A stretch of DNA of 64,000 nucleotides, from NCBI GenBank assembly GCA_030168575.1, contig CP115555.1, positions 930,001 through 994,000 of the forward strand, written 5' to 3'. The notes below the pieces were generated by a model. That model saw only the letters and a program-made list of their open reading frames with translations. It was not told the DNA's origin and ran no database searches. The stretch's first letter is position 1, and each line of letters opens with the position of its first letter. This DNA is from Methanomassiliicoccales archaeon LGM-RCC1 (GTDB taxonomy: Archaea > Thermoplasmatota > Thermoplasmata > Methanomassiliicoccales > Methanomethylophilaceae). Position numbers and translations under genes: made by a program. Shown piece after piece: positions 1 to 64,000 of this stretch.

Positions 1-1
1 C

Positions 2-142
2 GAGGAGGCGGAGAGATGCTTCTCCTATGCCGGCCAGGACGGAAGATATATCTTCGGTGCCGGATGCGCCGAACCGCTGAACACACCGATAAGGAACATA
101 CAGGCCATGGTGGAGGTGTCCAAGAGGCACCCCTATAGGTGA
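2..142 (+). CDS. C-terminal end of a uroporphyrinogen decarboxylase-family (MtaA/MtbA-like) methyltransferase, partial
   Basis: Only the last 46 codons are in the window; the frame is open from base 2 to TGA at 140-142. The end reads FGAGCAEPLNTPIRNIQAM followed by a short basic tail. This is the usual close of the UroD/MtaA fold: a glycine-rich strand with a conserved Cys, then a Thr-Pro turn and a helix. In methylotrophic methanogens this family moves methyl groups from corrinoid proteins to coenzyme M, and the Cys-containing strand helps bind zinc. With so little sequence I cannot separate MtaA, MtbA and other UroD relatives. A strong hairpin follows directly, so this is probably the last gene of its transcript. 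Confidence 0.6.
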   Translation, partial: EEAERCFSYAGQDGRYIFGAGCAEPLNTPIRNIQAMVEVSKRHPYR

Positions 143-144
143 AT

Positions 145-176
145 GAAGAGGGTGCGGACCTCCCCGCACCCTCTTC
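145..176 (+). terminator. Hairpin terminator
   Basis: Perfect 13-bp inverted repeat (arms 145-157 and 164-176, GAAGAGGGTGCGG and its complement) around a 6-base loop. It begins three bases after the stop codon of the partial methyltransferase. There is no long T tract, so it could also act as an mRNA 3'-end stabiliser. Confidence 0.65.
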
Positions 177-418
177 TCCAACTGTGAGAACATGACGATC
201 GAGGATAGCCTTATTCTCATTTTGCTGGAATGCTGCACCACTCCCATGTTGAGTCTGGAACCGACCCTCACTCTGAGTACTTTTTAGCGCGTCGTCGGAT
301 GACTCGCATCATCAGAATACAATCGTGCGTCCGTGCCGTTCCTCCTATTTAGAAAAATGCACATTAATTCGCATTGTAATGTGTTCTAAAGGGTAATCGC
401 AATATATTATGCGATGAC
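177..418. other. Intergenic stretch with no gene recognised
   Basis: Short AT-rich spacer between two converging transcripts. I see no reading frame, RNA gene or repeat that I can support. The last 60 bases are notably AT-rich, matching the low GC of the defence-type genes that follow. Confidence 0.5.
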
Positions 419-985
419 TTAGGTCTCATTCATCTTTTTGATGTCATCGAATAGTCTGCCGATGTTTGTTGTGCTCTTTGAACCTAGTACGAGAGGTATC
501 TCGTCCAATTCTCTCGCAACTCTTTCCAGGGCGACATCGAGGTCTTTCTCTAACAGATACCAATAATCTTTATTTTTGGTGTAATCCGGGATGAATCCTT
601 TGAGATATTCGACTGCTTCATCGGGGGATGCGAAAATCGGCAGGACATCTCTGAAATGGAAGATTAAGAATACCTCGAAGCAAGGGTTGGAGAGCACGAC
701 AGAGATGCCGTTCTTCCTCGCCAGGGCAATGGACTTCTTCAGTTGTATTTCCTTGTTGAAGTCTACATCGATGACGCAGTAGACCATATCGCCGTCCTTC
801 GGACTCAGCCCCCGATTCGACATCTCCTTGATGCAGAACTTCACAATACTGACCGGATCCTTCCTGGGGGATTCGACCACCCTGACTAGGTATCCTGCGT
901 TCCGTCTGGACAGATGGGAGAGGTACTTCTTCTCGGTCAACCCTTCGGTGACGATGAGCACCGTCGGAAGCTGTTCCCTGCTCAA
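419..985 (-). CDS. RloB/AbiLii-like protein (second gene of an AbiL-type pair)
   Basis: 188 residues. The N-terminal half has the layout of the RloB/AbiLii family: a strand ending in a conserved acidic residue (VLIVTEGLTEKKYLSHL), then VYCVIDVDFN and SNPCFEVFLIFHF, a Toprim-like arrangement of E, DxD and NPCFE. This matches the usual 180-230 residue length. Its start overlaps the stop of the upstream ATPase gene by four bases, so the two are translationally coupled. RloB-type proteins occur next to AAA ATPases in abortive-infection pairs (AbiL); the biochemical role is not settled. A related but broken pair lies at 31.3-33.2 kb. Confidence 0.75.
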   Translation of the reverse strand: MSREQLPTVLIVTEGLTEKKYLSHLSRRNAGYLVRVVESPRKDPVSIVKFCIKEMSNRGLSPKDGDMVYCVIDVDFNKEIQLKKSIALARKNGISVVLSNPCFEVFLIFHFRDVLPIFASPDEAVEYLKGFIPDYTKNKDYWYLLEKDLDVALERVARELDEIPLVLGSKSTTNIGRLFDDIKKMNET

Positions 986-2184
986 ATCAGCATCTCCGAT
1001 TCGATAAAGGGTGTTCCTCCGAGAGATCCGTTGATGTACGCCTTGCGGATGTCGAGGTCGTTGCGTACACGGTACTCCGTGAGATTGTTCAGGGTTGATT
1101 CGGAGGTGTTCGCATCCTTGTTGGTCATCCAGACCTGGTCCCTGCGGACCATGGTCTGGTCAAGGAGCTCTGGATCATGGGTATTGAAGATCAGCTGGGC
1201 GTTTTTCACGTTCTGTTCCGGATCATGGAACAATCCGATTATCCATTTGCAAAGGTCCGTGTGGAAGCTCATATCCATCTCGTCAACGCTCAAGGTCAGA
1301 CCGTTCATCAATGCGCTGATCACAGGGCCGATGACGGCAAGGAAGCGGATGGTCCCGTTCGACTCCGCCGCGAGCGGAAGGAGCCGATCCTTCCCATCGA
1401 CCGTGTGCTGCGCCCTGTAATCATGCATCCTCACGGCCATCGCTGCCGGTGTCACGTTTATGAGCTGCATGTTGTCGCGGAGGTCGGTTATCCCGAAGTC
1501 GGCTATCCTCAGCGCCTTCAGCACGTATCCTTTGAAGTCCGGATCCCTGTTCATGGTGTCGAAGAGCATCTCCAGAGAGCTGCCCACATTGTAGTTGACG
1601 ATGGTGATCAGTCCGTTGGAGAACCAATCGTGCACGGCCTTGCACTCAGCATCGTTGAACTGGGATGCGAAGGATGCGTAGAGCTTCTTCGGATCCATCC
1701 TCTTGGAGATGTCCGTCCTGATCTTGACATCGGAGTTGAACCTGTAATTCTGTCCGTCTCTTACGAACGCCATCTTCTTCTTGCCGTTCGGATACGAGAA
1801 CAGATGTTCCTCGCTTATTTTTTCTGAATCATAGCTGAACCCATAGATGTAGCGGATGCCCCCGTGGATGAACTCGGCCTCGAACGACGTGGGCTTGGAT
1901 GTGCATGCCGGGTCGAAAGCGAAAGGCATATGGTTCAGAGGCAGGGCCGGGTCGAACATGTTGGAGTTCATGACGAAATCCTTCATGAGGGATAGTGCTG
2001 CGAGCACGGTCGTCTTCCCGGATGCATTGGAACCGTAGATGCTGGCGGACCTCAGCAGCTTCGTCTTGCCGTCTTCCGAGACGTAAAGGTTGTGCGGGTG
2101 GAGTCTGTCCGGAGAGGCTTTGAGATTCAACGTGGTGCTGTCCTTGAAGCATTTGTAGTTCTCAAGGGTAAAGCGAATCAACAT
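982..2184 (-). CDS. AAA-family ATPase of an AbiL/RloA-type defence pair
   Basis: 400 residues. It opens with FTLENYKCFKD, the typical start of AAA_15/AAA_21 (SMC/OLD-related) ATPases. It carries Walker A GSNASGKTT near residue 50, a signature-like SNGTIRFLAV, Walker B LTLSVDEMDMSFH, and a late H-loop-type FNTHDPELL. The downstream partner overlaps it by four bases. These ATPases drive AbiL/RloAB-type antiphage modules, where the ATPase probably senses infection and the RloB-like partner carries the effect; that division is inferred from related systems. The ATG lies about 25 bases after a TATA-like sequence, so the mRNA is probably leaderless. The promoter is AT-rich, unlike the GC-richer gene. 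Confidence 0.8.
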   Translation of the reverse strand: MLIRFTLENYKCFKDSTTLNLKASPDRLHPHNLYVSEDGKTKLLRSASIYGSNASGKTTVLAALSLMKDFVMNSNMFDPALPLNHMPFAFDPACTSKPTSFEAEFIHGGIRYIYGFSYDSEKISEEHLFSYPNGKKKMAFVRDGQNYRFNSDVKIRTDISKRMDPKKLYASFASQFNDAECKAVHDWFSNGLITIVNYNVGSSLEMLFDTMNRDPDFKGYVLKALRIADFGITDLRDNMQLINVTPAAMAVRMHDYRAQHTVDGKDRLLPLAAESNGTIRFLAVIGPVISALMNGLTLSVDEMDMSFHTDLCKWIIGLFHDPEQNVKNAQLIFNTHDPELLDQTMVRRDQVWMTNKDANTSESTLNNLTEYRVRNDLDIRKAYINGSLGGTPFIESEMLI

Positions 2185-2202
2185 GATTGTGTATATGCGA
2201 AA

Positions 2203-2253
2203 TTTAATTATAAAATTTGTGACAAAATCACAATAATCAAAATTTAATTTTGA
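2203..2253 (-). promoter_or_regulatory. TATA box and two palindromes upstream of the AbiL-type ATPase
   Basis: Read on the minus strand, an AT-only TATA-like element (2203-2216) lies about 25 bases before the ATG at 2184. Behind it are a 6-5-6 palindrome TTGTGA-CAAAA-TCACAA at 2217-2233 and a second near-perfect palindrome TCAAAATT-T-AATTTTGA at 2237-2253. Their place directly upstream of the TATA suggests operator or activator sites. Confidence 0.5.
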
Positions 2254-2617
2254 ATTTTAGGTTTTTATACCTATGATTTGGAGATTGAAAAATGGTGCAG
2301 GCGGGCTATGGCTATATTTTCGGGAATTATATCGTATAATCTGCTGTTAAAGTGCTCGTACTTGCGGTCCAAAATCCTTATGACAAAAACTGTGATTCTT
2401 TTTCAAGTCATTGGCCGAAGTCTTTCTGTCGCATATTCGATATTGTATATTGAAAAGTGTAACCATATGGTAAGGTCATCCTTATTATTCCGTAATGCGA
2501 GATGTCTCCGGCGATATCATGGACGGAGGGATTTCGACAGTCGCGGGGGATCATCCTATGTTCCGCTTTGAATACGCCTGTCGGTTCGAGATTGGAAAGT
2601 TGTAAGGAGGCAATAGG
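2254..2617. other. Intergenic region, no credible gene
   Basis: A reading frame of about 97 codons exists here on the plus strand, but its product has no recognisable feature and the AT-rich composition resembles spacer. A TATA-like TTTTTATACC lies near 2262-2272. A Shine-Dalgarno sequence (AAGGAGG) just before 2618 belongs to the next gene. Confidence 0.4.
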
Positions 2618-2803
2618 ATGAGAAGAGGGACTCTGGGTGCGGTCATCATGTTCTTCTGCATGATGACCGTGCTGTTTTCCGTCGCGATCATGTTCGTGAT
2701 CCTGGAAGATAACTGGACCATTGTGTTCTATCCCTTGATCGTTTCTCCGTTGGTCGCTGCATTCTGCTGGGCCATGGATTTGTCGGACTCTGAAGATGAA
2801 TGA
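2618..2803 (+). CDS. Small two-helix membrane protein
   Basis: 61 residues with two hydrophobic segments (about residues 7-28 and 35-53) and an acidic C-terminus (DLSDSEDE). A good Shine-Dalgarno (AAGGAGG) sits about 9 bases before the ATG. It is the first of three small membrane proteins in a row. Unlike the next two it lacks the GxFGED loop motif, but its size, topology and position suggest the same origin. Function unknown. Confidence 0.6.
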   Translation: MRRGTLGAVIMFFCMMTVLFSVAIMFVILEDNWTIVFYPLIVSPLVAAFCWAMDLSDSEDE

Positions 2804-2890
2804 TCATAGAAACGGTCAGGTTGTCCGATCCTCTGCTGTCGGTCATTAACTTGGATCGATAGGTATTCGATTGAGGTAAGGTGGTGTAGG

Positions 2891-3097
2891 ATGGGAAGAA
2901 AGGCTTGGTATGTGTTCATAATATTCTTTGCAGTCATGCTCCTGCTCCTATTGTTGACGGAGAAGGTCTCCGAAGGGATGTTCGGCGAGGATTGGATCTG
3001 GCTGAAGAGTTGGATCCTGCCTGTTTCTGCGGTCGTCGTCATATCCTTGGTCCTGATCTTCCGCAGGACGTTACTGTCCTGGGAACAGGAGGGCTGA
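2891..3097 (+). CDS. Small two-helix membrane protein with GMFGED loop
   Basis: 68 residues: a basic N-terminus (MGRKAW), a first helix, a short external or cytoplasmic loop EGMFGEDW, a second helix, then a basic tail ending WEQEG. The next gene has the same plan (MSRKGW, DGRFGEDM, tail AWEKDEE), and a third relative lies at 21472-21720. An AGGTAAGGTGG stretch precedes the ATG. I do not recognise a described family; a role at the membrane is all the sequence supports. Confidence 0.65.
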   Translation: MGRKAWYVFIIFFAVMLLLLLLTEKVSEGMFGEDWIWLKSWILPVSAVVVISLVLIFRRTLLSWEQEG

Positions 3098-3131
3098 CCG
3101 ATATGGTCTTTGTGAATCAAGGGGATGCATC

Positions 3132-3341
3132 ATGAGCAGGAAGGGTTGGATATTCCTGATTGTCATATTCTCTATCATGATGCTCCTTTCGTTGATTTCG
3201 GCTCTGATATGGGACGGGAGATTCGGTGAGGATATGATAGAATATGCCAATTGGCCCACGTACATCGTGGGTTCGATAGGTTTGATCCTGATCCTGGTGT
3301 TCCGTAAGAGGATCCAAGCATGGGAGAAGGATGAGGAATGA
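3132..3341 (+). CDS. Small two-helix membrane protein with GRFGED loop
   Basis: 69 residues, paralogous to the gene just upstream. The N-terminal MSRKGWIFLIVIFS parallels MGRKAWYVFIIFF, the loop DGRFGEDMIEY parallels EGMFGEDWIWL, and both end with an Arg-rich then W-E tail. Only 34 bases separate the two genes, so they are probably co-transcribed. Function unknown. Confidence 0.65.
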   Translation: MSRKGWIFLIVIFSIMMLLSLISALIWDGRFGEDMIEYANWPTYIVGSIGLILILVFRKRIQAWEKDEE

Positions 3342-3530
3342 GAACTCCGAAGACGGCCGGGGGTTCCTGGTCTTTATTCGTGATCGAACGGTCTTTTTCG
3401 GTCGTGGATCTTTAGATCCACGATTCCCCGGCCATCATCAAAGATGTAAACTATCCGTGTCATCCAAAAGAGTTCGAGCATTATTCGAGACAGTATGCTG
3501 CCTATAACCGTCAACGATGCTGTACGAACC

Positions 3531-4058
3531 ATGGAAAACGGCCACAACCGCAGATCGATACCCATATCGGGTGCGCTGGACGACAGGAAGAGGGCCTCGG
3601 AGAACCCTAGGTCGTACGAGGAGCTCCCGGAGGACATTAGAAGGATCCTGATGGAGAGGAGGTCGGAGGGCAGCGAGAGGAGGGGTGTTCTTCAAGTTCT
3701 GGAGGAGAAGCACGTGATGACCGCCCTGCTGTTCATAGACGAGATGTCCCCCGTGTTGAAGTCGGATGTGTATAACACGGTGTCCAGGAGCGCCAACATG
3801 GTGCACAAGCTGGACGAGATGAGGTCGATAGGGCTGATAGAGATATACGAGACCGCCAGGACCAATTCCAATGTGATCGTGATTACTGATAAGGGTCACG
3901 ATGTGGCCGAATTGGTAAGGCAGATGATAGACCTGGTCAAGGGAGAGTACAAGATGGGGGGGGGGGACAGGGTTCCCTTCCGTGATAGCACGTTTGGTGT
4001 ATACGGTCCTTCGAACCGTTGTTGTTCGGAGTTCCTTCGAGAGTTCTGTCCCTTTTAA
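3531..4058 (+). CDS. Winged-helix transcriptional regulator next to surface protein 1
   Basis: About 175 residues from ATG 3531; an in-frame ATG at 3495 is possible. The region from RSIPISGALDDRK to VITDKGHDVAELVRQMID aligns well with the gene at 11215-11622. Shared stretches include LDDRK, EELPE, EKHV, SPVLKSDxYNxVSRS, TARTNSxxxVITxKG. The helical core followed by a beta-wing (ARTNSNVIVITDKG) is that of MarR/ArsR-like winged helices. The paralogue ends soon after this core, but here the frame runs on through an 11-base G tract into about 30 residues of non-family sequence, so tract length sets the C-terminus. It sits directly upstream of the leader of surface protein 1 and may control it (inference). 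Confidence 0.7.
   Translation: MENGHNRRSIPISGALDDRKRASENPRSYEELPEDIRRILMERRSEGSERRGVLQVLEEKHVMTALLFIDEMSPVLKSDVYNTVSRSANMVHKLDEMRSIGLIEIYETARTNSNVIVITDKGHDVAELVRQMIDLVKGEYKMGGGDRVPFRDSTFGVYGPSNRCCSEFLREFCPF
3956..3966 (+). repeat. Homopolymer G(11) tract inside a regulator gene
   Basis: Eleven consecutive G bases near the 3' end of the winged-helix gene. With 11 G the frame adds an unrelated tail ending at 4058. With one more G it stops almost at once (tail GGGGQGSLP), close to the length of the paralogue. With one fewer G it runs through the leader to 4194. It could be a phase-variable tract or an assembly error. Confidence 0.6.
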
Positions 4059-4080
4059 TCTTCCTTTCAGATTCTGTAGT

Positions 4081-4277
4081 TTCGACCGTATCTTTCTCCG
4101 TCAAGGGAAATTAGGGGCCCGAGACGGGATAAGAGGGTCGGGCGGTGAAAGGCCCGCGGGATCCATGATTAAGGGCATGGGGTCCTGCAAGTAAACGGAG
4201 ATTTTTCGACATCACCTTTCGATAGAAAGGCAACCCGGATCAGAGGTAAGATCACCGCTGAAAAGGAGAAATGAAAT
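4081..4277 (+). ncRNA. Conserved structured 5' leader (copy 1) of a surface-protein gene
   Basis: About 197 nt, nearly identical to 11757-11955 in front of the second surface protein. Conservation begins about 25 bases after a TATA-like TTTTAATC (about 4053-4060), so it probably starts at the transcript 5' end. Visible helices: CGGGC/GCCCG (4139-4143 with 4152-4156); GCGGGA/TCCTGC (4156-4161 with 4183-4188) capped by CCATG/CATGG; CCTTTC-GATA-GAAAGG (4215-4230); CAGAGGT/ACCGCTG just before the Shine-Dalgarno. In the other copy the 4215-4230 hairpin has entirely different arms that still pair. I do not recognise it as a known riboswitch; a cis-acting RNA controlling translation is inferred. Confidence 0.6.
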
Positions 4278-7200
4278 ATGAATACAAAAGGAATCAAATT
4301 CCTGGCTGTCCTCGCAGTGTTGGCTTTCGCCTTCGCGGCCTTCGCAGTCGCCCTTCCCGCACAGGAGAATGAGGCGGCAGCATGGGGAGCAATTGAGGCT
4401 ACAGAGGCAGCAGAGGGAGCTGTCGATCAGACAAGCGGAAATAAAATCCTGGTCGCCGATAGGGAATACACGATCGCACCGAATAAAGTATCAGGTACTT
4501 ACGGAATTTTCTTGCTCGACGGAGCCTCGATCACGATCGAGAAAGGCTCGGCGACAACATTCACAAGCCCTGGAATCATCGTCGGAGCGGCTACGAAGAC
4601 CGTTGCAAATAATGAAGCCACGTACAACTACGCGAATGCGTCGAAGATCGTCTTCGCGAATCAGATCCTTGCGGATTATGTGATTGAGAACGACGGAGGA
4701 GTCATCAAGATCACGAGCACTTCAACGTACCTCACACAGAACAACATAACAGTTACTGATAACCATGCAACATGGGGCGGTGAGTTCGCTATCGGTGATG
4801 TGAAGATCCTTGAGAAGGGAGAGTTGCTCGATGTAATTATTACCGGCACAAAGCTCTATGCAGGTATCGACAATGCAACGACGGAGGTCACGGATACCGT
4901 GACCGTGATCCAGCAGGCGTCGAACGATATACAACTGGAAGCCAGGGGGGACCTCTACCTCAACGGCGGAATGGAGATCAAAAAGACAGATGGGGCGACT
5001 GGAGAGATCACGTTCACATCCGCGGCAGGTGCGACCACTACCGGTCAGATACAGGCATTCGACAACAAGATTGTCCTCGACGCCTGTAATGGAGGATACA
5101 CCGCGACAGGCGGAGTTATAACATCCATCGCCGCAGGGAAGATGAGCCTCAACGAAGGTACATTCACAACACCCAGTGGCGGAAATTTCACTGTCACCGG
5201 GGCCCTGACGATAGGTAAGAACGCTACACTCAACTATGGCTATGCCAATGCAGGTGCAGGTGCATTGACCATCGCGGACAATTCATCCCTGATCCTCTAC
5301 GGAACACTCAACGCCAAAGACGGAGCGACCCTTGCAATCACTAACAACGGCGACGGAACCAACGACGGAAAGTTCGCCGCTTACAGCGGAGCCATCTTTG
5401 GGCAGGGAGTCTACACTACCATGGCTGCCAGCGATGTTTCACTCGGATCCGCTATGAAGGACGTAGAGATGACCACAGAGCTCACATCTGACTTTACTGG
5501 TAATCAGATTCAGAATATCGTTATTACGAAGGATCTGGTCATCAGGCCTGGAGTGACGCTCGCTATTCTCGGTAAGCTCACGGTCAACCCTGGAGTTACT
5601 CTTACCGTATCCGACACCGCTACCCTGATACTCGGTGGAACGGTGTACAATGAAGAAACCGTCATCTCAAATCTGGCAACTGCTGATATTCAGGGAGAGA
5701 TTGATGCTAAGAAGACCACTGTGGCCAATACAGGACTGTACTTCTTGTACGGAAACGGCTTCAACATCACCGGAACTATTACTACGGATGCTCCCATGGA
5801 TGTCAACGCCAAGACTACCTTCAAGAGCGGATCGCTCTTGACAGTCACCTCCAACGGAACACTCCTTGCAGGCGATGCTACAAGCATCAACTTCGCATCC
5901 GGCTCCAAGGGAGTCATCGAGGGAACCCTCGAGTACACCGCAGCTTCCGCTGCCGTGAACGTAGCAGGCACCTTCGATATCGACGGTACTGTGAAGCTCT
6001 ATGCTGGAGATTCAGACAAGAGCTACATCTACACCGTGGGCAACGGCGCGAAGGTCATCTTGTCCTCCGTCAAGTTCACCGACCTCGGTGACAATGAGGA
6101 CGACGTCTTCGTTATTGCGGATGTCGGAACATCGATGAAGAACTCCGAGGGAACTTCCATCACCATCGCCGCAGGTAACACAATCACTGTCACAAGAGCA
6201 GGAACAGTGACCGGCACCCAGATCCTTTCAGGACTCACAGTCACCCAGACAGCGGCTTTGATCGATTCCTACGGAGTCGAGAAGCTCTCCAGCAAGCTGG
6301 ATCTGTCCGGTTCAGTATCCTCGGGAACTGCTAATGTAATCACCATCACATTGACAGATGGCAATGTTGCCACGAATGTTTCTACAGGAATGACCGTCTC
6401 CGATATGCTTAGTATCGGTGAGAAGGTGCAGTTCACCGATTATAGGGCAACCTTGACGATTAGCGGTACTATGTACAAGACTGTTACCGGGGACCCCATT
6501 GACTTTAGAGAAGCTGGAACTTATGGACCCTATGTCACCGTCACCGGTCTCCTGTCCGTAATCAACAAGGATACGATCACACAGATCAACGCTGCCTACT
6601 ATGAAGAGACGGTAATGGGTATCAAGTACTACAATTACACTTCGTTGGAGAACGCCCTCCAGATCGGAAAGGACTTCAAGCTCCTCGGAAACATCTACGT
6701 CTACGGAGACGTGGAGATTCCTGCACCCATCAAAGTCGACGCCTCCGGTGCCACGATTTACGTCGGCGACGGCGACTACAGGAATGCCAAGCTGACTGTC
6801 AAGGACGGAGCCAAGCTGACTATCAATGAGGCCATCGTGAACGGCTCCCTCGTATTCGAGGATTACACCACCGGAAAGAAGGTCGGAGAGATTATATCCG
6901 ATGTGTTCACCACAAATGGCAACTACCAGGTTTTCACCAACCTGTACACCGCACTCGCCGCTGCCGAGCCGGGAGACATAATCACTGTGACCAAGGACAC
7001 CGCACCCGTTGTCCTCGATAAATCCGTAACCATTCCTGCGCTCGTTACCGTTGAGTTGGATGCTGGAAAGGCATTGAAGCTGAATGACGGAGTCGTATTG
7101 ACTGTTAACGGAACCCTCAGCTCGTGGGATGCTCTGCAGACCGAGACCGGATCCGTATTCGTCAACAATCCAACACTCGCCACATCTGGTGAAGTCAGGC

Positions 7201-8738
7201 TCATCGTCAACGGAGTGTTCGCCACAGTTGCGGATGCTTCCTATGCCAAATATGCAGCCACTGGAGCATACTACACCTACACCGACTCCGATGCGACCTA
7301 CAACATGATCACCGACTTTGAGGTGGTCCCGCTGTTCATCGATGACAAGGCCAAGCCCGTCACCATCTACGGAGACGAGACCGCAACCGACGTCGAGATC
7401 GCCGGAGACTACAAGATCTCTGTGGTGATTCCCGCAGGACAGTCCCTCAGCATGGGAACCCTGACCCTCGCCAAGGCGCAGATCAGCGCACCCACTGACG
7501 CAACCAAACCTTCCTTTACCGGTACTATCGGTTCCGAGGAGGGAGCAGTGAAGTTCGCCAATGCACAGGGATTCACTGTCGAAGAGAAGACCGTCAAGGG
7601 AGAGAGCATGCTGTTCGTAACCGGAACCATCACAAAGGGTAAGGGAACAGCAGACCTGTCCGTGAGCGCATCCAAGGGTATCGTGTACGTCACCGGAACA
7701 CTCGACGTATCATCGTTCACCGTCGCAGCCGATACCACCCTCGTCGTGGACGGTTCCAACAACAATGCCAAGATCGAGAACGGTTCGACCGCAACCATCA
7801 ATGGAACCCTCTATGTTACCGACGGCGGAATCTTCGTTAACTCCGCTACCGAAGTGAAGAAGGGTGTCCAAGTACTCGGCGCACTTATCATCGCAGATTC
7901 TGATTCCGAGGCAGGCACCGCCGCAGGAAGCGCTACCATCGCCAAACTGTACGTCGGTGTCAAGAGGGCAGATGTGGACAAGAGGGGGGCCACCACCGCA
8001 GCATCAGCGTACGTTTCCGCATCCGTCATTGCCGGACTGAAGGAGGCTTTCGTGCTCGAGGGTTCCACCATCAGTGAGGAAGTCGTCGATGGAATGGTCG
8101 TCAGCAAGTTCGTCGTTGAGAATGCAGCATACCTCACAGTCTACACGCTCTCGAATTCTGTCCTCACAGCGGGAGACATAGTATGTCCCCACTCCGAGGA
8201 AGTCGATTTCGAGTACTGGACCTACACGTCCTCTGGAACTGTTTATAAGGCTACCGGAACCGCGCTTACGACATCCAGGACCTACACCGCACTCATCGAC
8301 TACGATGTGTTCACCCTCATCGTCAAGACCGACGACGGAGTTAAGTCCGTTGCCGTCGACGGAAGGGAGCTCATCAACCTCGGTAACAACGTGTATGTTT
8401 CCTATACGAAGCAGTACTCCGAGAACGGAATGGGATTCAAGATGTCCGCAGGCAAGTACGTCCTGTCCTTCACCCTGAAGGACGGATACGAGGGAAGCCC
8501 CGTGCTGTACGATGCAGAGGGCAAGGCGGTCCTTGGAGGTTACGGAATCACCATCACCGGTGACGCAGACCACAGGGATGTCACCTTCCAGCTCTCCGGA
8601 ACTGAGAAGGAAGTCACTCCCGAGCCCACACCCGTCGAGCAGAACGAGTGGACCATCACCACCATCCTGCTCGTCATCCTCGTGATCCTGATAGCCGTCA
8701 TGGCAGTCATCGTCGCGCTCAGGCTGAACAGGAGCTGA
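4278..8738 (+). CDS. Giant secreted, membrane-anchored surface protein (adhesin-like) 1
   Basis: 1,486 residues. An N-terminal signal peptide (MNTKGIKFLAVLAVLAFAFA) is followed by a PAQENEAA motif shared with the other surface proteins here. The bulk is Thr/Gly/Val-rich repeats with many short strands (GTLxV, NGTL), the pattern of a right-handed beta-helix. The C-terminus has a Pro/Glu linker (TPEPTPVEQ), a 25-residue membrane helix (WTITTILLVILVILIAVMAVIV) and a basic stop-transfer LRLNRS. The C-terminal half aligns with the two following proteins, while the N-terminal half is largely unique. It should stand on the outer face of the cell membrane; adhesion is inferred. AAGGAG lies 9 bases before the ATG. 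Confidence 0.85.
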   Translation: MNTKGIKFLAVLAVLAFAFAAFAVALPAQENEAAAWGAIEATEAAEGAVDQTSGNKILVADREYTIAPNKVSGTYGIFLLDGASITIEKGSATTFTSPGIIVGAATKTVANNEATYNYANASKIVFANQILADYVIENDGGVIKITSTSTYLTQNNITVTDNHATWGGEFAIGDVKILEKGELLDVIITGTKLYAGIDNATTEVTDTVTVIQQASNDIQLEARGDLYLNGGMEIKKTDGATGEITFTSAAGATTTGQIQAFDNKIVLDACNGGYTATGGVITSIAAGKMSLNEGTFTTPSGGNFTVTGALTIGKNATLNYGYANAGAGALTIADNSSLILYGTLNAKDGATLAITNNGDGTNDGKFAAYSGAIFGQGVYTTMAASDVSLGSAMKDVEMTTELTSDFTGNQIQNIVITKDLVIRPGVTLAILGKLTVNPGVTLTVSDTATLILGGTVYNEETVISNLATADIQGEIDAKKTTVANTGLYFLYGNGFNITGTITTDAPMDVNAKTTFKSGSLLTVTSNGTLLAGDATSINFASGSKGVIEGTLEYTAASAAVNVAGTFDIDGTVKLYAGDSDKSYIYTVGNGAKVILSSVKFTDLGDNEDDVFVIADVGTSMKNSEGTSITIAAGNTITVTRAGTVTGTQILSGLTVTQTAALIDSYGVEKLSSKLDLSGSVSSGTANVITITLTDGNVATNVSTGMTVSDMLSIGEKVQFTDYRATLTISGTMYKTVTGDPIDFREAGTYGPYVTVTGLLSVINKDTITQINAAYYEETVMGIKYYNYTSLENALQIGKDFKLLGNIYVYGDVEIPAPIKVDASGATIYVGDGDYRNAKLTVKDGAKLTINEAIVNGSLVFEDYTTGKKVGEIISDVFTTNGNYQVFTNLYTALAAAEPGDIITVTKDTAPVVLDKSVTIPALVTVELDAGKALKLNDGVVLTVNGTLSSWDALQTETGSVFVNNPTLATSGEVRLIVNGVFATVADASYAKYAATGAYYTYTDSDATYNMITDFEVVPLFIDDKAKPVTIYGDETATDVEIAGDYKISVVIPAGQSLSMGTLTLAKAQISAPTDATKPSFTGTIGSEEGAVKFANAQGFTVEEKTVKGESMLFVTGTITKGKGTADLSVSASKGIVYVTGTLDVSSFTVAADTTLVVDGSNNNAKIENGSTATINGTLYVTDGGIFVNSATEVKKGVQVLGALIIADSDSEAGTAAGSATIAKLYVGVKRADVDKRGATTAASAYVSASVIAGLKEAFVLEGSTISEEVVDGMVVSKFVVENAAYLTVYTLSNSVLTAGDIVCPHSEEVDFEYWTYTSSGTVYKATGTALTTSRTYTALIDYDVFTLIVKTDDGVKSVAVDGRELINLGNNVYVSYTKQYSENGMGFKMSAGKYVLSFTLKDGYEGSPVLYDAEGKAVLGGYGITITGDADHRDVTFQLSGTEKEVTPEPTPVEQNEWTITTILLVILVILIAVMAVIVALRLNRS

Positions 8739-8788
8739 AGGTAACTTCGGAACCATGTTGAACAAAGACCAATAACCAAAAGACAAAC

Positions 8789-8806
8789 AGGGGGAGCAAT
8801 CCCCCT
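8789..8806 (+). terminator. Terminator of surface protein 1
   Basis: Hairpin AGGGGG/CCCCCT (8789-8794 with 8801-8806) followed by TTTCTT. Upstream, at the stop codon, a small hairpin GAAG-GTAA-CTTC with a GNRA-type loop is repeated identically after surface protein 2, so the 3' untranslated region is conserved too. Confidence 0.65.
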
Positions 8807-8915
8807 TTCTTACAAATTATCGGGATCATGTCTTAATCTACCACGATCAACGGACGGCCATCGCTAATATGATCGATTGTTAATCGTGATTAGATCCATC
8901 CCTCTAAAAGACAAT

Positions 8916-8955
8916 AAAAGTCAAAATCATATAATTTGACTTTTCTTTAAATATT
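8916..8955 (+). promoter_or_regulatory. Operator-promoter of the Fic gene
   Basis: A perfect inverted repeat with arms AAAAGTCAAA (8916-8925) and TTTGACTTTT (8937-8944 plus flanking) abuts a TATA box TTTAAATATT at 8946-8955. The GTG start at 8975 lies about 25 bases after the TATA centre, so the transcript is probably leaderless. The same inverted repeat plus TATA occurs at 10328-10366 after the gene. Two copies at one locus point to a specific DNA-binding regulator. Confidence 0.65.
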
Positions 8956-8974
8956 AATACGTCACTGTCGCACT

Positions 8975-10276
8975 GTGAAAAAAATACAGAAAACACCCGA
9001 TCTCACTCCAGAGGATTTCAAAAATGCTATGGGATATATCGATGATCCTGAACAGATTTCAAAGATATTTCAGTACAATGAGGCCTACTATCATTGGGAC
9101 GAGTTGAAATATAGGGTGGACGAGAAGGATCTGAGGAGCACGTGGGCCCTGATGAAAATCCTGCGTACCAACACCTCGAAGAGGATACAGGTATGTGGTC
9201 TGGATCTCAGCTACAATCTAATCTCTTCATTCCAGGAATGTCTTTATCATATCGATCGTGATTCTGCCGGTCCCGTGTCTGTTGAGAATCCGGGAGAGAG
9301 GACCGCAAGAAGATACGTCATGATGTCATTTATGGAGGAAGCGATCGCATCCAGTCAGATCGAGGGGGCCGCAACAACGAGGCAGGAAGCCAAAAGGATG
9401 CTTAGGGCGCAACGCAAACCTCGGGATAATAGCGAGAGAATGATCTTCAACAACTATGAAGCAATGGAGCACATAAAGAGCACATTGGACAAGAAGATGG
9501 ATATAGAACTGATCCTAGAGATGCATAGAGCGATCGCCAAGGGGACTTTGCGCGAGGGACCGCAGTGGGAGGGGAGGTTCAGAGAGGATGATCAGACTTA
9601 TGTCGGAAGCTCAGATGGGGAAGATTTGATTTTTCACATCCCGCCTAAGTATGAACAGATTCCTGGTATGATGGAAGATCTGTGTGAATTCATCAATAAC
9701 GAGGATGAATTCATCCATCCGATAGTCAAAGGGATAATTATACACTATCTAATAGGGTATATTCATCCTTTTGTTGATGGTAATGGCCGCCTTGCCAGAT
9801 CATTATTCTACTGGTATGCCATGAAAAGAGGGTATTGGCTGATGGAATACGCTTCCATATCCAGAGTGATAAGGAAGTCCCAAACCAAATACGGGTTGGC
9901 ATATCAGTATTCCGAAACCGATGATCATGACCTCACATACTTCATAAAGTTCAATCTCAAATGTATAGAGACAGCTGTCGATGATCTGAGAAAGTACATT
10001 GAACGGAAGGTGGCGGAGCAGAAGAACATAGTGAAGATGATCGAGTCCAATCCTGAATTGAATATGTATGAGATGACCGTATTGAAGGATTATACCAAGG
10101 ACCCCTCCCCTTTCAGCATAAGGGAGATCTCCAATAGATATCCGATATCGTATCAGTCTGCAAGACTGTATGTCAGACACCTTTGCGAATTGGGATATGT
10201 CAGAGCATTGTCTAAGAACAGGAAAACGGTGCTGTATGTCGTGACAGACGATATCGATTGGAAATCAAGATTGTGA
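8975..10276 (+). CDS. Fic-family AMPylase-like protein with N-terminal inhibitory helix
   Basis: 433 residues from a GTG start, chosen for its spacing to the TATA box. The catalytic Fic motif HPFVDGNGRLAR lies near residue 265; its His is the general base and its Asp binds Mg-ATP. Upstream, SSQIEGAATTRQEA is the inhibitory helix signature (S/T)xxxE(G/N) typical of class II Fic proteins, in which the Glu blocks ATP gamma-phosphate binding until relieved. A DUF4172/Fic_N-like helical region precedes it. The C-terminal 90 residues look like a winged helix (FSIREISNRYPISYQSARLYVRHLCELGYV), so the protein may bind DNA and possibly its own operator. Such proteins transfer AMP to target proteins and often act as toxins or stress regulators. 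Flanking DNA is AT-rich, suggesting acquisition. Confidence 0.85.
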   Translation: MKKIQKTPDLTPEDFKNAMGYIDDPEQISKIFQYNEAYYHWDELKYRVDEKDLRSTWALMKILRTNTSKRIQVCGLDLSYNLISSFQECLYHIDRDSAGPVSVENPGERTARRYVMMSFMEEAIASSQIEGAATTRQEAKRMLRAQRKPRDNSERMIFNNYEAMEHIKSTLDKKMDIELILEMHRAIAKGTLREGPQWEGRFREDDQTYVGSSDGEDLIFHIPPKYEQIPGMMEDLCEFINNEDEFIHPIVKGIIIHYLIGYIHPFVDGNGRLARSLFYWYAMKRGYWLMEYASISRVIRKSQTKYGLAYQYSETDDHDLTYFIKFNLKCIETAVDDLRKYIERKVAEQKNIVKMIESNPELNMYEMTVLKDYTKDPSPFSIREISNRYPISYQSARLYVRHLCELGYVRALSKNRKTVLYVVTDDIDWKSRL

Positions 10277-10327
10277 ATCATGGTTCCAAATCGAGATTTT
10301 ATTCATACCGGATGTAAAATATCAAAG

Positions 10328-10366
10328 AAAGTCAAAATCATATAATTTGACTTTTTTTTAAATATT
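10328..10366 (+). promoter_or_regulatory. Second copy of the Fic-type operator and TATA box
   Basis: Inverted repeat AAAGTCAAA/TTTGACTTT (10328-10336 with 10346-10354) followed by TTTAAATATT at 10357-10366. About 40 bases are nearly identical to 8916-8955. It drives the decayed gene that follows, so both were once under one regulator. Confidence 0.6.
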
Positions 10367-10397
10367 GATAAAGGGAAACAGGGCATGCTGATATGCG

Positions 10398-11209
10398 ATG
10401 TCATCGAAAAAGACTGAATTCCTATCCGATGTCGAAGGGTACAGGGACTGACCGGATTCATCAGATAGGCATGAATCAGAGCGGGGGATGGAGGCTCTGA
10501 AGGGATCCGGTTTCTTATCAATGGATGAGGAGGAAATAAAGGAAGCAATACTGATGGTTCTGTGGCCGAGATAAAGACTGGTGAAGAACCTATTTTTCAA
10601 CACGATCCCAGTTGGAGAGTTAATTTTTCGTAGGGTGAGGTAACCGGGTCGGTATTGGAAGAAACCGTTCGACCTTTCCAACCGTACAGGAGGATCGGAC
10701 TACCTCAGCAGCTCGGTGATGCATACATCATCGACCCCCGGAGGAGCACTGATCGAGACCGAATATTCCGGGAATAACCCTTTCGTAATGATTCACTACA
10801 GAAACAGGAAGGAGATAACGTTGGCCACGGCGGTTCTTGTAAAGATCCATTCCTGGATAGGAAATGGAGGAAAGAACTAAGAGAAGAGCAATCGAAGAAG
10901 GCCGACATGATATTGGATCCGGCCAATGATCTCATTCTATGGGATCAGGATAAAAAGGGCAATTCGTATAAAGCATCCCGCGCAGCTGCCGATTTCTTCC
11001 TTGGGAAAGGAGGTTTTGATGGTATTCTATTCAGGTCCGTATGGGATTGGAGGGAATCAGAGAGAAATGCCGCTCTTCTCAAGCCCGGTTCCATATTGGA
11101 AATGGTCGTAGCTGAAGAGTGTGTGAAATTGAATCGGTCATCATTCGGGGCAATTGTTGTTAATGGAACAGTGGAGCTAGGCCAGATAAGAAAGAAACGG
11201 GGCCGTTAA
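10398..11209 (+). pseudogene. Decayed gene with RES-domain-like C-terminus
   Basis: No continuous frame, but several frames carry protein-like sequence in series. There is a short ATG frame at 10398 (MSSKKTEFLSDVEGYRD, then stop), PVGELIFRRVR near 10600, RIGLPQQLGDAYIIDPRRS near 10690-10745, then an open frame to TAA at 11207-11209. That last frame includes KKADMILDPANDLILWDQDK and AADFFLGKGGFDGILFRSV. The GFDGILFRSV...AALLKPG part resembles the end of RES-domain NAD-degrading toxins (GYDGIxYPSxR). Frameshifts and stops mean it is not functional as a whole, though 10907-11209 could still make 100 residues. The family call rests on short motifs and is weak. Confidence 0.35.
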
Positions 11210-11214
11210 CCCAA

Positions 11215-11622
11215 TCAGCTTTCAACAGTCCCGACGATCTCCCTGATCAGCCCCGCCACAAGCTTCCCCTTCTCTGTTATGACGAGTATCTGCGAGTTCG
11301 TCCTCGCGGTGCAGTAGACCTTCACCAACCCCAATTCCACAAGGTCCTCTATCTTCTCCACCATGCCCCCGCTACGGGACACGTTGTTGTAGATGTCGGA
11401 TTTCAGAACGGGGGACATCGCATCGATGTATAGTATGAGCGTCAGAACGTGCTTCCCCTCGAGGATCTGCGCCGTGTTCCTCTCGTCCTTCTTCCTGCGG
11501 GAGCGGTCGGAGAGGTAATGCTGCAGCTCCTCGGGGAGATCCTCGAACCGTATGGGTTCCTTGTAGACGTTCTTCCTGTCGTCGAGCTTGCCGTCCAGGG
11601 GGACGGTGCGGGGTACCTGCAT
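11215..11622 (-). CDS. Winged-helix transcriptional regulator, paralogue beside surface protein 2
   Basis: 135 residues from ATG 11622; an in-frame ATG at 11682 would add 20 residues with no counterpart in the paralogue. It aligns through its whole length with the gene at 3531: RTVPLDGKLDDRK, FEDLPEEL, EGKHVLTLILYIDAMSPVLKSDIYNNVSRS, TARTNSQILVITEKGKLVAGLIREI. These blocks suggest a winged-helix DNA-binding domain of the MarR/ArsR kind. It is divergent from the surface-protein gene whose leader starts 135 bases away, whereas copy 1 is co-oriented with its surface protein. The repeated association of regulator, leader and surface protein suggests a functional cassette. Confidence 0.7.
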   Translation of the reverse strand: MQVPRTVPLDGKLDDRKNVYKEPIRFEDLPEELQHYLSDRSRRKKDERNTAQILEGKHVLTLILYIDAMSPVLKSDIYNNVSRSGGMVEKIEDLVELGLVKVYCTARTNSQILVITEKGKLVAGLIREIVGTVES

Positions 11623-11756
11623 GATGTCCCGGATGTTCAACGTTGATAAGAACAGGGTTTTGAATCCATGTAGGGTATACATCTTTTGTGCGTTTTTTCG
11701 GGATAGTTTGTCTGGAATCGCTGAGCCTTCTTAATAATCTGATCAGATTGAGTGTA

Positions 11757-11955
11757 TTCGACCGTATCTTTCTCCGTCAAGGGAAATTAGGGGCCTGAGA
11801 CGGGATAAGAGGGTCGGGCGGTGAAAGGCCCGCGGGATCCCATTATAGGGATGAGGGTCCTGCAAGTAAACGGAGATTTTTCGACATCATCTTCCGAGTT
11901 TCGGAAGACAACCCGGATCAGAGGTAACATCACCGCTGAAAAGGAGAAATGAAAT
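11757..11955 (+). ncRNA. Conserved structured 5' leader (copy 2) of a surface-protein gene
   Basis: 199 nt matching copy 1 at 4081-4277. The upstream DNA differs, but a TATA-like TTCTTAATAATC (about 11727-11738) again lies about 25 bases before the conserved block. The CGGGC/GCCCG hairpin is unchanged. The hairpin at 11891-11907 has arms CTTCCGA/TCGGAAG with loop GTT, different in sequence from copy 1 yet fully paired. The central stem keeps GCGGG/CCTGC but its inner arms become ATCCC/GGGAT. This is compensatory change within a conserved frame. Ends with AAGGAG and the ATG at 11956. Confidence 0.6.
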
Positions 11956-14900
11956 ATGAATACAAAAGGAATGAAATTCCTGGCAGCCCTGGCTGTTCTC
12001 GCTATGGCATTCGCCGCATTCGCTGTCGTTGTACCTGCTGAGCAGGATGATGCGACAGGCGGTACTGCGAGTACAGTATCAACATGGAACGCAGATAGGA
12101 CTGTATTGACGTCAGTAACTGCTACGACTGACATATTGACAACAACAGGTTCAATCACCCCTGGAAAAGCATACTATTTCGCAGAAAACACGACCGTGAT
12201 CTTCCCGACGATAACGGGCAATTCGTCACCTGTATTGCTTCTGATCGAGGAAGGAAAGACAGTCACAATCAGTGTCGAATCTGTTCCTGGGGCAGCGATG
12301 TACTTCTCAGCACTGAGTGTCAAGAAGACCACAAGCGGAACCAACACGATCTACACATCAGCAACAGCTGCAGGTACTCTGTTTAAGTCTGGTGACTATT
12401 TACTCTTGGGAGTAGATTATGAGGAAACTGACGGAACCAACATGGGAACATGCATCGGTATCGGTACGGCAACAGCTGCAGGAACACAGAAATCTCTCCT
12501 GGCTACAAACAGCGGAGTATTCCACGCGGCCTCTGTCGGGGACGACACCAATGTAACCTCTGCGAACTTCATGGCAACGGGAATCTGGACCGGAGTTCTG
12601 TATAACTACAACACTGAAGCTGATCCGTCTGAATGGACTTTCACTAATTTCACAGGAACGGTCTCTTCCGAGTCCACAGGTACAGTCAACGTCTTGACCT
12701 TGACGAAGTTCACTGGTAAGATGACCATTGCTAGCAGTGGGGACAAACATGCCACGATAACCGAGTGGGATGCAGGAGATGTCGAGATCGTAAAGGCACC
12801 TGAGACTGCAGCCGCAATCTCGAGCAACATCCCTCTGGGATCCACGCTTTACGTCGATGCGACAGAGCCTGCTTCAGGTACACCTACTACTCCGATTTCT
12901 ACGTTGGCGGAAGTAATAACCAGTGATGAGCACTACAACCAGGGCGAGACCGCTACAGCAGACTTCGTCAACTACGGAACCATCAGCATCAAGCAGACCA
13001 AGGATTCCTCCAAGGTCAACGGTGTGGGAAAATTGACACTGAAGGACACGATGAAGAACGAGGGAGTCATCAACAACCTCGGTATCTTTGTGCAGTCAAC
13101 CAATGATGACACGATCAACAACAAAGGAAGGATCGTAACCACCCAGCTCACTACTGATGAGGCACTGACCGGAGCAGTACCCGCGTGGACGAACACCGGC
13201 GGCAGTGCAACAATCACCAACAACGGTACCTTCACATTCAAGGAGACCACCATAGCTACCGGAGTCATATTCACCAACACCTCCACCGGAGACGTCAGGA
13301 ACCAGACCGCAAACAACAAGATCATCACCGGAACCATCAGTAACGATACTTATGAGTTCAACCAGTCCGCCACGATCACGGGAAGTGCGACACTCATCGG
13401 AACACTGCAGTTGAATGGAGTCCTCATCATCGATGAGGGAGCAACACTCGACATCACCGGCAACGGAAAGATCGTCATGGCGAACGCTCAGTCCGTCATC
13501 ATCAACAACGGAACCATCAGGGCTCAGAGCACTGCTATCGAGGCTGGTAATATCCAGAACACGGCAGGATTCATCGAGAACAATGGGGAGTTCACCATCA
13601 CAGACCCCGCAGCAATCGTATCTCAGAAGACTCTCGTCGTCGGAAGCGGTGCAGGATCCGCTGCATTCGTGAAGAACTACGGTACATTTACCAACGCAGC
13701 AGGAAATATGGAGATCAAACAGACCGGAGCTTTCCTCAACCAGGCATCCGGAATCTTCGAGCAGAATGCCGCTCTCACATTAGCTGCAGCGTCATCCGTC
13801 GTATCCAATGCAGGTGCTCTCGTTATTGACGGAGTCGTTAACCTCTCAGCAACCACTCAAATCACCATCACAGACAAAGCGGCCACCGTTACGATCAATG
13901 AGCTCGCTCTGCCTAAAAACGGTTTCGATTTGAAATTCATCAACAAAGTCAAGACAACCGGAACTAACTACGTCCAGATCCCCTCCACCTACACCGGCGA
14001 AAGTGACTGGAAGATCGTCTCCGGACTCTTGATCGGAACATACAACTCCCCTGGCGATGATGGAAAAGCCGATTACAGCTATTTCATCATCGGAGGTAAT
14101 GCATCCGTCGCTACCAAGACCTACGGAGAGATTACAGGTACATACTCTCTCACTGTCAAAGGAATGACGTTCATCGGTGACCTGATCATGCAGGAGAAGT
14201 TCAAGCTTGCAGGATCGGGTGCTACTACAGATGATCTCGTCGTCAAGGGAACGTTCGTTATGGTTAGTGGAAACACCGAGATCACAGGCGCGAATTCCAT
14301 CACCGTCGACGGATTGGCTATTGCCAACAAGGCACCGATGTCCGGACCGACCATCAACGCTACCGTGTTCATGGTGAACGAGAACTTCAACAAGATCTAC
14401 TACTACACCACATTTGCTAACGCCATCTCCATGGCTACTGAGGCCGGAGTCAATGAGGTCACGGCAATGGGAGACAACTCTATCAAGACCGAAGTCACCA
14501 TCCCTGCCCCAATGAAGGTGAAGAACCAGGGTGCAATGAAGATCACCGAGGACGGAAAAGTCATCGTTGCATACGGAGCGGAGCTCAACAACGGAGCCAC
14601 AATCACCGTAGATGGAACGCTGTACGTCGAGAACGCCAGGACCGGACTCACCGGAGCCACCACCGCGACATCCATCATCGCAGATGTCAAGGTCGTCGGA
14701 ACCACTGACCTGATGTTCACCAACCTCTATGCGGCACTCGATGCAGCTGAGGCCGGAGACGTAGTAGTCATCACGAAGGACAGCGGAGCCGTCGAGCTCA
14801 CCAGGAACACCACAATCAAGGCGGGAGTTACCCTCGACACCAACGAGAAGGAGTTCAGCACATACAACAACACCGACGAGAAGAACTACAAGCTGACCGT

Positions 14901-16377
14901 CAACGGAACCCTTATGCTCTATGCAGCGGCTGACTTCGGCAGCTACGATGACGTCACACTCAACGGATACATCGTCAGCGATGACCAGAGGACATACAAT
15001 ACCACTGGCCTCACTGGAGCCTATTTCGCCACAGAGGTCGCGAACGTCGATTACTACTACATCGCAGGAATCAACAACCTTGGAGACATCACCGCCGCAG
15101 GCGTCACCACCGTGGATGTCTACGGAAAGATCAGCGCAGGAGACCTCGCATTCGCCGGAACTAATGCAGGAGCAGCCACAGTCACCTTCAACGATGACGT
15201 GGAGATAACCAGCATTACCGCCACCAACGCCAAGGTCGTGTTCGCACACGGAACCCAGGTCAACACCAAGGTGACCGACGGAGCTTCCACCGCGACCCTC
15301 GCCGGAGCAGTCCCCTCGACCGCCAACACCGACAAGCTGACAATCGCCATTGGCGACGACTTCACCGTATCCGGAAAGTTCGGAAAGGGAACCGAGAAGA
15401 CCCACTCCTTCGCAGTAGCGGGAGATGCTGTCATCGGAGAGCTCAGCGCATACGACCTGAAGATCACCGGCGCAGCAACCACTACCGGTAAGAAAGCTAT
15501 CGATCTTGACAACACACTTGTCGTCACCGGAACATTCACCATCGGCGAGAAGGAATCCCTCGAGGCCAAGTACGCCAACGTCACCGGAACACTGACCTCC
15601 ATCGGAGACTCCGAGATCACCAACGTGACCATCGGATCCTCATCCAAGGCCATCGCAGCGGCCGCTTCCGTCACCGGAGAGGTCACCGCCACTACGGTCA
15701 TTCTGTACGCAGGCAACACCGTCGACCCGGCCATCGTCGAGGACATGAAGTACAACAACTTCTACATCGACGGAAAGCTCTGGTTCACCGTCTACAGCAA
15801 CGGAAACGTCGTGCTCGCCAAGACCCTCGTCCCCGTTGAGAACGCCATCGTGAACTACAACTGGTCCAAGGGCAACGTCTCCATCATCGGATCAGGCGAC
15901 GACATCGGAAAGATCACCGGAAACGTCACACCCGACAACGATGCTACCAAGTACGACATCAGCGTGAAGTACGACATCTACAACGTGACGATCAAGACCG
16001 ATGCCGGAGTCAAGGCAGTCTTCATCAACGGAATAGTCATGAAGTCGCCCGCATCCGGAGACAACTTGTTCGAGCTCCGTGCTATGGAAGCAGGAACCTA
16101 CAAGGTCACCTACACCCTGATCAACGGATACGAGGGAACCGCCCAGCTCTACACCGCTGACGGAACAATCCTCAAGGACAATTCATTCGTCCTCTCCGGA
16201 ACCACCGACACCAATGTCCTGCTACAGCTCTCCGGAACCGAGCAGATCGTCACTCCCGAACCCATCACCCCCGAGGAGAAGTCCGAGTGGACCATCACCA
16301 CCATCCTGCTTGTCATCCTCGTGATCCTGATCGCCGTCATGGCAGTCATCGTCGCGTTGAGACTCAACAGGAGCTGA
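11956..16377 (+). CDS. Giant secreted, membrane-anchored surface protein (adhesin-like) 2
   Basis: 1,473 residues with the same plan as its neighbours: signal peptide MNTKGMKFLAALAVLAMAFA, motif PAEQDDA, Thr/Asn/Gly-rich beta-strand repeats (GTLTV, NNGTI, NKGRI), linker TPEPITPEEKSE, membrane helix and LRLNRS tail. The last 40 residues are nearly identical to protein 1 in protein and DNA, and the leader and first 15 codons are also shared. The N-terminal third is distinct and rich in NNGT-type repeats, as in Asn-rich beta-helix adhesins. Expected on the cell surface; ligand unknown. Confidence 0.85.
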   Translation: MNTKGMKFLAALAVLAMAFAAFAVVVPAEQDDATGGTASTVSTWNADRTVLTSVTATTDILTTTGSITPGKAYYFAENTTVIFPTITGNSSPVLLLIEEGKTVTISVESVPGAAMYFSALSVKKTTSGTNTIYTSATAAGTLFKSGDYLLLGVDYEETDGTNMGTCIGIGTATAAGTQKSLLATNSGVFHAASVGDDTNVTSANFMATGIWTGVLYNYNTEADPSEWTFTNFTGTVSSESTGTVNVLTLTKFTGKMTIASSGDKHATITEWDAGDVEIVKAPETAAAISSNIPLGSTLYVDATEPASGTPTTPISTLAEVITSDEHYNQGETATADFVNYGTISIKQTKDSSKVNGVGKLTLKDTMKNEGVINNLGIFVQSTNDDTINNKGRIVTTQLTTDEALTGAVPAWTNTGGSATITNNGTFTFKETTIATGVIFTNTSTGDVRNQTANNKIITGTISNDTYEFNQSATITGSATLIGTLQLNGVLIIDEGATLDITGNGKIVMANAQSVIINNGTIRAQSTAIEAGNIQNTAGFIENNGEFTITDPAAIVSQKTLVVGSGAGSAAFVKNYGTFTNAAGNMEIKQTGAFLNQASGIFEQNAALTLAAASSVVSNAGALVIDGVVNLSATTQITITDKAATVTINELALPKNGFDLKFINKVKTTGTNYVQIPSTYTGESDWKIVSGLLIGTYNSPGDDGKADYSYFIIGGNASVATKTYGEITGTYSLTVKGMTFIGDLIMQEKFKLAGSGATTDDLVVKGTFVMVSGNTEITGANSITVDGLAIANKAPMSGPTINATVFMVNENFNKIYYYTTFANAISMATEAGVNEVTAMGDNSIKTEVTIPAPMKVKNQGAMKITEDGKVIVAYGAELNNGATITVDGTLYVENARTGLTGATTATSIIADVKVVGTTDLMFTNLYAALDAAEAGDVVVITKDSGAVELTRNTTIKAGVTLDTNEKEFSTYNNTDEKNYKLTVNGTLMLYAAADFGSYDDVTLNGYIVSDDQRTYNTTGLTGAYFATEVANVDYYYIAGINNLGDITAAGVTTVDVYGKISAGDLAFAGTNAGAATVTFNDDVEITSITATNAKVVFAHGTQVNTKVTDGASTATLAGAVPSTANTDKLTIAIGDDFTVSGKFGKGTEKTHSFAVAGDAVIGELSAYDLKITGAATTTGKKAIDLDNTLVVTGTFTIGEKESLEAKYANVTGTLTSIGDSEITNVTIGSSSKAIAAAASVTGEVTATTVILYAGNTVDPAIVEDMKYNNFYIDGKLWFTVYSNGNVVLAKTLVPVENAIVNYNWSKGNVSIIGSGDDIGKITGNVTPDNDATKYDISVKYDIYNVTIKTDAGVKAVFINGIVMKSPASGDNLFELRAMEAGTYKVTYTLINGYEGTAQLYTADGTILKDNSFVLSGTTDTNVLLQLSGTEQIVTPEPITPEEKSEWTITTILLVILVILIAVMAVIVALRLNRS

Positions 16378-16430
16378 AGGTAACTTCGGAATGATGTTGA
16401 AAGCACACCAATAACCACAAAACAAACAGC

Positions 16431-16447
16431 CCGGGGTCATCCCCCGG
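16431..16447 (+). terminator. Terminator of surface protein 2
   Basis: Hairpin CCGGGG/CCCCGG (16431-16436 with 16442-16447). It follows the conserved GAAG-GTAA-CTTC mini-hairpin at the stop codon, the same arrangement as after surface protein 1. Confidence 0.55.
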
Positions 16448-16778
16448 CATTACCTAAGCAGGCTCGGTCAGAACGGTACAGCACATCTTTTGCTGGCAGC
16501 GATACTATCGATCCGCTCTCAGCGTCGTACCTATTCTGTTCTTCACGCAAGTAGTTAGATTCTACTGGACTATTACCGGTATCAAAATAAAATAAGGGTA
16601 AGTGCATGATGCACCTGTTCCATCGAGGTAAGGGGCTAGATCATCGCTGTGGTGCGATCGGTCAAGGGGTGGATCAAAATCCAAGGGATTCCGTTCCATT
16701 GAGATGATTAGAAAGGGAACAGGAACCTGAATGACGCTTCTAACCAGTTGGGCGGTCCGCTGTAAGGAGAAAATGGTG
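16448..16778 (+). promoter_or_regulatory. Upstream region of surface protein 3, unrelated to the conserved leader
   Basis: 331 bases without a gene. A TATA-like AAAATAAAATAAG lies about 16584-16596, followed by a small palindrome GTGCATGATGCAC (about 16601-16613). I find no copy of the roughly 200-nt leader seen before proteins 1 and 2. AAGGAG at 16764-16769 sets the start at 16779. Confidence 0.4.
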
Positions 16779-19700
16779 ATGAGCGCGAGGAATACAAAGT
16801 TCCTGGCAGTCTTGGCCGTATTCGTCATGGCCTTCTCAGTCATCACTGTCATCGCAACATCAGAGCAGAACGATGCTGCCAACACAGAGGAGACGACATC
16901 GGATCTGACGATCAACGCCATCGATACCTCAGTCACTCTTACAGGTAATGGTGCATACTACTACGCGGACAATGGGGACACTGTAAGCGCAGGTTCTGAC
17001 GGAGATTACTCCGTAACTGTCTTCGTCAGGCACGGCGCTTCGGTCACATTCGCATCGAAGAGCACCCATTCCATAACTGTCACTGCGTACGTCGCGGCAA
17101 CGGCCAGCGACTCCTGGATATCAGGTCAGGTGACCTATTACAAGGATACCAAGCTGGAGTTTGTCGTGGCTGCCGGCGGAGTTTATACACAAACCATCAC
17201 AGCAAGCAACAATGCCGGAAATACAGATCATTTCAGCATAACCACGATGGATGAGCACACGACGTTGAAGACGCCGTACAAGAAGGACGGCACGACATAC
17301 ACCTTCCTCACCGATGGGTCCAAGACCGCATATTACAACGAGCAGTTGATCGTCTTCCCCGTAGGATCCATGGGAACATACACCGTGAGTTCTCTTACCT
17401 ACTCCAACGGAACCGCAGGCACGACAGCCGTTGCCACAGCGACCGTCAGAGCAGCAACTGCATCAACCGGAGTCATTACCTTCTCGATTGGAACCGCCGC
17501 AACAGGCACGATGGTCATTGGTATAACAGAAGCAGCATCCAGCATGGGTTTCACGATGGACAAAGGTGTTGCAACGATGACTGCCGGCGAATTGAATTAC
17601 GGATTCATGACAACTAACGTATCCATCAATTTCTATGCGACCAAGGCAGTGCAGGTCGCCAGTAACAGTCCGCTTAACGATGGTAATGTGACGATCTCAA
17701 GCACCAGCGCAGGCATCGAAGCTGCTGCGGCTGCACCTTTCATCTACGGCAAGGTGGAGGCGGGCAGATTCTCCAATGCAGGCATCACAGCCACTTTGAA
17801 CAACGCCACTGCCCACATCACCCTGAACAATCTGAACGGCACCGGGGACGTCATCAACAGCAACAAGGCCTATGTGGAGGAATACACAGGCACCCTCACC
17901 ATCTCGGAGACGGGAACGGCCATTGTTTCGACGAGTTACACGAGGATCTCTCTGGAATCAGGGACATTCACTGTAGCCAACAATTTCCACGTGTACGAGA
18001 ACGATTACATTAACATATCGGCGGATTCCAGGCTGGTCATGGGCGAGAACTTCCTGGTCGACAAGGCCACCAGTCTGGGTGCATCATCAGGCAGGATGAT
18101 CGTTAAAGGAGGATTGGATTCCTCCGCAGCGTCAACGGCTTTGAAATGCTCCGGGACATTCAAGGCGCACAAAGGCATGTGGATGTCCTCCAAGGTCAAG
18201 GTCGATGACCAGAACGGCACCGGTACCATAGACTTCACAGAAGCACTGTCCAGGATGGGCATCGGCGGAACCATGATGGGCGGAGCGACCTTCCACCAGA
18301 CTCAGAGCGTTGACCTCATCAGCGACCTCACGATACGCAACAATTCCGTCGTCACGGTATGGGGCACACTCACCATCCCCGAGGGGATGACGCTGACCAT
18401 CGATCAGGGATCGACTCTGATCATCGATTCCGATTCCGCCATACTAGACGTCAAGGGGGACATCGAGGTGAAGGACGGAGCCTATCTCCGCGTCTATAAC
18501 CTCGAATCATCGTCAGTCACAGGTTCTATAGAAGGTTGGCGCGGATCGAACATCATACTCGGAGCAGAGGACACGGTCACCGCGAGCGGACCTCTCAGCA
18601 TAGCGAACGGGGGGTCCCTGGAATCGCAGGGTAACCTGGACCTCTACGCATACAACAACGTCGGTGTCAGTCTCAAGACCTCGGCCGGATCCAAGGTCGT
18701 CATCGAAGGCACCTTCTCCGCCGAATCCAAATCCACCTCAATCGGGGGGAAGCTCATCCTTGACGATGCATACATGGGGCTCAGCTCGGAGCTCGTCCTG
18801 GCGACCACAGGTGCAGAGGCCGATGTGAGAGAGGTCACCATCGCCCGCCAGACATCAGCCTCCACAAGCGCAGTACTAACGATAAAGGACGGTGTCAACA
18901 CGTTCACCGTGGCATCCCACGACGGTTCGACCGACGGAATCGACGACAGGACCGGACTCGAGGGAATCAAGTTAACAGTGGCATCCGGAACGACCTCCAG
19001 GGGAATGGATATCTCTGGACACATGGACTATGTCCTGCCAAACGGATCCAACGATTATCCGGTGGTCACCATATCGGGATCCACGCCGATGGTCAAGGAA
19101 GACCTCTACCTCGGCGACAAGGTGGTACTGAACGTGGCCGCGAACAAGCTCGCGGTCTCCGGCAACTTATACGTCCTGAGCAGCGATGCCCGCCTATCGG
19201 TGACCGGAAAGGTGGCTTCCACCGGACTCATCACCCTGAGGACGAACGTCGACACCCCGACCAACATGATCGGGGCCTACTACAAGCCTGACGACCTCAG
19301 CAGCATCTATCACTATTACACCACGCTCGAGAAGGCAATGGATGCCGGAGCCACCGCGATCACCATCTACGGAGCTTACGCGCTGAACTCGAATCTGTAT
19401 GTGCCTTCGACCGTGGAGCTGAGCAACAGAGGGGACGTGACCATCGGGTCCAGGACCAACACCTCCGCGGTTGTCAAGTTCGCGGACGGGGCCGTCTTCA
19501 GAGGGAACGGCGTGACCGTGTACGGTACCCTTGAATTCGAGAACAAGGATGACAACAGGCTTGCTCACGTCAATTGCGATGTGGCAGTGGAAGGGGAAGT
19601 CTCCTCGATATACACCAACGTTTACAATGCATTGAACAATGCCAATCCTGGCGACACGGTCACCATCACATCGACCGAGACAGTAACATTCAGGTCCAAC

Positions 19701-21350
19701 GTGACCGTGAAAGAGGGGGTCACGCTAGCAGCACCCTACAAGACGCAGCTGGCTTTAGGTCCGAGAACGGTCATCACCATCGACGGTACGGTCACAGCCT
19801 TCAACGGTATCGCCGGAACATTCGACGGATCGTCTCCTTCGGAGCTCGTGGTCAACGGTGTGTTCATGACGGGCGAGAGCGATAATCCCGCAACGATCTA
19901 TGCGAAGTACAAGGTCGCCGCAATGTACTACTGCGTGTACGACAGAGGGCCATACGTGAACGTAACGCCCCTCAGAACAGCATCGATCGATGTGATGGAC
20001 GCAGAAGATGCGACGATCTTCGCTTACGGCGCAGTAGACGGAGGCGCCGTCTCCGTCATGGGAAAGTCTGCAGACGAACCTGCTACGATCATCGTCGCCG
20101 AAGGCAGCTCGCTGACGGCAGACATCACGGCAGCCAACGCACGGTTGGTTGCTTTGGGAACATTCGATGGAACAATCTCCAACGGCACAAATGTCGCAGA
20201 GATCAAGGGCATCAGAGGCTTCACAGCAACATTCGATTCCGGCCTTATCCTGAGCGGATCAGTAACGAAGGGTGCGAAGTCCAAGACTCCTGTAATCACT
20301 CTGACGGACGGAACGGTCACCGCAACGGGTCTGACCGTCCCCGAAACAGTGGGATTCGAAGTGAATGCGGGTTCCGCTTTGGCCATTGCTGGGAAGGTAT
20401 CGATCTACACGATGACGGTCGACGGTACCGTCATCGTCAACAGTGGGAAGAACCCCGCAAGTGAGAACAAATCCACATCAGCAGGTTCGCTGACCGTCGT
20501 CAGCGCAACGATCCTCGGATCCCTTGTTGTCCTGCCAGCTGACAACACCAACGGAGAATCCCATGGCGGATCCCTCACGGTCACATCATTGTACATCGGA
20601 ATGGAGTCCGACGACCTCTCCGCTACAGCTATCGCGTCAGCGAGATCCATCGGATTCGCCGATGATGCCGGCATCATCTATCTCAGGGCAGGCTCCACCA
20701 TATCCGACGACGCGGTGACCGACATGAAGGCATCCAGATTCTACGTGGACGGGGAGCTCTACATGACGGTGTACGTCCCCGGCGACAGCACCTGCACCGA
20801 AGCAGATATAGGCAGACCGACGGTAGAGGATTCCATAGCTGGAAAGTGGATGCTGGACGGGGAGGAGGTAGACACCGTCGACCTCACAATGGGCAAGGAC
20901 TATGAGCTGAACGTCAACCACAAAATATACTACGTCACCATCGTGACCGATTCCGGGCTGAAGTCCGTCTCCATCGACGGTATCCTGCTGCTGAACACAG
21001 GCGGCAACGTCTTCGTCTCCACAAAGATGCTCGAGGCAGGCACATACGAGGTCACCTACACCCTGATGAAGAAGTACGAGGAGACCGCCTCCGGGGTACA
21101 GCTCTCGGACCGCCACGGCAACGTCCTGGAGGATCGGAAGTTCGTCCTGTCAGGGACCGACGGCTACGATGACGAGAAGGGATATGCGCTCCGCACATTC
21201 CAGCTGTCCGGTACCGAACCCATCTCTCCGGAACCCGTCGAACCGGAGAAGGAGTCCGAACTGACCATAACCAATCTCCTGCTGTCCCTGTTGTTCGTCA
21301 TCCTTTCGATAATGGCCATCTACCTTGCCCTCAGCCTCGACAGGCGCTGA
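16779..21350 (+). CDS. Giant secreted, membrane-anchored surface protein (adhesin-like) 3
   Basis: 1,523 residues from ATG 16779, which has the same 9-base spacing to AAGGAG as the other two genes; ATG 16773 is also in frame. Signal peptide MSARNTKFLAVLAVFVMAF, then SEQNDAA. Long beta-strand-rich repeat region with many GTLT/GSLT units. C-terminal linker SPEPVEPEKESE, a membrane helix (LLLSLLFVILSIMAIYLAL) and a SLDRR tail. The region of roughly residues 800-1,500 aligns with proteins 1 and 2 (YTTLEKAM, NVYNALNNANPGDTVTIT, the VTDSGLKSVSIDG block). It lacks their leader and shows more divergent codons, so it is an older paralogue or is separately regulated. Confidence 0.8.
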   Translation: MSARNTKFLAVLAVFVMAFSVITVIATSEQNDAANTEETTSDLTINAIDTSVTLTGNGAYYYADNGDTVSAGSDGDYSVTVFVRHGASVTFASKSTHSITVTAYVAATASDSWISGQVTYYKDTKLEFVVAAGGVYTQTITASNNAGNTDHFSITTMDEHTTLKTPYKKDGTTYTFLTDGSKTAYYNEQLIVFPVGSMGTYTVSSLTYSNGTAGTTAVATATVRAATASTGVITFSIGTAATGTMVIGITEAASSMGFTMDKGVATMTAGELNYGFMTTNVSINFYATKAVQVASNSPLNDGNVTISSTSAGIEAAAAAPFIYGKVEAGRFSNAGITATLNNATAHITLNNLNGTGDVINSNKAYVEEYTGTLTISETGTAIVSTSYTRISLESGTFTVANNFHVYENDYINISADSRLVMGENFLVDKATSLGASSGRMIVKGGLDSSAASTALKCSGTFKAHKGMWMSSKVKVDDQNGTGTIDFTEALSRMGIGGTMMGGATFHQTQSVDLISDLTIRNNSVVTVWGTLTIPEGMTLTIDQGSTLIIDSDSAILDVKGDIEVKDGAYLRVYNLESSSVTGSIEGWRGSNIILGAEDTVTASGPLSIANGGSLESQGNLDLYAYNNVGVSLKTSAGSKVVIEGTFSAESKSTSIGGKLILDDAYMGLSSELVLATTGAEADVREVTIARQTSASTSAVLTIKDGVNTFTVASHDGSTDGIDDRTGLEGIKLTVASGTTSRGMDISGHMDYVLPNGSNDYPVVTISGSTPMVKEDLYLGDKVVLNVAANKLAVSGNLYVLSSDARLSVTGKVASTGLITLRTNVDTPTNMIGAYYKPDDLSSIYHYYTTLEKAMDAGATAITIYGAYALNSNLYVPSTVELSNRGDVTIGSRTNTSAVVKFADGAVFRGNGVTVYGTLEFENKDDNRLAHVNCDVAVEGEVSSIYTNVYNALNNANPGDTVTITSTETVTFRSNVTVKEGVTLAAPYKTQLALGPRTVITIDGTVTAFNGIAGTFDGSSPSELVVNGVFMTGESDNPATIYAKYKVAAMYYCVYDRGPYVNVTPLRTASIDVMDAEDATIFAYGAVDGGAVSVMGKSADEPATIIVAEGSSLTADITAANARLVALGTFDGTISNGTNVAEIKGIRGFTATFDSGLILSGSVTKGAKSKTPVITLTDGTVTATGLTVPETVGFEVNAGSALAIAGKVSIYTMTVDGTVIVNSGKNPASENKSTSAGSLTVVSATILGSLVVLPADNTNGESHGGSLTVTSLYIGMESDDLSATAIASARSIGFADDAGIIYLRAGSTISDDAVTDMKASRFYVDGELYMTVYVPGDSTCTEADIGRPTVEDSIAGKWMLDGEEVDTVDLTMGKDYELNVNHKIYYVTIVTDSGLKSVSIDGILLLNTGGNVFVSTKMLEAGTYEVTYTLMKKYEETASGVQLSDRHGNVLEDRKFVLSGTDGYDDEKGYALRTFQLSGTEPISPEPVEPEKESELTITNLLLSLLFVILSIMAIYLALSLDRR

Positions 21351-21441
21351 TGAAGCAAACTCTAATGCAGAATAGAAGTGCCGAGTTCCATTCACTCAGG
21401 ACACGGTCTCACAGATCTGATGAATCCAAGAAAAGGAAAGA

Positions 21442-21460
21442 GGCCAGGGTGACCCTGGCC
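21442..21460. terminator. Bidirectional terminator between converging genes
   Basis: Perfect hairpin GGCCAGGG-TGA-CCCTGGCC lying between surface protein 3 (plus) and the small membrane-protein operon (minus). It can serve both transcripts. Confidence 0.65.
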
Positions 21461-21471
21461 GTTGGGAACGG

Positions 21472-21720
21472 TTACGGCTTCAGTTCATCCGATTCTTTGC
21501 GTATCGGAGGAGAGATCCTGTCGCCTCTGCGATAGGCCGCAATGCATATCAGCAGGATGATCAAGAACGCCGGAAGCAGGCAATATCCTGCCCATACAGC
21601 ATCCTCGCCGAAATCACCCGCCAACAACATCCACGACAGCCAGCTCAGGAGCACCGCGATCAGAAAGACCGTAATCACAATCAACCATTCCTTTATCGAC
21701 CAGTTTGTCATATTGCCCAT
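21472..21720 (-). CDS. Small two-helix membrane protein with GDFGED loop
   Basis: 82 residues from ATG 21720 (GAAGGG lies upstream); ATG 21750 is in frame but would add a cysteine-containing extension lacking in relatives. Two membrane helices flank the loop LLAGDFGEDAVWAGY, the same GxFGED motif as the small proteins at 2891 and 3132. The tail is basic then acidic (RRGDRISPPIRKESDELKP). Its relatives lie on the far side of the surface-protein island. Function unknown. Confidence 0.65.
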   Translation of the reverse strand: MGNMTNWSIKEWLIVITVFLIAVLLSWLSWMLLAGDFGEDAVWAGYCLLPAFLIILLICIAAYRRGDRISPPIRKESDELKP

Positions 21721-21806
21721 AGCAATCCCTTCTGCAGAACAGGTCTGCAATACTGAAGGCGTTCTGCGGATATTTATTCAAGACCTTATCAAGCGGTAAC
21801 TGAACG

Positions 21807-22307
21807 TCAGTCAATCGGAACTCTGGTCATAAGGACAAAATGGTAAATTCCGGTCCATCGCAGAGAAGCGTTCCTGATTGCGTTCTCTTGAAGGAGCGAA
21901 CCTATGCCTATGATCAAAATGACGGGCCCCATTACGATCAGATGGGGGATATCCGAGGTGATGATGCCTGCCAATCTCAGCATCCAGATGGTGACAATGA
22001 TCAAAAGCAGCGATACTATGACGATGCGATACCGGCGGCTGATCGACTTCCTAATCCTGACTATGGTTCTCCGATCCCTTTCGTCATCATAATCCTCTCC
22101 GTTCATAATGGAGGTCAGACTCATATCGCGCCTGTAACACACCAACATAGGCACAAGCGACATCAGGATCGGAATGAACACCGTAACTTGGAACACCAAT
22201 TGGGCATCGGTGTCCAGTTCCCATATGAGGAATGCAACGGTATATACAGCAAGAACGACCGCACTGTTTATCATCAGCCACAGCGCAACCATATAGAGCG
22301 GATCCAT
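21807..22307 (-). CDS. Four-helix membrane protein of unknown function
   Basis: 166 residues, with hydrophobic segments about residues 5-27, 36-58, 95-115 and 120-140. A basic and acidic cytoplasmic-type stretch (NGEDYDDERDRRTIVRIRKSISRRYR) lies between the second and third. GGAGGAGGCGG precedes the ATG. It follows the zinc-ribbon membrane protein by 27 bases and is probably co-transcribed with it and with the FGED protein downstream. I recognise no family. Confidence 0.65.
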   Translation of the reverse strand: MDPLYMVALWLMINSAVVLAVYTVAFLIWELDTDAQLVFQVTVFIPILMSLVPMLVCYRRDMSLTSIMNGEDYDDERDRRTIVRIRKSISRRYRIVIVSLLLIIVTIWMLRLAGIITSDIPHLIVMGPVILIIGIGSLLQENAIRNASLRWTGIYHFVLMTRVPID

Positions 22308-22334
22308 CTTAATTTTGACCGCCTCCTCCTTCTT

Positions 22335-22949
22335 TCAGCGGGACCTAATGAGCGACGTATCCCTTTCGAACGAATACTTCCCATCCGTGTACGTCAGGTT
22401 CAGTACCGCATCCTCATAGGTCTGCGACGAAGGTATCGTGAACGACACCTTACCAGCATAGACCAAACCCAGGTTCTTCATGTCCGTCTGAGATGGGGAA
22501 TACAATTCCTCGCCGACGTTCAGCTCGAAGGAGATCCCGGACCAGTCGATGTACAAAAACTTGTTGTCAGCCAGGAAGATTTGGTATGTGACCTTGTTCC
22601 ATTCAGGTCCCGTCTCCACCTCATCGGTCCCGTAGTCATACACTATGTCCGGTTTCAGGATGCCGGTGAGGTCAATGACGGCATACGCCACCAGAATCAA
22701 GATGATTATGGGGATGATAGCTGTAAGGATGGAATCGCGGTTACGCCTGTACTTGGGAGGTCCGGATCTCAGATATGCGTCGCGGTTCTCGGACGATATG
22801 GTCCTGCCGTCGTTCTGATATGTTTCGTCCTCGGAGGCGAATGTTGCTCCGCAGAACGGACATGATGATTCGCCTTCGTCATGCATTCTTCCGCATTTCC
22901 AACATATCCTAGCCACTATCTCACCGTTTCGAGTCAGAACAGGCTTCAC
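22335..22949 (-). CDS. Zinc-ribbon membrane-anchored protein
   Basis: 204 residues. An N-terminal zinc ribbon CWKCGRMHDEGESSCPFCG (two CxxC pairs) is followed by a charged linker, one membrane helix (ILTAIIPIIILILVAYAVI, about residues 73-92) and an external domain of about 110 residues rich in Tyr, Asp and beta-strand pattern. The zinc ribbon would be cytoplasmic and the C-terminal domain outside. It is the first gene of a three-gene minus-strand set. Architecture is clear; function unknown. Confidence 0.65.
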   Translation of the reverse strand: MKPVLTRNGEIVARICWKCGRMHDEGESSCPFCGATFASEDETYQNDGRTISSENRDAYLRSGPPKYRRNRDSILTAIIPIIILILVAYAVIDLTGILKPDIVYDYGTDEVETGPEWNKVTYQIFLADNKFLYIDWSGISFELNVGEELYSPSQTDMKNLGLVYAGKVSFTIPSSQTYEDAVLNLTYTDGKYSFERDTSLIRSR

Positions 22950-23089
22950 CGTTTAGGTTCCACTTCTGGACCAGCCACGCATCTAAATCTCTGCAGTATG
23001 CACGGGTACTCCGCGTAGCGGGTAATGTGCGCAGAACACTCTGCCGTCGGATCCGCTTTGGATCATGCCTTTGGGCTGTCGGGCCTTTT

Positions 23090-23565
23090 TCACGGTCGTA
23101 CCCCTGAGGATCCTATGCCGTCCGGCCAGGAGACACCTGCTGTATACCGGTACACCGTGAGAATCACGAGTATCCCGATGGAGATACCAATGAATCAGTC
23201 TCTCCGGACGTCTCGGCAAGGTTACCGGGACCCATGATATTGTCCCGACCGTGTGTGGTGATGGACCTCCCCACAGCGCAGGTCTTGTCGCTGTCACGGA
23301 GGCGGGCCCTCGCATAGGACACGATGAACGGCAGGCCACCAGGTAATGAATGGCCCTCTGGTCCGTTCCTGTCATCAGGCATGTCCGGATGTGGTTCGGG
23401 ATACGATGCAGTTGCGCTTCCGCTATCGTCGGTTAGATCGAAACCGCAGTACGTATGACTGGTGACCTCGATCGGAATGCAGTGCACATCCAATCCTGGC
23501 GCGAATGCCGTACCCGGAACGGTCAGCCCGACAGCGTCGTGCATCGTGATTCCTTCTCCATTCAT
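23090..23565 (-). pseudogene. Probable remnant of a membrane protein gene
   Basis: A 133-codon frame from ATG 23565, preceded by a TATA-like TTAAATATT on the minus strand (about 23620-23628), reads MNGEGITMHDAVGLTVPGTA and runs to GNLAETSGE before losing meaning. In the next frame a clear membrane helix (FIGISIGILVILTVYRY) continues to a TGA at 23090-23092. A single frameshift near 23200 would join a soluble domain to this helix. I do not recognise the family, and the whole stretch could be non-coding. Confidence 0.3.
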
Positions 23566-23791
23566 GTCCTTATCCTGCGGATTTCTCGGCAGAGTGTTCC
23601 GCAGTGATAGAGAGAATCTGTCAATATTTAACCAAGGCCTTTCCAGGCGGTACGGTACCAAAAGGTAAGAATTCCCTGTCCGTCGAATAGCAGGTCTAAA
23701 GATCTACGATAGGTATTGAATGTTACTTTTCAAGTGACCTGTTTTTATCTTTCTTACTAGAAACGAATCCTTCAGACACCTTACAAAATCT

Positions 23792-23820
23792 GACCATCTG
23801 GAAAGGTCTTGATTATATAT
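23792..23820 (+). promoter_or_regulatory. Promoter element copy 1: GACC-N9-GGTC plus TATA
   Basis: Inverted repeat GACC/GGTC spaced by nine bases (23792-23808), followed by TTATATAT at 23813-23820 and ACATTT 18 bases later. It is the same unit as 24087-24115. No gene follows copy 1 before copy 2, so it may be an alternative promoter or a duplication. Confidence 0.5.
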
Positions 23821-24086
23821 CCTGCAGCCCCTCGATACATTTGCCTGTCAGCCCGAGAAAGATGCGGACAGCCGGTTACCTAGGCCCACTGAACAGGGCG
23901 CTTTCGGCATAGTAGTGACTGTATTTCATTCCGGGTCCGTCGACGACTCTTGTTGCCCGGGCGGACAGGCTGTTCTTCTCCCCTAGCTATCTCATCGAGA
24001 ATCCATTATAGCACTTCGTCGATTCGTGTTATCCCGGACACGATTTCTCACCCTCATTTCCCCATTGCTGGATGTATTGTCGGACT
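23821..24086. other. Spacer between duplicated promoter elements
   Basis: No credible gene on either strand. Short frames lack start signals and protein-like composition. If copy 1 is an active promoter this stretch would be an untranslated leader of the ABC operon. Confidence 0.35.
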
Positions 24087-24115
24087 GACCATTCGGAAAG
24101 GTCTCGGTTATATAT
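24087..24115 (+). promoter_or_regulatory. Promoter element copy 2 of the ABC transporter operon
   Basis: GACC/GGTC inverted repeat (24087-24103) with TTATATAT at 24108-24115, 295 bases after an almost identical unit. Transcription would start near 24138, giving a leader of about 55 nt. The inverted repeat is a natural candidate site for the TetR regulator encoded last in the operon. Confidence 0.55.
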
Positions 24116-24193
24116 CGAGAGGACTCATACATTTCACGTCGCGCCCGCTCGGAGGGGATTGATCGAAAGGGAGTTAACATCAGGGGTATCGAT

Positions 24194-24901
24194 TTGGAAC
24201 TGAAAGTGAACGGTCTGACTGCCATGCTATCGAACAGGACGGTTCTGGAGAACGTTACGTTCAGCGTCCCCGAGTCCAAATGCTTGGGGGTATGCGGACC
24301 TAATGGTTCCGGAAAGACCACCCTCCTATTGACGATAGCCGGACTGTATGACAGCCATGGTACAGTGACAGTTGATGGGAAGGACGTCGCCGAGGTAGAT
24401 CCCTGCGAAGCAGGCATCCATTACGTCGCAGATACCGCGGCAGCGTTCGATATGACCGTCTCCGAGAATCTCGAGATGTTCTACCAGTGTTACAGAGGAT
24501 ATCCCGGCAGGCACAGGATGGACTCCGACATCGAGGACATCCTGGAAGCGGTGAAACTTGTCGGCCGCAAGGATTCCATGCCGGGTACCCTGTCAGACGG
24601 GATGAGGAAAGGACTGTCCTACGCCAGGACCATGGTGGGACTTCCCGACCTCGTGATCATGGACGAACCGTTCTCCTGTCTGGATACAGAAGGCCGTATC
24701 CATCTGGAGGGGTACGTCAGAGCCCTGAAGTCTCTAGGTACGTCATTCGTAATAAGCTCCAACGACCTAATGAGTCTCCAGAGGGTAAGCGACACCCTGC
24801 TGTTCCTCAAGAAAGGCAAGGTTCTGGACATAATCGACAACAGGGAGGGACTCGATCTTACCGAGAGATATCTCGCGCTCATGAGGGGGGCGAGATTCTG
24901 A
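24194..24901 (+). CDS. ABC transporter ATP-binding protein
   Basis: 235 residues from a TTG start with AGGGG eight bases upstream. Walker A GPNGSGKTT (residues 37-45), signature LSDGMRKG, Walker B LVIMDEP and a switch-region SSND where the usual His is replaced. The Q-loop Gln is not obvious (YVADTAAAFDMTVSEN), a deviation seen in some bacteriocin or drug exporter-type ABC proteins. It powers the permease encoded next, whose start overlaps its stop. No substrate-binding protein is nearby, which suggests an exporter or membrane-integrity system rather than an importer. Confidence 0.85.
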   Translation: MELKVNGLTAMLSNRTVLENVTFSVPESKCLGVCGPNGSGKTTLLLTIAGLYDSHGTVTVDGKDVAEVDPCEAGIHYVADTAAAFDMTVSENLEMFYQCYRGYPGRHRMDSDIEDILEAVKLVGRKDSMPGTLSDGMRKGLSYARTMVGLPDLVIMDEPFSCLDTEGRIHLEGYVRALKSLGTSFVISSNDLMSLQRVSDTLLFLKKGKVLDIIDNREGLDLTERYLALMRGARF

Positions 24902-25539
24902 TCGGAAGGTTCACGCCGGTCCATCTCTCCTATGTGAAGGAGAGGTTCGACGAGAGGAAGGAGGTCCTGATAGGGCTCTCGATCCTGATGCCGATCATCA
25001 TCCTGTTGATGATGCATTGGGTGCCGTTCCATCAGCTGTCGCCTCTGCTGTTGGTGACGCCATTGGTGATGTCGCTCCGTTTCCACAGGGCCTTCCCTCT
25101 GGGGGACATGACCATGGTGCTGATCCTCAGCAGGGACATGCCGACTGTGTCGGAGAGATCCATGAGGCTCCTCCTGAAGAGGACGCTCATATGCACCGCC
25201 ATATCGTCGCTAACCATGGCATGCCTGCTCATGGTGGGCGGATGGTCGCTGTCGTTGGAGGCAGGATGCGTGGCGATCCTGATAGCCCTGGTATTCGTAT
25301 CTAACCTCCTGGTCCTACTGAGGTGGATGGCAATAATCCGCTTCGGAAGGAGGAAAGGAGACGGTGTGACACTCATCTTCATAGCGATGGCGGTAGGATT
25401 GTTCCTGTCGGAGGGATCCGTAGACTGGCCGATATTCGTGGCGCTGCTGGTATCGGCGGTGATAATCATGTGGCTCGTGGCCGAGCTCATGCGGGCGGTA
25501 TGGCTGCCGTCCAAGCAACGCATGTTGGAGGGGATATGA
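24898..25539 (+). CDS. ABC transporter permease subunit
   Basis: About 214 residues with six hydrophobic segments and a basic start (FTPVHLSYVKERFDERKEVLIG) typical of ABC-2-like permeases. The true start is unclear: the frame has no ATG or TTG near the ATPase stop. GAGGGGGG lies seven bases before CTG 24898, which overlaps that stop, so initiation there by coupling is plausible; GTG 24934 is the conventional alternative. The stop overlaps the next ATG in ATGATG. It likely forms the membrane pore for the upstream ATPase. Confidence 0.65.
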   Translation: MIGRFTPVHLSYVKERFDERKEVLIGLSILMPIIILLMMHWVPFHQLSPLLLVTPLVMSLRFHRAFPLGDMTMVLILSRDMPTVSERSMRLLLKRTLICTAISSLTMACLLMVGGWSLSLEAGCVAILIALVFVSNLLVLLRWMAIIRFGRRKGDGVTLIFIAMAVGLFLSEGSVDWPIFVALLVSAVIIMWLVAELMRAVWLPSKQRMLEGI

Positions 25540-26330
25540 TGGACAGGGCGTTAAGCGGCACTGACGTGCTCAGGATGGTGGATGCGTACGAGAACTCCTA
25601 CCTATTCATGGACTGGATAGCTTCCTTCGAGAAGAGGAAGGAGCAGCTCCTGGATGGGAAGGAGAGGAGTCCGGAGGTGATCAATTCTTGGCTCACCGAC
25701 AATGTCCCTTCGGACAGGGTGACCAGGATCTATTCGAGGATGCCGGTGAACACCAGCATCACGGTGGACCGCACGGAGGACTCGGTTATGACCCTGAGGA
25801 TGTATCACGTCTGCGACGATTCCGTCAACAGGGCGCTGTCATCGATCAGGAAATCCTCTCCCGACGTCCTGATCATAGACCTAAGATCCTCAACTGGAGA
25901 CGATTGCAGGGCCGCGATGAGGATGTCCGCCGCGCTGGCGGGCGGGGAGATCTGCAGACAGAAGTACCGCGGGCACGAGTGCAGCACATCGTCCAAAGGT
26001 GCCGAGTTCAGACCATACAAGGTCTTCCTCTTCACCAACAGGGACACGCGCGGATGCGCGGAGATGCTGGCGTCTTGCATATTCGGCAAGATGAAGAACT
26101 GTGTCGCCATCGGAGTGGAGCCTCCGGCATGCGGTGTCGGAATGGAGCTCATGGGCGGATTCCATGCAGATCCGAACTATATGTTCCGCTATGCGGCCTA
26201 CAAGTGGGAGGTCCCCAACGCGGTAGGATCCGGATCCACCATGAAGATCGTCGGCTTCGACTCCGCGAACATAAACGACTATCTGGAATTGGCATACGAG
26301 ATGCTGCGCTCGGAGGGATGGATGACATGA
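25536..26330 (+). CDS. S41 peptidase-like protein lacking the catalytic serine
   Basis: 264 residues without signal peptide. An N-terminal helical region is followed by a fold resembling the C-terminal processing peptidase core: VLIIDLRSSTGDDCRAAMRMS (the DLRxNxGG strand-turn), KVFLFTNRDTRGCAEMLAS (the TxSAAE nucleophile helix) and VAIGVEPPACGVG (the IGExTxG turn). At the nucleophile position the family Ser is Gly, followed by Cys, so it is either inactive or uses another residue. It overlaps the permease stop and the regulator start by four bases each. Location between transporter and regulator suggests a sensing or binding role. Confidence 0.6.
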   Translation: MMDRALSGTDVLRMVDAYENSYLFMDWIASFEKRKEQLLDGKERSPEVINSWLTDNVPSDRVTRIYSRMPVNTSITVDRTEDSVMTLRMYHVCDDSVNRALSSIRKSSPDVLIIDLRSSTGDDCRAAMRMSAALAGGEICRQKYRGHECSTSSKGAEFRPYKVFLFTNRDTRGCAEMLASCIFGKMKNCVAIGVEPPACGVGMELMGGFHADPNYMFRYAAYKWEVPNAVGSGSTMKIVGFDSANINDYLELAYEMLRSEGWMT

Positions 26331-26902
26331 ACAAGAAGAACGACATCCTGCTGAAGACCATCGAGCTCTACCACATCAAGGGGGCGACGGTGTCGCTGGA
26401 CGATATAGCTACCGAGCTCGGATGCAGCAAGACGCTCATCATCCATTACTACGGTACCAAGAGGAACCTGATGTCCAGCTGCTTCACCCTCATCTGCCAC
26501 GAGATCAGGCTCAGGCTGCACGAGGTGTCCGGCCCGGAGGTGTGCACGGTGGAGAACATCCGTTCCTATCTGTCCGATCTCTGGAGGGCGTACTTCGGAT
26601 ACCTGATGGAGAACCCGCAGAAGGCACGTTTCTACATCCAGCATGCCCATAGCCACGGCCCGCTTCCTCCAAAGTACAGGACCGTGGAGGAGGTCATCAA
26701 GAGGATATTCGAGGACAAGTACGGATGCCTCGCCGACGAACATCCCGAGCTGATGTTCGACATCAAGTACATGGTGGCCATCGCCAACGGCATGGCCGCT
26801 CTGGTCTTCGCCGACAGGACGGAGGCATCGGAGGATTTGATGGAACTGTGCATCGACAAGATAATGAACGGCGTGGTGTCCAATAAGGGCGAATCGAACT
26901 GA
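26327..26902 (+). CDS. TetR-family transcriptional regulator
   Basis: 191 residues from ATG 26327, which overlaps the preceding stop as ATGA and follows GGAGGG. The N-terminal helix-turn-helix is typical: LLKTIELYHIKGATVSLDDIATELGCSKTLIIHYYGTKRNLM. The C-terminal all-helical domain (about 140 residues) would bind an effector or dimerise. As last gene of the ABC operon it is a likely autoregulator acting at the GACC/GGTC repeats upstream; that site assignment is inference. Confidence 0.8.
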   Translation: MNKKNDILLKTIELYHIKGATVSLDDIATELGCSKTLIIHYYGTKRNLMSSCFTLICHEIRLRLHEVSGPEVCTVENIRSYLSDLWRAYFGYLMENPQKARFYIQHAHSHGPLPPKYRTVEEVIKRIFEDKYGCLADEHPELMFDIKYMVAIANGMAALVFADRTEASEDLMELCIDKIMNGVVSNKGESN

Positions 26903-26913
26903 GATAAGGGCCC

Positions 26914-26934
26914 GCGGAGCACCTGGTGCTCCGC
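26914..26934 (+). terminator. Terminator of the ABC/TetR operon
   Basis: Perfect hairpin GCGGAGCAC-CTG-GTGCTCCGC 11 bases after the TetR stop. Confidence 0.65.
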
Positions 26935-26935
26935 A

Positions 26936-27149
26936 ATCCCCTCTTCTTTCCTCCAGGAGAAATCCACGGCATCGATGACCTCGATGCCCTCGGGAACCCT
27001 TCGGACACGAGTCTCTCGCGGAACTGCTCCAGTATGACGGATTTGCCGCATCTGCGGATACCTGTGAGGACCTTGATGAGCTCCGGATTTCTGCGGTATT
27101 CCATCATCATATCGAGGTACCTGTGCCTGATAACATAACCGTCTTCCAT
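26936..27149 (-). pseudogene. Truncated AAA ATPase (DUF4143-type), N-terminal fragment
   Basis: From ATG 27149 the frame reads MEDGYVIRHRYLDMMMEYRR then VLTGIRRCGKSVILEQFRERL, the typical opening of large archaeal and bacterial DUF4143 ATPases with Walker A GIRRCGKS. After about 55 residues the homology breaks; a neighbouring frame (EGIEVIDAVDFSW) may hold the next piece. The full family is about 400 residues, so most of the gene is missing, replaced by the end of the TetR operon. It retains an elaborate palindromic promoter region. Confidence 0.6.
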
Positions 27150-27167
27150 GGATTACGGAAGGGATTT

Positions 27168-27207
27168 ATTGGATTGCAATCCAATTATAATTGGATGCTC
27201 ATCCAAT
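27168..27207 (-). promoter_or_regulatory. Two palindromes with TTGGAT half-sites upstream of the truncated ATPase
   Basis: A perfect 18-bp palindrome (arms ATTGGATTG/CAATCCAAT, 27168-27185) and a second one ATTGGATG-CT-CATCCAAT (27190-27207) sit directly upstream of a TATA-like AATAAATCC on the minus strand. Four ATTGGAT half-sites in 40 bases look like a cooperative operator. Confidence 0.55.
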
Positions 27208-27373
27208 CAGTGAGCCTCCAGGCGAAGTGGCTGACAGGAGCATAAGGCGCATAGCGCCGAATGCTCCGTTCTTCTTTGACACCCACTTCATCAAATGTTC
27301 GATTCTTTCGTCCTCTTCTCCATCGCTCCATAAACACATTCATATTGGTCCAGCCCCATCCAGGCCCGATAAC

Positions 27374-28054
27374 ATGGATAAGGTCGTCGTGTCCATCGGA
27401 GGTTCCATCCTCGTGCCCGGAGAGAACGATGCGGATTTCATACGCAGACTTGCGGAGATGCTTAAGGAGGTCTCCAAGGAGGTCCAGATCGCCGTCGTAT
27501 GCGGCGGGGGCAAGACGGCCAGGTACTACGCAGGCATCGCCAGGGATCTCGGAGGGGACACCTACGCGCAGGACATCCTGGGCATAGCGGCCACGAGGAT
27601 GAACGCCCAGCTCCTCAGCCTAGCACTCGGCGACATGCCCGATACGGTCACCGGCGACGTGGAGGAGACGGCCAAGGCATCCGTCCCAGGGAAGATCGCG
27701 GTGATGGGTGGTACCGTCCCCGGACACACAACCGATGCAGTATCCTCGATGCTGGCCGCCGCTATGAAGGCGGACAGGATCATCAACGGGACATCCGTCG
27801 ACGCTGTCTACACCGACGACCCCAGGAAGAACCCCGACGCGAAGAAGATCACCAACATGACGATCGATGAGCTGGGGGATATCGTTTACAAGGAGCACGG
27901 GGCGTCCAAGTCCAGCGTGTTCGATCCGCTGGGAGTGAAGCTCGCCAAGGAGAACAGGATGGATATCCTGATCATCGACGGAAGGAACCTGGACGAGCTC
28001 AGGAACGCCATTCTGGGGAAGGAGATCAACGGGACCTTCGTGGATTCTCACTGA
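27374..28054 (+). CDS. pyrH: Uridylate kinase (UMP kinase)
   Basis: 226 residues. The amino-acid kinase fold is shown by VVVSIGGSILVPG at the N-terminus, the VVCGGGKTARYYAG glycine-rich loop, ALGDMPDTVTGD, and MGGTVPGHTTDAVSSMLAAAMKADRIINGTSVDAVYTDDPRKNP. This is the compact archaeal form of UMP kinase, which phosphorylates UMP to UDP with ATP in the cytoplasm. The ATG at 27374 is chosen because homologues begin at MxKVVVSIGGS; the open frame to 27191 has no support. It is a single gene, convergent with the Fic gene that follows. Confidence 0.9.
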   Translation: MDKVVVSIGGSILVPGENDADFIRRLAEMLKEVSKEVQIAVVCGGGKTARYYAGIARDLGGDTYAQDILGIAATRMNAQLLSLALGDMPDTVTGDVEETAKASVPGKIAVMGGTVPGHTTDAVSSMLAAAMKADRIINGTSVDAVYTDDPRKNPDAKKITNMTIDELGDIVYKEHGASKSSVFDPLGVKLAKENRMDILIIDGRNLDELRNAILGKEINGTFVDSH

Positions 28055-28076
28055 TTCGGATAATACAAAGGATCCG

Positions 28077-29216
28077 TCAATCGGATTCAGGCAGCACATC
28101 TCCCAGGCTCTCCCTTATCCTTCTGAACGGATCGTTGAACCTGAACGTCATGGACCTTGTCTTCCCCTGTTTCTCGAGCACGCCCATGTCCGCCAGTGCG
28201 TTGAGCCTGTTCCTCACCGATTGGTCCCCGATACCGTCGGCCCAGGACGATGCCTCCTGCATCGTGAACCATTCCTTCCTTTCCTTCGCACGAATGGCCA
28301 GCTGCCTGGAGTTCAGGTCCAGTCCTTTCAGCACATCCTTCTCCCCGAATTCTCTCACGGCCTCGCCGTAGGCGGATTGGATGCAGTCGATGAAGAACTC
28401 CACCAAGGGTGAATAATCCCCGGTCTTGTCCGTGTACCTCAGAAGGTTGTAGTACACATCTCCGTCACCGAGGAGCTTGTCGTCGATCTTGCAGAGGTTG
28501 AAGTTTCTGTACCCAAGTTCCTGCATCAGGATATGGAAGAGCGAGCGCCCCGTCCTCCCGTTCCCTTCCAGGAACGGATGTATGCTCTCGAACTCATGGA
28601 AGAACACGACGGCGGTGACGATGCTCTCCAATGGCGAGTCCCTCAGCCATTCCATCAGATCCGATAACTCGGTCATCACATGTACGGAAGGGCATCCGAT
28701 GAAAACCTCCTGGTCCCCGGCCACCACGTGCACTTCCTCCCCGTCCGTCCTGATCCTCCCTGGCACGCAATCCTCGTCGGTGCCGGTCAACAGGTATCTG
28801 TGCACCGCAGACACCGTACCGGTATCCCACGGCAGCCGGAAGAGGCCGGGGACGTAGTATGAATACAGGTGGTTGAGGATCTCCTGCTGGTTGCCGGGGT
28901 CGGTTGCCCTGACGATCCCCTCCGATCTCATCATCATGCGCGAGGATTCCTCGACCTCCCTGAGGCTCATCCTGTTCCCTTCGATCTTCGTGGACCAATG
29001 GGCATTCACCGCATGTGCCTCCTGAACGAGATCGGTGTAGTCCTTCTCGGCAAGGACGAAGGACCCCAGTGTCCTGTCCATATCGCCGATGTCGCGGATG
29101 GCATCCCTGTAGCCTTTGCTGAGCCTGACATCTATTTTGGTGAGGTCCTTCCTCTTGTGCCGTACAGGGACCAGATCCGCATAGAATCTTCTGTATTTAT
29201 CATAGTTTATTATCAT
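28077..29216 (-). CDS. Fic-family protein with N-terminal inhibitory helix (second copy)
   Basis: 379 residues. Fic motif HPFLEGNGRTGR near residue 215: the Asp/Glu position holds Glu and the anion-binding GNGR is intact. The inhibitory motif STKIEGN near residue 75 fits the class II S/TxxxE(G/N) pattern, so activity is probably autoinhibited. A C-terminal winged-helix-like region (WFTMQEASSWADGIGDQSVRNRLNALADMGVLEKQGKTRS) resembles that of the Fic protein at 8975. It likely AMPylates a protein target. The ATG lies about 25-30 bases after a TATA (29241-29250), so it is leaderless, and three TTATCATA repeats overlap the start. Confidence 0.85.
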   Translation of the reverse strand: MIINYDKYRRFYADLVPVRHKRKDLTKIDVRLSKGYRDAIRDIGDMDRTLGSFVLAEKDYTDLVQEAHAVNAHWSTKIEGNRMSLREVEESSRMMMRSEGIVRATDPGNQQEILNHLYSYYVPGLFRLPWDTGTVSAVHRYLLTGTDEDCVPGRIRTDGEEVHVVAGDQEVFIGCPSVHVMTELSDLMEWLRDSPLESIVTAVVFFHEFESIHPFLEGNGRTGRSLFHILMQELGYRNFNLCKIDDKLLGDGDVYYNLLRYTDKTGDYSPLVEFFIDCIQSAYGEAVREFGEKDVLKGLDLNSRQLAIRAKERKEWFTMQEASSWADGIGDQSVRNRLNALADMGVLEKQGKTRSMTFRFNDPFRRIRESLGDVLPESD

Positions 29217-29250
29217 AATAATTTATCATAATTGATATCTATATATAAAT
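29197..29250 (-). promoter_or_regulatory. Promoter of the second Fic gene with three 13-bp-spaced repeats
   Basis: TTATCATA occurs at 29197-29204, 29210-29217 and 29223-29230, exactly 13 bases apart, overlapping the ATG at 29216. A TATA sequence on the minus strand (ATTTATATAT) lies at 29241-29250. Regular spacing suggests an operator array. Confidence 0.5.
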
Positions 29251-29566
29251 AATCTGATGATTTGTTGGTTATTGTGATAAAAATTTATTATAATTAGTGT
29301 AAATAAGGCAGTGACTGGGGTGCGAACCATTCTTTTTTCCTTCAGTAGTGGCAGTTTAATACCGTTAGCTATACACTTTGTTGTTTTGTACATCAAAATA
29401 AGTCATTCTTTTATAAATTGCTTAAATATGATTGAAAAGTAGATAGAAAATATCGCACACTTTTCAATGAAGATTCAATGGAATATTGCTGTCACACATC
29501 ACGTTTCTTTTTGACCGAGTACATTCACAAACGATAATCAACTCCGATTACAATCAAGGAAACGAC
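29251..29566. other. AT-rich intergenic region before the phosphopantetheinyl transferase
   Basis: No gene recognised. A TATA-like TCTTTTATAAATTG lies near 29408-29422 and an AT-rich stretch TTAAATATGA near 29424. An imperfect inverted repeat ATTGAAAAGT ... ACTTTTCAAT occurs about 29432-29470. AAGGA at 29556-29560 serves the next gene. Confidence 0.4.
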
Positions 29567-30235
29567 ATGCCCCGGACAGTCGTCACATACTATTCGGATA
29601 CCGACCTCCTTCTTCATCCAGACGTCTACGGCAGGGCATACTCCGTCCTTCCGGAATACCGCAGGGAGAAGGCGGATTCCTTCGTCTTCGCCAAGGACAA
29701 GGCGCTGTCCGCAGGCGCATGGCTGCTGCTCCGCAGGGCCCTGGATGGCCTGGGAGAGGATCCCGACAGTGTCCGCATAGGATACCGGAAGAACGGCAAG
29801 CCTATAATGGAAGGCTCGGACATCCAATTCAATCTCTCACATTCCGAGCATCGCGTGATGTGCTCTGTATCCGATATCGACCTGGGATGCGACGTCGAGC
29901 ACATACAACCCATCGATATGGACATCGCCAGGAGGTACTTCTTCGGTTCCGAGTACGGAACGATCTCCTCCGCTGATGACAGGGACGGCATGTTCTATCG
30001 TTTCTGGACCCTCAAGGAGAGCTTCATGAAGGCCACCGGCCTGGGATTCGAGCTCCCTCTGGATTCATTCTGCATCCACTTGGGTGAGGATATATCCGTG
30101 GACCAAACCGTCGACGGCAACGTCTATCATTTCAAGGAATACGACATGAACGACGGCTACAGATACGCCGTCTGCTCCCTGGCGGAGGACTTCTCTCCGA
30201 AGATGGAGTATGTAGACCTCGCTAAATACTCGTAA
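29567..30235 (+). CDS. Sfp-type 4'-phosphopantetheinyl transferase
   Basis: 222 residues from ATG 29567, with AAGGA six bases upstream. Family motifs are clear: FNLSHSEHRVMC, DLGCDVEH (metal-binding Asp and Glu) and FWTLKESFMKATGLG (WxxKEAxxKxxG). The enzyme moves the phosphopantetheine arm of CoA to the conserved Ser of carrier domains, making them active. Archaea generally lack acyl-carrier-protein fatty acid synthesis, and the two-module synthetase at 33.3-40.6 kb has two carrier domains, so that is the likely substrate. It is followed 14 bases later by an EamA transporter. Confidence 0.9.
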   Translation: MPRTVVTYYSDTDLLLHPDVYGRAYSVLPEYRREKADSFVFAKDKALSAGAWLLLRRALDGLGEDPDSVRIGYRKNGKPIMEGSDIQFNLSHSEHRVMCSVSDIDLGCDVEHIQPIDMDIARRYFFGSEYGTISSADDRDGMFYRFWTLKESFMKATGLGFELPLDSFCIHLGEDISVDQTVDGNVYHFKEYDMNDGYRYAVCSLAEDFSPKMEYVDLAKYS

Positions 30236-30249
30236 TACCTTAGACCTTC

Positions 30250-31164
30250 GTGAGCTTCAAGCCGTCACCCTTCGCAATGGTACTTCTGGCCGCGATCCTC
30301 GCAGGTCTCCTCAACATGTTCTCCAAGGATCTGCTCAATGCAGGATTGGGTCCGATGGAGATCTGTGCCTGCCGCGAGGGAGTGACCGCCATAGTGTTCG
30401 CACTGATCCTTCTGGCCATCGACCGTTCAGCCTTCAAGGTCAGGATACGCGACCTTTGGATATTCGCCCTGTTCGGAGCGTTCAACGTCATCAGCAACGT
30501 GTGCGTGTTCACCGCTCAGGAGACGCTGCCTCTGGAAGTGGCGGCGGTGCTAGAGATGACCAGCCCATACTTCATGCTGGTCTTTGCATACTTCCTCTTC
30601 GGGGACAAGGTCACCAGAAGGAAGGTCCTCGCCGTTGTGATGGCCTTCGTCGGCTGCGTGTTCATCATCGGATTGGTCAATGGTGTCGACAATATCGACA
30701 TACTCGGAGTCGCGATAGGGCTGCTCTCAGGAATGACCCTGGCGGCCTTCACCATAGGCGGAAAGGTCATCGGGGAGAGAGGGTATTCGGAGAACAGCGC
30801 CATGTTCTATTTCTTCCTGTTCAGCGCGATCCTGGTCGCGCCGTTGGCGGATTTCAACACGATCTGGACCGTGGCTAGTTCCGACTGGATCCTCTTGGCA
30901 TGCATCATCGTCATGGGAATACTGTGTACACTGGCGCTCAACTATCTGGTCATCTATTCGATCCGCCGTATGGACCCGGCCACAGTCTCCATCGTGATCA
31001 CCTCGAGCCTGATAGTGTCCACGTTATGCGGAGTATTGGTGTTCGGAGACGAGTTCCATTGGACCGATGTGATCGGTATAATACTCGTCATGGCCGCCAT
31101 AATCCTATTGGACCCGCCTGAATCTCTTGTGAAGAGATTCAAGGGAAAGAGTTACGATTCATGA
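30250..31164 (+). CDS. EamA/DMT-family transporter
   Basis: 304 residues from GTG 30250, with ten hydrophobic segments arranged as two repeats of five (each EamA domain ends in a short basic loop, IDRSAFKVRIRDL and GDKVTRRKV). The family exports or imports metabolites such as amino acids and nucleosides. Lying directly after the phosphopantetheinyl transferase and in the same orientation, it could export the peptide product; this is a guess from position. The start is weakly supported because no clear Shine-Dalgarno is seen. Confidence 0.8.
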   Translation: MSFKPSPFAMVLLAAILAGLLNMFSKDLLNAGLGPMEICACREGVTAIVFALILLAIDRSAFKVRIRDLWIFALFGAFNVISNVCVFTAQETLPLEVAAVLEMTSPYFMLVFAYFLFGDKVTRRKVLAVVMAFVGCVFIIGLVNGVDNIDILGVAIGLLSGMTLAAFTIGGKVIGERGYSENSAMFYFFLFSAILVAPLADFNTIWTVASSDWILLACIIVMGILCTLALNYLVIYSIRRMDPATVSIVITSSLIVSTLCGVLVFGDEFHWTDVIGIILVMAAIILLDPPESLVKRFKGKSYDS

Positions 31165-31273
31165 GGTATGCGTACTTACCCGAAGAATAGCTAGATTCTA
31201 GTTTTTGATGATTCACAATACATAGAAAAAACAATCTAGACTTTATATATCAAAGATTGAATTTTTCTAATAT

Positions 31274-31327
31274 CCGTAATTTTATTACGGGATATAGATA
31301 CTTTTATATGCCGTAAAAATATTACGG
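31274..31327 (+). promoter_or_regulatory. Twin palindromic operators around the TATA of the second AbiL-type ATPase
   Basis: CCGTAA-TTTTA-TTACGG at 31274-31290 and CCGTAA-AAATA-TTACGG at 31311-31327, both 6-5-6 palindromes with identical arms and 37 bases between starts. The TATA-like CTTTTATATG lies between them (31301-31310). The second ends 12 bases before the ATG. A repressor bound here would block both TATA and start site. Confidence 0.65.
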
Positions 31328-31339
31328 TAATGGGATAAT

Positions 31340-32452
31340 ATGCTGAGAAGATTCGCGGTTGAGAACTACAAAAATTTTAAGGGTCGCACGGTGATGGATT
31401 TCACAGCCGTGCGCAATTATTCGTTCAATGATCAATGCATAAGCAACGGTCTTCTTAACAAGGTCATACTACTCGGAAAGAACGGTTCCGGGAAGACGAA
31501 CCTCGGCCTTGCAATCTTCGACATTGTCGTAACGCTGACGGACAACGTGGTATACAACAGGCAAATCGATCCTGGATCCTATTTGAACGGGGATTCCACC
31601 AAGAAGTATGCCACATTCGAATACGAATTCCAAGATGGAGACCGTACGATAAGATACATTTATCGCAAGACCGATCCGAGGACGATATCCTATGAGGAAC
31701 TGGAGGTCAATGGGAAGCTCATATTCCTGCGTGACGGCGACAAGAGCGATTACAAGGGCCTTTCCAAGATCAACGCCGACAATCTCCGTATGGACATGGA
31801 CAACGGTGCACTCTCGGTCGTCCGTTACATAAATGCGAACACTGTTCAGAACAAAGAATCTCCGATATCATTCATCATGGATTTTGTCTCACATATGCTG
31901 TATTTCAAATCCGACATAGAAGGAAACGGATTCATCGGTTATGGCAAGACCGGTGAGTTCATCTATGATTACATAATCAACAACGGGCTCACCGAGGATT
32001 TCAAGAGAATGTTGAAGGAATATGCTGAGGTCGAGGCTGATCTGGGTGTGGTGAAGATGCCGGGAACGCCAGGAGTCTTCGTCCAGAAGTTCAGGAACAG
32101 ACAGCTTACATTCGAGTCAATATCGTCCACAGGAACGAGGGTATTCGCCCTTTTCTATTATTGGTACAAGCATTTCGGAGATGTCAGATTTGTATACATG
32201 GATGAATTCGATGCATACTATCATTACGAGATGTCTGAGAGGATAGTGAGGATGGTCTCACAGATGGAAGGTTTCCAGACGGTGTTTACGACTCACAACA
32301 TATCCCTTCTTAGGAATTCCCTTTTGAGGCCTGACTGCTGCCTGACCATCGATAACGGGCGTATCCGTTCATTCTCCGATTCCACTGGAAGGGAGCTCCG
32401 CGAGGGTCACAATCTGGAAAAGATGTACCGCAACGGTGAGTTCGATGACTAA
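31340..32452 (+). CDS. AAA-family ATPase of a second AbiL/RloA-type pair
   Basis: 370 residues. FAVENYKNFKGRTVMDF start, Walker A LLGKNGSGKTN near residue 50, signature-like STGTRVFALFYYW, Walker B VRFVYMDEFDAYYH and TTHNISLL. It shares the plan of the ATPase at 982-2184 but is a different subgroup. Its stop overlaps the start of an RloB/AbiLii-like gene that is now broken. It separates the transferase-transporter pair from the peptide synthetase, so it was probably inserted into that cluster. The AT-rich start contrasts with its GC-rich neighbours. Confidence 0.8.
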   Translation: MLRRFAVENYKNFKGRTVMDFTAVRNYSFNDQCISNGLLNKVILLGKNGSGKTNLGLAIFDIVVTLTDNVVYNRQIDPGSYLNGDSTKKYATFEYEFQDGDRTIRYIYRKTDPRTISYEELEVNGKLIFLRDGDKSDYKGLSKINADNLRMDMDNGALSVVRYINANTVQNKESPISFIMDFVSHMLYFKSDIEGNGFIGYGKTGEFIYDYIINNGLTEDFKRMLKEYAEVEADLGVVKMPGTPGVFVQKFRNRQLTFESISSTGTRVFALFYYWYKHFGDVRFVYMDEFDAYYHYEMSERIVRMVSQMEGFQTVFTTHNISLLRNSLLRPDCCLTIDNGRIRSFSDSTGRELREGHNLEKMYRNGEFDD

Positions 32453-33175
32453 GGATATACTATTCGTCCTTGAAGGGGGGGAGGACGGAGCCCAGATTCC
32501 TCAAGGCCCTCATCGCAGTACCCGCGACGATAGGGATTATTCCGTATTCAGTTATGGCACAAGTCTGCACAAGATGCTGGATGGAATGTTCGAAGGCGGT
32601 GATATCGACACGGATCTGGATTTCCAGGAATATCTGAAATCCTGTAGAACCGGGAGCGGAGGCGATGTTCTCGACAGAACATTCACGGACATATTCCTCA
32701 TGTTCGATATGGATCTGCAAGATCAGAATTTCGATAGTAGAAGAGTAAGGAAGGCGCTAGATTATTTCGATGATTCGACCGAGAATGGGAAGATGTACAT
32801 CAATTACCCGATGTTGAATCATATAAACACATCGCACATCCTGATGATTCGTCATATCTCGACGAAAGAGTTTCTGTGGATGACATCAACCATTACAAGG
32901 AAATGGTCGGAAAAGAGGGGGATCCCGCATTGGCAGATGTGGGAAAAAACCTGCCTGATATGTGGAGGCGGATCATAGACTTGAATCTGATGAAGGCCAA
33001 TCTCTTGGTGAATTAGGACAGAAGTATGCCTACAAGGGATATGTATTCAGAGCTTGGCCAGAAGAACATATTCGACTGTCAGACCGAGGAATTTGTGAAA
33101 GAGAATATGTTACACATCCTGAATACATCGGTTTTCAATGCAGTGGATTACAACCCCAGCAGATATCTAGCCTGA
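32445..33175 (+). pseudogene. RloB/AbiLii-like partner gene, disrupted by frameshifts and an amber codon
   Basis: Starts MTKDILFVLEG at ATG 32445, overlapping the ATPase stop. RTEPRFLKAL follows only in the next frame after G(7) at 32475-32481, and the frame returns by DYSVFSYGTSLHKM near 32530. It continues through IFLMFDMDLQDQNFD and NYPML, then a missing base near 32815 shifts to YKHIAHPDDSSYLDERVS and DMWRRIIDLNLMKANLLVN. An in-frame TAG at 33014-33016 is followed by DRSMPTRDMYSELGQKNIF and CQTEEFVKENMLHILN, to TGA at 33173-33175. Three indels plus one amber argue for a pseudogene (or read errors). As TAG can be pyrrolysine in this lineage, that single site is ambiguous. Confidence 0.65.
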
Positions 33176-33342
33176 TCCAGTGCTTCAGTGAAGAGATTCA
33201 AGGGCAAGGCCATTAAATCGGAATAAGACATAACATCCATCCAAGGTTTATGCCCCAGGGTGATGGACGGCGTGGCTATGATGTAGTTCAGGATCAGAGA
33301 CCGTCACAGGCAGCGTCCTTCCTGGTCGAGCGACATGAAGTG

Positions 33343-36300
33343 ATGGACATGTTCAGATTAAGTAAGGTACAGTACGGGATCTACGCAGAGTGCATTCAGA
33401 ACCCTGATTCCACCAGATACAACATCCCCGCCATCGAGAGGATGCCGGACCATATGGACGTGGATAGACTCGTCAGGGCCGTTGACGCTCTGGTGGAGGC
33501 GCATCCCGGACTGAGGACCAGGGTGTTCGCTGATGACAGCGGTCAGCTGGTCCAGGAACTGGACTGCGAGGTGCACGCGATCGTCAAAGACATGTCCGAC
33601 GAGGAGTTCGATTCTGTCAAGGACGATCTGGTCGTGCCCTTCGACCTTGCGAAAGGCCCTCTGGCCAGATTCGAGATCTACAGGACCCCTTCAGGCAACT
33701 ACCTCTTCATGGATATCCATCACCTCATCTACGACGGCAGCGCGAACAAGGTCCTGGCAAGGGACCTGGGCGACGCGTACAAGGGCAAGCCCCTCGAGAA
33801 AGAGAAATTCACCATGCAGGACGAGGTGGCCTATGAGGACTCCAAGACCGATGGGGAGAAGGCCGAGGCGAAGAAGTTCTACGCCTCGTTCCTGGACGGC
33901 ATCGAGACCGATTCGCTCCCTCCGAGGGACGTCTATTCCGACACCCCCTCCCAGGGAAGGATCGTGCAGCCCTTCCACATTGACGAGGAGAGGTTCCGTG
34001 CACTCCGCAAGGAAGTCGGCACCAACCGTACTGCATTCTTTATCACCGTCATGGGCGTCCTGACGGCCAGGATGGCCGGGAAGGACAACTCGTTCATCAC
34101 ATCGGTCCACAACGGCAGGAGACCTGAGAACGAGGACACCATCAACATGTTCGTGAGGACCATCCCGGTCTACACCGACATCTCCAAGGGATCCATCCGC
34201 GACATCATCTCCACGACATATCAGCGCCTGGAGGGCACATACAGGAACGATTCGATGTCCTACATCGAGCTGGCTCAGGAGTTCGGCCTGAACGCCGACA
34301 TCACCATGGCCTACCAGAAGGATGTCTCGAAGCTCAAGTTCGTGGAGGGCTACGACGGCAACGTCGAGCGCATCTACAATAAGAAATACGTCTCCGGCGC
34401 AGCGATGACATTCGAGGTCGTCGACGCCGACTCCAAGACAGGCGACTACGTCATCGACCTGTCCTACCGCGCGGACATGTACACCGAAGGGATGATGAAG
34501 GCCCTGCTCCGCGCATACATCAAGCTTGCCCAGGAGCTGCTAGTCAAGGAACGTCTGGACGAGATCGATCTGATGGATGATGAATCCGCCGAGATCATCG
34601 ACGGGTTCAACCAGACAGATGTCGATCAGGACCTCACCGTCACGCCTTACGATATGATCCGCAAATGGATGAAGGAGACTCCCGACTCCGTAGCATCAGT
34701 GTTCAAGGAAGAGCAGATTACCTACGGCCAGATGGATTCCGTCACATCCGCGATAGCCGCCTGCATCCATTCCAAAGGCATCGGAAGGGAGGACTTCGTC
34801 TCCATTTTGATCCCCAGAGGACAGCTCATGGTAACCGCTTCCATCGGAGTTCTCAGGGCGGGAGCCGCCTACCAGCCCCTGGACCCGTCCTATCCGAAGG
34901 AGAGGCTCAACTTCATGGTCAAGGACTCCGGAGCGAAGCTCCTCATAGCCGACAGGTCCCTGAGGGACATCCTGGATGAGTACAACGGAGACGTCCTGTT
35001 CACCGACGAGATCCCATCTCTGAAACCATCGGATGAGGAATACGAGCACAAACCCCAGGATCCGTTCACCATACTCTACACCTCGGGTACAACCGGAACA
35101 CCCAAAGGATGCATCCTGGAGAACAGGAACCTCACATCCTTCCTTAACCATCACCAGAGGCATTTCCAGATAGATGAGAACAGCCGTGCGATCACATACG
35201 CCAGCTACGGTTTCGACGCATCGATGATGGACATCTTCACCACGCTCTGCTTTGATGCACACCTCTACATCATACCAGAGGAGATGCGCCTGGACATCAT
35301 GGCGATGGACCGTTATTTCACGGAGAATCAGATCACGCATGCTTTCATGACCACACAGGTGGGAAGGCAGTTCGTAACCATGACGGAATGCAAGACGCTG
35401 AAGCACTTCTCCCTCGGAGGGGAGAAGCTGGTCCCCGTCAACCCGCCGGAGTGGCTGGACTTCGTGAACCTCTACGGTCCCACAGAGACCACTGTATACG
35501 TCACATACCAGCAGGTCAAGGACGACAATCCGCTGTGCCCCATCGGAAGGCCCAACGACAACATCAAGGCGTACATCATGGACAAGAACGGACGCCAGCT
35601 TCCAGTTGGAATCCCCGGTGAGCTGGTCGTCGCCGGACCGCAGGTCACTAGAGGATATCTTAACAGGCCCGACAAGACCTCCGAGGTCTTCATAGTCAAT
35701 CCGTTCTGCAGCGAGCAGAAGTACCGCCGCGCATACCGCACCGGGGACATCGTCAGATGGCTGCCGGACGGAGCTATCGAGTACATCGGCAGGAACGACG
35801 GACAGGTCAAGGTAAGGGGATTCAGGATCGAACTGACCGAAGTGGAGAAGGTCATCCGCGAGTTCCCCGGAATCAAGGATGCGACGGTGGCAGCATTCGA
35901 TGCACCTTCCGGTGGAAAGTTCATCGCAGCATACGTCGTATCAGATTCCAAGATCGACGTGAACGAGCTCAACTCGTTCATCGCCGAGAGGAAGCCGCCG
36001 TACATGGTACCGGCGGTCACCATGCAGATCGATGCTATCCCGCTAAACGTCAACAGCAAGGTGGACAAGCGCAAGCTTCCGAAACCGGAGATCCAGGCCG
36101 AGGACCTGACTCCGCCCGAGAATGATGTCCAGCAGAAGATATTCGACATCGTCAAAGGAGTGATCGGCACAGACGCATTCGGAGTGGACACGGACCTGTA
36201 CGCAGCAGGACTGACTTCAATCACCACCATCCAACTGAACGTCCTCCTGTTCAAGGAGTTCGGTGTGGACATGCAGATCAAGGGCCTGAAGGAGAACTCC

Positions 36301-39300
36301 ACCGTAAGGAAGCTGGAGAAGCTCATCGGATCCAGGTCGCCCTCGAAGACCTATGAGCAGAAGGACAGCTATGCACTGTCCAAGACGCAGGAGGGAATAT
36401 TCGCCGAGTGCATCGCCAACCCCGGCAGCACCGTTTACAACATCCCTCTCCTGTTCAAGATCTCCAAGGATCTGGATGTCGAGAAGCTGAGGGAATCTTT
36501 GGTCAAGGCGGTGAACGCCCACAGCTTCATCCGCACCAGGATCTTCCTGGACTCCTCAGGCGATGTCCAGCAGAGTAGGGAGGACAAGGAGGACTACGGT
36601 GTAGCGGATATCCCTGTCGAGAAAGTCGATGACCTGGAGAAGGCCAAATCCAATCTGTGCAAGCCGTACAATATCATCGGCGACAGGCTGTTCAGGCTCA
36701 GGATTCTGGAGACGCAGTCGGAGAGGTACCTGTACATCGACATGCATCACATCATCTCCGACGGAACGTCGATGAACAACTTCCTGGACTCCGTGTCCCG
36801 CGCATACGCCGGAGAGGAGCTGGAGAAGGAGAAGTTCAGCGGATTCGAGGTAGTGATGTCCGAGAACGAGGCACGCACGCCCGAGGCGCTGGACAAGGCC
36901 AAGACATATTACGATAACCTCCTGGGAGGATGCGAGACCGACATCCTTCCCAGGACAGACCTCTACAGCAAGGACAAGGGATTGGGTTCCGTCGTCACCG
37001 ACGGAGCGTCTACTGATGAGATTCAGAAGTACTGCAGCGAGAAGGGAGTCACCGTCAACGGAATGATGTGCTCCGTGTTCGGATTCGTGCTCTCCAAGTT
37101 CTGCGGAACCGAGGATCCCGTCTTCGCCACGGTATACAACGGAAGGGACGATTCACGTACCGCGGAGACCGTTGCCATGATGGTGAAGACCATGCCTGTG
37201 GTCTGCCATGTCAAGGGCAAGACCCAGGATTATGTCCGCGGCATCTCCCAGCAGCTCATGGACAGCATGTCGAACAGCGTGATGTCCTTCGCCGAGATCA
37301 ACAAGGAGTTCGGTGTGAAATCCGATATGCTGTTCGTCTACCAGGGAGCGATGTTCGGATTCGAGACCATCTGCGGAGCACCCGCGGAGCAGATCCGCCT
37401 CTCGTCGGACCTGGTGAAGAGCCCGATCACATTCATGCTCTCCGAGGTCAAAGGCAAGCTGCACTACGAGTGCGAGTACGATAAGGCACTCTACAGCCAC
37501 GGATTCGTCGAGAGTCTGGTGGACGCATTCGACACCGCTGTGGAAGGATTCCTGAAGAGGGACGAGCTGGCCGATGTCACCGTTCTGAGCGACAGGGCAG
37601 CAAAGGTCCTCGAGGGATTCGACCAGACCGGAGCGGAGCAGGATCTGGAAGTGCCCCCGTACATGATGATCGAGAAGTGGATGAAGGAGACTCCGGATTC
37701 CATCGCGGTCGCATACAAGGACGTCAGGATGACCTACAAGCAGCTCGATGAGATCTCGAGGAAGATCTGCGTCCTGCTGGAGTCCAAGGGCATAGGCAAG
37801 GAGGACTTCGTATCCGTCCTGGTCCCGAGGAGCGAGTGGATCGCACTCGCGACGGTAGGAATCATCAGGTCCGGAGCGGCATACCAGCCTCTGGACCCCT
37901 CCTATCCGAAGGAGAGGCTCAACTTCATGGTCAAGGATTCCGGTGCCAAGCTGGTCATCGTCGACCGCAAGCTCAGGGAAATCATCGACGAGTATCAGGG
38001 CGACGTCCTGTTCACGGACGAGATAGCCGACCTTCCGGACGGAACCCCTAAGGGAACCGTCTGCGGTCCGCTGGACGCCTTCACCATACTCTACACCTCT
38101 GGTACCACCGGAACCCCCAAGGGATGCATCCTGGAGAACGGCAACGTGAAGTCCATCATCAACCACTACACCAGGAACCTGGAGGGCAGCAACAAGATGC
38201 GCACGGCATCCTACGCCAGCTACGGTTTCGATGCGAACATGATGGACATCTTCACCTCGCTGTGCAACGGTGGGGAGCTGCATATAATCCCTGAGGACAT
38301 GCGCCTCGACCTGCCCGAGGTGGACCGCTACTTCGTAGACAACGGCATCACCCACGGATTCATGACCACCCAGGTGGGAAGGCAGTTCGTCACCATGACC
38401 AAATGCAAGACGCTGAAGCATTTCCTGGTCGGCGGAGAGAAACTTGTCCCCGTGAACCCCGTCCCGTGGGTGGATTTCGTCAACATCTACGGTCCTACGG
38501 AGACATCGGTCTACGTTACAAGCCACCGCGTCAAGGACGACAATCCGCTGTGCCCGATCGGAAGGCCCACGGACAACACCAAGGCCTACGTCGTGGACCG
38601 CAACGGACATCTCCTTCCCGTAGGCGCCCTCGGAGAGCTTTATGTGGCCGGACCGCAGGTGTCCAGAGGATACCTGAACAGGCCGGACAAGACCTCCGAG
38701 GTCTTCATCAAGAACCCGTTCACCAACGATCCGTACTACTCGCGTGCATACCGCACCGGGGACATCGTCAGATGGCTCACCGACGGTACGATCGAGTGCA
38801 TCGGAAGGAACGACGGCCAGGTCAAGGTCAGAGGCTTCAGGGTCGAACTTACAGAAGTGGAGAAGGTCATCCGCGAGTTCCCCGGAATCAGGGATGCCAC
38901 GGTAGCTGCCTTCGATTCTCCGGCCGGCGGAAAGTACATCGCGGCCTATGTCGTATCAGACAGCAAGGTCGATGTGGAAGCTCTCAACAGGTTCATCGGG
39001 GAGAGGAAGCCGCCTTACATGGTGCCTGCCGCCACGATGCAGCTGGACAGGATACCGCTGAACGTCAACAGCAAGGTGGACAAGCGCAAGCTGCCCGAAC
39101 CCACACTTGATTCATCCAGGATGGAGGGCAGGATGCCCAAGAGCGAGGCGGAGAAGAAGCTGTGCGAGATCTTCGCCACCGTCCTAGGGCTGGAGAAGGT
39201 GTATGCGGACGACGACTTCTTCGCGATCGGAGGAACATCGATCTCCGCATCCAAGCTCGTGCTGAACTGCATGAATGCAGGCTTCCCGCTGGTCTACAAG

Positions 39301-40557
39301 AACATATTCGACAACCCCACGCCCGAGCAGCTGGCCAGGTTCATCACCAAGCAGGAGCCCGCAGCCGGAGGCGAGGAACCGAAGGAAGAGGTCGTCGCAG
39401 ACGAAGGGCCTCTGTCAGCCAACGTCGCTGACAGGCTGGACGAGATCAGCTCTCACAGCCCCAAGAAGATCATGCTCACCGGATGCACCGGATACCTCGG
39501 ATCGCACGTGCTCTACGAGCTGCTCAGGAGGAACGTCAAGGAGGTGTTCTGTCTTGTGAGGAGCGGAAAGGGACAGACATCCGAGGAGAGGCTCAAGTCG
39601 ATGTTCATGTACTACTTCGGAGGAATGTTCAACGAGAGCGTCCTCGAGAAGGTCAAGGTCCTGGATTGCGACATCACCGACAAGGACCTCTACGACAAGG
39701 TGAAGGACCTGGACTTCGACACGATCATCAACTGCGCCGCGATAGTGAAGCACTTCGCAGCTGACGACTCCATAGACAGGGTCAACGTTGGAGGTGTCGT
39801 GAACCTGATAGACGTCGCCAAGAGGAAGAACGCGATGCTCGTCCAGATCTCAACCGAGAGCGTTGCCGGTGAATCCGTCAACGGCAGCGTCCCCATCGAC
39901 AAGAAGATGAAGGAGAACGAGCTGTTCTTCGGGCAGAACCTGGAGAACAAGTACGCCCACTCCAAGTTCATGGCGGAGAAGGCGATGATCGACGCCATAC
40001 CCTCCGGCCTCAGGGCGAAGATCATCCGTGTCGGAAACCTGATGAGCCGTGACAGCGACGGTGAATTCCAGATCAACTTCGACACCAACGCCTTCATGAA
40101 GCAGATGAGGTCCTATGTCAAGCTCGGATTCTTCTCCGTCACCGATATGGACATCGAGGTGGAGTTCTCACCCATAGACATGGTTGCCAAGGCCGTGGTC
40201 ATCCTCGCAGGGACCCCCGACCAGTTCACCGTGTTCCATGTGAACAACTGCCATAAGGTCCACATGGCCAACGTGCTGAAGGTCATGAGGGACAACGACA
40301 TGCCCGTGGAGGTCGTTTCCAAGAAGGTCTTCGACCAGAGGTTCATGGAAGCGCTGAAGGACGAGTCCAAGGGAGAGTACGTCTCCGGACTGATCAGCTA
40401 TCTCGGAAACGCCGGTGAATCCAGGAGGTTCATCGCTGCCGACGAGATATACTCCATCAAGGCCCTTTACAGACTGGGCTTCTCCTGGCCGATCATCTCC
40501 GAGCAGTACATCGACAGAGCGTTCAAGGCATTGAAATCCATGAGGTTCTTCAAATGA
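33343..40557 (+). CDS. Two-module non-ribosomal peptide synthetase with terminal reductase (C-A-T-C-A-T-R)
   Basis: About 2,404 residues from ATG 33343, where the first condensation domain begins; ATG 33250 is in frame. Domains in order: C1 (HHLIYDG at 33718), A1 (TSGTTGTPKG near 35080, YGPTETTVY near 35475), T1 (GLTS near 36210), C2 (HHIISDG at 36745), A2 (TSGTTGTPKG near 38095), T2 (GGTS near 39230), and a thioester reductase (TGCTGYLG near 39478, YAHSK at 39952). It should join two amino acids, probably after N-acylation by C1, and release the product as an aldehyde using NAD(P)H; such aldehydes can cyclise to pyrazinones. The two modules are very alike. By alignment to GrsA I read specificity residues DAMQSGLVYK (A1) and DAMQLGIVYK (A2), which I cannot assign. 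Four downstream genes overlap or abut. Confidence 0.92.
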   Translation: MDMFRLSKVQYGIYAECIQNPDSTRYNIPAIERMPDHMDVDRLVRAVDALVEAHPGLRTRVFADDSGQLVQELDCEVHAIVKDMSDEEFDSVKDDLVVPFDLAKGPLARFEIYRTPSGNYLFMDIHHLIYDGSANKVLARDLGDAYKGKPLEKEKFTMQDEVAYEDSKTDGEKAEAKKFYASFLDGIETDSLPPRDVYSDTPSQGRIVQPFHIDEERFRALRKEVGTNRTAFFITVMGVLTARMAGKDNSFITSVHNGRRPENEDTINMFVRTIPVYTDISKGSIRDIISTTYQRLEGTYRNDSMSYIELAQEFGLNADITMAYQKDVSKLKFVEGYDGNVERIYNKKYVSGAAMTFEVVDADSKTGDYVIDLSYRADMYTEGMMKALLRAYIKLAQELLVKERLDEIDLMDDESAEIIDGFNQTDVDQDLTVTPYDMIRKWMKETPDSVASVFKEEQITYGQMDSVTSAIAACIHSKGIGREDFVSILIPRGQLMVTASIGVLRAGAAYQPLDPSYPKERLNFMVKDSGAKLLIADRSLRDILDEYNGDVLFTDEIPSLKPSDEEYEHKPQDPFTILYTSGTTGTPKGCILENRNLTSFLNHHQRHFQIDENSRAITYASYGFDASMMDIFTTLCFDAHLYIIPEEMRLDIMAMDRYFTENQITHAFMTTQVGRQFVTMTECKTLKHFSLGGEKLVPVNPPEWLDFVNLYGPTETTVYVTYQQVKDDNPLCPIGRPNDNIKAYIMDKNGRQLPVGIPGELVVAGPQVTRGYLNRPDKTSEVFIVNPFCSEQKYRRAYRTGDIVRWLPDGAIEYIGRNDGQVKVRGFRIELTEVEKVIREFPGIKDATVAAFDAPSGGKFIAAYVVSDSKIDVNELNSFIAERKPPYMVPAVTMQIDAIPLNVNSKVDKRKLPKPEIQAEDLTPPENDVQQKIFDIVKGVIGTDAFGVDTDLYAAGLTSITTIQLNVLLFKEFGVDMQIKGLKENSTVRKLEKLIGSRSPSKTYEQKDSYALSKTQEGIFAECIANPGSTVYNIPLLFKISKDLDVEKLRESLVKAVNAHSFIRTRIFLDSSGDVQQSREDKEDYGVADIPVEKVDDLEKAKSNLCKPYNIIGDRLFRLRILETQSERYLYIDMHHIISDGTSMNNFLDSVSRAYAGEELEKEKFSGFEVVMSENEARTPEALDKAKTYYDNLLGGCETDILPRTDLYSKDKGLGSVVTDGASTDEIQKYCSEKGVTVNGMMCSVFGFVLSKFCGTEDPVFATVYNGRDDSRTAETVAMMVKTMPVVCHVKGKTQDYVRGISQQLMDSMSNSVMSFAEINKEFGVKSDMLFVYQGAMFGFETICGAPAEQIRLSSDLVKSPITFMLSEVKGKLHYECEYDKALYSHGFVESLVDAFDTAVEGFLKRDELADVTVLSDRAAKVLEGFDQTGAEQDLEVPPYMMIEKWMKETPDSIAVAYKDVRMTYKQLDEISRKICVLLESKGIGKEDFVSVLVPRSEWIALATVGIIRSGAAYQPLDPSYPKERLNFMVKDSGAKLVIVDRKLREIIDEYQGDVLFTDEIADLPDGTPKGTVCGPLDAFTILYTSGTTGTPKGCILENGNVKSIINHYTRNLEGSNKMRTASYASYGFDANMMDIFTSLCNGGELHIIPEDMRLDLPEVDRYFVDNGITHGFMTTQVGRQFVTMTKCKTLKHFLVGGEKLVPVNPVPWVDFVNIYGPTETSVYVTSHRVKDDNPLCPIGRPTDNTKAYVVDRNGHLLPVGALGELYVAGPQVSRGYLNRPDKTSEVFIKNPFTNDPYYSRAYRTGDIVRWLTDGTIECIGRNDGQVKVRGFRVELTEVEKVIREFPGIRDATVAAFDSPAGGKYIAAYVVSDSKVDVEALNRFIGERKPPYMVPAATMQLDRIPLNVNSKVDKRKLPEPTLDSSRMEGRMPKSEAEKKLCEIFATVLGLEKVYADDDFFAIGGTSISASKLVLNCMNAGFPLVYKNIFDNPTPEQLARFITKQEPAAGGEEPKEEVVADEGPLSANVADRLDEISSHSPKKIMLTGCTGYLGSHVLYELLRRNVKEVFCLVRSGKGQTSEERLKSMFMYYFGGMFNESVLEKVKVLDCDITDKDLYDKVKDLDFDTIINCAAIVKHFAADDSIDRVNVGGVVNLIDVAKRKNAMLVQISTESVAGESVNGSVPIDKKMKENELFFGQNLENKYAHSKFMAEKAMIDAIPSGLRAKIIRVGNLMSRDSDGEFQINFDTNAFMKQMRSYVKLGFFSVTDMDIEVEFSPIDMVAKAVVILAGTPDQFTVFHVNNCHKVHMANVLKVMRDNDMPVEVVSKKVFDQRFMEALKDESKGEYVSGLISYLGNAGESRRFIAADEIYSIKALYRLGFSWPIISEQYIDRAFKALKSMRFFK

Positions 40558-41069
40558 TGAAAGGGATCCCCGATATCAGGAAGGGCGGCAAGCCGCTCGC
40601 GGCGGTCGCCGTGATAATATTGATCGCCATGTCTGTTCTGCTGTTCGTATTCCCGGACGATGACGGCAAGATCCGCACGGATCTTGTCGTAGGCGATTTC
40701 TACGTATTCAAGAATGAAGCCCTTGGCTCAGAGATCAGATTCGAGATAGCTGACATGGACGGTGACATCCTGACGGTTAACATGACCACTGCTGGGGAGC
40801 AGGAGATCACGTACACTAGCGGAAAGGATGAGTTCCTTTCGAAGATCCTGTTCAACTCCGAGGAGCTGAAAAGCAAATGCGAAGTAAGTGGTATCTCTCT
40901 CATCAAGACCTTTCACGGAACGGTGCTGTGTGACATCTACAAAAACCAGCTGAGCTACTACTATGTGGACGAGTATGGGGTGATATATCATTCGATTATT
41001 GGCGGGATGTCCTTGCATCTGATCAATTCTTCCCTGTTCATCGGATACGATACTGAAGGAGGGTCGTGA
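40554..41069 (+). CDS. Single-span exported protein coupled to the peptide synthetase
   Basis: 171 residues. Its ATG overlaps the synthetase stop (ATGATGA). A basic N-terminus (MMKGIPDIRKGGK) is followed by one hydrophobic segment (about residues 15-32) and an external domain of about 135 residues rich in beta-strand pattern (VGDFYVFKNEALGSEIRFEIADMDGDILTVNM). No lipobox or catalytic motif. It could be an anchored extracytoplasmic sensor or immunity factor for the phosphatase or the peptide; both are guesses from position. Family not recognised. Confidence 0.7.
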   Translation: MMKGIPDIRKGGKPLAAVAVIILIAMSVLLFVFPDDDGKIRTDLVVGDFYVFKNEALGSEIRFEIADMDGDILTVNMTTAGEQEITYTSGKDEFLSKILFNSEELKSKCEVSGISLIKTFHGTVLCDIYKNQLSYYYVDEYGVIYHSIIGGMSLHLINSSLFIGYDTEGGS

Positions 41070-41071
41070 TC

Positions 41072-42859
41072 ATGACCGGTCAAGAGTTTAGCATAAACTC
41101 GGACCGCGAGGCCAACAATCTCGTGTCTGCCATTGTGGTCTTGCTGTCGATCGTGATGATGATCTTCTACATCCTGTTCCGCATGGATGTCATCGAACTG
41201 TACAAGCATGCGGAGACATATCAGGCATTGACTCTGTGCTCTGCCGTCGGTGCATTCGCTGTGGTGCTGAACCTGGTCTACAAAGGCGAGGCACGGTGGC
41301 TCAGGTACGTCCTGATGTCCGCGGTGATGGTGACATGTACCGCACTCGTCACGATATTGGACAACAATTACCTGCCGTATTTCCTGCCGATCATCCTGTG
41401 CAGCTTGTATTACAACAGGAAGCTGGCGCTGGCGACATCGCTGGTATGCGGCATCCTGATACTCGTCGGCCCGTGCCTGACCTACCTGGTGGGCATAGTC
41501 AATCTCAACTATGTGACGCTGGTCAGCTACACCCCGACCTACAACACCATCGTCGGCTACGGTGCAGACAGCATAACTGAGGAGTTCTTCAGCAACGCCG
41601 TGCCATCCGCATTGGTGTTCATACTCGGTTCGCTGTTATCGGTATGGCTGGCCGAGATAGGCCGTAACCACATGGAGCAATCCAGGGATGCCGCAATCAG
41701 GGAGGCGATGGTGGAGAAGGATGTCACCATAGCATCGGAGATTCAGTCAGGAATGCTGCCCTCCGACATCACCGACAGGGAGGAGTTCTCCATAGCCTCC
41801 AGGATGTATCCTGCGAAGACTGTCGGTGGGGACTTCTACGATTTCTTCATGGTCGACGAATCCCATCTGGCCATCGTCATGGCAGACGTTTCTGGAAAGG
41901 GCATATCCGCGGCCATGTTCATGGCAACCGCCAGGACACTGATAAGATCCAACGTTCAGGCCGGAGGCGACCTCGCAAAGGCGATGGAGAAGGCCAACAG
42001 GGAGCAGGCATCCGACAATGTGATGAAGTACTTCGTCACAGTCTGGATAGGGGTGCTCGACCTCAAGACCGGCGATGTCACTTACATCGATGCAGGTCAT
42101 AATCCGCCGTTCATCGAGAAGGACGGCAAGTTCACCAAGCTGGAGGCCAAGCCCGACTTCGTCTTCGGAAGGAAGAGGGCGATCAGGTACAATAAGCAGC
42201 ACGTAAAGATGGACATCGGGGACAGGATCTTCCTGTACACCGACGGTGTCACGGAAGCCGTTGGCCCAAACGGCACCATGTACGGAGAGGACAGGCTCAA
42301 CTCCTCCCTGGATTCCCACGGCGGAGCCAATGTGGAGGATCTGGTGGATCACGTGAAGTCCGACCTTTCCCAATTCGTCAGGGATGCTGTCCAGAGCGAC
42401 GACATCACCATCATGGCCATGGAGTACAAGCAGGTCTACTCGGTCCAGGAGGACGAGGGCATAACCGTGTCCGCGGACAGCGAGGGACATTCCAGGATAA
42501 TTTCCCGCCTGCAGCGCATACTCACCGAGGCTGGCTGCAAGCCCAAGGTCATCAACGAGATGCAGGTCGCGGTATCAGAGATATTCGCGAACCTGGACAT
42601 GTACGCTTATGGAGAGATGCCGGAGAAGGGCGACATCAAGGTCGCCATGGATGTGTTCAGCGACAGGATTAGCATAACGATAACAGACTGGGGGGTCCCG
42701 TTCAACCCGCTTGAGCATCTAGATCCCGACCCGGTCGAGAACTTCAACAACCGCAAGCGCGGGGGACTGGGCATCATGATCGTCAAGAAGATCTGCGACG
42801 ACGTGACCTACACCCGCGAGGGCGACCACAACATACTGAAACTGGTCAAGGAGATTTGA
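41072..42859 (+). CDS. Membrane SpoIIE/RsbU-type protein phosphatase fused to a GHKL (RsbW-like) domain
   Basis: 595 residues from ATG 41072, ten bases after AAGGAGG; GTG 41066 overlaps the preceding stop. About six membrane helices fill residues 15-195. The PP2C/SpoIIE core follows with metal-binding GGDFYDFF, MADVSGKG, YTDGVTEA and SDDITIM. The last 130 residues form a GHKL ATPase: N-box NEMQVAVSEIFANLD, DWGVPFNP and RGGLGIMIVKK. One protein thus contains both the phosphatase that would dephosphorylate a STAS antagonist and a kinase-like domain that would phosphorylate it. The STAS partner is encoded next. In bacteria such sets control sigma factors; archaea have none, so the output is unknown. 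Confidence 0.9.
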   Translation: MTGQEFSINSDREANNLVSAIVVLLSIVMMIFYILFRMDVIELYKHAETYQALTLCSAVGAFAVVLNLVYKGEARWLRYVLMSAVMVTCTALVTILDNNYLPYFLPIILCSLYYNRKLALATSLVCGILILVGPCLTYLVGIVNLNYVTLVSYTPTYNTIVGYGADSITEEFFSNAVPSALVFILGSLLSVWLAEIGRNHMEQSRDAAIREAMVEKDVTIASEIQSGMLPSDITDREEFSIASRMYPAKTVGGDFYDFFMVDESHLAIVMADVSGKGISAAMFMATARTLIRSNVQAGGDLAKAMEKANREQASDNVMKYFVTVWIGVLDLKTGDVTYIDAGHNPPFIEKDGKFTKLEAKPDFVFGRKRAIRYNKQHVKMDIGDRIFLYTDGVTEAVGPNGTMYGEDRLNSSLDSHGGANVEDLVDHVKSDLSQFVRDAVQSDDITIMAMEYKQVYSVQEDEGITVSADSEGHSRIISRLQRILTEAGCKPKVINEMQVAVSEIFANLDMYAYGEMPEKGDIKVAMDVFSDRISITITDWGVPFNPLEHLDPDPVENFNNRKRGGLGIMIVKKICDDVTYTREGDHNILKLVKEI

Positions 42860-42861
42860 AA

Positions 42862-43158
42862 ATGCAGATAGATGTGAAGAAGGAGAACGGGGTCACCACT
42901 CTGATCCCCAGAGGCAACATAGATTACGTCACGGCACCGGAACTGGACGAGGCCGTCGAGAGGGAGGCTGTGGAATCCAAGTCATTGGTGTTCGACATGG
43001 CCGAGGTATCGTACATCTCGTCCGCCGGACTGAGGTCCATCCTGAACGCCGACGAGCTGATGGAGGACAAGGACGGCATAAAGCTGGTGAACGTGAACAA
43101 GGATGTCAGGTCCATCCTGGACATGACGAACTTCTCCGGTCTGCTGAAGATCGAGTGA
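42862..43158 (+). CDS. STAS-domain anti-sigma-antagonist-like protein
   Basis: 98 residues from ATG 42862, with AAGGAG eight bases upstream. A single STAS domain: VTTLIPRGNIDYVTAPEL, then LVFDMAEVSYISSAGLRSIL, where the S in the DxxxVxYISSAG segment is the usual phosphorylation site, and KLVNVNKDVRSIL. It matches SpoIIAA/RsbV in length and motif. It should be phosphorylated by the GHKL domain and dephosphorylated by the SpoIIE domain of the upstream protein. It is the last gene of the synthetase operon, two bases from the stop of the convergent PHP gene. Confidence 0.9.
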   Translation: MQIDVKKENGVTTLIPRGNIDYVTAPELDEAVEREAVESKSLVFDMAEVSYISSAGLRSILNADELMEDKDGIKLVNVNKDVRSILDMTNFSGLLKIE

Positions 43159-43160
43159 TC

Positions 43161-44066
43161 TCAGCACCTGTTCTTGGAGTGGGTGTGGACGATGCGTCCC
43201 ACCTTCTCCTCTATGGAAGACAGCGGGTACGCTGTGATGAACCTGCTGACGCTGGCCATACCCATGATGGCCTTCTTGTAGATCATCTTCTCCTTTCCCA
43301 TGACCATGTTCCTGTGCTTCACGATGTTATCGAGGAACTCATCCAGGTCGTTGGCATCCGATAACGTGATGACGCTTCCGACCTCGCTGAGCAGATGACC
43401 GTCGCTGCCTCCGGTGTAGCCGATGCCGAACTCGTCGGCCTTCTTCCAAGCTTTGACATTTTCTCCCCTGAACATCCCGCTGCAGATGACCTCGTAGGCA
43501 TCGAACCTGCGCCCGATGTCCTTAGGTAGGGTGCCGTTGTTGGCCGCTTTCTGAACGCCCTTGACCGTCCCGAGATATCCAAGAGGATGCGCGCCCGATA
43601 CGACGCAGTTGACGTCCTCCAGCGAATCGAGGATCCATTCCGTTCCTTTGGCCATGTTCAGCCAGGGGCTCTTGGAGATGTACGGATGCACGTTCTTCTC
43701 CCAGTACTCCTTCAGCTCATCGATCGTGTAGAAGTAGACCAGGATGTGAGGCCCGTCCCAGGAGCTGATCTCTATCCCCGGTATGAGGAAGGGATCTCCG
43801 AGCTTCCATGATTCGAAGGCCTCCAGAGCACCGCCTATGAGGTTGTGGTCGGTTATGGCCAGACCGCATCCCCTCTTATTCGCGAGAGCAATGGCGCTGG
43901 GCACCTTCGTGTACGAATCCGAGAAATGGGTATGGAAATGCATATCGGCGCACAGCAGACCCGATTCTCTGACCCAATCGCGGTCGATGCGACCGAATCT
44001 GACCCTGTCGCCAGATGCCTCTCCCATGCAGGCATGGATGGTTACCCATCTATAAACGCCTATCAT
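43161..44066 (-). CDS. PHP-domain metal-dependent phosphoesterase
   Basis: 301 residues. Polymerase-and-histidinol-phosphatase motifs: DMHFHTHFSDSYTKV, LAITDHN, IPGIEISS, VSGAHPLG, and GSDGHLLSEVG, giving the His and Asp ligands of a trinuclear metal site. These proteins hydrolyse phosphoester bonds in nucleotides or nucleic acid ends; the substrate cannot be read. A TATA-like TTTATAAC (about 44088-44095, minus strand) lies about 25 bases before ATG 44066, favouring that leaderless start over the internal ATG 44027. It converges with the STAS gene. Confidence 0.8.
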   Translation of the reverse strand: MIGVYRWVTIHACMGEASGDRVRFGRIDRDWVRESGLLCADMHFHTHFSDSYTKVPSAIALANKRGCGLAITDHNLIGGALEAFESWKLGDPFLIPGIEISSWDGPHILVYFYTIDELKEYWEKNVHPYISKSPWLNMAKGTEWILDSLEDVNCVVSGAHPLGYLGTVKGVQKAANNGTLPKDIGRRFDAYEVICSGMFRGENVKAWKKADEFGIGYTGGSDGHLLSEVGSVITLSDANDLDEFLDNIVKHRNMVMGKEKMIYKKAIMGMASVSRFITAYPLSSIEEKVGRIVHTHSKNRC

Positions 44067-44203
44067 CTCAGTTTCAACTCAAATGAAACAGTTATAAACA
44101 GTACATGGGACAAAAACGGGGTCTCAATCTATAGAGTCTAGAAAACGGTTTACACGATTAATATGGGGAACGCAACTCATCTGCGGATACGTTCCGTATC
44201 CAA

Positions 44204-45160
44204 ATGATGGACATGGTAGAGGTCGGAGTACAAAAGGAAAGAACATTGGATGAGATATTCAAGGAGATCATGGGGGATTCCTACGTCCTGGCGCGTGTGC
44301 TCAGCGAACTGGTGCAGGAGGTCAGGGGAAAGGATCTGGAGTACATCCGGAGATGCCTCCCCATTGAGGAAGGAGGGCGCACCGTGATCAAGGGCAACCC
44401 GGAGATCCCGGCGAAAGGCCACCACGTGACCATGGACAACTTCATCCAGATGCGCATACCCGCGACAGGCAAGGTAAGGGTGCTGCTGAACATAGAGGGG
44501 CAGAGGGAACGCAGTCCGGGATATTCCATAATCGACCGGGCGCTGTACTATGCGGCCTCCATCATCCATGAGCAGAAGGGAACGTACTTCGACCATGACA
44601 ATTACAGCGACATCGTGAAGACCTACAGCATTTGGATCATGATGGATCCGAGAAAGGATATGAAGAACACGATCAGCAGATACTATGTTCAGGGCGAATA
44701 CGATAGCCGTTATTCATCAGACCGTCCGCTGGTCAGAAGCGACAAGATGGAGATCGTGATCGTCAACATAGGCAACAAGGATGATTGCCCGGAGACAACC
44801 ATGGGAATGCTCAATTCGTTGTTCTCTTCGGATATCACGGATCATGAGAAGGCGGAACGGCTGAGCGAAGTCTATAATATCCCCGATACCGAATACATAT
44901 TCGATAGGCTCAGGGGATTGAATATGACCATAGACGAGGAGATGCATAGGGGTTGGAAACGTGAAGGAGTCCAGGAAGCCATCGATTCGAGAGAGGTGGT
45001 TCCAGCCGATGTGATCGTAAATCATTCTCTCAATTCTGTCTCCATTTTAGTCAGTGGTGGGATGGATCTTCAAAAGGCCTTGGATTTGTGTGCACCAAAA
45101 GAAATCAGAGACGAGGTTCAGAAAAGAATCAAGGAAAGAGGCATTAATTCGTTCGAATAA
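44204..45160 (+). CDS. Rpn-family PD-(D/E)XK nuclease
   Basis: 318 residues. The N-terminal half matches Rpn / PDDEXK-transposase-type nucleases: DEIFKEIMGDSYVLARVLSELVQE, a DNFIQMRIP strand with the first acid, VRVLLNIEGQRERSPGYSIIDRALYYAASII with the ExQ catalytic pair, and HDNYSDIVKTYSIWIMMDP. The C-terminal part from GLNMTIDEEMHRGWKREG on is helical. An internal ATG at 44924 preceded by AGGGG could start a separate C-terminal product, as known for E. coli Rpn proteins, where the short form inhibits the nuclease. A free-standing copy of exactly this region follows at 45299. A phage-defence role is likely by family. Confidence 0.75.
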   Translation: MMDMVEVGVQKERTLDEIFKEIMGDSYVLARVLSELVQEVRGKDLEYIRRCLPIEEGGRTVIKGNPEIPAKGHHVTMDNFIQMRIPATGKVRVLLNIEGQRERSPGYSIIDRALYYAASIIHEQKGTYFDHDNYSDIVKTYSIWIMMDPRKDMKNTISRYYVQGEYDSRYSSDRPLVRSDKMEIVIVNIGNKDDCPETTMGMLNSLFSSDITDHEKAERLSEVYNIPDTEYIFDRLRGLNMTIDEEMHRGWKREGVQEAIDSREVVPADVIVNHSLNSVSILVSGGMDLQKALDLCAPKEIRDEVQKRIKERGINSFE

Positions 45161-45298
45161 TTTATTCACCTTTCTATTGATTTATCGACAGAATTCATTC
45201 TCTGATACGTTTTTTTGTGTCTTGCATGGAACGGCGTAAGGAAGCCTATATAACCTCTTGTTTGAACTTTAAAATTGGTTAACGCGGGAGAGTTGAAT

Positions 45299-45541
45299 AT
45301 GACCATAGATGAGGAGATGCATAGGGGTTGGAGACGTGAATGGATTCAGGAAGCCATTGACTCGGGAGAATTGGTTCCAGTTGAAATCGCAAAGGAGCAG
45401 GCGATTAACAATTACCTCAAGACTGTCTCTTTCATGATCGACGAGAGCATAGATATTCAGAGAGCCTTAGAGGCCATTCCAGAAGATATCAGGGAAGAGG
45501 TCGAGAGGAGATTCAGGGTTAAGGACACTGACTCGTTTTGA
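45299..45541 (+). CDS. Stand-alone copy of the Rpn C-terminal domain
   Basis: 80 residues from ATG 45299, with GGGAGAG six bases upstream and a TATA-like CTATATAAC (45246-45254) of its own. The DNA from 45293 matches 44918 onward: MTIDEEMHRGW, then RREWIQEAIDSGELVPVEI against KREGVQEAIDSREVVPADV. It keeps an intact frame to a stop at the same relative place despite clear divergence, which argues for selection. It may act as an antitoxin-like partner of the upstream nuclease, in the way of the internally started Rpn short forms; a decaying duplication remains possible. Confidence 0.55.
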   Translation: MTIDEEMHRGWRREWIQEAIDSGELVPVEIAKEQAINNYLKTVSFMIDESIDIQRALEAIPEDIREEVERRFRVKDTDSF

Positions 45542-45630
45542 TCGCAGTTCTTTGTATCTGATGTGGAAATCTCCGGACTCTATCATAAGCTTTTTAACAA
45601 TTATAGGGATGCGACTCCAAGGTGGATATA

Positions 45631-46869
45631 ATGGCAGACGCCAATTTGGAGAACTCTGAGGACAGAGCAAGGTACGATTTCAAGAAGGACATGCAGGAGA
45701 TCATGAACTACAGGGGAAGGGGAACAGAACTCATCTCATGTTACGTTCCCGAGAACAAGCCCATCTCCGATGTCATGGCGTACCTGAGGAACGAGCAGTC
45801 GCAGGCATCCAACATCAAGTCGAAGACGACGATGAAGAATGTCACCAGCGCAATCGACTCCATCGCATCTCGACTCAAAACCTTCAAACAGGCACCGCCG
45901 AACGGTATCGTAATCTTCTGCGGGGAGGTACCCCGCGCCGGCGACCAGACCAAGATGGTCCAGTACGTCATCCACCCGCCGGAAGCGATCACAGCATTCC
46001 TCTACAGATGCGATTCGGACTTCTTCACCGAGCCCCTCGAGTCCATGATGCTGGACAAGAAGTGCTACGGGCTCATCACCATCGACAGGTCCGAGGCCAC
46101 ACTCGGTATCCTCTCCGGTAGCAGGATACAGGTCCTGAAGCACTTCGATTCCCTGGTCCCCAGCAAACACCACCAGGGAGGTCAGTCGTCCGTCCGTTTC
46201 GAGAGGCTGATCGAGATCGCCGCCCATGAGTTCTTCACAAAGGTGGCGGACAACTGCACAGAGTACTTCCTCAACAGGCCCGAACTGCTGGGCATACTGG
46301 TCGGTGGGCCCGGATACACCAAGGAGTTCTTCGTCAAGGAGGAATATCTCCACCACGAGCTCAGGAAGAAGGTCGTCACACCGTTGGTGGACACCGGATA
46401 TACAGACGAGTCCGGACTCAGGGAACTGGTCCAGAACTCCCAGAACATTCTCACGGGACTGCAGCTCTCCAGGGAGAAGGTCTTCATGCAGAGGCTCTTC
46501 ACCGAGATAAGGAAGCCTGACGGGGGGCTCTCCGCATACGGAGAGGACGAGGTCAGGGCTGCACTGGACGCCGGTGCCGTTGACATGGTCCTTCTGTCCG
46601 AGTCCATCAAGAAGAGGCGCATAACGGTCCAGTGCCAATCCGGGCACACCCATGAGATGACCGTCGCCGATTCGGATGCAAGATTCCAGTGTCCCGAATG
46701 CGGGGCCAATGCCCAGATCGTCAACGATGAGGATTTCATCGACGACTTCTTCAACAAGGCGGAGCTGTACAGCACCCGCGTCCAACTAATCTCTCCCGAC
46801 TCAGAGGAAGGAGACATGCTGCTGAAAGCGTTCGGAGGAGTGGCAGCCCTCCTGAGATACAAGATGTGA
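45631..46869 (+). CDS. prf1: Peptide chain release factor aRF1
   Basis: 412 residues from ATG 45631, with AAGGTGG ten bases upstream; GTG 45622 is possible. The stop-codon-reading domain carries NIKS (ASNIKSKTTMKNV), and the catalytic domain GGQ (HHQGGQSSVRFERLIE). A C-terminal zinc-ribbon-like block (CQSGHTHEMTVADSDARFQCPECG) is present. It recognises all stop codons and releases the finished protein at the ribosome. In this lineage it must compete with pyrrolysine insertion at UAG. It is the first gene of an aRF1-ArgS-acetyltransferase set. Confidence 0.93.
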   Translation: MADANLENSEDRARYDFKKDMQEIMNYRGRGTELISCYVPENKPISDVMAYLRNEQSQASNIKSKTTMKNVTSAIDSIASRLKTFKQAPPNGIVIFCGEVPRAGDQTKMVQYVIHPPEAITAFLYRCDSDFFTEPLESMMLDKKCYGLITIDRSEATLGILSGSRIQVLKHFDSLVPSKHHQGGQSSVRFERLIEIAAHEFFTKVADNCTEYFLNRPELLGILVGGPGYTKEFFVKEEYLHHELRKKVVTPLVDTGYTDESGLRELVQNSQNILTGLQLSREKVFMQRLFTEIRKPDGGLSAYGEDEVRAALDAGAVDMVLLSESIKKRRITVQCQSGHTHEMTVADSDARFQCPECGANAQIVNDEDFIDDFFNKAELYSTRVQLISPDSEEGDMLLKAFGGVAALLRYKM

Positions 46870-46874
46870 TTCAC

Positions 46875-48635
46875 ATGACGGTCATGGATGATTTCCGCAG
46901 CGAGATCCAGGAAAAGGTCTCGGCAGCACTGAAGGATATGGGCTCCGAGGGAGCCGAATTCGTCATCGAAGCCTCCACGATGGAAGGCGTCGACATGGCG
47001 GTGCCCTGTTTCCCGCTGGCCAAGGCCATGAGGAAGGCGCCCCAGATGATCTCCGACGATCTCGCATCGAGGATACAGCCCTCCGGCATGATCTCGAAGG
47101 TCTCGTCGGTCAACGGTTTCCTCAACTTCAACATCGATCCGTCGGCACTGATCAGATCCACCCTTGACGAGATCGTCAGATGCCAATCATGCTACGGCTC
47201 TATGCCGTCGTCCGGTATCACTGTCAACGTGGAGCACACCTCCACCAATCCTACCGGCCCCATACACGTCGGAAGGGCCCGCAACCCCATCATAGGGGAC
47301 ACGCTGGCAAGATGCCTGAAGAGGTGCGGACACAAGGTCACGACCGAGTACTACGTCAACGATGTGGGAAAACAGGTCGTCGTGCTCACCTGGGGTGTCA
47401 ACAATGTCTCCGACGAGGAGGCCGCCAAGAACTCCGAGGAGCATATGAAGGAGATCGGCCAGAACGAGAAGGAGAGGGATAAGACCGACCACAGGCTCGT
47501 AGCCAAGTACCGCGTTGCCAACAAGAGGATGGAATCCGATCCTGCAGTTCAGGAGGAGATCGCCGACATGATGCGCAGGTTCGAGCAGGGCGACAAGGAG
47601 GTCATCGACACCGTCAGGCACACAGCGGAGATCATGCTGGATGGACTCAGGGAGACCCTGGGGAACATCAACGTCCTCCTGGACAGGTACACATGGGAAT
47701 CCCAGTACATAGCCGATGGATCGGCAAGGGACGTCGTGGAGAAGCTGAAGAAGTCCAAGTACGCTGGCCAGACCGAGGACGGTGCATGGTTCGTGGACCT
47801 CAAGGACTTCGGAGTCCAGGGGAAGAACACCAAGTTCACCTTCACCAGGTCCGACGGAACCACATTGTACACTACCCGCGACCTTGCTTATCATCTCGAC
47901 AAGTTCACAAGGGCCGACCGCCTGATAGATGTCCTCGGAGAGGACCAGAAGCTCGGTTCAAAGCAGCTGTGCTCTGCATTGGAGATCCTCGGCAATGAGA
48001 AGCTCCCCGAGCCGTTGTTCTACGCATTCGTCTCTCTTCCCGAAGGGAAGATGTCCACCAGGAAGGGAGTCGTCGTCTACCTCGACGATCTTATCGACGA
48101 GGCGGTCGCCCGCGCATACGAGGAGATCAAGTCCAGGCGCAAGGAGATGCCCGAGGACAGGATGAGGGAGATCGCCAAGATCGTCGGTGTCGCCGCAGTG
48201 AGGTTCAACATCATCCGCGTGCAGCCGGAGAAGCAGTTCGTCTTCAAGTGGGAGGATGCTCTGAACTTCGACGGCAATTCCGGACCGTATCTCCAGTATG
48301 TCCACGCAAGGGCCTGTACCATGCTGAAGAAAGCCGGAGAATTCGAGCACGATACCGATCCGGCCAAATTCGTCGAGCCTACTGAGCTCAATCTCATAAA
48401 GACACTTGCAAGGTACGAGGACGTCCTCAAGACCGCAGGCAACGACATGCGCGTCCACATGCTCCCGGCATACGGCCACGAACTCGCCAGTGCCTTCAAC
48501 CAATACTACGCTGACGTGTCCATCCTCAACTCGAACGAGAAGAGGAACGCCAGGCTCACCCTGGTCGAATGCGCGAAGACCGTTCTCGCTGACGTTCTCG
48601 ACTGTCTCGGAATGGGCGCACCCGAGGAGATGTGA
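46875..48635 (+). CDS. argS: Arginyl-tRNA synthetase
   Basis: 586 residues from ATG 46875; GTG 46866 overlaps the aRF1 stop. N-terminal additional domain, then the class I catalytic core with HIGH-type PTGPIHVGRARNPIIGDTLARCLKRCGH, and KMSTRKG in the KMSKS position (LPEGKMSTRKGVVVYLDDLI). The C-terminal DALR anticodon-binding domain includes NSGPYLQYVHARACTMLKKA. It charges tRNA-Arg with arginine and ATP. It abuts aRF1 upstream and the acetyltransferase downstream. Confidence 0.95.
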   Translation: MTVMDDFRSEIQEKVSAALKDMGSEGAEFVIEASTMEGVDMAVPCFPLAKAMRKAPQMISDDLASRIQPSGMISKVSSVNGFLNFNIDPSALIRSTLDEIVRCQSCYGSMPSSGITVNVEHTSTNPTGPIHVGRARNPIIGDTLARCLKRCGHKVTTEYYVNDVGKQVVVLTWGVNNVSDEEAAKNSEEHMKEIGQNEKERDKTDHRLVAKYRVANKRMESDPAVQEEIADMMRRFEQGDKEVIDTVRHTAEIMLDGLRETLGNINVLLDRYTWESQYIADGSARDVVEKLKKSKYAGQTEDGAWFVDLKDFGVQGKNTKFTFTRSDGTTLYTTRDLAYHLDKFTRADRLIDVLGEDQKLGSKQLCSALEILGNEKLPEPLFYAFVSLPEGKMSTRKGVVVYLDDLIDEAVARAYEEIKSRRKEMPEDRMREIAKIVGVAAVRFNIIRVQPEKQFVFKWEDALNFDGNSGPYLQYVHARACTMLKKAGEFEHDTDPAKFVEPTELNLIKTLARYEDVLKTAGNDMRVHMLPAYGHELASAFNQYYADVSILNSNEKRNARLTLVECAKTVLADVLDCLGMGAPEEM

Positions 48636-48637
48636 GG

Positions 48638-49135
48638 ATGGAGATCCGCCAGCTGAAGGTCAAGGACATAGAGAGTGTCCGTAACTTGGAGATCGCATGC
48701 ATCAAGGAGTACTTCGCCGAGACCATCGAGAACAAGTGGGAGGACCTTCCCCAGGAGTGGAAGGACAATCTTGGGGCCAGCAGCAAGAATCATTTCAAAG
48801 CCTATCTGGACAGCGGAGTCAGCTTCGTTGCCGTAGAGGATGACGAGGTAGTCGGTTTCATCTTCGCACAGATACTCCACCATATCTGTGACGAGGACAA
48901 TCTGCTGTGGATCGAGAACATGGGGGTCCACCCTTACTTCCGCCGCAACATGATCGGTTACCAGCTGTTGAGGGAGTGCGTCAAGAAGGGCAGGGATATG
49001 GGCTGTACGGTGGCCCATGCCATGATCCAAGAGGACAACGCACCGTCGATCCTGCTTCACAAGAAGCTCGGATTCTTCATGGACAGGCGCGAGGTGGCGC
49101 TCATGGACCTTAGGGATCCGAAGCTGAAGCTCTGA
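48638..49135 (+). CDS. GNAT-family N-acetyltransferase (RimI-like)
   Basis: 165 residues from ATG 48638, two bases after the ArgS stop with GAGGAG upstream; GTG 48632 overlaps that stop. Acetyl-CoA fold: IRQLKVKDIESVRNLE, FVAVEDDEVVGFIFAQI, WIENMGVHPYFRRNMIGYQLLRECVKKGRDMGC (the Q/RxxGxG/A-type loop is relaxed to RRNMIG), then QEDNAPSILLHKKLGF. Likely acetylates protein N-termini or a small amine; its place after translation genes suggests a RimI-like role. Confidence 0.8.
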   Translation: MEIRQLKVKDIESVRNLEIACIKEYFAETIENKWEDLPQEWKDNLGASSKNHFKAYLDSGVSFVAVEDDEVVGFIFAQILHHICDEDNLLWIENMGVHPYFRRNMIGYQLLRECVKKGRDMGCTVAHAMIQEDNAPSILLHKKLGFFMDRREVALMDLRDPKLKL

Positions 49136-49159
49136 TCAGTTGTGGATTTTTAAAAAAGA

Positions 49160-49177
49160 AGGCGGGTCTCCCCGCCT
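49160..49177. terminator. Bidirectional terminator
   Basis: Hairpin AGGCGGG-TCTC-CCCGCCT between converging genes. The plus strand has TTTTTAAAAAA just before it, giving a T tract for the minus-strand transcript. Confidence 0.7.
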
Positions 49178-49185
49178 AAATGATT

Positions 49186-49791
49186 TCACTTCTTCTTAGA
49201 GGCGAGGTATCTCTGCCTCTCGGACTTCGAAGCGGAGGGTTTCTTCTCTTCCGGCTTGGAGGTCTTCTGGGCCTGCTTCTCGGCCTCGATCTGCTCGAAG
49301 GTGAGCTGGTTCTTCTGCTTGGGCGCCATGCGCGACTTGAAGAGGACGAGCGCAATGACCAGGATGACGATCGCGATTATCGCGATGTAGATCGCGGCAT
49401 TACTCCAGATGGAGGTGGTGTAGTTGATATCGAAGTAGAACGAGGTATCAGAGCCACCGCTGGTGTAGGTCAGCTTCATCTTTCCGGGCGATGTGTTCCC
49501 GAGGTCGTCCAGGTAGATCTCAAGAGATCCGGCACCGGATACAAGGGAGTAATACTGGTTGTGCACGGTGGTGTTGTCGGAGACCTTCACGATCTTGATG
49601 GTGCATCCCTCGTTCCTGTCCGTCGTGTAGTCGAGCACGATCTTGACAGTCTTTCCCTGGTCCACTGTGATGGTGTTCCCGCCCTCGATGCTCATAGATG
49701 TGATCGCCGCATCGTCATCCTCTGCGGGAATAACGAAAGCGAATGCCATCAGCAGCATCAGTGCGACTGCGAACAATGCCTTGGTCTTCAT
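49186..49791 (-). CDS. Secreted membrane-anchored protein with lysine-rich tail
   Basis: 201 residues from ATG 49791, which overlaps the purP stop as ATGA and has AGGAG upstream. Signal peptide MKTKALFAVALMLLMAFAF, then VIPAEDDDAAI, the same post-signal motif as the surface proteins. An external beta-rich domain of about 105 residues precedes a membrane helix (AAIYIAIIAIVILVIALVLF) and a long basic cytoplasmic tail (KSERQRYLASKKK). It looks like a small relative of the surface anchors. Function unknown; its coupling to a purine enzyme is unexplained. Confidence 0.7.
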   Translation of the reverse strand: MKTKALFAVALMLLMAFAFVIPAEDDDAAITSMSIEGGNTITVDQGKTVKIVLDYTTDRNEGCTIKIVKVSDNTTVHNQYYSLVSGAGSLEIYLDDLGNTSPGKMKLTYTSGGSDTSFYFDINYTTSIWSNAAIYIAIIAIVILVIALVLFKSRMAPKQKNQLTFEQIEAEKQAQKTSKPEEKKPSASKSERQRYLASKKK

Positions 49792-50945
49792 GTCACTATC
49801 TCCTCTACACGCTCTTCGTCGATTGCTCTCCTGATCTCCTTGGCAAGTCTCCTTCCGGAGGACATCTCTTGCCTCCACAGTGAGTTTCCGTACGGGTGTC
49901 CGACGGACATGTGGACGTTGGTTCCTCCACCGATACGGGGTGCGACATCGTAGATGTGGAAGTGCAGGTCCTTGTCGACGCAGGTCTGCAGACAGAAGGG
50001 TCCGATGATTCCGGGGTCGTAGAACTTCTTGGTCGCTGCGACGTACTTCTCAGCGAGCTCGTAGGCCTTGGGAAGCAGAGATTCCCTGAGTGTTGCGGAG
50101 TTGTGTCCGCACACCGTGTACTCGGGGATGATTCCATCCTCTTCCAGCTCCACCTGCTGCTTTCCGGGGAGCCTACAGTATCCGTCCAGAGAGGACTCGA
50201 ACCTCCAGTCGATTCCCAGGAGCTCCAGCTTCTCTCCCTTCTCCTCGAGCGGGGAATAGAAGAAGTCCAGGTTGAAGACGGGGCCGATGATGTACTGCTC
50301 CATCCTCGCGTCCTTCAGGAAGTCGGGTTCGATGACTCCCTGCTTGATCAGTTCCTCGGATTTCTCCACGAACTGGTCGTAATCCTTGGCTGTGAAGAAT
50401 CCTCTCTCCAGCTTCTTGACCTTGTGGTGCACCTTGATGATCGTGAGCCCGTCGATGTCCTCGGGCTTCTCGACCTTCTTGGGGAAGGGAAGTCCGGCCT
50501 CGTTGAGTATCCAATAGTAATCCTTGGGGTCTCCCCTCTCCTCGGACCTGAGCAGGTTCCTGCTGCCGACCATGGGGAGCTTGAAGTCGTCCTCCACGGC
50601 ATCGATGCCGCAGTAAGAGACGAAGGACCTGTTCGGAACGAACAGGACGTTGTTCTTCAACATGCTGTTCTGGACCTCGGGCTTGAGGATGCTGCTGTAC
50701 TTGTCGAGGACCACGGTCTCGTCCACAGTTCCCCTGCGGAGGTTTCCGTTGTCGTCATAGATCGTCTTGTAGTACCTGGTGAAGGGAGAATCCCTTCCCT
50801 CCTGGCAGATGGCAACGGTCTTGAATCCCTCGGATTTAGCTCCGTCGCATGTATCCAGTCCCGAATGGGACCCTACAACTCCGATCTTGGCCTCTTTGAG
50901 GTTAATCTTCTCAAGATTTCCAAGAACCTCGTCTCTGCTAATCAT
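49788..50945 (-). CDS. purP: PurP, formate-dependent FAICAR synthetase
   Basis: 385 residues from ATG 50945; the longer open frame overlaps the tRNA and is not used. ATP-grasp-type enzyme: IGVVGSHSGLDTCDGAKSEGFKTVAICQEGR at the N-terminus, IIKVHHKVKKLERGFFTAKDYDQF, PVFNLDFFYSPLE, CLQTCVDKDLHFHIYDVAPRIGGGTNVHMSVGHPYG. It makes FAICAR from AICAR, formate and ATP, the archaeal replacement for the folate-dependent PurH step of purine synthesis. A secreted protein gene is coupled after it. Confidence 0.92.
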   Translation of the reverse strand: MISRDEVLGNLEKINLKEAKIGVVGSHSGLDTCDGAKSEGFKTVAICQEGRDSPFTRYYKTIYDDNGNLRRGTVDETVVLDKYSSILKPEVQNSMLKNNVLFVPNRSFVSYCGIDAVEDDFKLPMVGSRNLLRSEERGDPKDYYWILNEAGLPFPKKVEKPEDIDGLTIIKVHHKVKKLERGFFTAKDYDQFVEKSEELIKQGVIEPDFLKDARMEQYIIGPVFNLDFFYSPLEEKGEKLELLGIDWRFESSLDGYCRLPGKQQVELEEDGIIPEYTVCGHNSATLRESLLPKAYELAEKYVAATKKFYDPGIIGPFCLQTCVDKDLHFHIYDVAPRIGGGTNVHMSVGHPYGNSLWRQEMSSGRRLAKEIRRAIDEERVEEIVT

Positions 50946-51011
50946 GTACGAACGTAACGCGAGAGAGGTAATATAATAATCGCTGGTCCAGGTAAGAATG
51001 GGGAAGAAGAG

Positions 51012-51084
51012 TAGCCTCGCCAAGATTCGAACTTGGGTCCGGAGATCCAGAGTCTCCAATGATTGACCACTACACTACGAGGCT
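51012..51084 (-). tRNA. tRNA-Gln (anticodon CUG)
   Basis: 73 nt on the minus strand. Acceptor arms AGCCTCG and CGAGGCT pair fully with discriminator A. Anticodon stem GGAGA/TCTCC holds loop CTCTGGA with anticodon CUG. T-arm CCAAG-TTCGAAT-CTTGG. No intron and no encoded CCA. It lies between purP and the small regulator. Confidence 0.93.
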
Positions 51085-51103
51085 ATCGAGACTCCCGATT
51101 CCC

Positions 51104-51403
51104 TCACTGCTTATAATACTTTTGAGCCGCCATGGCCTTGTTCAGGCCGCTCTCGGCCTCTGCTAGGTTGTCTGCCACCGATCTGCCTTCGGGAGTCAGG
51201 CGCCACATAGTCTTCCCCTTCCTTTCCGGGGATTCCTCGGATGTCAGAAGTCCGGCATCCCTGAGGTGCACCGCGGCGTCCCTGACATTTCCGTAGCTCA
51301 TGTTTATGGAGACCATCTTGCCGGAGTTGAAGTTGTTGTCCTCCCTGAGGATCAGCAAGAGACCCACTACGTTCCTGTCGGAGACATGGAATTTGGAAAT
51401 CAT
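51104..51403 (-). CDS. Small winged-helix regulator
   Basis: 99 residues. Helix-turn-helix core DRNVVGLLLILREDNNFNSGKMVSINMSYGNVRDAAVHLRDAGLLTSEE with a wing KGKTMWRLTPEGRSVADNL, typical of archaeal MarR/ArsR-like one-domain regulators. A TATA-like CTTTATAC (minus strand, about 51427-51434) lies 25 bases upstream, suggesting a leaderless transcript. Target unknown. Confidence 0.7.
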   Translation of the reverse strand: MISKFHVSDRNVVGLLLILREDNNFNSGKMVSINMSYGNVRDAAVHLRDAGLLTSEESPERKGKTMWRLTPEGRSVADNLAEAESGLNKAMAAQKYYKQ

Positions 51404-51510
51404 AACGGCTGATTACGCATCCTGTGTATAAAGAGGATTGAATCAACGGTATATGGTTTGACCATTAGTCAAATGAATTGAACTGTAAAAGATATCAAAC
51501 TAAAGGAAAG

Positions 51511-51526
51511 AGGGGCGAACCCCCCT
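51511..51526 (-). terminator. Terminator of adenylate kinase
   Basis: Hairpin AGGGG/CCCCT-type (51511-51515 with 51522-51526), followed on the minus strand by a pyrimidine-rich TTTCCTTTAG. Confidence 0.55.
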
Positions 51527-51530
51527 GTTT

Positions 51531-52157
51531 TCACCGGATTGCCTTCTTGACCTGCTCGAAGATCTCGTCGATGCTTCCCGTGGAGGGTATGGTGACGAGG
51601 CAGCCCTTCTTCTCGTAGTAGTCGATGAGGGGCTGTGTGTTCTTGTGGTAGACCTCGAGCCTGTTCTTGACGGTCTCTTCCTTGTCGTCGTCCCTCTGGT
51701 AGAGCTCCGCTCCGCACTTGTCGCAGATGCCGTCCTTCGCGGGCTTCTTCGTGACGAGGTGGTATACAGCGTTGCAGTTGGGGCACGAGCGCCTCTTGGT
51801 GAGCCTGGAGATGAGCTCCTCATCAGGGACATCGAAGTTCAGTGCGAGGTCGACGTTCATGACCTCTCCGAGCGCATCGGCCTGCTCGACGGTCCTGGGG
51901 AATCCATCGAGAAGAACTCCGCCCTTGACTGTGGCGATCTTCTCCTTCATGAGGTTGATGATGAGGTCGTTGGGCACGAGTGCTCCGGAGTCCATGTACT
52001 CCTTGGCCTTCTTTCCCAGTTCGGTCCCGTTCCTCACGGCTTCGCGGAGCATGTCTCCGGTGGAGAGCCTGACGTATCCGAATTCATCTGTGAGTTTCTC
52101 TCCCTGGGTTCCCTTTCCTGCTCCCGGGGGTCCGAGAAGTACGATCGTTGTCTTCAT
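51531..52157 (-). CDS. adk: Adenylate kinase with zinc lid
   Basis: 208 residues from ATG 52157. P-loop VLLGPPGAGKGTQ, LSTGDMLREAVRNGTELG, LLDGFPRTVEQADAL, and a lid domain with four cysteines (CPNCNAVYHLVTKK...GICDKCG) that bind zinc. It interconverts AMP, ADP and ATP. This is the long bacterial-type Adk rather than the trimeric archaeal AdkA. A TATA (CTTTTTATC, minus strand, about 52177-52186) lies about 25 bases upstream, so the transcript is short-leadered. Confidence 0.94.
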   Translation of the reverse strand: MKTTIVLLGPPGAGKGTQGEKLTDEFGYVRLSTGDMLREAVRNGTELGKKAKEYMDSGALVPNDLIINLMKEKIATVKGGVLLDGFPRTVEQADALGEVMNVDLALNFDVPDEELISRLTKRRSCPNCNAVYHLVTKKPAKDGICDKCGAELYQRDDDKEETVKNRLEVYHKNTQPLIDYYEKKGCLVTIPSTGSIDEIFEQVKKAIR

Positions 52158-52256
52158 AATCAAAGGGAGCGCATCATCATAGATAAAAAGTTGCGACAGG
52201 GAATTGTCCATTGCGCACGTAATAATAGATAGACCGCGATACTGTACCGATTTCCG

Positions 52257-53411
52257 ATGCTAACATGGGAAGACATCATCGAGGCCGAGGACACCACCGA
52301 CCGCAGGGAGTTCGGGAGGATGTGCTCGGGCATCACGGTTTTCAGACAGGGGAGGGCGATTATCCTCCTGATGCCCAACGCAGGATTCAGGACGCTTTCC
52401 TCAGGGTTCACCAACGGGGGATTCATGGATTCCCCGCAGGCGGTCGTCAACGTGTCCGCCATGGGCGGCAAGGTCGAGTACACCTGCATGAAGGGAGGTC
52501 TTGGTACCTACGACAGGATGAACATGGCCTACGCACAGAAGCTGGGCCTCGATCCTCAGAGGACGATCTTCCAAGGCACCGCTGCGAACATGGAGAACGC
52601 AGCTATCGTCAACGAGGTCTCCGCCAACGGCGTGAAGGTATCCCTGGCGGTGACAGGCGGCATCAGGCGCAACGGAGGCCGCGCAGGAGACCCTGCCGAT
52701 TACGACGAGTCGGAATCGATGTACGAGGAGAAACCCGGCACGATAATCACACTCATGGCATTGGATGCCAATTTATCCGACGGCGCCATGTTCCAAGCCA
52801 CGCTCATCGCCACGGAGGCGAAGAGCTGCGTCATACAGGAGCTGCAGGCCAGGAGCCTTTACAGCGAAGGCATCGCCACCGGTTCAGGCACCGATCAGGT
52901 CACGATCATCTCCAACACTATCTCCTCCGAGAGGATAGAATCCATACCAAGGGACTCCGAGCTGGCTAGGACCATCTCCCAATGCATGAAGCAGGCCCTA
53001 AGGAAGACGTTCGATCTTCAGACCGGTATGAACCCTAGATCGCAGTGGGACCCGCTTGTGCTGATGTCCAGATACAGCATGGATGGCATCAGGGACGAGA
53101 TCCGCTTCCCGGCGACCATGGACGAGCTGCTGTCCGCGCTGGAAGCGATCAGGAAGGATTCTTACAACACCGCGGTCGTATCCGCCGTGCTGAACATAGC
53201 GGACGATGTCCGCAACGGGCTGATGTCGGAATTGGACGGCATAGAGCTTGCCAGGAGCGTCTGCGAGGATCTCGTGTTGCAGCCGGTGACCGATCCAGTG
53301 GAGAGGCTCAGGCTGGACTTCGCCGAGACGATACCGGATGTGCTGTCGTACGCATCCGCGCTGAAGCTCATGGAAGTGGTCAGGGAAAGGAGGTCGTCGA
53401 ATGGGCAGTGA
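52257..53411 (+). CDS. cbiZ: Adenosylcobinamide amidohydrolase CbiZ-type protein
   Basis: 384 residues. The N-terminal 230 residues match CbiZ: GFRTLSSGFTNGGF, FQGTAANMENAAIVNE, AVTGGIRRNGGRAGDP, GTIITLMALDANLSDGAMFQATLIATEAKSCVIQEL and ATGSGTDQVTII. CbiZ cleaves the side chain of adenosylcobinamide so that salvaged corrinoids can be rebuilt, useful in an organism dependent on corrinoid methyltransferases. The last 130 residues form a helical extension not in basic CbiZ. A second, more divergent relative overlaps its end by 11 bases. Confidence 0.85.
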   Translation: MLTWEDIIEAEDTTDRREFGRMCSGITVFRQGRAIILLMPNAGFRTLSSGFTNGGFMDSPQAVVNVSAMGGKVEYTCMKGGLGTYDRMNMAYAQKLGLDPQRTIFQGTAANMENAAIVNEVSANGVKVSLAVTGGIRRNGGRAGDPADYDESESMYEEKPGTIITLMALDANLSDGAMFQATLIATEAKSCVIQELQARSLYSEGIATGSGTDQVTIISNTISSERIESIPRDSELARTISQCMKQALRKTFDLQTGMNPRSQWDPLVLMSRYSMDGIRDEIRFPATMDELLSALEAIRKDSYNTAVVSAVLNIADDVRNGLMSELDGIELARSVCEDLVLQPVTDPVERLRLDFAETIPDVLSYASALKLMEVVRERRSSNGQ

Positions 53412-54306
53412 GATCATCCAGAGGAACATCGACGAGCTATCGATATTCTTCTCGGATTCGGACCACGACATCCTCACCAGCACCGAGATCGGCCTGGTGG
53501 AGGGAGTTAAGTACATCCACGCGGGGAACGGGGAGACGTCGTACCGCGACGGCAACCTGTACGTGCACATCGACGGCGATCCCACCAAGTTCAGCATATC
53601 GGAGCTGTCCTACGGTTCGACCTTCGTCACCGCCATCGCATTCGCCGATCTGAACGGTGGGCTCATCAGGGCAGGCGAGGAGGCCGGCATCGGCCAGGGA
53701 GAGATCCTCCTAATACTCCTGATAGATTCGAACCTTCCCGATTCGGCCATGGCCAGGGCGGGGATAACGGCAACGGAGGGCATAACCGCATCCCTTCAGG
53801 ACCTAGGTCTGGCGTATTCCTCGTTGATCCCCTCGGGAGCGGTCAAGCAGAACATCCTCGTCATCCGCGACAGGGGATCGCGCATGTACCTGCGCGGAGC
53901 CGGGAAGCACACCAAGCTGGGAGAGCTTATAGGTCGCTCCACAATCGAGGCCGTCAAGGCATCCGCCGCGGAGAACGGTGTCACAATCGTTAACCGCATG
54001 AACCTGCTGGGCATGCTCGAACCGTACGGATACGACCAGGAGAAGCTGTACAACCTCTCCGGCAGCCAGGACATGTCGCTGTTCCTGGTGAAGGTCATCG
54101 CCGGAAACCCCAAGCCCTCTGCGATCGGTGCCGTATCTGCGGCCCTGCACATCTACCACGAGGTCCAGTGGGGCCTGCTGGAAGAGGAGATCGGCCTCAA
54201 GGTCGTCCGCAGGCTCATGCGCTCCGGTCTGCTGCAGGATGTCTCCGGGATGTCCATATTGGACACCATCGCGACGGCGGTAGCCAGATACGTTGCCGAA
54301 AATTAA
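53401..54306 (+). CDS. Divergent CbiZ-like paralogue
   Basis: 301 residues, AAAGGAGG before ATG 53401. It shares the fold pattern of the preceding gene (FSISELSYGSTFVTAIAFADLNGG, SNLPDSAMARAGITATEGITASLQDLGL, SGAVKQNILVIRDRG in place of ATGSGTD), but the signature Asn-rich and GTxTD segments are altered. It also has the same C-terminal helical tail (AVSAALHIYHEVQWGLLEEEIGLKVVRRLMRSGL). It may form a complex with CbiZ or act on another corrinoid intermediate. The pair is translationally coupled. Confidence 0.65.
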   Translation: MGSEIIQRNIDELSIFFSDSDHDILTSTEIGLVEGVKYIHAGNGETSYRDGNLYVHIDGDPTKFSISELSYGSTFVTAIAFADLNGGLIRAGEEAGIGQGEILLILLIDSNLPDSAMARAGITATEGITASLQDLGLAYSSLIPSGAVKQNILVIRDRGSRMYLRGAGKHTKLGELIGRSTIEAVKASAAENGVTIVNRMNLLGMLEPYGYDQEKLYNLSGSQDMSLFLVKVIAGNPKPSAIGAVSAALHIYHEVQWGLLEEEIGLKVVRRLMRSGLLQDVSGMSILDTIATAVARYVAEN

Positions 54307-54366
54307 GTTCTGTTCAACCGTACGTTTAAATCCGATGTACTGTAATCGTGCGCACAAGGTGTTCGC

Positions 54367-55797
54367 ATGGAACAGAAGGTAATCGATGAGATTGAGAGGA
54401 TTGTAGGAAAGGACGGGTACTCCGTGGCACCGTCGGTCCTGTACACATACGGATTCGACGCATCGATCTTCCATAACGACCCCGACATGGTCATCCAGCC
54501 GACCTCTACCGAGCAGGTATCGGAGATCATGAAGGTCGCTTCCAAGTACAAGATCCCGGTGACCCCCAGAGGGTCAGGAACGGGACTGTGCGGCGCAGCC
54601 GTCCCGATCAAGGGAGGTATCGTCCTCGCCATGCAGAGGATGAACAAGGTGCTCAAGGTGAGCGTCGAGGACCTCTGGGTGGATGTCCAGGCAGGCTGTG
54701 TGTACAACGATCTGAACGCCGAGTTAGAGAAGTACGGTTTCTTCTTCCCCCCGTCCCCCGGTTCCGCTGAGGCCTGTCAGGTCGGAGGGATGGTCGCCAC
54801 CAACGCATCCGGTATGCGTGCGGTCAAATACGGAGCGACCAGGGACTTCGTCATGGGACTGACCTTCGTCAAGGCCGACGGAGAGATCGTCCGCTGCGGA
54901 ACAAGGACCATCAAGGACGCATCAGGCTACCAGCTGGCCCGCTTCATGTGCGGTTCCGAGGGAACCCTGGGCGTCATCACAGAGATCACATTCAAGATCA
55001 CCACCAAGCCGAAGAAGTCGGCATACTGCCTCTGCTGCTTCGAGGATGTCGTCGCCGCAGGCAAGTGCATATCCGCCATCATCGCCAAGCCTCTGATCCC
55101 CGCATCCTGCGAGCTCATGGACAGCACGAGCATCAACGCGGTCAACAAGGCCAGGGGACACCCCCTTCCAGACTGCGGCGCATTGATAATAGTCGAGGCG
55201 GACGGAGAGAGCGACGAGATAGTCGACAGGGACATAGCGATCGTCGCGGACATCGCCAAGCAGAACGGAGCGATCTCCGTGGAGCCCACCAAGGACAAGG
55301 CGCTGATCAACAAGTGGACCGATGCCAGGAAGTCCGTCATGGTCTCCCTCGCGGCACTGAAGCCCGGATGCTCATCCGTCTCTCTCGCAGACGATATGGG
55401 AGTGCCCATCTCCAAGGTCCCCGATGCGGTGAAAGCATTCCAGGAGATCGCGGACAAGTACAGGGTGACCGTAGCGACCTACGGACACGCATCTGATGGT
55501 AACCTCCACACCAAGATGGTCATCGACCCCACCGACAAGGACGAGTGGGAGAGGGGAATCAGCGCGGTGAACGAGATCTTCGATGTCTGCATCGAGCTCG
55601 GTGGGACCGTCACAGGAGAGCACGGTGTGGGAATCTCCAAGGCACCCAACTACCAGAAGGAGAGGGCATCGGAGCTCAACACCATCAGGGCCGTCAAGGC
55701 AGCGTTCGATCCCGACAATATCCTGAACCCCGGCAAATCGGAGCAGTGGACCGGATCGATCCTCAGGAACCTTAGGTACCCCTGCAAACTCGATTGA
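54367..55797 (+). CDS. glcD: FAD-linked oxidase of the GlcD / D-lactate dehydrogenase family
   Basis: 476 residues. FAD-binding type 4 domain: VIQPTSTEQVSEIMKVASKYKIPVTPRGSGTGLCGAAVPIKGGIVLAM, PSPGSAEACQVGGMVATNASGMRAVKYGATRDFVMGL, SGYQLARFMCGSEGTLGVITEITFKI. The FAD-oxidase C-domain ends GGTVTGEHGVGISKAPN...FDPDNILNPGK. It oxidises a 2-hydroxy acid such as D-lactate or glycolate; the electron acceptor is not shown. In related methanogens such genes are associated with HdrD-type subunits, but none lies here. Confidence 0.9.
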   Translation: MEQKVIDEIERIVGKDGYSVAPSVLYTYGFDASIFHNDPDMVIQPTSTEQVSEIMKVASKYKIPVTPRGSGTGLCGAAVPIKGGIVLAMQRMNKVLKVSVEDLWVDVQAGCVYNDLNAELEKYGFFFPPSPGSAEACQVGGMVATNASGMRAVKYGATRDFVMGLTFVKADGEIVRCGTRTIKDASGYQLARFMCGSEGTLGVITEITFKITTKPKKSAYCLCCFEDVVAAGKCISAIIAKPLIPASCELMDSTSINAVNKARGHPLPDCGALIIVEADGESDEIVDRDIAIVADIAKQNGAISVEPTKDKALINKWTDARKSVMVSLAALKPGCSSVSLADDMGVPISKVPDAVKAFQEIADKYRVTVATYGHASDGNLHTKMVIDPTDKDEWERGISAVNEIFDVCIELGGTVTGEHGVGISKAPNYQKERASELNTIRAVKAAFDPDNILNPGKSEQWTGSILRNLRYPCKLD

Positions 55798-55808
55798 ATC
55801 CCTTTCAA

Positions 55809-55830
55809 CCCGGTCGGGAGACCGACCGGG
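55809..55830 (+). terminator. Terminator of the GlcD gene
   Basis: Perfect 9-bp hairpin CCCGGTCGG-GAGA-CCGACCGGG with a GNRA-type loop, then ATTTCTAAAAATAATT. Confidence 0.7.
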
Positions 55831-55851
55831 AATCATTTCTAAAAATAATTC

Positions 55852-55867
55852 AGGGGCAGGCGCCCCT
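55852..55867 (-). terminator. Terminator of the site-2 protease gene
   Basis: Hairpin AGGGGC-AGGC-GCCCCT. On the minus strand it is followed by an AT-rich tract (AATTATTTTTAG). Confidence 0.6.
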
Positions 55868-55876
55868 TGAATAGTT

Positions 55877-56542
55877 TCAGATCACGTATCTGAGTAGGAT
55901 AAATTCAGCTGCCGCAATGGCGATAGCTATTCCCCAGATGACCTTGTTCCATGCGAAGATCTTCGAACCGTCAAGCGGGGGTATTGGAATGAGGTTGAAG
56001 AGTGCAAGGATAGCATTGATGTTGGCCAGCATGAAGAAGAATATGTACGTGAGGGTATCGGTGGTCAGACTGAAAACCACTATTCCGATAACGCATAGCA
56101 CTATGTTCACTATGGGTCCGGCTATACTCACCTTGCCGTTCATCTCCTTGTCCATGTTCCCCATTATGACGACCGCACCGGGCGATGCGAACAGGAATCC
56201 CAACAGTGAGGTCACTAAGGTGATACCCAGTCCTGCTGGCCACATACGGTACTCGGACCACAGACCGAATTTCTGGGCCATGAACTTGTGGCCGAACTCA
56301 TGGAATAGGAAACTGACTACGACCAATACCAGACAGAACAGGAACAGGACTATGTATCCCATAGACTGACCGAAGGTCATCTCGAAGTACAGAGGTAGAG
56401 AACTGTTGCGGTACAGTAGCGTGAACGCCAATGCCAGTACAAGTATCGAGATCAGGATGTCCCTTATCTCGATCTTGCTGAACTTGGGCTTCCCGTAACC
56501 CGGATTCACGCGCTGCAGGCCGTCGTAGTAATCGTCGTCCAT
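55877..56542 (-). CDS. Site-2 protease-like M50 metalloprotease
   Basis: 221 residues with about six membrane helices. Zinc-binding SFLFHEFGHKFMAQKFGL in the third helix region and the third-ligand motif NLIPIPPLDGSKIF near residue 190 define M50 intramembrane proteases. It cleaves membrane helices of regulatory proteins or removes signal-peptide remnants; substrates unknown. Soluble N-terminus MDDDYYDGLQRVNPGYGKPKFSK. Confidence 0.88.
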   Translation of the reverse strand: MDDDYYDGLQRVNPGYGKPKFSKIEIRDILISILVLALAFTLLYRNSSLPLYFEMTFGQSMGYIVLFLFCLVLVVVSFLFHEFGHKFMAQKFGLWSEYRMWPAGLGITLVTSLLGFLFASPGAVVIMGNMDKEMNGKVSIAGPIVNIVLCVIGIVVFSLTTDTLTYIFFFMLANINAILALFNLIPIPPLDGSKIFAWNKVIWGIAIAIAAAEFILLRYVI

Positions 56543-56627
56543 GCAACTTCGATACCGTCGCCGTAAATAAGGGTATCATCGGACCGCCCGTACCATCCGT
56601 TATATCCCCGTTATCCATCCTGACTTC

Positions 56628-57341
56628 ATGGACATCAACCGCAGCCTGTGCTTCCTCCATGACCCCGACGAATCCAAGAGAGCGTTCATATTCGACATGT
56701 ACGGGACGCTGGTCAGGGCGAGGTTCGGGAACCTGGATGACATCTATTCGGCATTCTACAGGCTGTTCCCGGATGCGGATAAGGCGGATGTCCAGAGGGA
56801 GTATGAGAGGATAGTCTCCGAGTTCGAGGGAAACCACGGGCCGCACAGGGAGATGTCTATAACCTATCTGCTGGCAAGGATGGACGAGGCCTTCCACACG
56901 GAGAACGACAGCCTCGAGGCGGAGAACGTGATGATGAGGTCCACCCACACATTCATCCCAGTGGAGGGTGCGGAGGACACGCTCCGCTACTTCAGGGAGA
57001 GAGGTTACAAGATAGGCGTCCTGAGCAACACATCCTATCGCGGCATCGTGGTCAAGGGGTTGCTGGAGGATGTCGGCTTCGATCATCTCATAGACGCTGT
57101 CGTAAGCAGCGCCGATGTCGGATACAGGAAACCGCACGACAACGCCTACCAGGCTGCCATAGATTCGCTGGGGATGAAAAGGAGCGACTGCTTCTTCGCC
57201 GGTGACAGCGAGGATAAGGATTTCCTCGGGCCCAGGAGATTCGGGATGAGGGGATCATTCCTGATAGATCCCTCGAGACCGTCCAGGGAGAACGGCATCG
57301 TTTCATCGATATCGGAGATACCGACGTTTTTCAGGGACTGA
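56628..57341 (+). CDS. HAD-superfamily hydrolase
   Basis: 237 residues. Motif I FIFDMYGTLV (DxYGT, as in haloacid-dehalogenase-like members, lacking the second Asp of phosphatases), motif II GVLSNTS, motif III lysine in YRKPHDNAYQAA, motif IV FAGDSEDKDFLGPRRFGM. Cytoplasmic; probably a small-molecule phosphatase or dehalogenase-like enzyme. A TATA-like GTTATATCC about 28 bases before the ATG suggests a leaderless mRNA. Confidence 0.85.
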   Translation: MDINRSLCFLHDPDESKRAFIFDMYGTLVRARFGNLDDIYSAFYRLFPDADKADVQREYERIVSEFEGNHGPHREMSITYLLARMDEAFHTENDSLEAENVMMRSTHTFIPVEGAEDTLRYFRERGYKIGVLSNTSYRGIVVKGLLEDVGFDHLIDAVVSSADVGYRKPHDNAYQAAIDSLGMKRSDCFFAGDSEDKDFLGPRRFGMRGSFLIDPSRPSRENGIVSSISEIPTFFRD

Positions 57342-57401
57342 ACGTCTTAGAAGACAATCCATTTATGGAATCTCGATTATCAGAATACGGAAGGAGCAGG
57401 C

Positions 57402-59342
57402 ATGGTCCAAAAGAATATCGCCCACGGGAAGGAGGTACGCAGATGGTGCGACGGCTGCGGCACCCTCATACTAGGCGAGTCCTGCTCCAGTTGCGGCTCC
57501 CAAGGGAGGGAGTTCGAGATCAACAGCCCGGGAGACATCAGACCATGCATGGGGGACAGCATCCCCATGGTCCTGTCCCTGTTCAAGGATGCCTTCGGCA
57601 CCTCGACACCGCTGGAAGGCAAAGCAATCTTCTTCAACAAGGTCCCTGGAGAGGACCGTACCGACGAGATCGTCGCCAACGGTTCCGTTCTGGGGATACT
57701 CAGATTCGATATGAGGTCCGACAGGATCGTCCTGGAGATCAGACAGCCAGGAGCGGACATGTTCAACCCTGTCGCCACCAAGAACATAGTGGTGATCGGG
57801 GGCATGTCCGGGCATCTAAAGGGAAAGTCGGTCCCCGGCGAGAACGTCATCGACGTCATAGGGGACTTCAAGGCGGGGGAAACGCTGATCCTAAGGAAGG
57901 GCCAGAAGGTCGGCCCGGGAATAGCACTGGCAGACAGCATGGAGCTGAAGAACGCCGAGAAGGCGGTGAAGATCCGCGATCTAAACGCCCCGACGGAGCT
58001 GCCTTCGCCTGTGGATGCGGACCTCAGGACCTTCGTCGAGGCGAACAAGGATCACATAAGACGCATCGGCAGGCATGCGGTCAAGGAGATCAAGAGGTTC
58101 CTGGACGAGAAGAATCAGAAAGGTCTCCCGATCACGGTATCCTTCTCGGGAGGGAAGGATTCCCTGGCGGCCTACGGCCTCGCCTCACAGGCGGTGAAGG
58201 ACCTCGACCTGATGTACATCGACACCGGTCTGGAGTTCCCGGAGACGGTGAACTATGTGAAGGCATTTGCAATGGAGCACGGCAACAGGCTCCACATAGC
58301 CGAGGGCAAAGACGGTTTCTGGGAGAACGTCGACACATTCGGTCCTCCGGCCAAGGACTTCAGATGGTGCTGCAAGGTCTGCAAGCTCGGACCCACCACC
58401 GATATGATATCTGAGGATTTCCCCAAGGGGACGATCACCGTGGAGGGCAACCGCTGGCTGGAATCATACGCACGTTCCACCATCGGTTTCGTTACGAAGA
58501 ACCCGTTCGTCCCCAATCAGGTCAACCTCAATCCGATCAGGGCTTGGTGCGCAGCTGAGGTATGGGCCTACATCCTCACATTCGGACTGGAGTACAACCC
58601 ATTGTATGATAGGGACTTCGAGAGGATTGGCTGCTACCTCTGCCCCTCGTGCCTTTCCAGCGAGTGGAGGAACACAGGAAGGATCCATCCAGACCTGTAT
58701 GCCGAATGGGAGGATTACCTCCATAAGTACGCTGAGGAAAGAGGGCTTCCCAAGGAATACGCCGACATGGGATTCTGGAGATGGAAGGTGCTTCCGCCCA
58801 AGATGATACAACTGTCTGATGAGATGCGGATCTCCTTGAAACCGTCCAAGGCTTCAGGCCCCAGCATGAGGATGCTGAAGGGAGCATCGCCCTGCGCTGC
58901 AGGAGGGTATTCCATGGAGGCCATCGTCAACGTCCCCCGCAGCAGGGACTTCTCCTATGTGGAGGATGCGCTCAGGACCGTCGGGGAGGTGAAGTACTCC
59001 TCGGAGTTCGAGATAGCACTGCTGAAGATGCCAAACGGAAGGGCCAAGCTGTTCGGCGGAGGACAGGTCTCGGTGACCGCTCCGGATGCCAAGAACTCCA
59101 AGATCGTTTTCGAGAGGGCGGTCAAGGCTCTCATAAGGGCGGAGCTGTGCACTGAGTGCGGCATATGCGCGAAGGGCTGTCACCGCCATGCCATAACCAT
59201 CAAGGGCGGAATGAGGGTTGATCCCGGCAGATGCACGTCATGCGGCAAGTGCGAGAGGTCCTGTATGGTCATCCATTACTACGATAAACTGATGGAATCC
59301 GCCGGAGAAGGAGAGAAGGCCTGTCCCTCTGCTAAACAGTGA
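57402..59342 (+). CDS. PAPS reductase-domain protein with zinc ribbon, PUA-like domain and 4Fe-4S ferredoxin
   Basis: 646 residues, AAGGAGC before the ATG. N-terminal zinc ribbon (CDGCGTLILGESCSSCG), a PUA-like beta domain to about residue 190, then a PAPS reductase/ATP pyrophosphatase core with the PP-loop TVSFSGGKDSLAAYGL, WCCKVCKLGP and CYLCPSC clusters. Two 4Fe-4S motifs lie at the end (CTECGICAKGCHRHAI and CTSCGKCERSC). This archaeal fusion is widespread in methanogens. Its reaction is uncertain: it could activate a substrate with ATP for sulfur or tRNA modification, and the iron-sulfur part may donate electrons. Confidence 0.85.
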   Translation: MVQKNIAHGKEVRRWCDGCGTLILGESCSSCGSQGREFEINSPGDIRPCMGDSIPMVLSLFKDAFGTSTPLEGKAIFFNKVPGEDRTDEIVANGSVLGILRFDMRSDRIVLEIRQPGADMFNPVATKNIVVIGGMSGHLKGKSVPGENVIDVIGDFKAGETLILRKGQKVGPGIALADSMELKNAEKAVKIRDLNAPTELPSPVDADLRTFVEANKDHIRRIGRHAVKEIKRFLDEKNQKGLPITVSFSGGKDSLAAYGLASQAVKDLDLMYIDTGLEFPETVNYVKAFAMEHGNRLHIAEGKDGFWENVDTFGPPAKDFRWCCKVCKLGPTTDMISEDFPKGTITVEGNRWLESYARSTIGFVTKNPFVPNQVNLNPIRAWCAAEVWAYILTFGLEYNPLYDRDFERIGCYLCPSCLSSEWRNTGRIHPDLYAEWEDYLHKYAEERGLPKEYADMGFWRWKVLPPKMIQLSDEMRISLKPSKASGPSMRMLKGASPCAAGGYSMEAIVNVPRSRDFSYVEDALRTVGEVKYSSEFEIALLKMPNGRAKLFGGGQVSVTAPDAKNSKIVFERAVKALIRAELCTECGICAKGCHRHAITIKGGMRVDPGRCTSCGKCERSCMVIHYYDKLMESAGEGEKACPSAKQ

Positions 59343-59506
59343 ACTTACGTGTTTCGGGCTAGGCTTTTTTGTCGTTTTTGGGCTTAGCACTTCTGTAGGG
59401 ACGTTAGTCAGTATGACTTCTACACAAGTCTTTGAAACTTGTTTATAGAATCTAAGCCCGGATTTTTCAGATAACGATTTTAATACCCGCACACCTACTC
59501 CCGAAC
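59343..59506 (+). promoter_or_regulatory. Promoter region of the polytopic membrane protein gene
   Basis: 164-base spacer. A TATA-like ATTTTAATAC at about 59474-59483 lies 25 bases before ATG 59507, so the mRNA is leaderless. A short inverted repeat CAAGT/ACTTG (about 59427-59443) lies upstream. Confidence 0.45.
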
Positions 59507-60232
59507 ATGGATTGGACATTCGGCATAGCCCTCCTGATCGGATTCGCTCCGGTCTTCATACTGATGGATACTATCCTGAAGAACTACACCTATCCCCGCG
59601 TGGAGACCCCGTTCTTCAAGGACACCACTTTCTTCGGTCTTTTCACCGTGGGTATCGTAGAGGGAGCCGTAATGGCCGTGGTCATAAGCCTCCTAGGTTT
59701 GCTGGAGAGCTCCTTCTCCATCATGTACATGGTCATGATGGCGTTCGTGGAGCTGATGGCAATCGTCGTGGTCATGAATCTCAAGAGGTTCCGCGGCAAG
59801 TCCGATTCGATATTCTACGGGTACGGCATGGGACTGGGAATGGCCGGAGGAATGGCGTCCGGTTTCGTCTACCTCATGCTCATGGCCTCATCGGAAGGAC
59901 TCGATCCGACCATGGTCATCATGGCAGTGATTCTGTCCTGCGGCATATCCCTCATATTCTCCTCAGGAGGAACGAACATCGGAGAAGGCATCGCCAGGCA
60001 CATGCCGATGCAGTACCTGATGCAGGGGGCCATCCCGCTGGTAGCGTTCAACATGATCTTCGCGATACTCCCCACCACTGGTGGCATCGTCTATATCGGT
60101 GCGCTCCTGCTGATGCTCCTGATCGGTGCGTACTTCTTCCACAAGAATCTGTTCGTGAACCTTCCGAACGTGGTTAGGGATGTGCTGAAGTACAACAATG
60201 AGAAGAGGGACGACATCCCGAAGTCAAGATGA
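59507..60232 (+). CDS. Polytopic membrane protein of unknown function
   Basis: 241 residues with about seven membrane helices separated by short loops; a Gly-rich stretch (GYGMGLGMAGGMASG) lies in the middle. The basic C-terminal tail (YNNEKRDDIPKSR) is probably cytoplasmic. Leaderless start. It overlaps the convergent zinc-ribbon gene by nine bases. I recognise no family; the pattern of short helices resembles PrsW/Abi-like membrane proteins only loosely. Confidence 0.7.
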   Translation: MDWTFGIALLIGFAPVFILMDTILKNYTYPRVETPFFKDTTFFGLFTVGIVEGAVMAVVISLLGLLESSFSIMYMVMMAFVELMAIVVVMNLKRFRGKSDSIFYGYGMGLGMAGGMASGFVYLMLMASSEGLDPTMVIMAVILSCGISLIFSSGGTNIGEGIARHMPMQYLMQGAIPLVAFNMIFAILPTTGGIVYIGALLLMLLIGAYFFHKNLFVNLPNVVRDVLKYNNEKRDDIPKSR

Positions 60233-60664
60233 TCTGTACTGGCCGGGTCTGACCTCAGCTATGTAGCAGCGGTCCATCATGGCCGCGACGTACCTCTCGG
60301 CATTCTTCTCGCCCACGATCTCCTGTACATCCTCAAGCGTGAACGTTCCCTTGGATTTCGTCAGGCCTTTGGCCAAAATCACCATCTTCTCGTCCAGGTC
60401 CGAGGCGTGCTCGTACTTGTATATCATCGTGGAGTAGGGGTCGGCCTTCTCGATCCTCTTCTTCTTGGCCTTGTCGTCAGGCCTTTCGAACCCGGCAGCC
60501 TGGCCCAGTGCCTCGCGTGCCCTTTCCTGATCCCGGCATTCATAGATGAAGATCATGTCCTTCGTCTTGGTCGTGGTGCCGCAGTAGGGACATGAGGAGC
60601 TCTTGCTGTCCTTGTCGACTATACGGGCCCTTCCGCAGAGGCTGCAGATGAAGATCCCGTACAC
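60224..60664 (-). CDS. Archaeal zinc-ribbon protein of unknown function
   Basis: 146 residues from GTG 60664. N-terminal zinc ribbon (IFICSLCGRARIVDKDSKSSSCPYCG), a charged helical linker (RPDDKAKKKRIEKADP), and a C-terminal winged-helix-like part (FTLEDVQEIVGEKNAERYVAAMMDRCYIAEVRPGQYR). It may bind nucleic acid. It follows the arginine decarboxylase by four bases and is co-transcribed. This looks like a conserved archaeal uncharacterised family. Confidence 0.7.
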   Translation of the reverse strand: MYGIFICSLCGRARIVDKDSKSSSCPYCGTTTKTKDMIFIYECRDQERAREALGQAAGFERPDDKAKKKRIEKADPYSTMIYKYEHASDLDEKMVILAKGLTKSKGTFTLEDVQEIVGEKNAERYVAAMMDRCYIAEVRPGQYRSS

Positions 60665-60668
60665 TGAA

Positions 60669-61142
60669 TCACCTGTACTCGGCGAACACCAGTGCAGCCA
60701 CGCAGCAGCCGTAGTTGTCCATGGGGATCTTCAGCTCCTCCATGGCGAAGTGGATCTCGTCGAACTCGACGTTGCGTATCTTCGACATCTCGTCCATCTT
60801 GCAGGTGAGGATCTCCCTTAGGGATTCGGCGGAGCCGTGGATGTGCCCTTCCGCCACATAACCGCCCCTTCCGTCCTTGCGGTAGGCGTAGGCGATCCCG
60901 GCGGCGATGGTCTCCCCTTCCGTTCCCCTCATCTGGGCCAGGACGCAGTGCGTTACGGCACCCATAGGCATTACGCAGGGGTCGATGAGTTCCGCGCCTA
61001 TCGGGATGACGGATGACACGGAGACCAGGTTCTGTTCCCCTATGCCAGCCTGTATCAGCGCCTTATCGAAGGCATTCAGGTCGGACGTCTCGCTCACAGC
61101 CGAGCTGTGAGTGATGAAGAATTTGCTGGGAACTAGCTCCAT
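60669..61142 (-). CDS. pdaD: Pyruvoyl-dependent arginine decarboxylase
   Basis: 157 residues. The self-cleavage site VSVSSVIPIGAELI (Ser-Ser cleavage creating the pyruvoyl group) lies near residue 43, and the conserved GxAYAYRKDGRGGYVAEGHIHG and MEELKIPMDNYGCCVAALVF follow. It turns arginine into agmatine, the first step of archaeal polyamine synthesis and a source of agmatidine for tRNA-Ile. Second gene of a set PAC2 - PdaD - zinc ribbon. Confidence 0.92.
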   Translation of the reverse strand: MELVPSKFFITHSSAVSETSDLNAFDKALIQAGIGEQNLVSVSSVIPIGAELIDPCVMPMGAVTHCVLAQMRGTEGETIAAGIAYAYRKDGRGGYVAEGHIHGSAESLREILTCKMDEMSKIRNVEFDEIHFAMEELKIPMDNYGCCVAALVFAEYR

Positions 61143-61178
61143 GGGACTCTCGAAGTCTTACTCATATTAGGTTGTTTG

Positions 61179-61904
61179 TCAACCTATATATTGGGATGTG
61201 TCCTCGATGTTCTTCTGGGCCATATCGATCTGGTTGCGGATGATCTCCGCTTCCTTGAGTAGCTCGTTGGGCGTGGTCTTGAAGCCGGGAACGAGCTTGG
61301 AGATAGGCTCGATGAACGCGGTCGATGATGCCGGGTCAGGCACCCCGGATGTAGCTGGGGACATGATCGTGATGACATCCATGCCCTTGCTGGGCGCCAG
61401 GTACATGATGATGCCGGTCATACCTCTGATCATCCCCTCGCTCATGCTCTCCAATCCGCACTTCTTGAGGAGCTTCTTGCCGTTCACGCCTCCTGCGACG
61501 GCCATGACCTTGGAGTCTTCGAATCTGGGGGTCCCCTCCATGCAGATGACGGTCTTGCATCCCCTGTACTTCATGTAGTTCAGGATCTGCGTCGAGGTGA
61601 AGTAGCAATCCTCCGGTTTGGGGGCGTACTCGGTCATGCACAGGAGCACATCCTGGCCGTTCTTCCTCTTGTTCTTGTAGCCGTAGAATCTGATGGGCGG
61701 CATCACGCGGTCCTCGGAGACAAGGCAGTAAGGAGGCATGCAGGCAGAGGCCATGCCTGCCACGGGCGTCATGTCCAGGCTCTTCACGTACATGTTGGCC
61801 ATGATCGAGCTGGTGAGGCCCACGGTAGGGAATCCTATGATGCCCACAGGGTCGTTCAGATCCATGTCCTCGTACTGGATTATCTCCATGTTCATGAGAG
61901 GCAT
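61179..61904 (-). CDS. PAC2-family (proteasome assembly chaperone-like) protein
   Basis: 241 residues from ATG 61904, placed about 24 bases after a TATA (CTTAAAAAG, minus strand), hence leaderless; the upstream in-frame ATG would lie before the promoter. PAC2 signature: DPVGIIGFPTVGLTSSIMANMYVKSLDM, CMTEYAPKPEDCYFTSTQILNYMKYRGCKTVICMEG, and the C-terminal helical hairpin ELLKEAEIIRNQIDMAQKNI. Archaeal PbaA/PbaB members act as chaperones or binding proteins of uncertain client. Confidence 0.85.
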   Translation of the reverse strand: MPLMNMEIIQYEDMDLNDPVGIIGFPTVGLTSSIMANMYVKSLDMTPVAGMASACMPPYCLVSEDRVMPPIRFYGYKNKRKNGQDVLLCMTEYAPKPEDCYFTSTQILNYMKYRGCKTVICMEGTPRFEDSKVMAVAGGVNGKKLLKKCGLESMSEGMIRGMTGIIMYLAPSKGMDVITIMSPATSGVPDPASSTAFIEPISKLVPGFKTTPNELLKEAEIIRNQIDMAQKNIEDTSQYIG

Positions 61905-61946
61905 AATACCGAATAACTTTTTAAGAAGTTCTATCATACTCGCAGT
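61905..61946. promoter_or_regulatory. Divergent overlapping promoter (PAC2 gene / M16 peptidase)
   Basis: Only 42 bases separate the two start codons. The AT-rich block ACTTTTTAAGAAG (about 61916-61928) gives a TATA for each direction 20-25 bases from its ATG. Both transcripts would be leaderless and could compete for the promoter. Confidence 0.55.
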
Positions 61947-63221
61947 ATGAGCGGTCATTCCATCACGGTTTCCAAGACCTCCGGAGGTATACCGGTCGTA
62001 GTGGAGAACATCCCCGGCAGCGAGAGCATCGCATACATGATCGGCGTCGCCACCGGATCCAGGGACGAGACCTCGGACATCTTCGGATTATCGCATCTTC
62101 TGGAGCACACGGTGTTCAGGGAGACCAAGACCATGGACTCCTACCAGATGGCCAAGGAGATCGAGGGTGCCGGAGGGGAGCTCAACGCCTTCACCGGAAG
62201 GGAGATGACCGCATTCTACGGGATCACTATCAACGAGACTGCAGATGTCGCCAGGAGGATCGTCGGGGACATCGTGGCCAACCCGCTCATCAATGAGAAC
62301 GCCACCGAGCTCGAGAAGAAGATCGTGCTGCAGGAGCTCAGCATGGTCAAGAGCGAACCCGAGAGGTACATCCACGATTTGTTCAGCATGGTGCTCTGGA
62401 AGGGGCACGAGCTCTGCCAGGACGAGGGAGGCGACGAGAAGCTCGTCGCCGGCATGACCTACAAGGACCTCAGAGCCTACTACGACGAGAAGTACAGGAT
62501 CCCCAACCTGTCCGTCTATGCCGTCGGCACGCCTGACATGGACGAGACCGTCGCATGGGCAGAGGAGACCCTGGATGGCATGGCTGGAGGCAAGAGGAAC
62601 GTCAGGACCGCTCCGCCGACGCCCAAAGGGAAGTACGAGTTTGTGGCAAGCGATTCGGAGCATTATCAGGTGGCCATGGGATTCGAGGCCTACGGAGCAT
62701 CCCATAAGGACCGCACGGCGGCATCGATGCTCTCTGCCATACTCGGTTCCGGAACCAGCTCAAGGCTCTTCCAGGATGTCAGGGAGAAGAAGGCCCTGGT
62801 CTATTCCATCTTCAACAGCATATCTCAGAACAGCGACGCAAGCTCCTTCGCCACGTACATGTCATGCACCAAAGGAAACGTGATCGAGGCAATGGAGACA
62901 ACTTCCCAGGTCTTAGGCAAGTTCCTCGCCGAGGGTCTGGAGAAGGGGGAGCTGGAGAGGGCCAAGAGGCTCGTCAAAGGTTCTAACATCAGAGCGATGG
63001 AGTCGACGGACAACCGTCTCTACAGGCTCGGGGTCAACCACATGCTGAACGAGAGCACAGAGACGCTGGAGCAGCGTCTTCAGAAGATCGACGCTGTCAC
63101 GGAGGACGATGTCATGAGGGTCGCGAGGGATATCCTCAAGCCGGACCAGATGAACATTGTGGTCCTGGGGAAGAACAACAGGACCTTCAAGAAGCTCGAT
63201 CTCAGCTCTTTTGCTTTCTGA
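61947..63221 (+). CDS. M16-family zinc peptidase
   Basis: 424 residues. Inverted zinc motif LSHLLEHTVFRET near residue 48 (HxxEH), with the distal Glu in ELEKKIVLQELSMVKSEPERY about 75 residues later; C-terminal M16 half with GTGxxSRLFQDVREKKALVYSI. It resembles processing peptidases such as PqqL/YmxG/MPP-beta and probably acts as a cytoplasmic oligopeptidase or peptide maturase. Its 3' end overlaps the convergent maturation protease gene by 20 bases. Confidence 0.9.
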   Translation: MSGHSITVSKTSGGIPVVVENIPGSESIAYMIGVATGSRDETSDIFGLSHLLEHTVFRETKTMDSYQMAKEIEGAGGELNAFTGREMTAFYGITINETADVARRIVGDIVANPLINENATELEKKIVLQELSMVKSEPERYIHDLFSMVLWKGHELCQDEGGDEKLVAGMTYKDLRAYYDEKYRIPNLSVYAVGTPDMDETVAWAEETLDGMAGGKRNVRTAPPTPKGKYEFVASDSEHYQVAMGFEAYGASHKDRTAASMLSAILGSGTSSRLFQDVREKKALVYSIFNSISQNSDASSFATYMSCTKGNVIEAMETTSQVLGKFLAEGLEKGELERAKRLVKGSNIRAMESTDNRLYRLGVNHMLNESTETLEQRLQKIDAVTEDDVMRVARDILKPDQMNIVVLGKNNRTFKKLDLSSFAF

Positions 63222-63711
63222 AATCGTCGATAAGGTACAGCACCGCATCGCACGCCTTGGGCACCGCGGCTTCGATCTCGGGAGTCATGGTCTCGGTCAT
63301 GGTTTTGATGTCCTGGACCTCGATCGCGATGAACATGATCTTCTCGGGCATGATCTCCGGATCCATTTGGCGTCCGATCTTTATCGCAGTGGGGAGGTTG
63401 ACATCGTGAGTGGCCGCTTCCCCGATCTTGCTGTCGAAATCCGATTCCGAATAGATTACTATGGTCCCGGGACCGTATTCGCCGGTCATGATGGCATCGA
63501 CTATGATGGCCATCCTGTAACCGTGGATGACAGGCAGGATGTCCAATCCTCCGACCGCTTCCTGGTGGCAGTCCACGCTGTCCAGGTGCATATCCTCAAC
63601 GGCCTGCGATACCCTCAGTCCGACGGCATCGTCGCACATGATCGGGCTGCCCAGTCCTACAACGGCGATCTCGGAGTTCCTGTCCATCTTATCGGACACC
63701 CTATGGAGCAT
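63202..63711 (-). CDS. Hydrogenase-maturation-type protease (HycI/HoxM/FrhD family)
   Basis: 169 residues from ATG 63711, about 25 bases after a TATA on the minus strand; an open frame extends to 63777. Family motifs: IAVVGLGSPIMCDDAVGLRVSQAVED with the metal-sensing Asp, and VDCHQEAVGGLDILPVI then AIIVDAIMTGEYGPGTIVIY. These proteases remove the C-terminal peptide of [NiFe]-hydrogenase large subunits after nickel insertion. Which hydrogenase is served cannot be told from this window. Confidence 0.85.
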   Translation of the reverse strand: MLHRVSDKMDRNSEIAVVGLGSPIMCDDAVGLRVSQAVEDMHLDSVDCHQEAVGGLDILPVIHGYRMAIIVDAIMTGEYGPGTIVIYSESDFDSKIGEAATHDVNLPTAIKIGRQMDPEIMPEKIMFIAIEVQDIKTMTETMTPEIEAAVPKACDAVLYLIDDFRKQKS

Positions 63712-63738
63712 CCCATTTATCATCTTTTCAGGGATTAG

Positions 63739-63752
63739 CTTTATCTTTTTTG
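63739..63752. promoter_or_regulatory. Divergent TATA region (maturation protease / ModE-like regulator)
   Basis: CTTTATCTTTTTTGG lies about 27 bases from both ATG 63711 (minus) and ATG 63770 (plus). Both genes would be leaderless. Confidence 0.5.
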
Positions 63753-63769
63753 GTAACACTCTCTGTGAT

Positions 63770-64000
63770 ATGCGCATCCAGGCGGAGAGCTCTCAGATCA
63801 TCAACGGCAAGACCGTCACCACCCGTCAGCTGGAGGCCCTGCTGGCGGTCCAGGAGACCAACAGTCAGAGCGCCGCCGCAAGGAAGCTCGGGATATCCGT
63901 TCCTGTCCTCCACAAGTACATCTCGTTCATCGAGGAGGCCGCAGGCGAGCCCGTGCTGATCACCACCCCGGCAGGATCTGCATTGACCGCCGCAGGTAAG
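63770..64000 (+). CDS. ModE/LysR-like DNA-binding regulator, N-terminal part
   Basis: 77 codons to the window edge. The helix-turn-helix TTRQLEALLAVQETNSQSAAARKLGISVPVLHKYISFIEEAAGEPVLIT is of the LysR/ModE type, followed by the typical T-x-x-G-x-x-L-T-x-x-G segment (TTPAGSALTAAGK). In archaea such domains are often joined to a molybdate- or effector-binding part, which here lies beyond the edge. Confidence 0.7.
   Translation, partial: MRIQAESSQIINGKTVTTRQLEALLAVQETNSQSAAARKLGISVPVLHKYISFIEEAAGEPVLITTPAGSALTAAGK

Follow-up and report, generated by a model that had tools for sequence, protein, structure and literature searches.

The nonribosomal peptide synthetase (NRPS) gene of the gut methanogen Methanomassiliicoccales archaeon LGM-RCC1 heads a run of four overlapping genes that also encodes the phosphatase, kinase and STAS antagonist domains of a partner switch, and this association recurs in related archaea and across phyla in bacteria, including many from the rumen. 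The proposed explanation, which is held with about even confidence, is a horizontally shared cassette that couples an aldehyde-releasing synthetase to a partner switch, the STAS protein of which would act on a target other than a sigma factor, most likely the release of the peptide through an exporter. Our best guess is that the cassette gates a dipeptide aldehyde, at the level of either its export or its production. The link between synthetase, phosphatase and antagonist is itself not new, since a 2010 paper on Methanobrevibacter ruminantium already reported it (PMC2812497). What is new is the generality of the link, the closed circuit with one of each component, and the fusion of an exporter to a GHKL domain.

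The synthetase gene run

The window is the whole stretch of 64,000 nucleotides that was analysed. Positions 33250-43158 form a single run of four genes, in which neighbouring genes overlap by 4 bp at each junction. The run had been described in the sequence-only reading, together with two genes upstream, and both descriptions are borne out by Pfam matches and, for the run, by the overlaps and AlphaFold models. The features are:

29567..30235, + strand: 4'-phosphopantetheinyl transferase (Pfam ACPS, 2.8e-14, and AASDHPPT_N; weak AusB match)
30250..31164, + strand: EamA-type transporter with 9 hydrophobic spans and without a GHKL domain (Pfam EamA, 7.1e-33)
33250..40557, + strand: NRPS of 2435 aa, C-A-T-C-A-T-reductase (Pfam: 2 Condensation, 2 AMP-binding, 2 PP-binding, 1 NAD_binding_4)
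40554..41069, + strand: exported protein of 171 aa with one hydrophobic span (AlphaFold model: single membrane span and beta-rich outer domain)
41066..42859, + strand: membrane protein of 597 aa, a SpoIIE phosphatase joined to a GHKL (RsbW-like) kinase domain (Pfam SpoIIE, 4.7e-44; HATPase_c_2, 4.3e-24)
42856..43158, + strand: STAS protein (Pfam STAS, 1.1e-15; NCBIfam ant_ant_sig, over cut-off)

The phosphopantetheinyl transferase is predicted to arm the carrier domains, and its homologues adjoin the synthetase in most archaeal cassettes. The EamA-type transporter is a candidate exporter; its gene is also upstream of the synthetase in a second genome of the same species (locus L074), and it was seen next to the synthetase in no other species. 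Between the EamA and synthetase genes PADLOC places a candidate defence pair, PDC-M12A/B, which the earlier reading overlooked and which is missing from the same-species genome.

The synthetase is a two-module NRPS with a terminal thioester reductase, kin to enzymes of gut Firmicutes. It is predicted to release a dipeptide aldehyde, a class known for gut protease inhibitors, and the product is probably N-acylated because the synthetase begins with a condensation domain. The best NCBIfam match is the aureusimine synthetase AusA, with a score of 1145 bits that falls below the curated cut-off of 2500, so the protein is not taken to be an AusA equivalog. The residues of the two A-domain pockets, read from the sequence as partial codes, are DAMFFLLVY and DAMFFVIVY; both pockets appear hydrophobic, and the partial codes match no citable code by which an amino acid could be assigned. 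AusA and the gut dipeptide-aldehyde synthetases of Firmicutes (ruminopeptin; BGC0001686) have the same C/A/T modules with a reductase end. For these enzymes aldehyde or pyrazinone products are described, in sections that cover products and mention no SpoIIE or STAS partner (PMC8518294, PMC12327764).

In the AlphaFold model about six membrane helices stand at the N-terminus of the phosphatase and lead into a long helical linker. The catalytic motifs of the SpoIIE-GHKL protein are intact in the motif table, and the SpoIIE metal-binding motifs GGD, GKG, TDG and DD are invariant in the alignments. The STAS protein likely starts at a typical ATG at 42862, which is preceded by AAGGAGA. Its candidate phospho-serine is Ser56 in ISSAGL (nt 43021-43023), within an SSAG motif that is invariant across 14 aligned archaeal STAS proteins, and by sequence it is an antagonist with a predicted phosphorylatable serine. 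The exported protein belongs to no Pfam family. Among PDB folds it resembles MucB/LolA only weakly (E 0.013, TM 0.42), not enough for such an identity to be claimed. It is present in five archaeal cassettes and missing from many.

Conservation of the cassette

The sequence-only reading had asked whether SpoIIE/STAS partners recur beside archaeal synthetases, and they do. All 14 testable Methanomassiliicoccales genomes have the SpoIIE-GHKL gene immediately downstream of the synthetase, and STAS is present in every archaeal cassette whose contig continues. Similarly, SpoIIE is found just downstream of the synthetase in 28 of 49 testable bacterial loci. This recurrence takes the arrangement beyond chance, since it holds despite few SpoIIE genes per genome (1-2 in archaea, 2-11 in bacteria). 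Eight of the cassette genomes yielded just a single SpoIIE, a single HATPase_c_2 and a single STAS, all inside the cassette. In the window genome each of the three is found twice, at two loci of which the second adjoins an ABC exporter pair; the genome's only two HATPase_c_2 domains are each fused to SpoIIE, and no other GHKL partner is detectable.

In the trees the reductase domains of archaea group as a single clade amid rumen Firmicutes and Spirochaetes, and the archaeal SpoIIE domains likewise make up one clade. The deep branches of the SpoIIE tree are not resolved, so joint transfer of signalling module and synthetase into archaea is not readable from it. The distances of the two domains are correlated (r 0.80), and on these comparisons synthetase and switch are co-inherited.

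The bacterial gene runs contain a further component. A MATE exporter is fused to a GHKL domain in 23 bacterial loci, and this fusion, STAS and SpoIIE(-GHKL) adjoin the synthetase. In the motif table the GHKL domains joined to MATE no longer have the GG of their G2 box, and they may not be kinases. No published MATE-GHKL fusion was found in the open-access literature. The fusion is absent from the archaeal synthetase cassette, and none of the five MATE genes of the window genome is near it. Related Methanomassiliicoccales do carry MATE-GHKL, STAS and SpoIIE-GHKL beside LuxE/LuxC or GH3 enzymes.

Comparison with known systems

The earlier remark that synthetase genes of M. ruminantium lie near phosphatase and antagonist genes agrees with the published locus description, on which this comparison rests. 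In strain M1 the synthetase mru0068 lies amid mru0066, 0067, 0069 and 0071, with a second locus at mru0512-0516; these loci place an archaeal two-module synthetase beside serine phosphatases, an anti-sigma antagonist and a MatE pump, and a third cluster combines a phosphopantetheinyl transferase with phosphatase and antagonist (PMC2812497). The gene order differs in that antagonist mru0067 and phosphatase mru0066 are numbered below the synthetase; in the present cassette the antagonist and phosphatase genes come after it.

The module had been called a complete Rsb-like set. It shares with the sigma-controlling Rsb/SpoIIA switch a SpoIIE/RsbU-type PP2C phosphatase and a STAS antagonist. However, that switch needs a separate GHKL anti-sigma kinase and targets a sigma factor, and neither a free kinase nor such a target protein was detected here; the description needs qualifying because kinase and phosphatase make up one polypeptide and there is no stand-alone RsbW-like kinase. 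Judged by its domains, the archaeal module resembles SypE/SypA or Rv1364c and not the sigma-controlling Rsb set. The best PDB match of SpoIIE-GHKL is RsbU-RsbW of Rv1364c from Mycobacterium tuberculosis (3KE6, E 1.3e-19), in which an RsbU-type phosphatase is fused to an RsbW-type kinase, as here. Rv1364c also carries PAS and RsbV domains in one soluble chain, and its host has sigma factors. SypE lacks membrane helices and is a response regulator. In Vibrio fischeri this one protein is both kinase and phosphatase for the STAS protein SypA, which is likewise without a known output target (PMC8256260). In the cassette, similarly, a single protein carries both the kinase and the phosphatase domain and is paired with a single STAS protein, but no SypE-type receiver domain was found, membrane helices standing in its place, and the output of SypE-SypA is biofilm, not a peptide cluster.

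Output of the switch

Bacterial partner switches of this type usually control RNA polymerase, and to our knowledge archaea have no sigma factors. A Sigma70_r2 search gave no match in the window genome and was positive in 10 of 14 control genomes; no sigma family ranks among the 25 most frequent families in 110 neighbours of bacterial cassettes. A sigma factor was accordingly rejected as output. This supports the earlier suggestion of a non-sigma output, for which a candidate target can now be named: an exporter is suggested because the bacterial relatives carry the MATE-GHKL pump in the same gene run.

In the proposed mechanism the synthetase would build a two-residue, probably N-acylated peptide, and its reductase would set the aldehyde form free. 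The membrane SpoIIE-GHKL protein would sense something at or outside the membrane; its GHKL domain would phosphorylate the STAS serine and its SpoIIE domain would dephosphorylate it. The STAS protein would then act on its non-sigma target, most likely the peptide release step through the exporter, given the GHKL domain fused to the bacterial pump, although the module could control synthesis instead of export. Several observations weigh against this reading: the archaeal cassette lacks the MATE-GHKL fusion and its EamA transporter a GHKL domain, the MATE genes of the genome are distant, the G2 box of the fused domains is incomplete, and 21 of 49 testable bacterial loci have no SpoIIE within 5.5 kb downstream. 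A broader form is put forward tentatively: binding of STAS to the MATE-fused GHKL domain may gate the release of small signalling aldehydes, as a non-transcriptional output that methanogens would share with gut bacteria and that would be tied to several unrelated biosynthetic enzymes (NRPS reductase, LuxE/LuxC, GH3).

Most characterised partner switches act on transcription, and it is conceivable, though rather unlikely, that the module acts on the transcription of the synthetase genes, with STAS binding or releasing an archaeal transcription factor that replaces the sigma factor. For M. ruminantium, regulation of the NRPS was the role put forward by Leahy et al. (PMC2812497). However, the Pfam search found no DNA-binding gene in the cassette, and the lack of sigma factors, in the genome search and among the commonest neighbour families of the bacterial cassettes, also argues against it. 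A little less probable still is a self-sensing circuit, in which the peptide product is the signal and SpoIIE-GHKL, aided by the exported protein, the receptor. Signalling roles are known elsewhere for pyrazinones that related synthetases make, and the fixed gene coupling, the fact that synthetase and sensor protein diverge in a correlated way and the outward beta-rich partner in five cassettes would all fit. Shared descent alone can yield such a correlation, however; the exported protein is missing from many cassettes, and the sensor regions differ (about six helices in archaea versus two spans, some with HAMP, in bacteria) despite a common synthetase architecture. That the signalling genes are mere neighbours, functionally unlinked to the synthetase, is very improbable, as the 21 of 49 testable bacterial loci without SpoIIE within 5.5 kb downstream are set against the invariant archaeal arrangement, its 4-bp overlaps and a cross-phylum recurrence with just 1-11 SpoIIE genes per genome.

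Significance

Partner-switch proteins occur in archaea, which are not known to have sigma factors, and their targets there are in question. The eight methanogen genomes whose sole detected phosphatase-kinase and sole detected STAS protein both belong to the synthetase operon narrow this question to one operon, and the exporter-GHKL fusion offers a concrete candidate output. The predicted products belong to the protease-inhibiting aldehyde class, which would apparently be common to methanogens and their bacterial neighbours in the gut.

The cassette and its proteins

The window genome (G000), that of a methanogen of the order Methanomassiliicoccales, is a single contig of 1.66 Mb, of which the window covers 930001-994000. 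Its cassette consists of four genes arranged head to tail.

33250-40557: synthetase (C-A-T-C-A-T-R NRPS), 4-bp overlap with the next gene
40554-41069: exported protein, 4-bp overlaps with synthetase and SpoIIE-GHKL
41066-42859: SpoIIE-GHKL, 4-bp overlaps with exported protein and STAS
42856-43158: STAS, 4-bp overlap with SpoIIE-GHKL, last of the four genes

A PPTase and an EamA transporter are encoded upstream (Pfam), and every gene family named in the sequence-only reading, which had proposed a synthetase cluster wired to an Rsb-like module, is borne out by Pfam. The nearest NCBIfam family to the synthetase is aureusimine synthetase, with a score far under that family's cut-off. An AAA ATPase and its partner between EamA and the synthetase (31340-33216) match the candidate defence system PDC-M12 (PDC-M12A/B); as this pair is missing from L074, the locus of a genome of the same species, it is placed outside the cassette. 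The PDC-M12 B gene appears short, with the next ORF in a different frame, and is possibly broken. Three very long ORFs (1470-1540 aa) also lie upstream in the window, at 4278-8738, 11956-16377 and 16731-21350.

In the proposed partner switch the SpoIIE phosphatase and GHKL kinase would set the phosphorylation of a STAS serine. In alignments the phosphatase motifs show no variation among cassette proteins. All 17 archaeal SpoIIE fusions retain, in the GHKL domain (matched as HATPase_c_2), the Glu and Asn of the N-box as well as Asp of G1, and 16 of them also retain the other glycines of G1 and G2. Every STAS protein aligned keeps SSAG. The second serine of this motif, Ser56, which we take to occupy the phospho-serine position of SpoIIAA, is the candidate by position. 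In the AlphaFold model of SpoIIE-GHKL (mean pLDDT 80.5) some six helices at the N-terminus and a long linker helix precede the phosphatase, with the GHKL domain after it; among PDB structures the protein matches the Rv1364c RsbU-RsbW pair best. In-frame TAG codons, which the order reads as pyrrolysine, occur within the exported-protein gene of L074 (8286-8798) and, in a different genome, the SpoIIE gene of L094 (3407-3409), and could represent read-through, decay or error.

Conservation among the Methanomassiliicoccales

The link of an archaeal synthetase with a serine phosphatase and antagonist is already published, having been described in M. ruminantium in 2010 with a suggested role in sensing and regulation (PMC2812497). 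The sequence-only reading proposed looking for recurring SpoIIE/STAS partners, and neighbourhood comparison finds them. A survey of 147 genomes from the order located their canonical condensation-domain synthetases and their SpoIIE genes, and the gene neighbourhoods were compared. SpoIIE-GHKL lies immediately 3' of the cassette-type synthetase in all 14 genomes whose contig permits the test (the window genome, G077, G078, G079, G083, G084, G085, G088, G090, G091, G092, G093, G041 and G042), and is followed by STAS in 13, the contig of G042 breaking off within SpoIIE-GHKL. A fifteenth synthetase genome, G027, is outside the count, its contig stopping about 0.6 kb past the synthetase. The slot just past the synthetase differs by species, holding the exported protein, a PPTase or neither.

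Eight genomes (G041, G078, G079, G083, G085, G090, G091 and G092) contain one SpoIIE, one HATPase_c_2 and one STAS, all inside the cassette; five of the eight are at least 90% complete, and as many relatives are metagenome bins these single-copy counts hinge on completeness. In the window genome each occurs twice. The second set (L003:4599-11152; G000 437.6-444.2 kb) lies behind an ABC exporter pair: the final gene of the pair overlaps that for STAS, and SpoIIE-GHKL comes next; L165 has the same arrangement. From the GHKL count in the window genome, STAS has no GHKL partner there besides the SpoIIE fusions. A second NRPS frame of 5225 aa (G000 775-791 kb) is interrupted by a TGA in frame in one match, and no SpoIIE gene lies close to it; a pyrrolysine-containing NRPS of similar size has been reported from ISO4-G1.

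Bacterial relatives

Scanning the carrier-reductase region against 84,980 species genomes gave 68 loci, mostly from rumen or gut Firmicutes and Spirochaetes. The archaeal reductases form a single clade (SH-aLRT 97) among Firmicutes and Spirochaetes loci; the tree is unrooted, so the direction of transfer is unproved. Reductase-ended gut synthetases are known to make dipeptide aldehydes that inhibit proteases (PMC8518294, PMC12327764).

SpoIIE lies within 5.5 kb downstream on the same strand in 28 of the 49 bacterial loci with sufficient downstream sequence, where chance would give an estimated rate well below 1% per locus (about 4.3 SpoIIE genes per approximately 2.1 Mb; loci not independent). 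Reductase and SpoIIE sequence distances correlate over 37 loci (r 0.80; 0.82 for archaea alone, 0.77 for bacteria alone), a value reached by none of 5000 permutations. Common species history can account for part of this correlation, and the deep branches of the SpoIIE tree lack resolution.

An exporter fused to a GHKL domain

In many bacterial loci the gene adjoining the synthetase encodes a protein of about 585 aa, a MatE transporter with a C-terminal HATPase_c_2 domain (MATE-GHKL). Of 110 neighbour genes, 49 contain HATPase_c_2, 30 SpoIIE, 25 MatE, 20 STAS and 8 the PPTase family. MATE-GHKL genes lie beside biosynthetic genes in bacteria and archaea.

L118:11431-13188, MATE-GHKL
L147:11446-13230, MATE-GHKL
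L152:616-2361, MATE-GHKL
L156:431-2170, MATE-GHKL
L107:633-2456, MATE-GHKL
L088:4372-6108, MATE-GHKL
L176:16290-18011, MATE-GHKL

The N-box and G1 are kept in 23 of 23 MATE-fused GHKL domains and the GG of the G2 box is lost, which suggests that they may serve for docking and not as kinases. Methanomassiliicoccales clusters at L087:7571-16405, L176:8992-18011 and L088:742-7917 combine LuxE, LuxC, MATE-GHKL and SpoIIE-GHKL with no NRPS; STAS was detected in the L087 and L176 clusters and not in that of L088. In a related methanogen (L168:1936-7539) a GH3-type amido synthetase, STAS, MATE-GHKL and SpoIIE-GHKL form a single run. Neither the exporter-GHKL fusion nor the one-of-each genomes turned up in the open-access literature, and both appear new.

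Proposed output of the switch

No Sigma70_r2 domain was found in the window genome, and STAS therefore has no sigma factor to free there; the 25 commonest families listed for the 110 bacterial neighbour genes include no sigma family. There are known STAS proteins whose target is non-sigma or unknown and whose partner acts as both kinase and phosphatase, foremost SypE/SypA (PMC8256260). For the window's own cassette, export is proposed as the output with limited confidence, because its EamA transporter carries no GHKL domain and no MATE gene lies nearby. Judged by gene content, the thread common to the NRPS, LuxE/LuxC and GH3 loci is a small-molecule enzyme with an exporter and a putative partner switch, and the recurrence of this combination across loci makes export the preferred candidate for what the switch would control.
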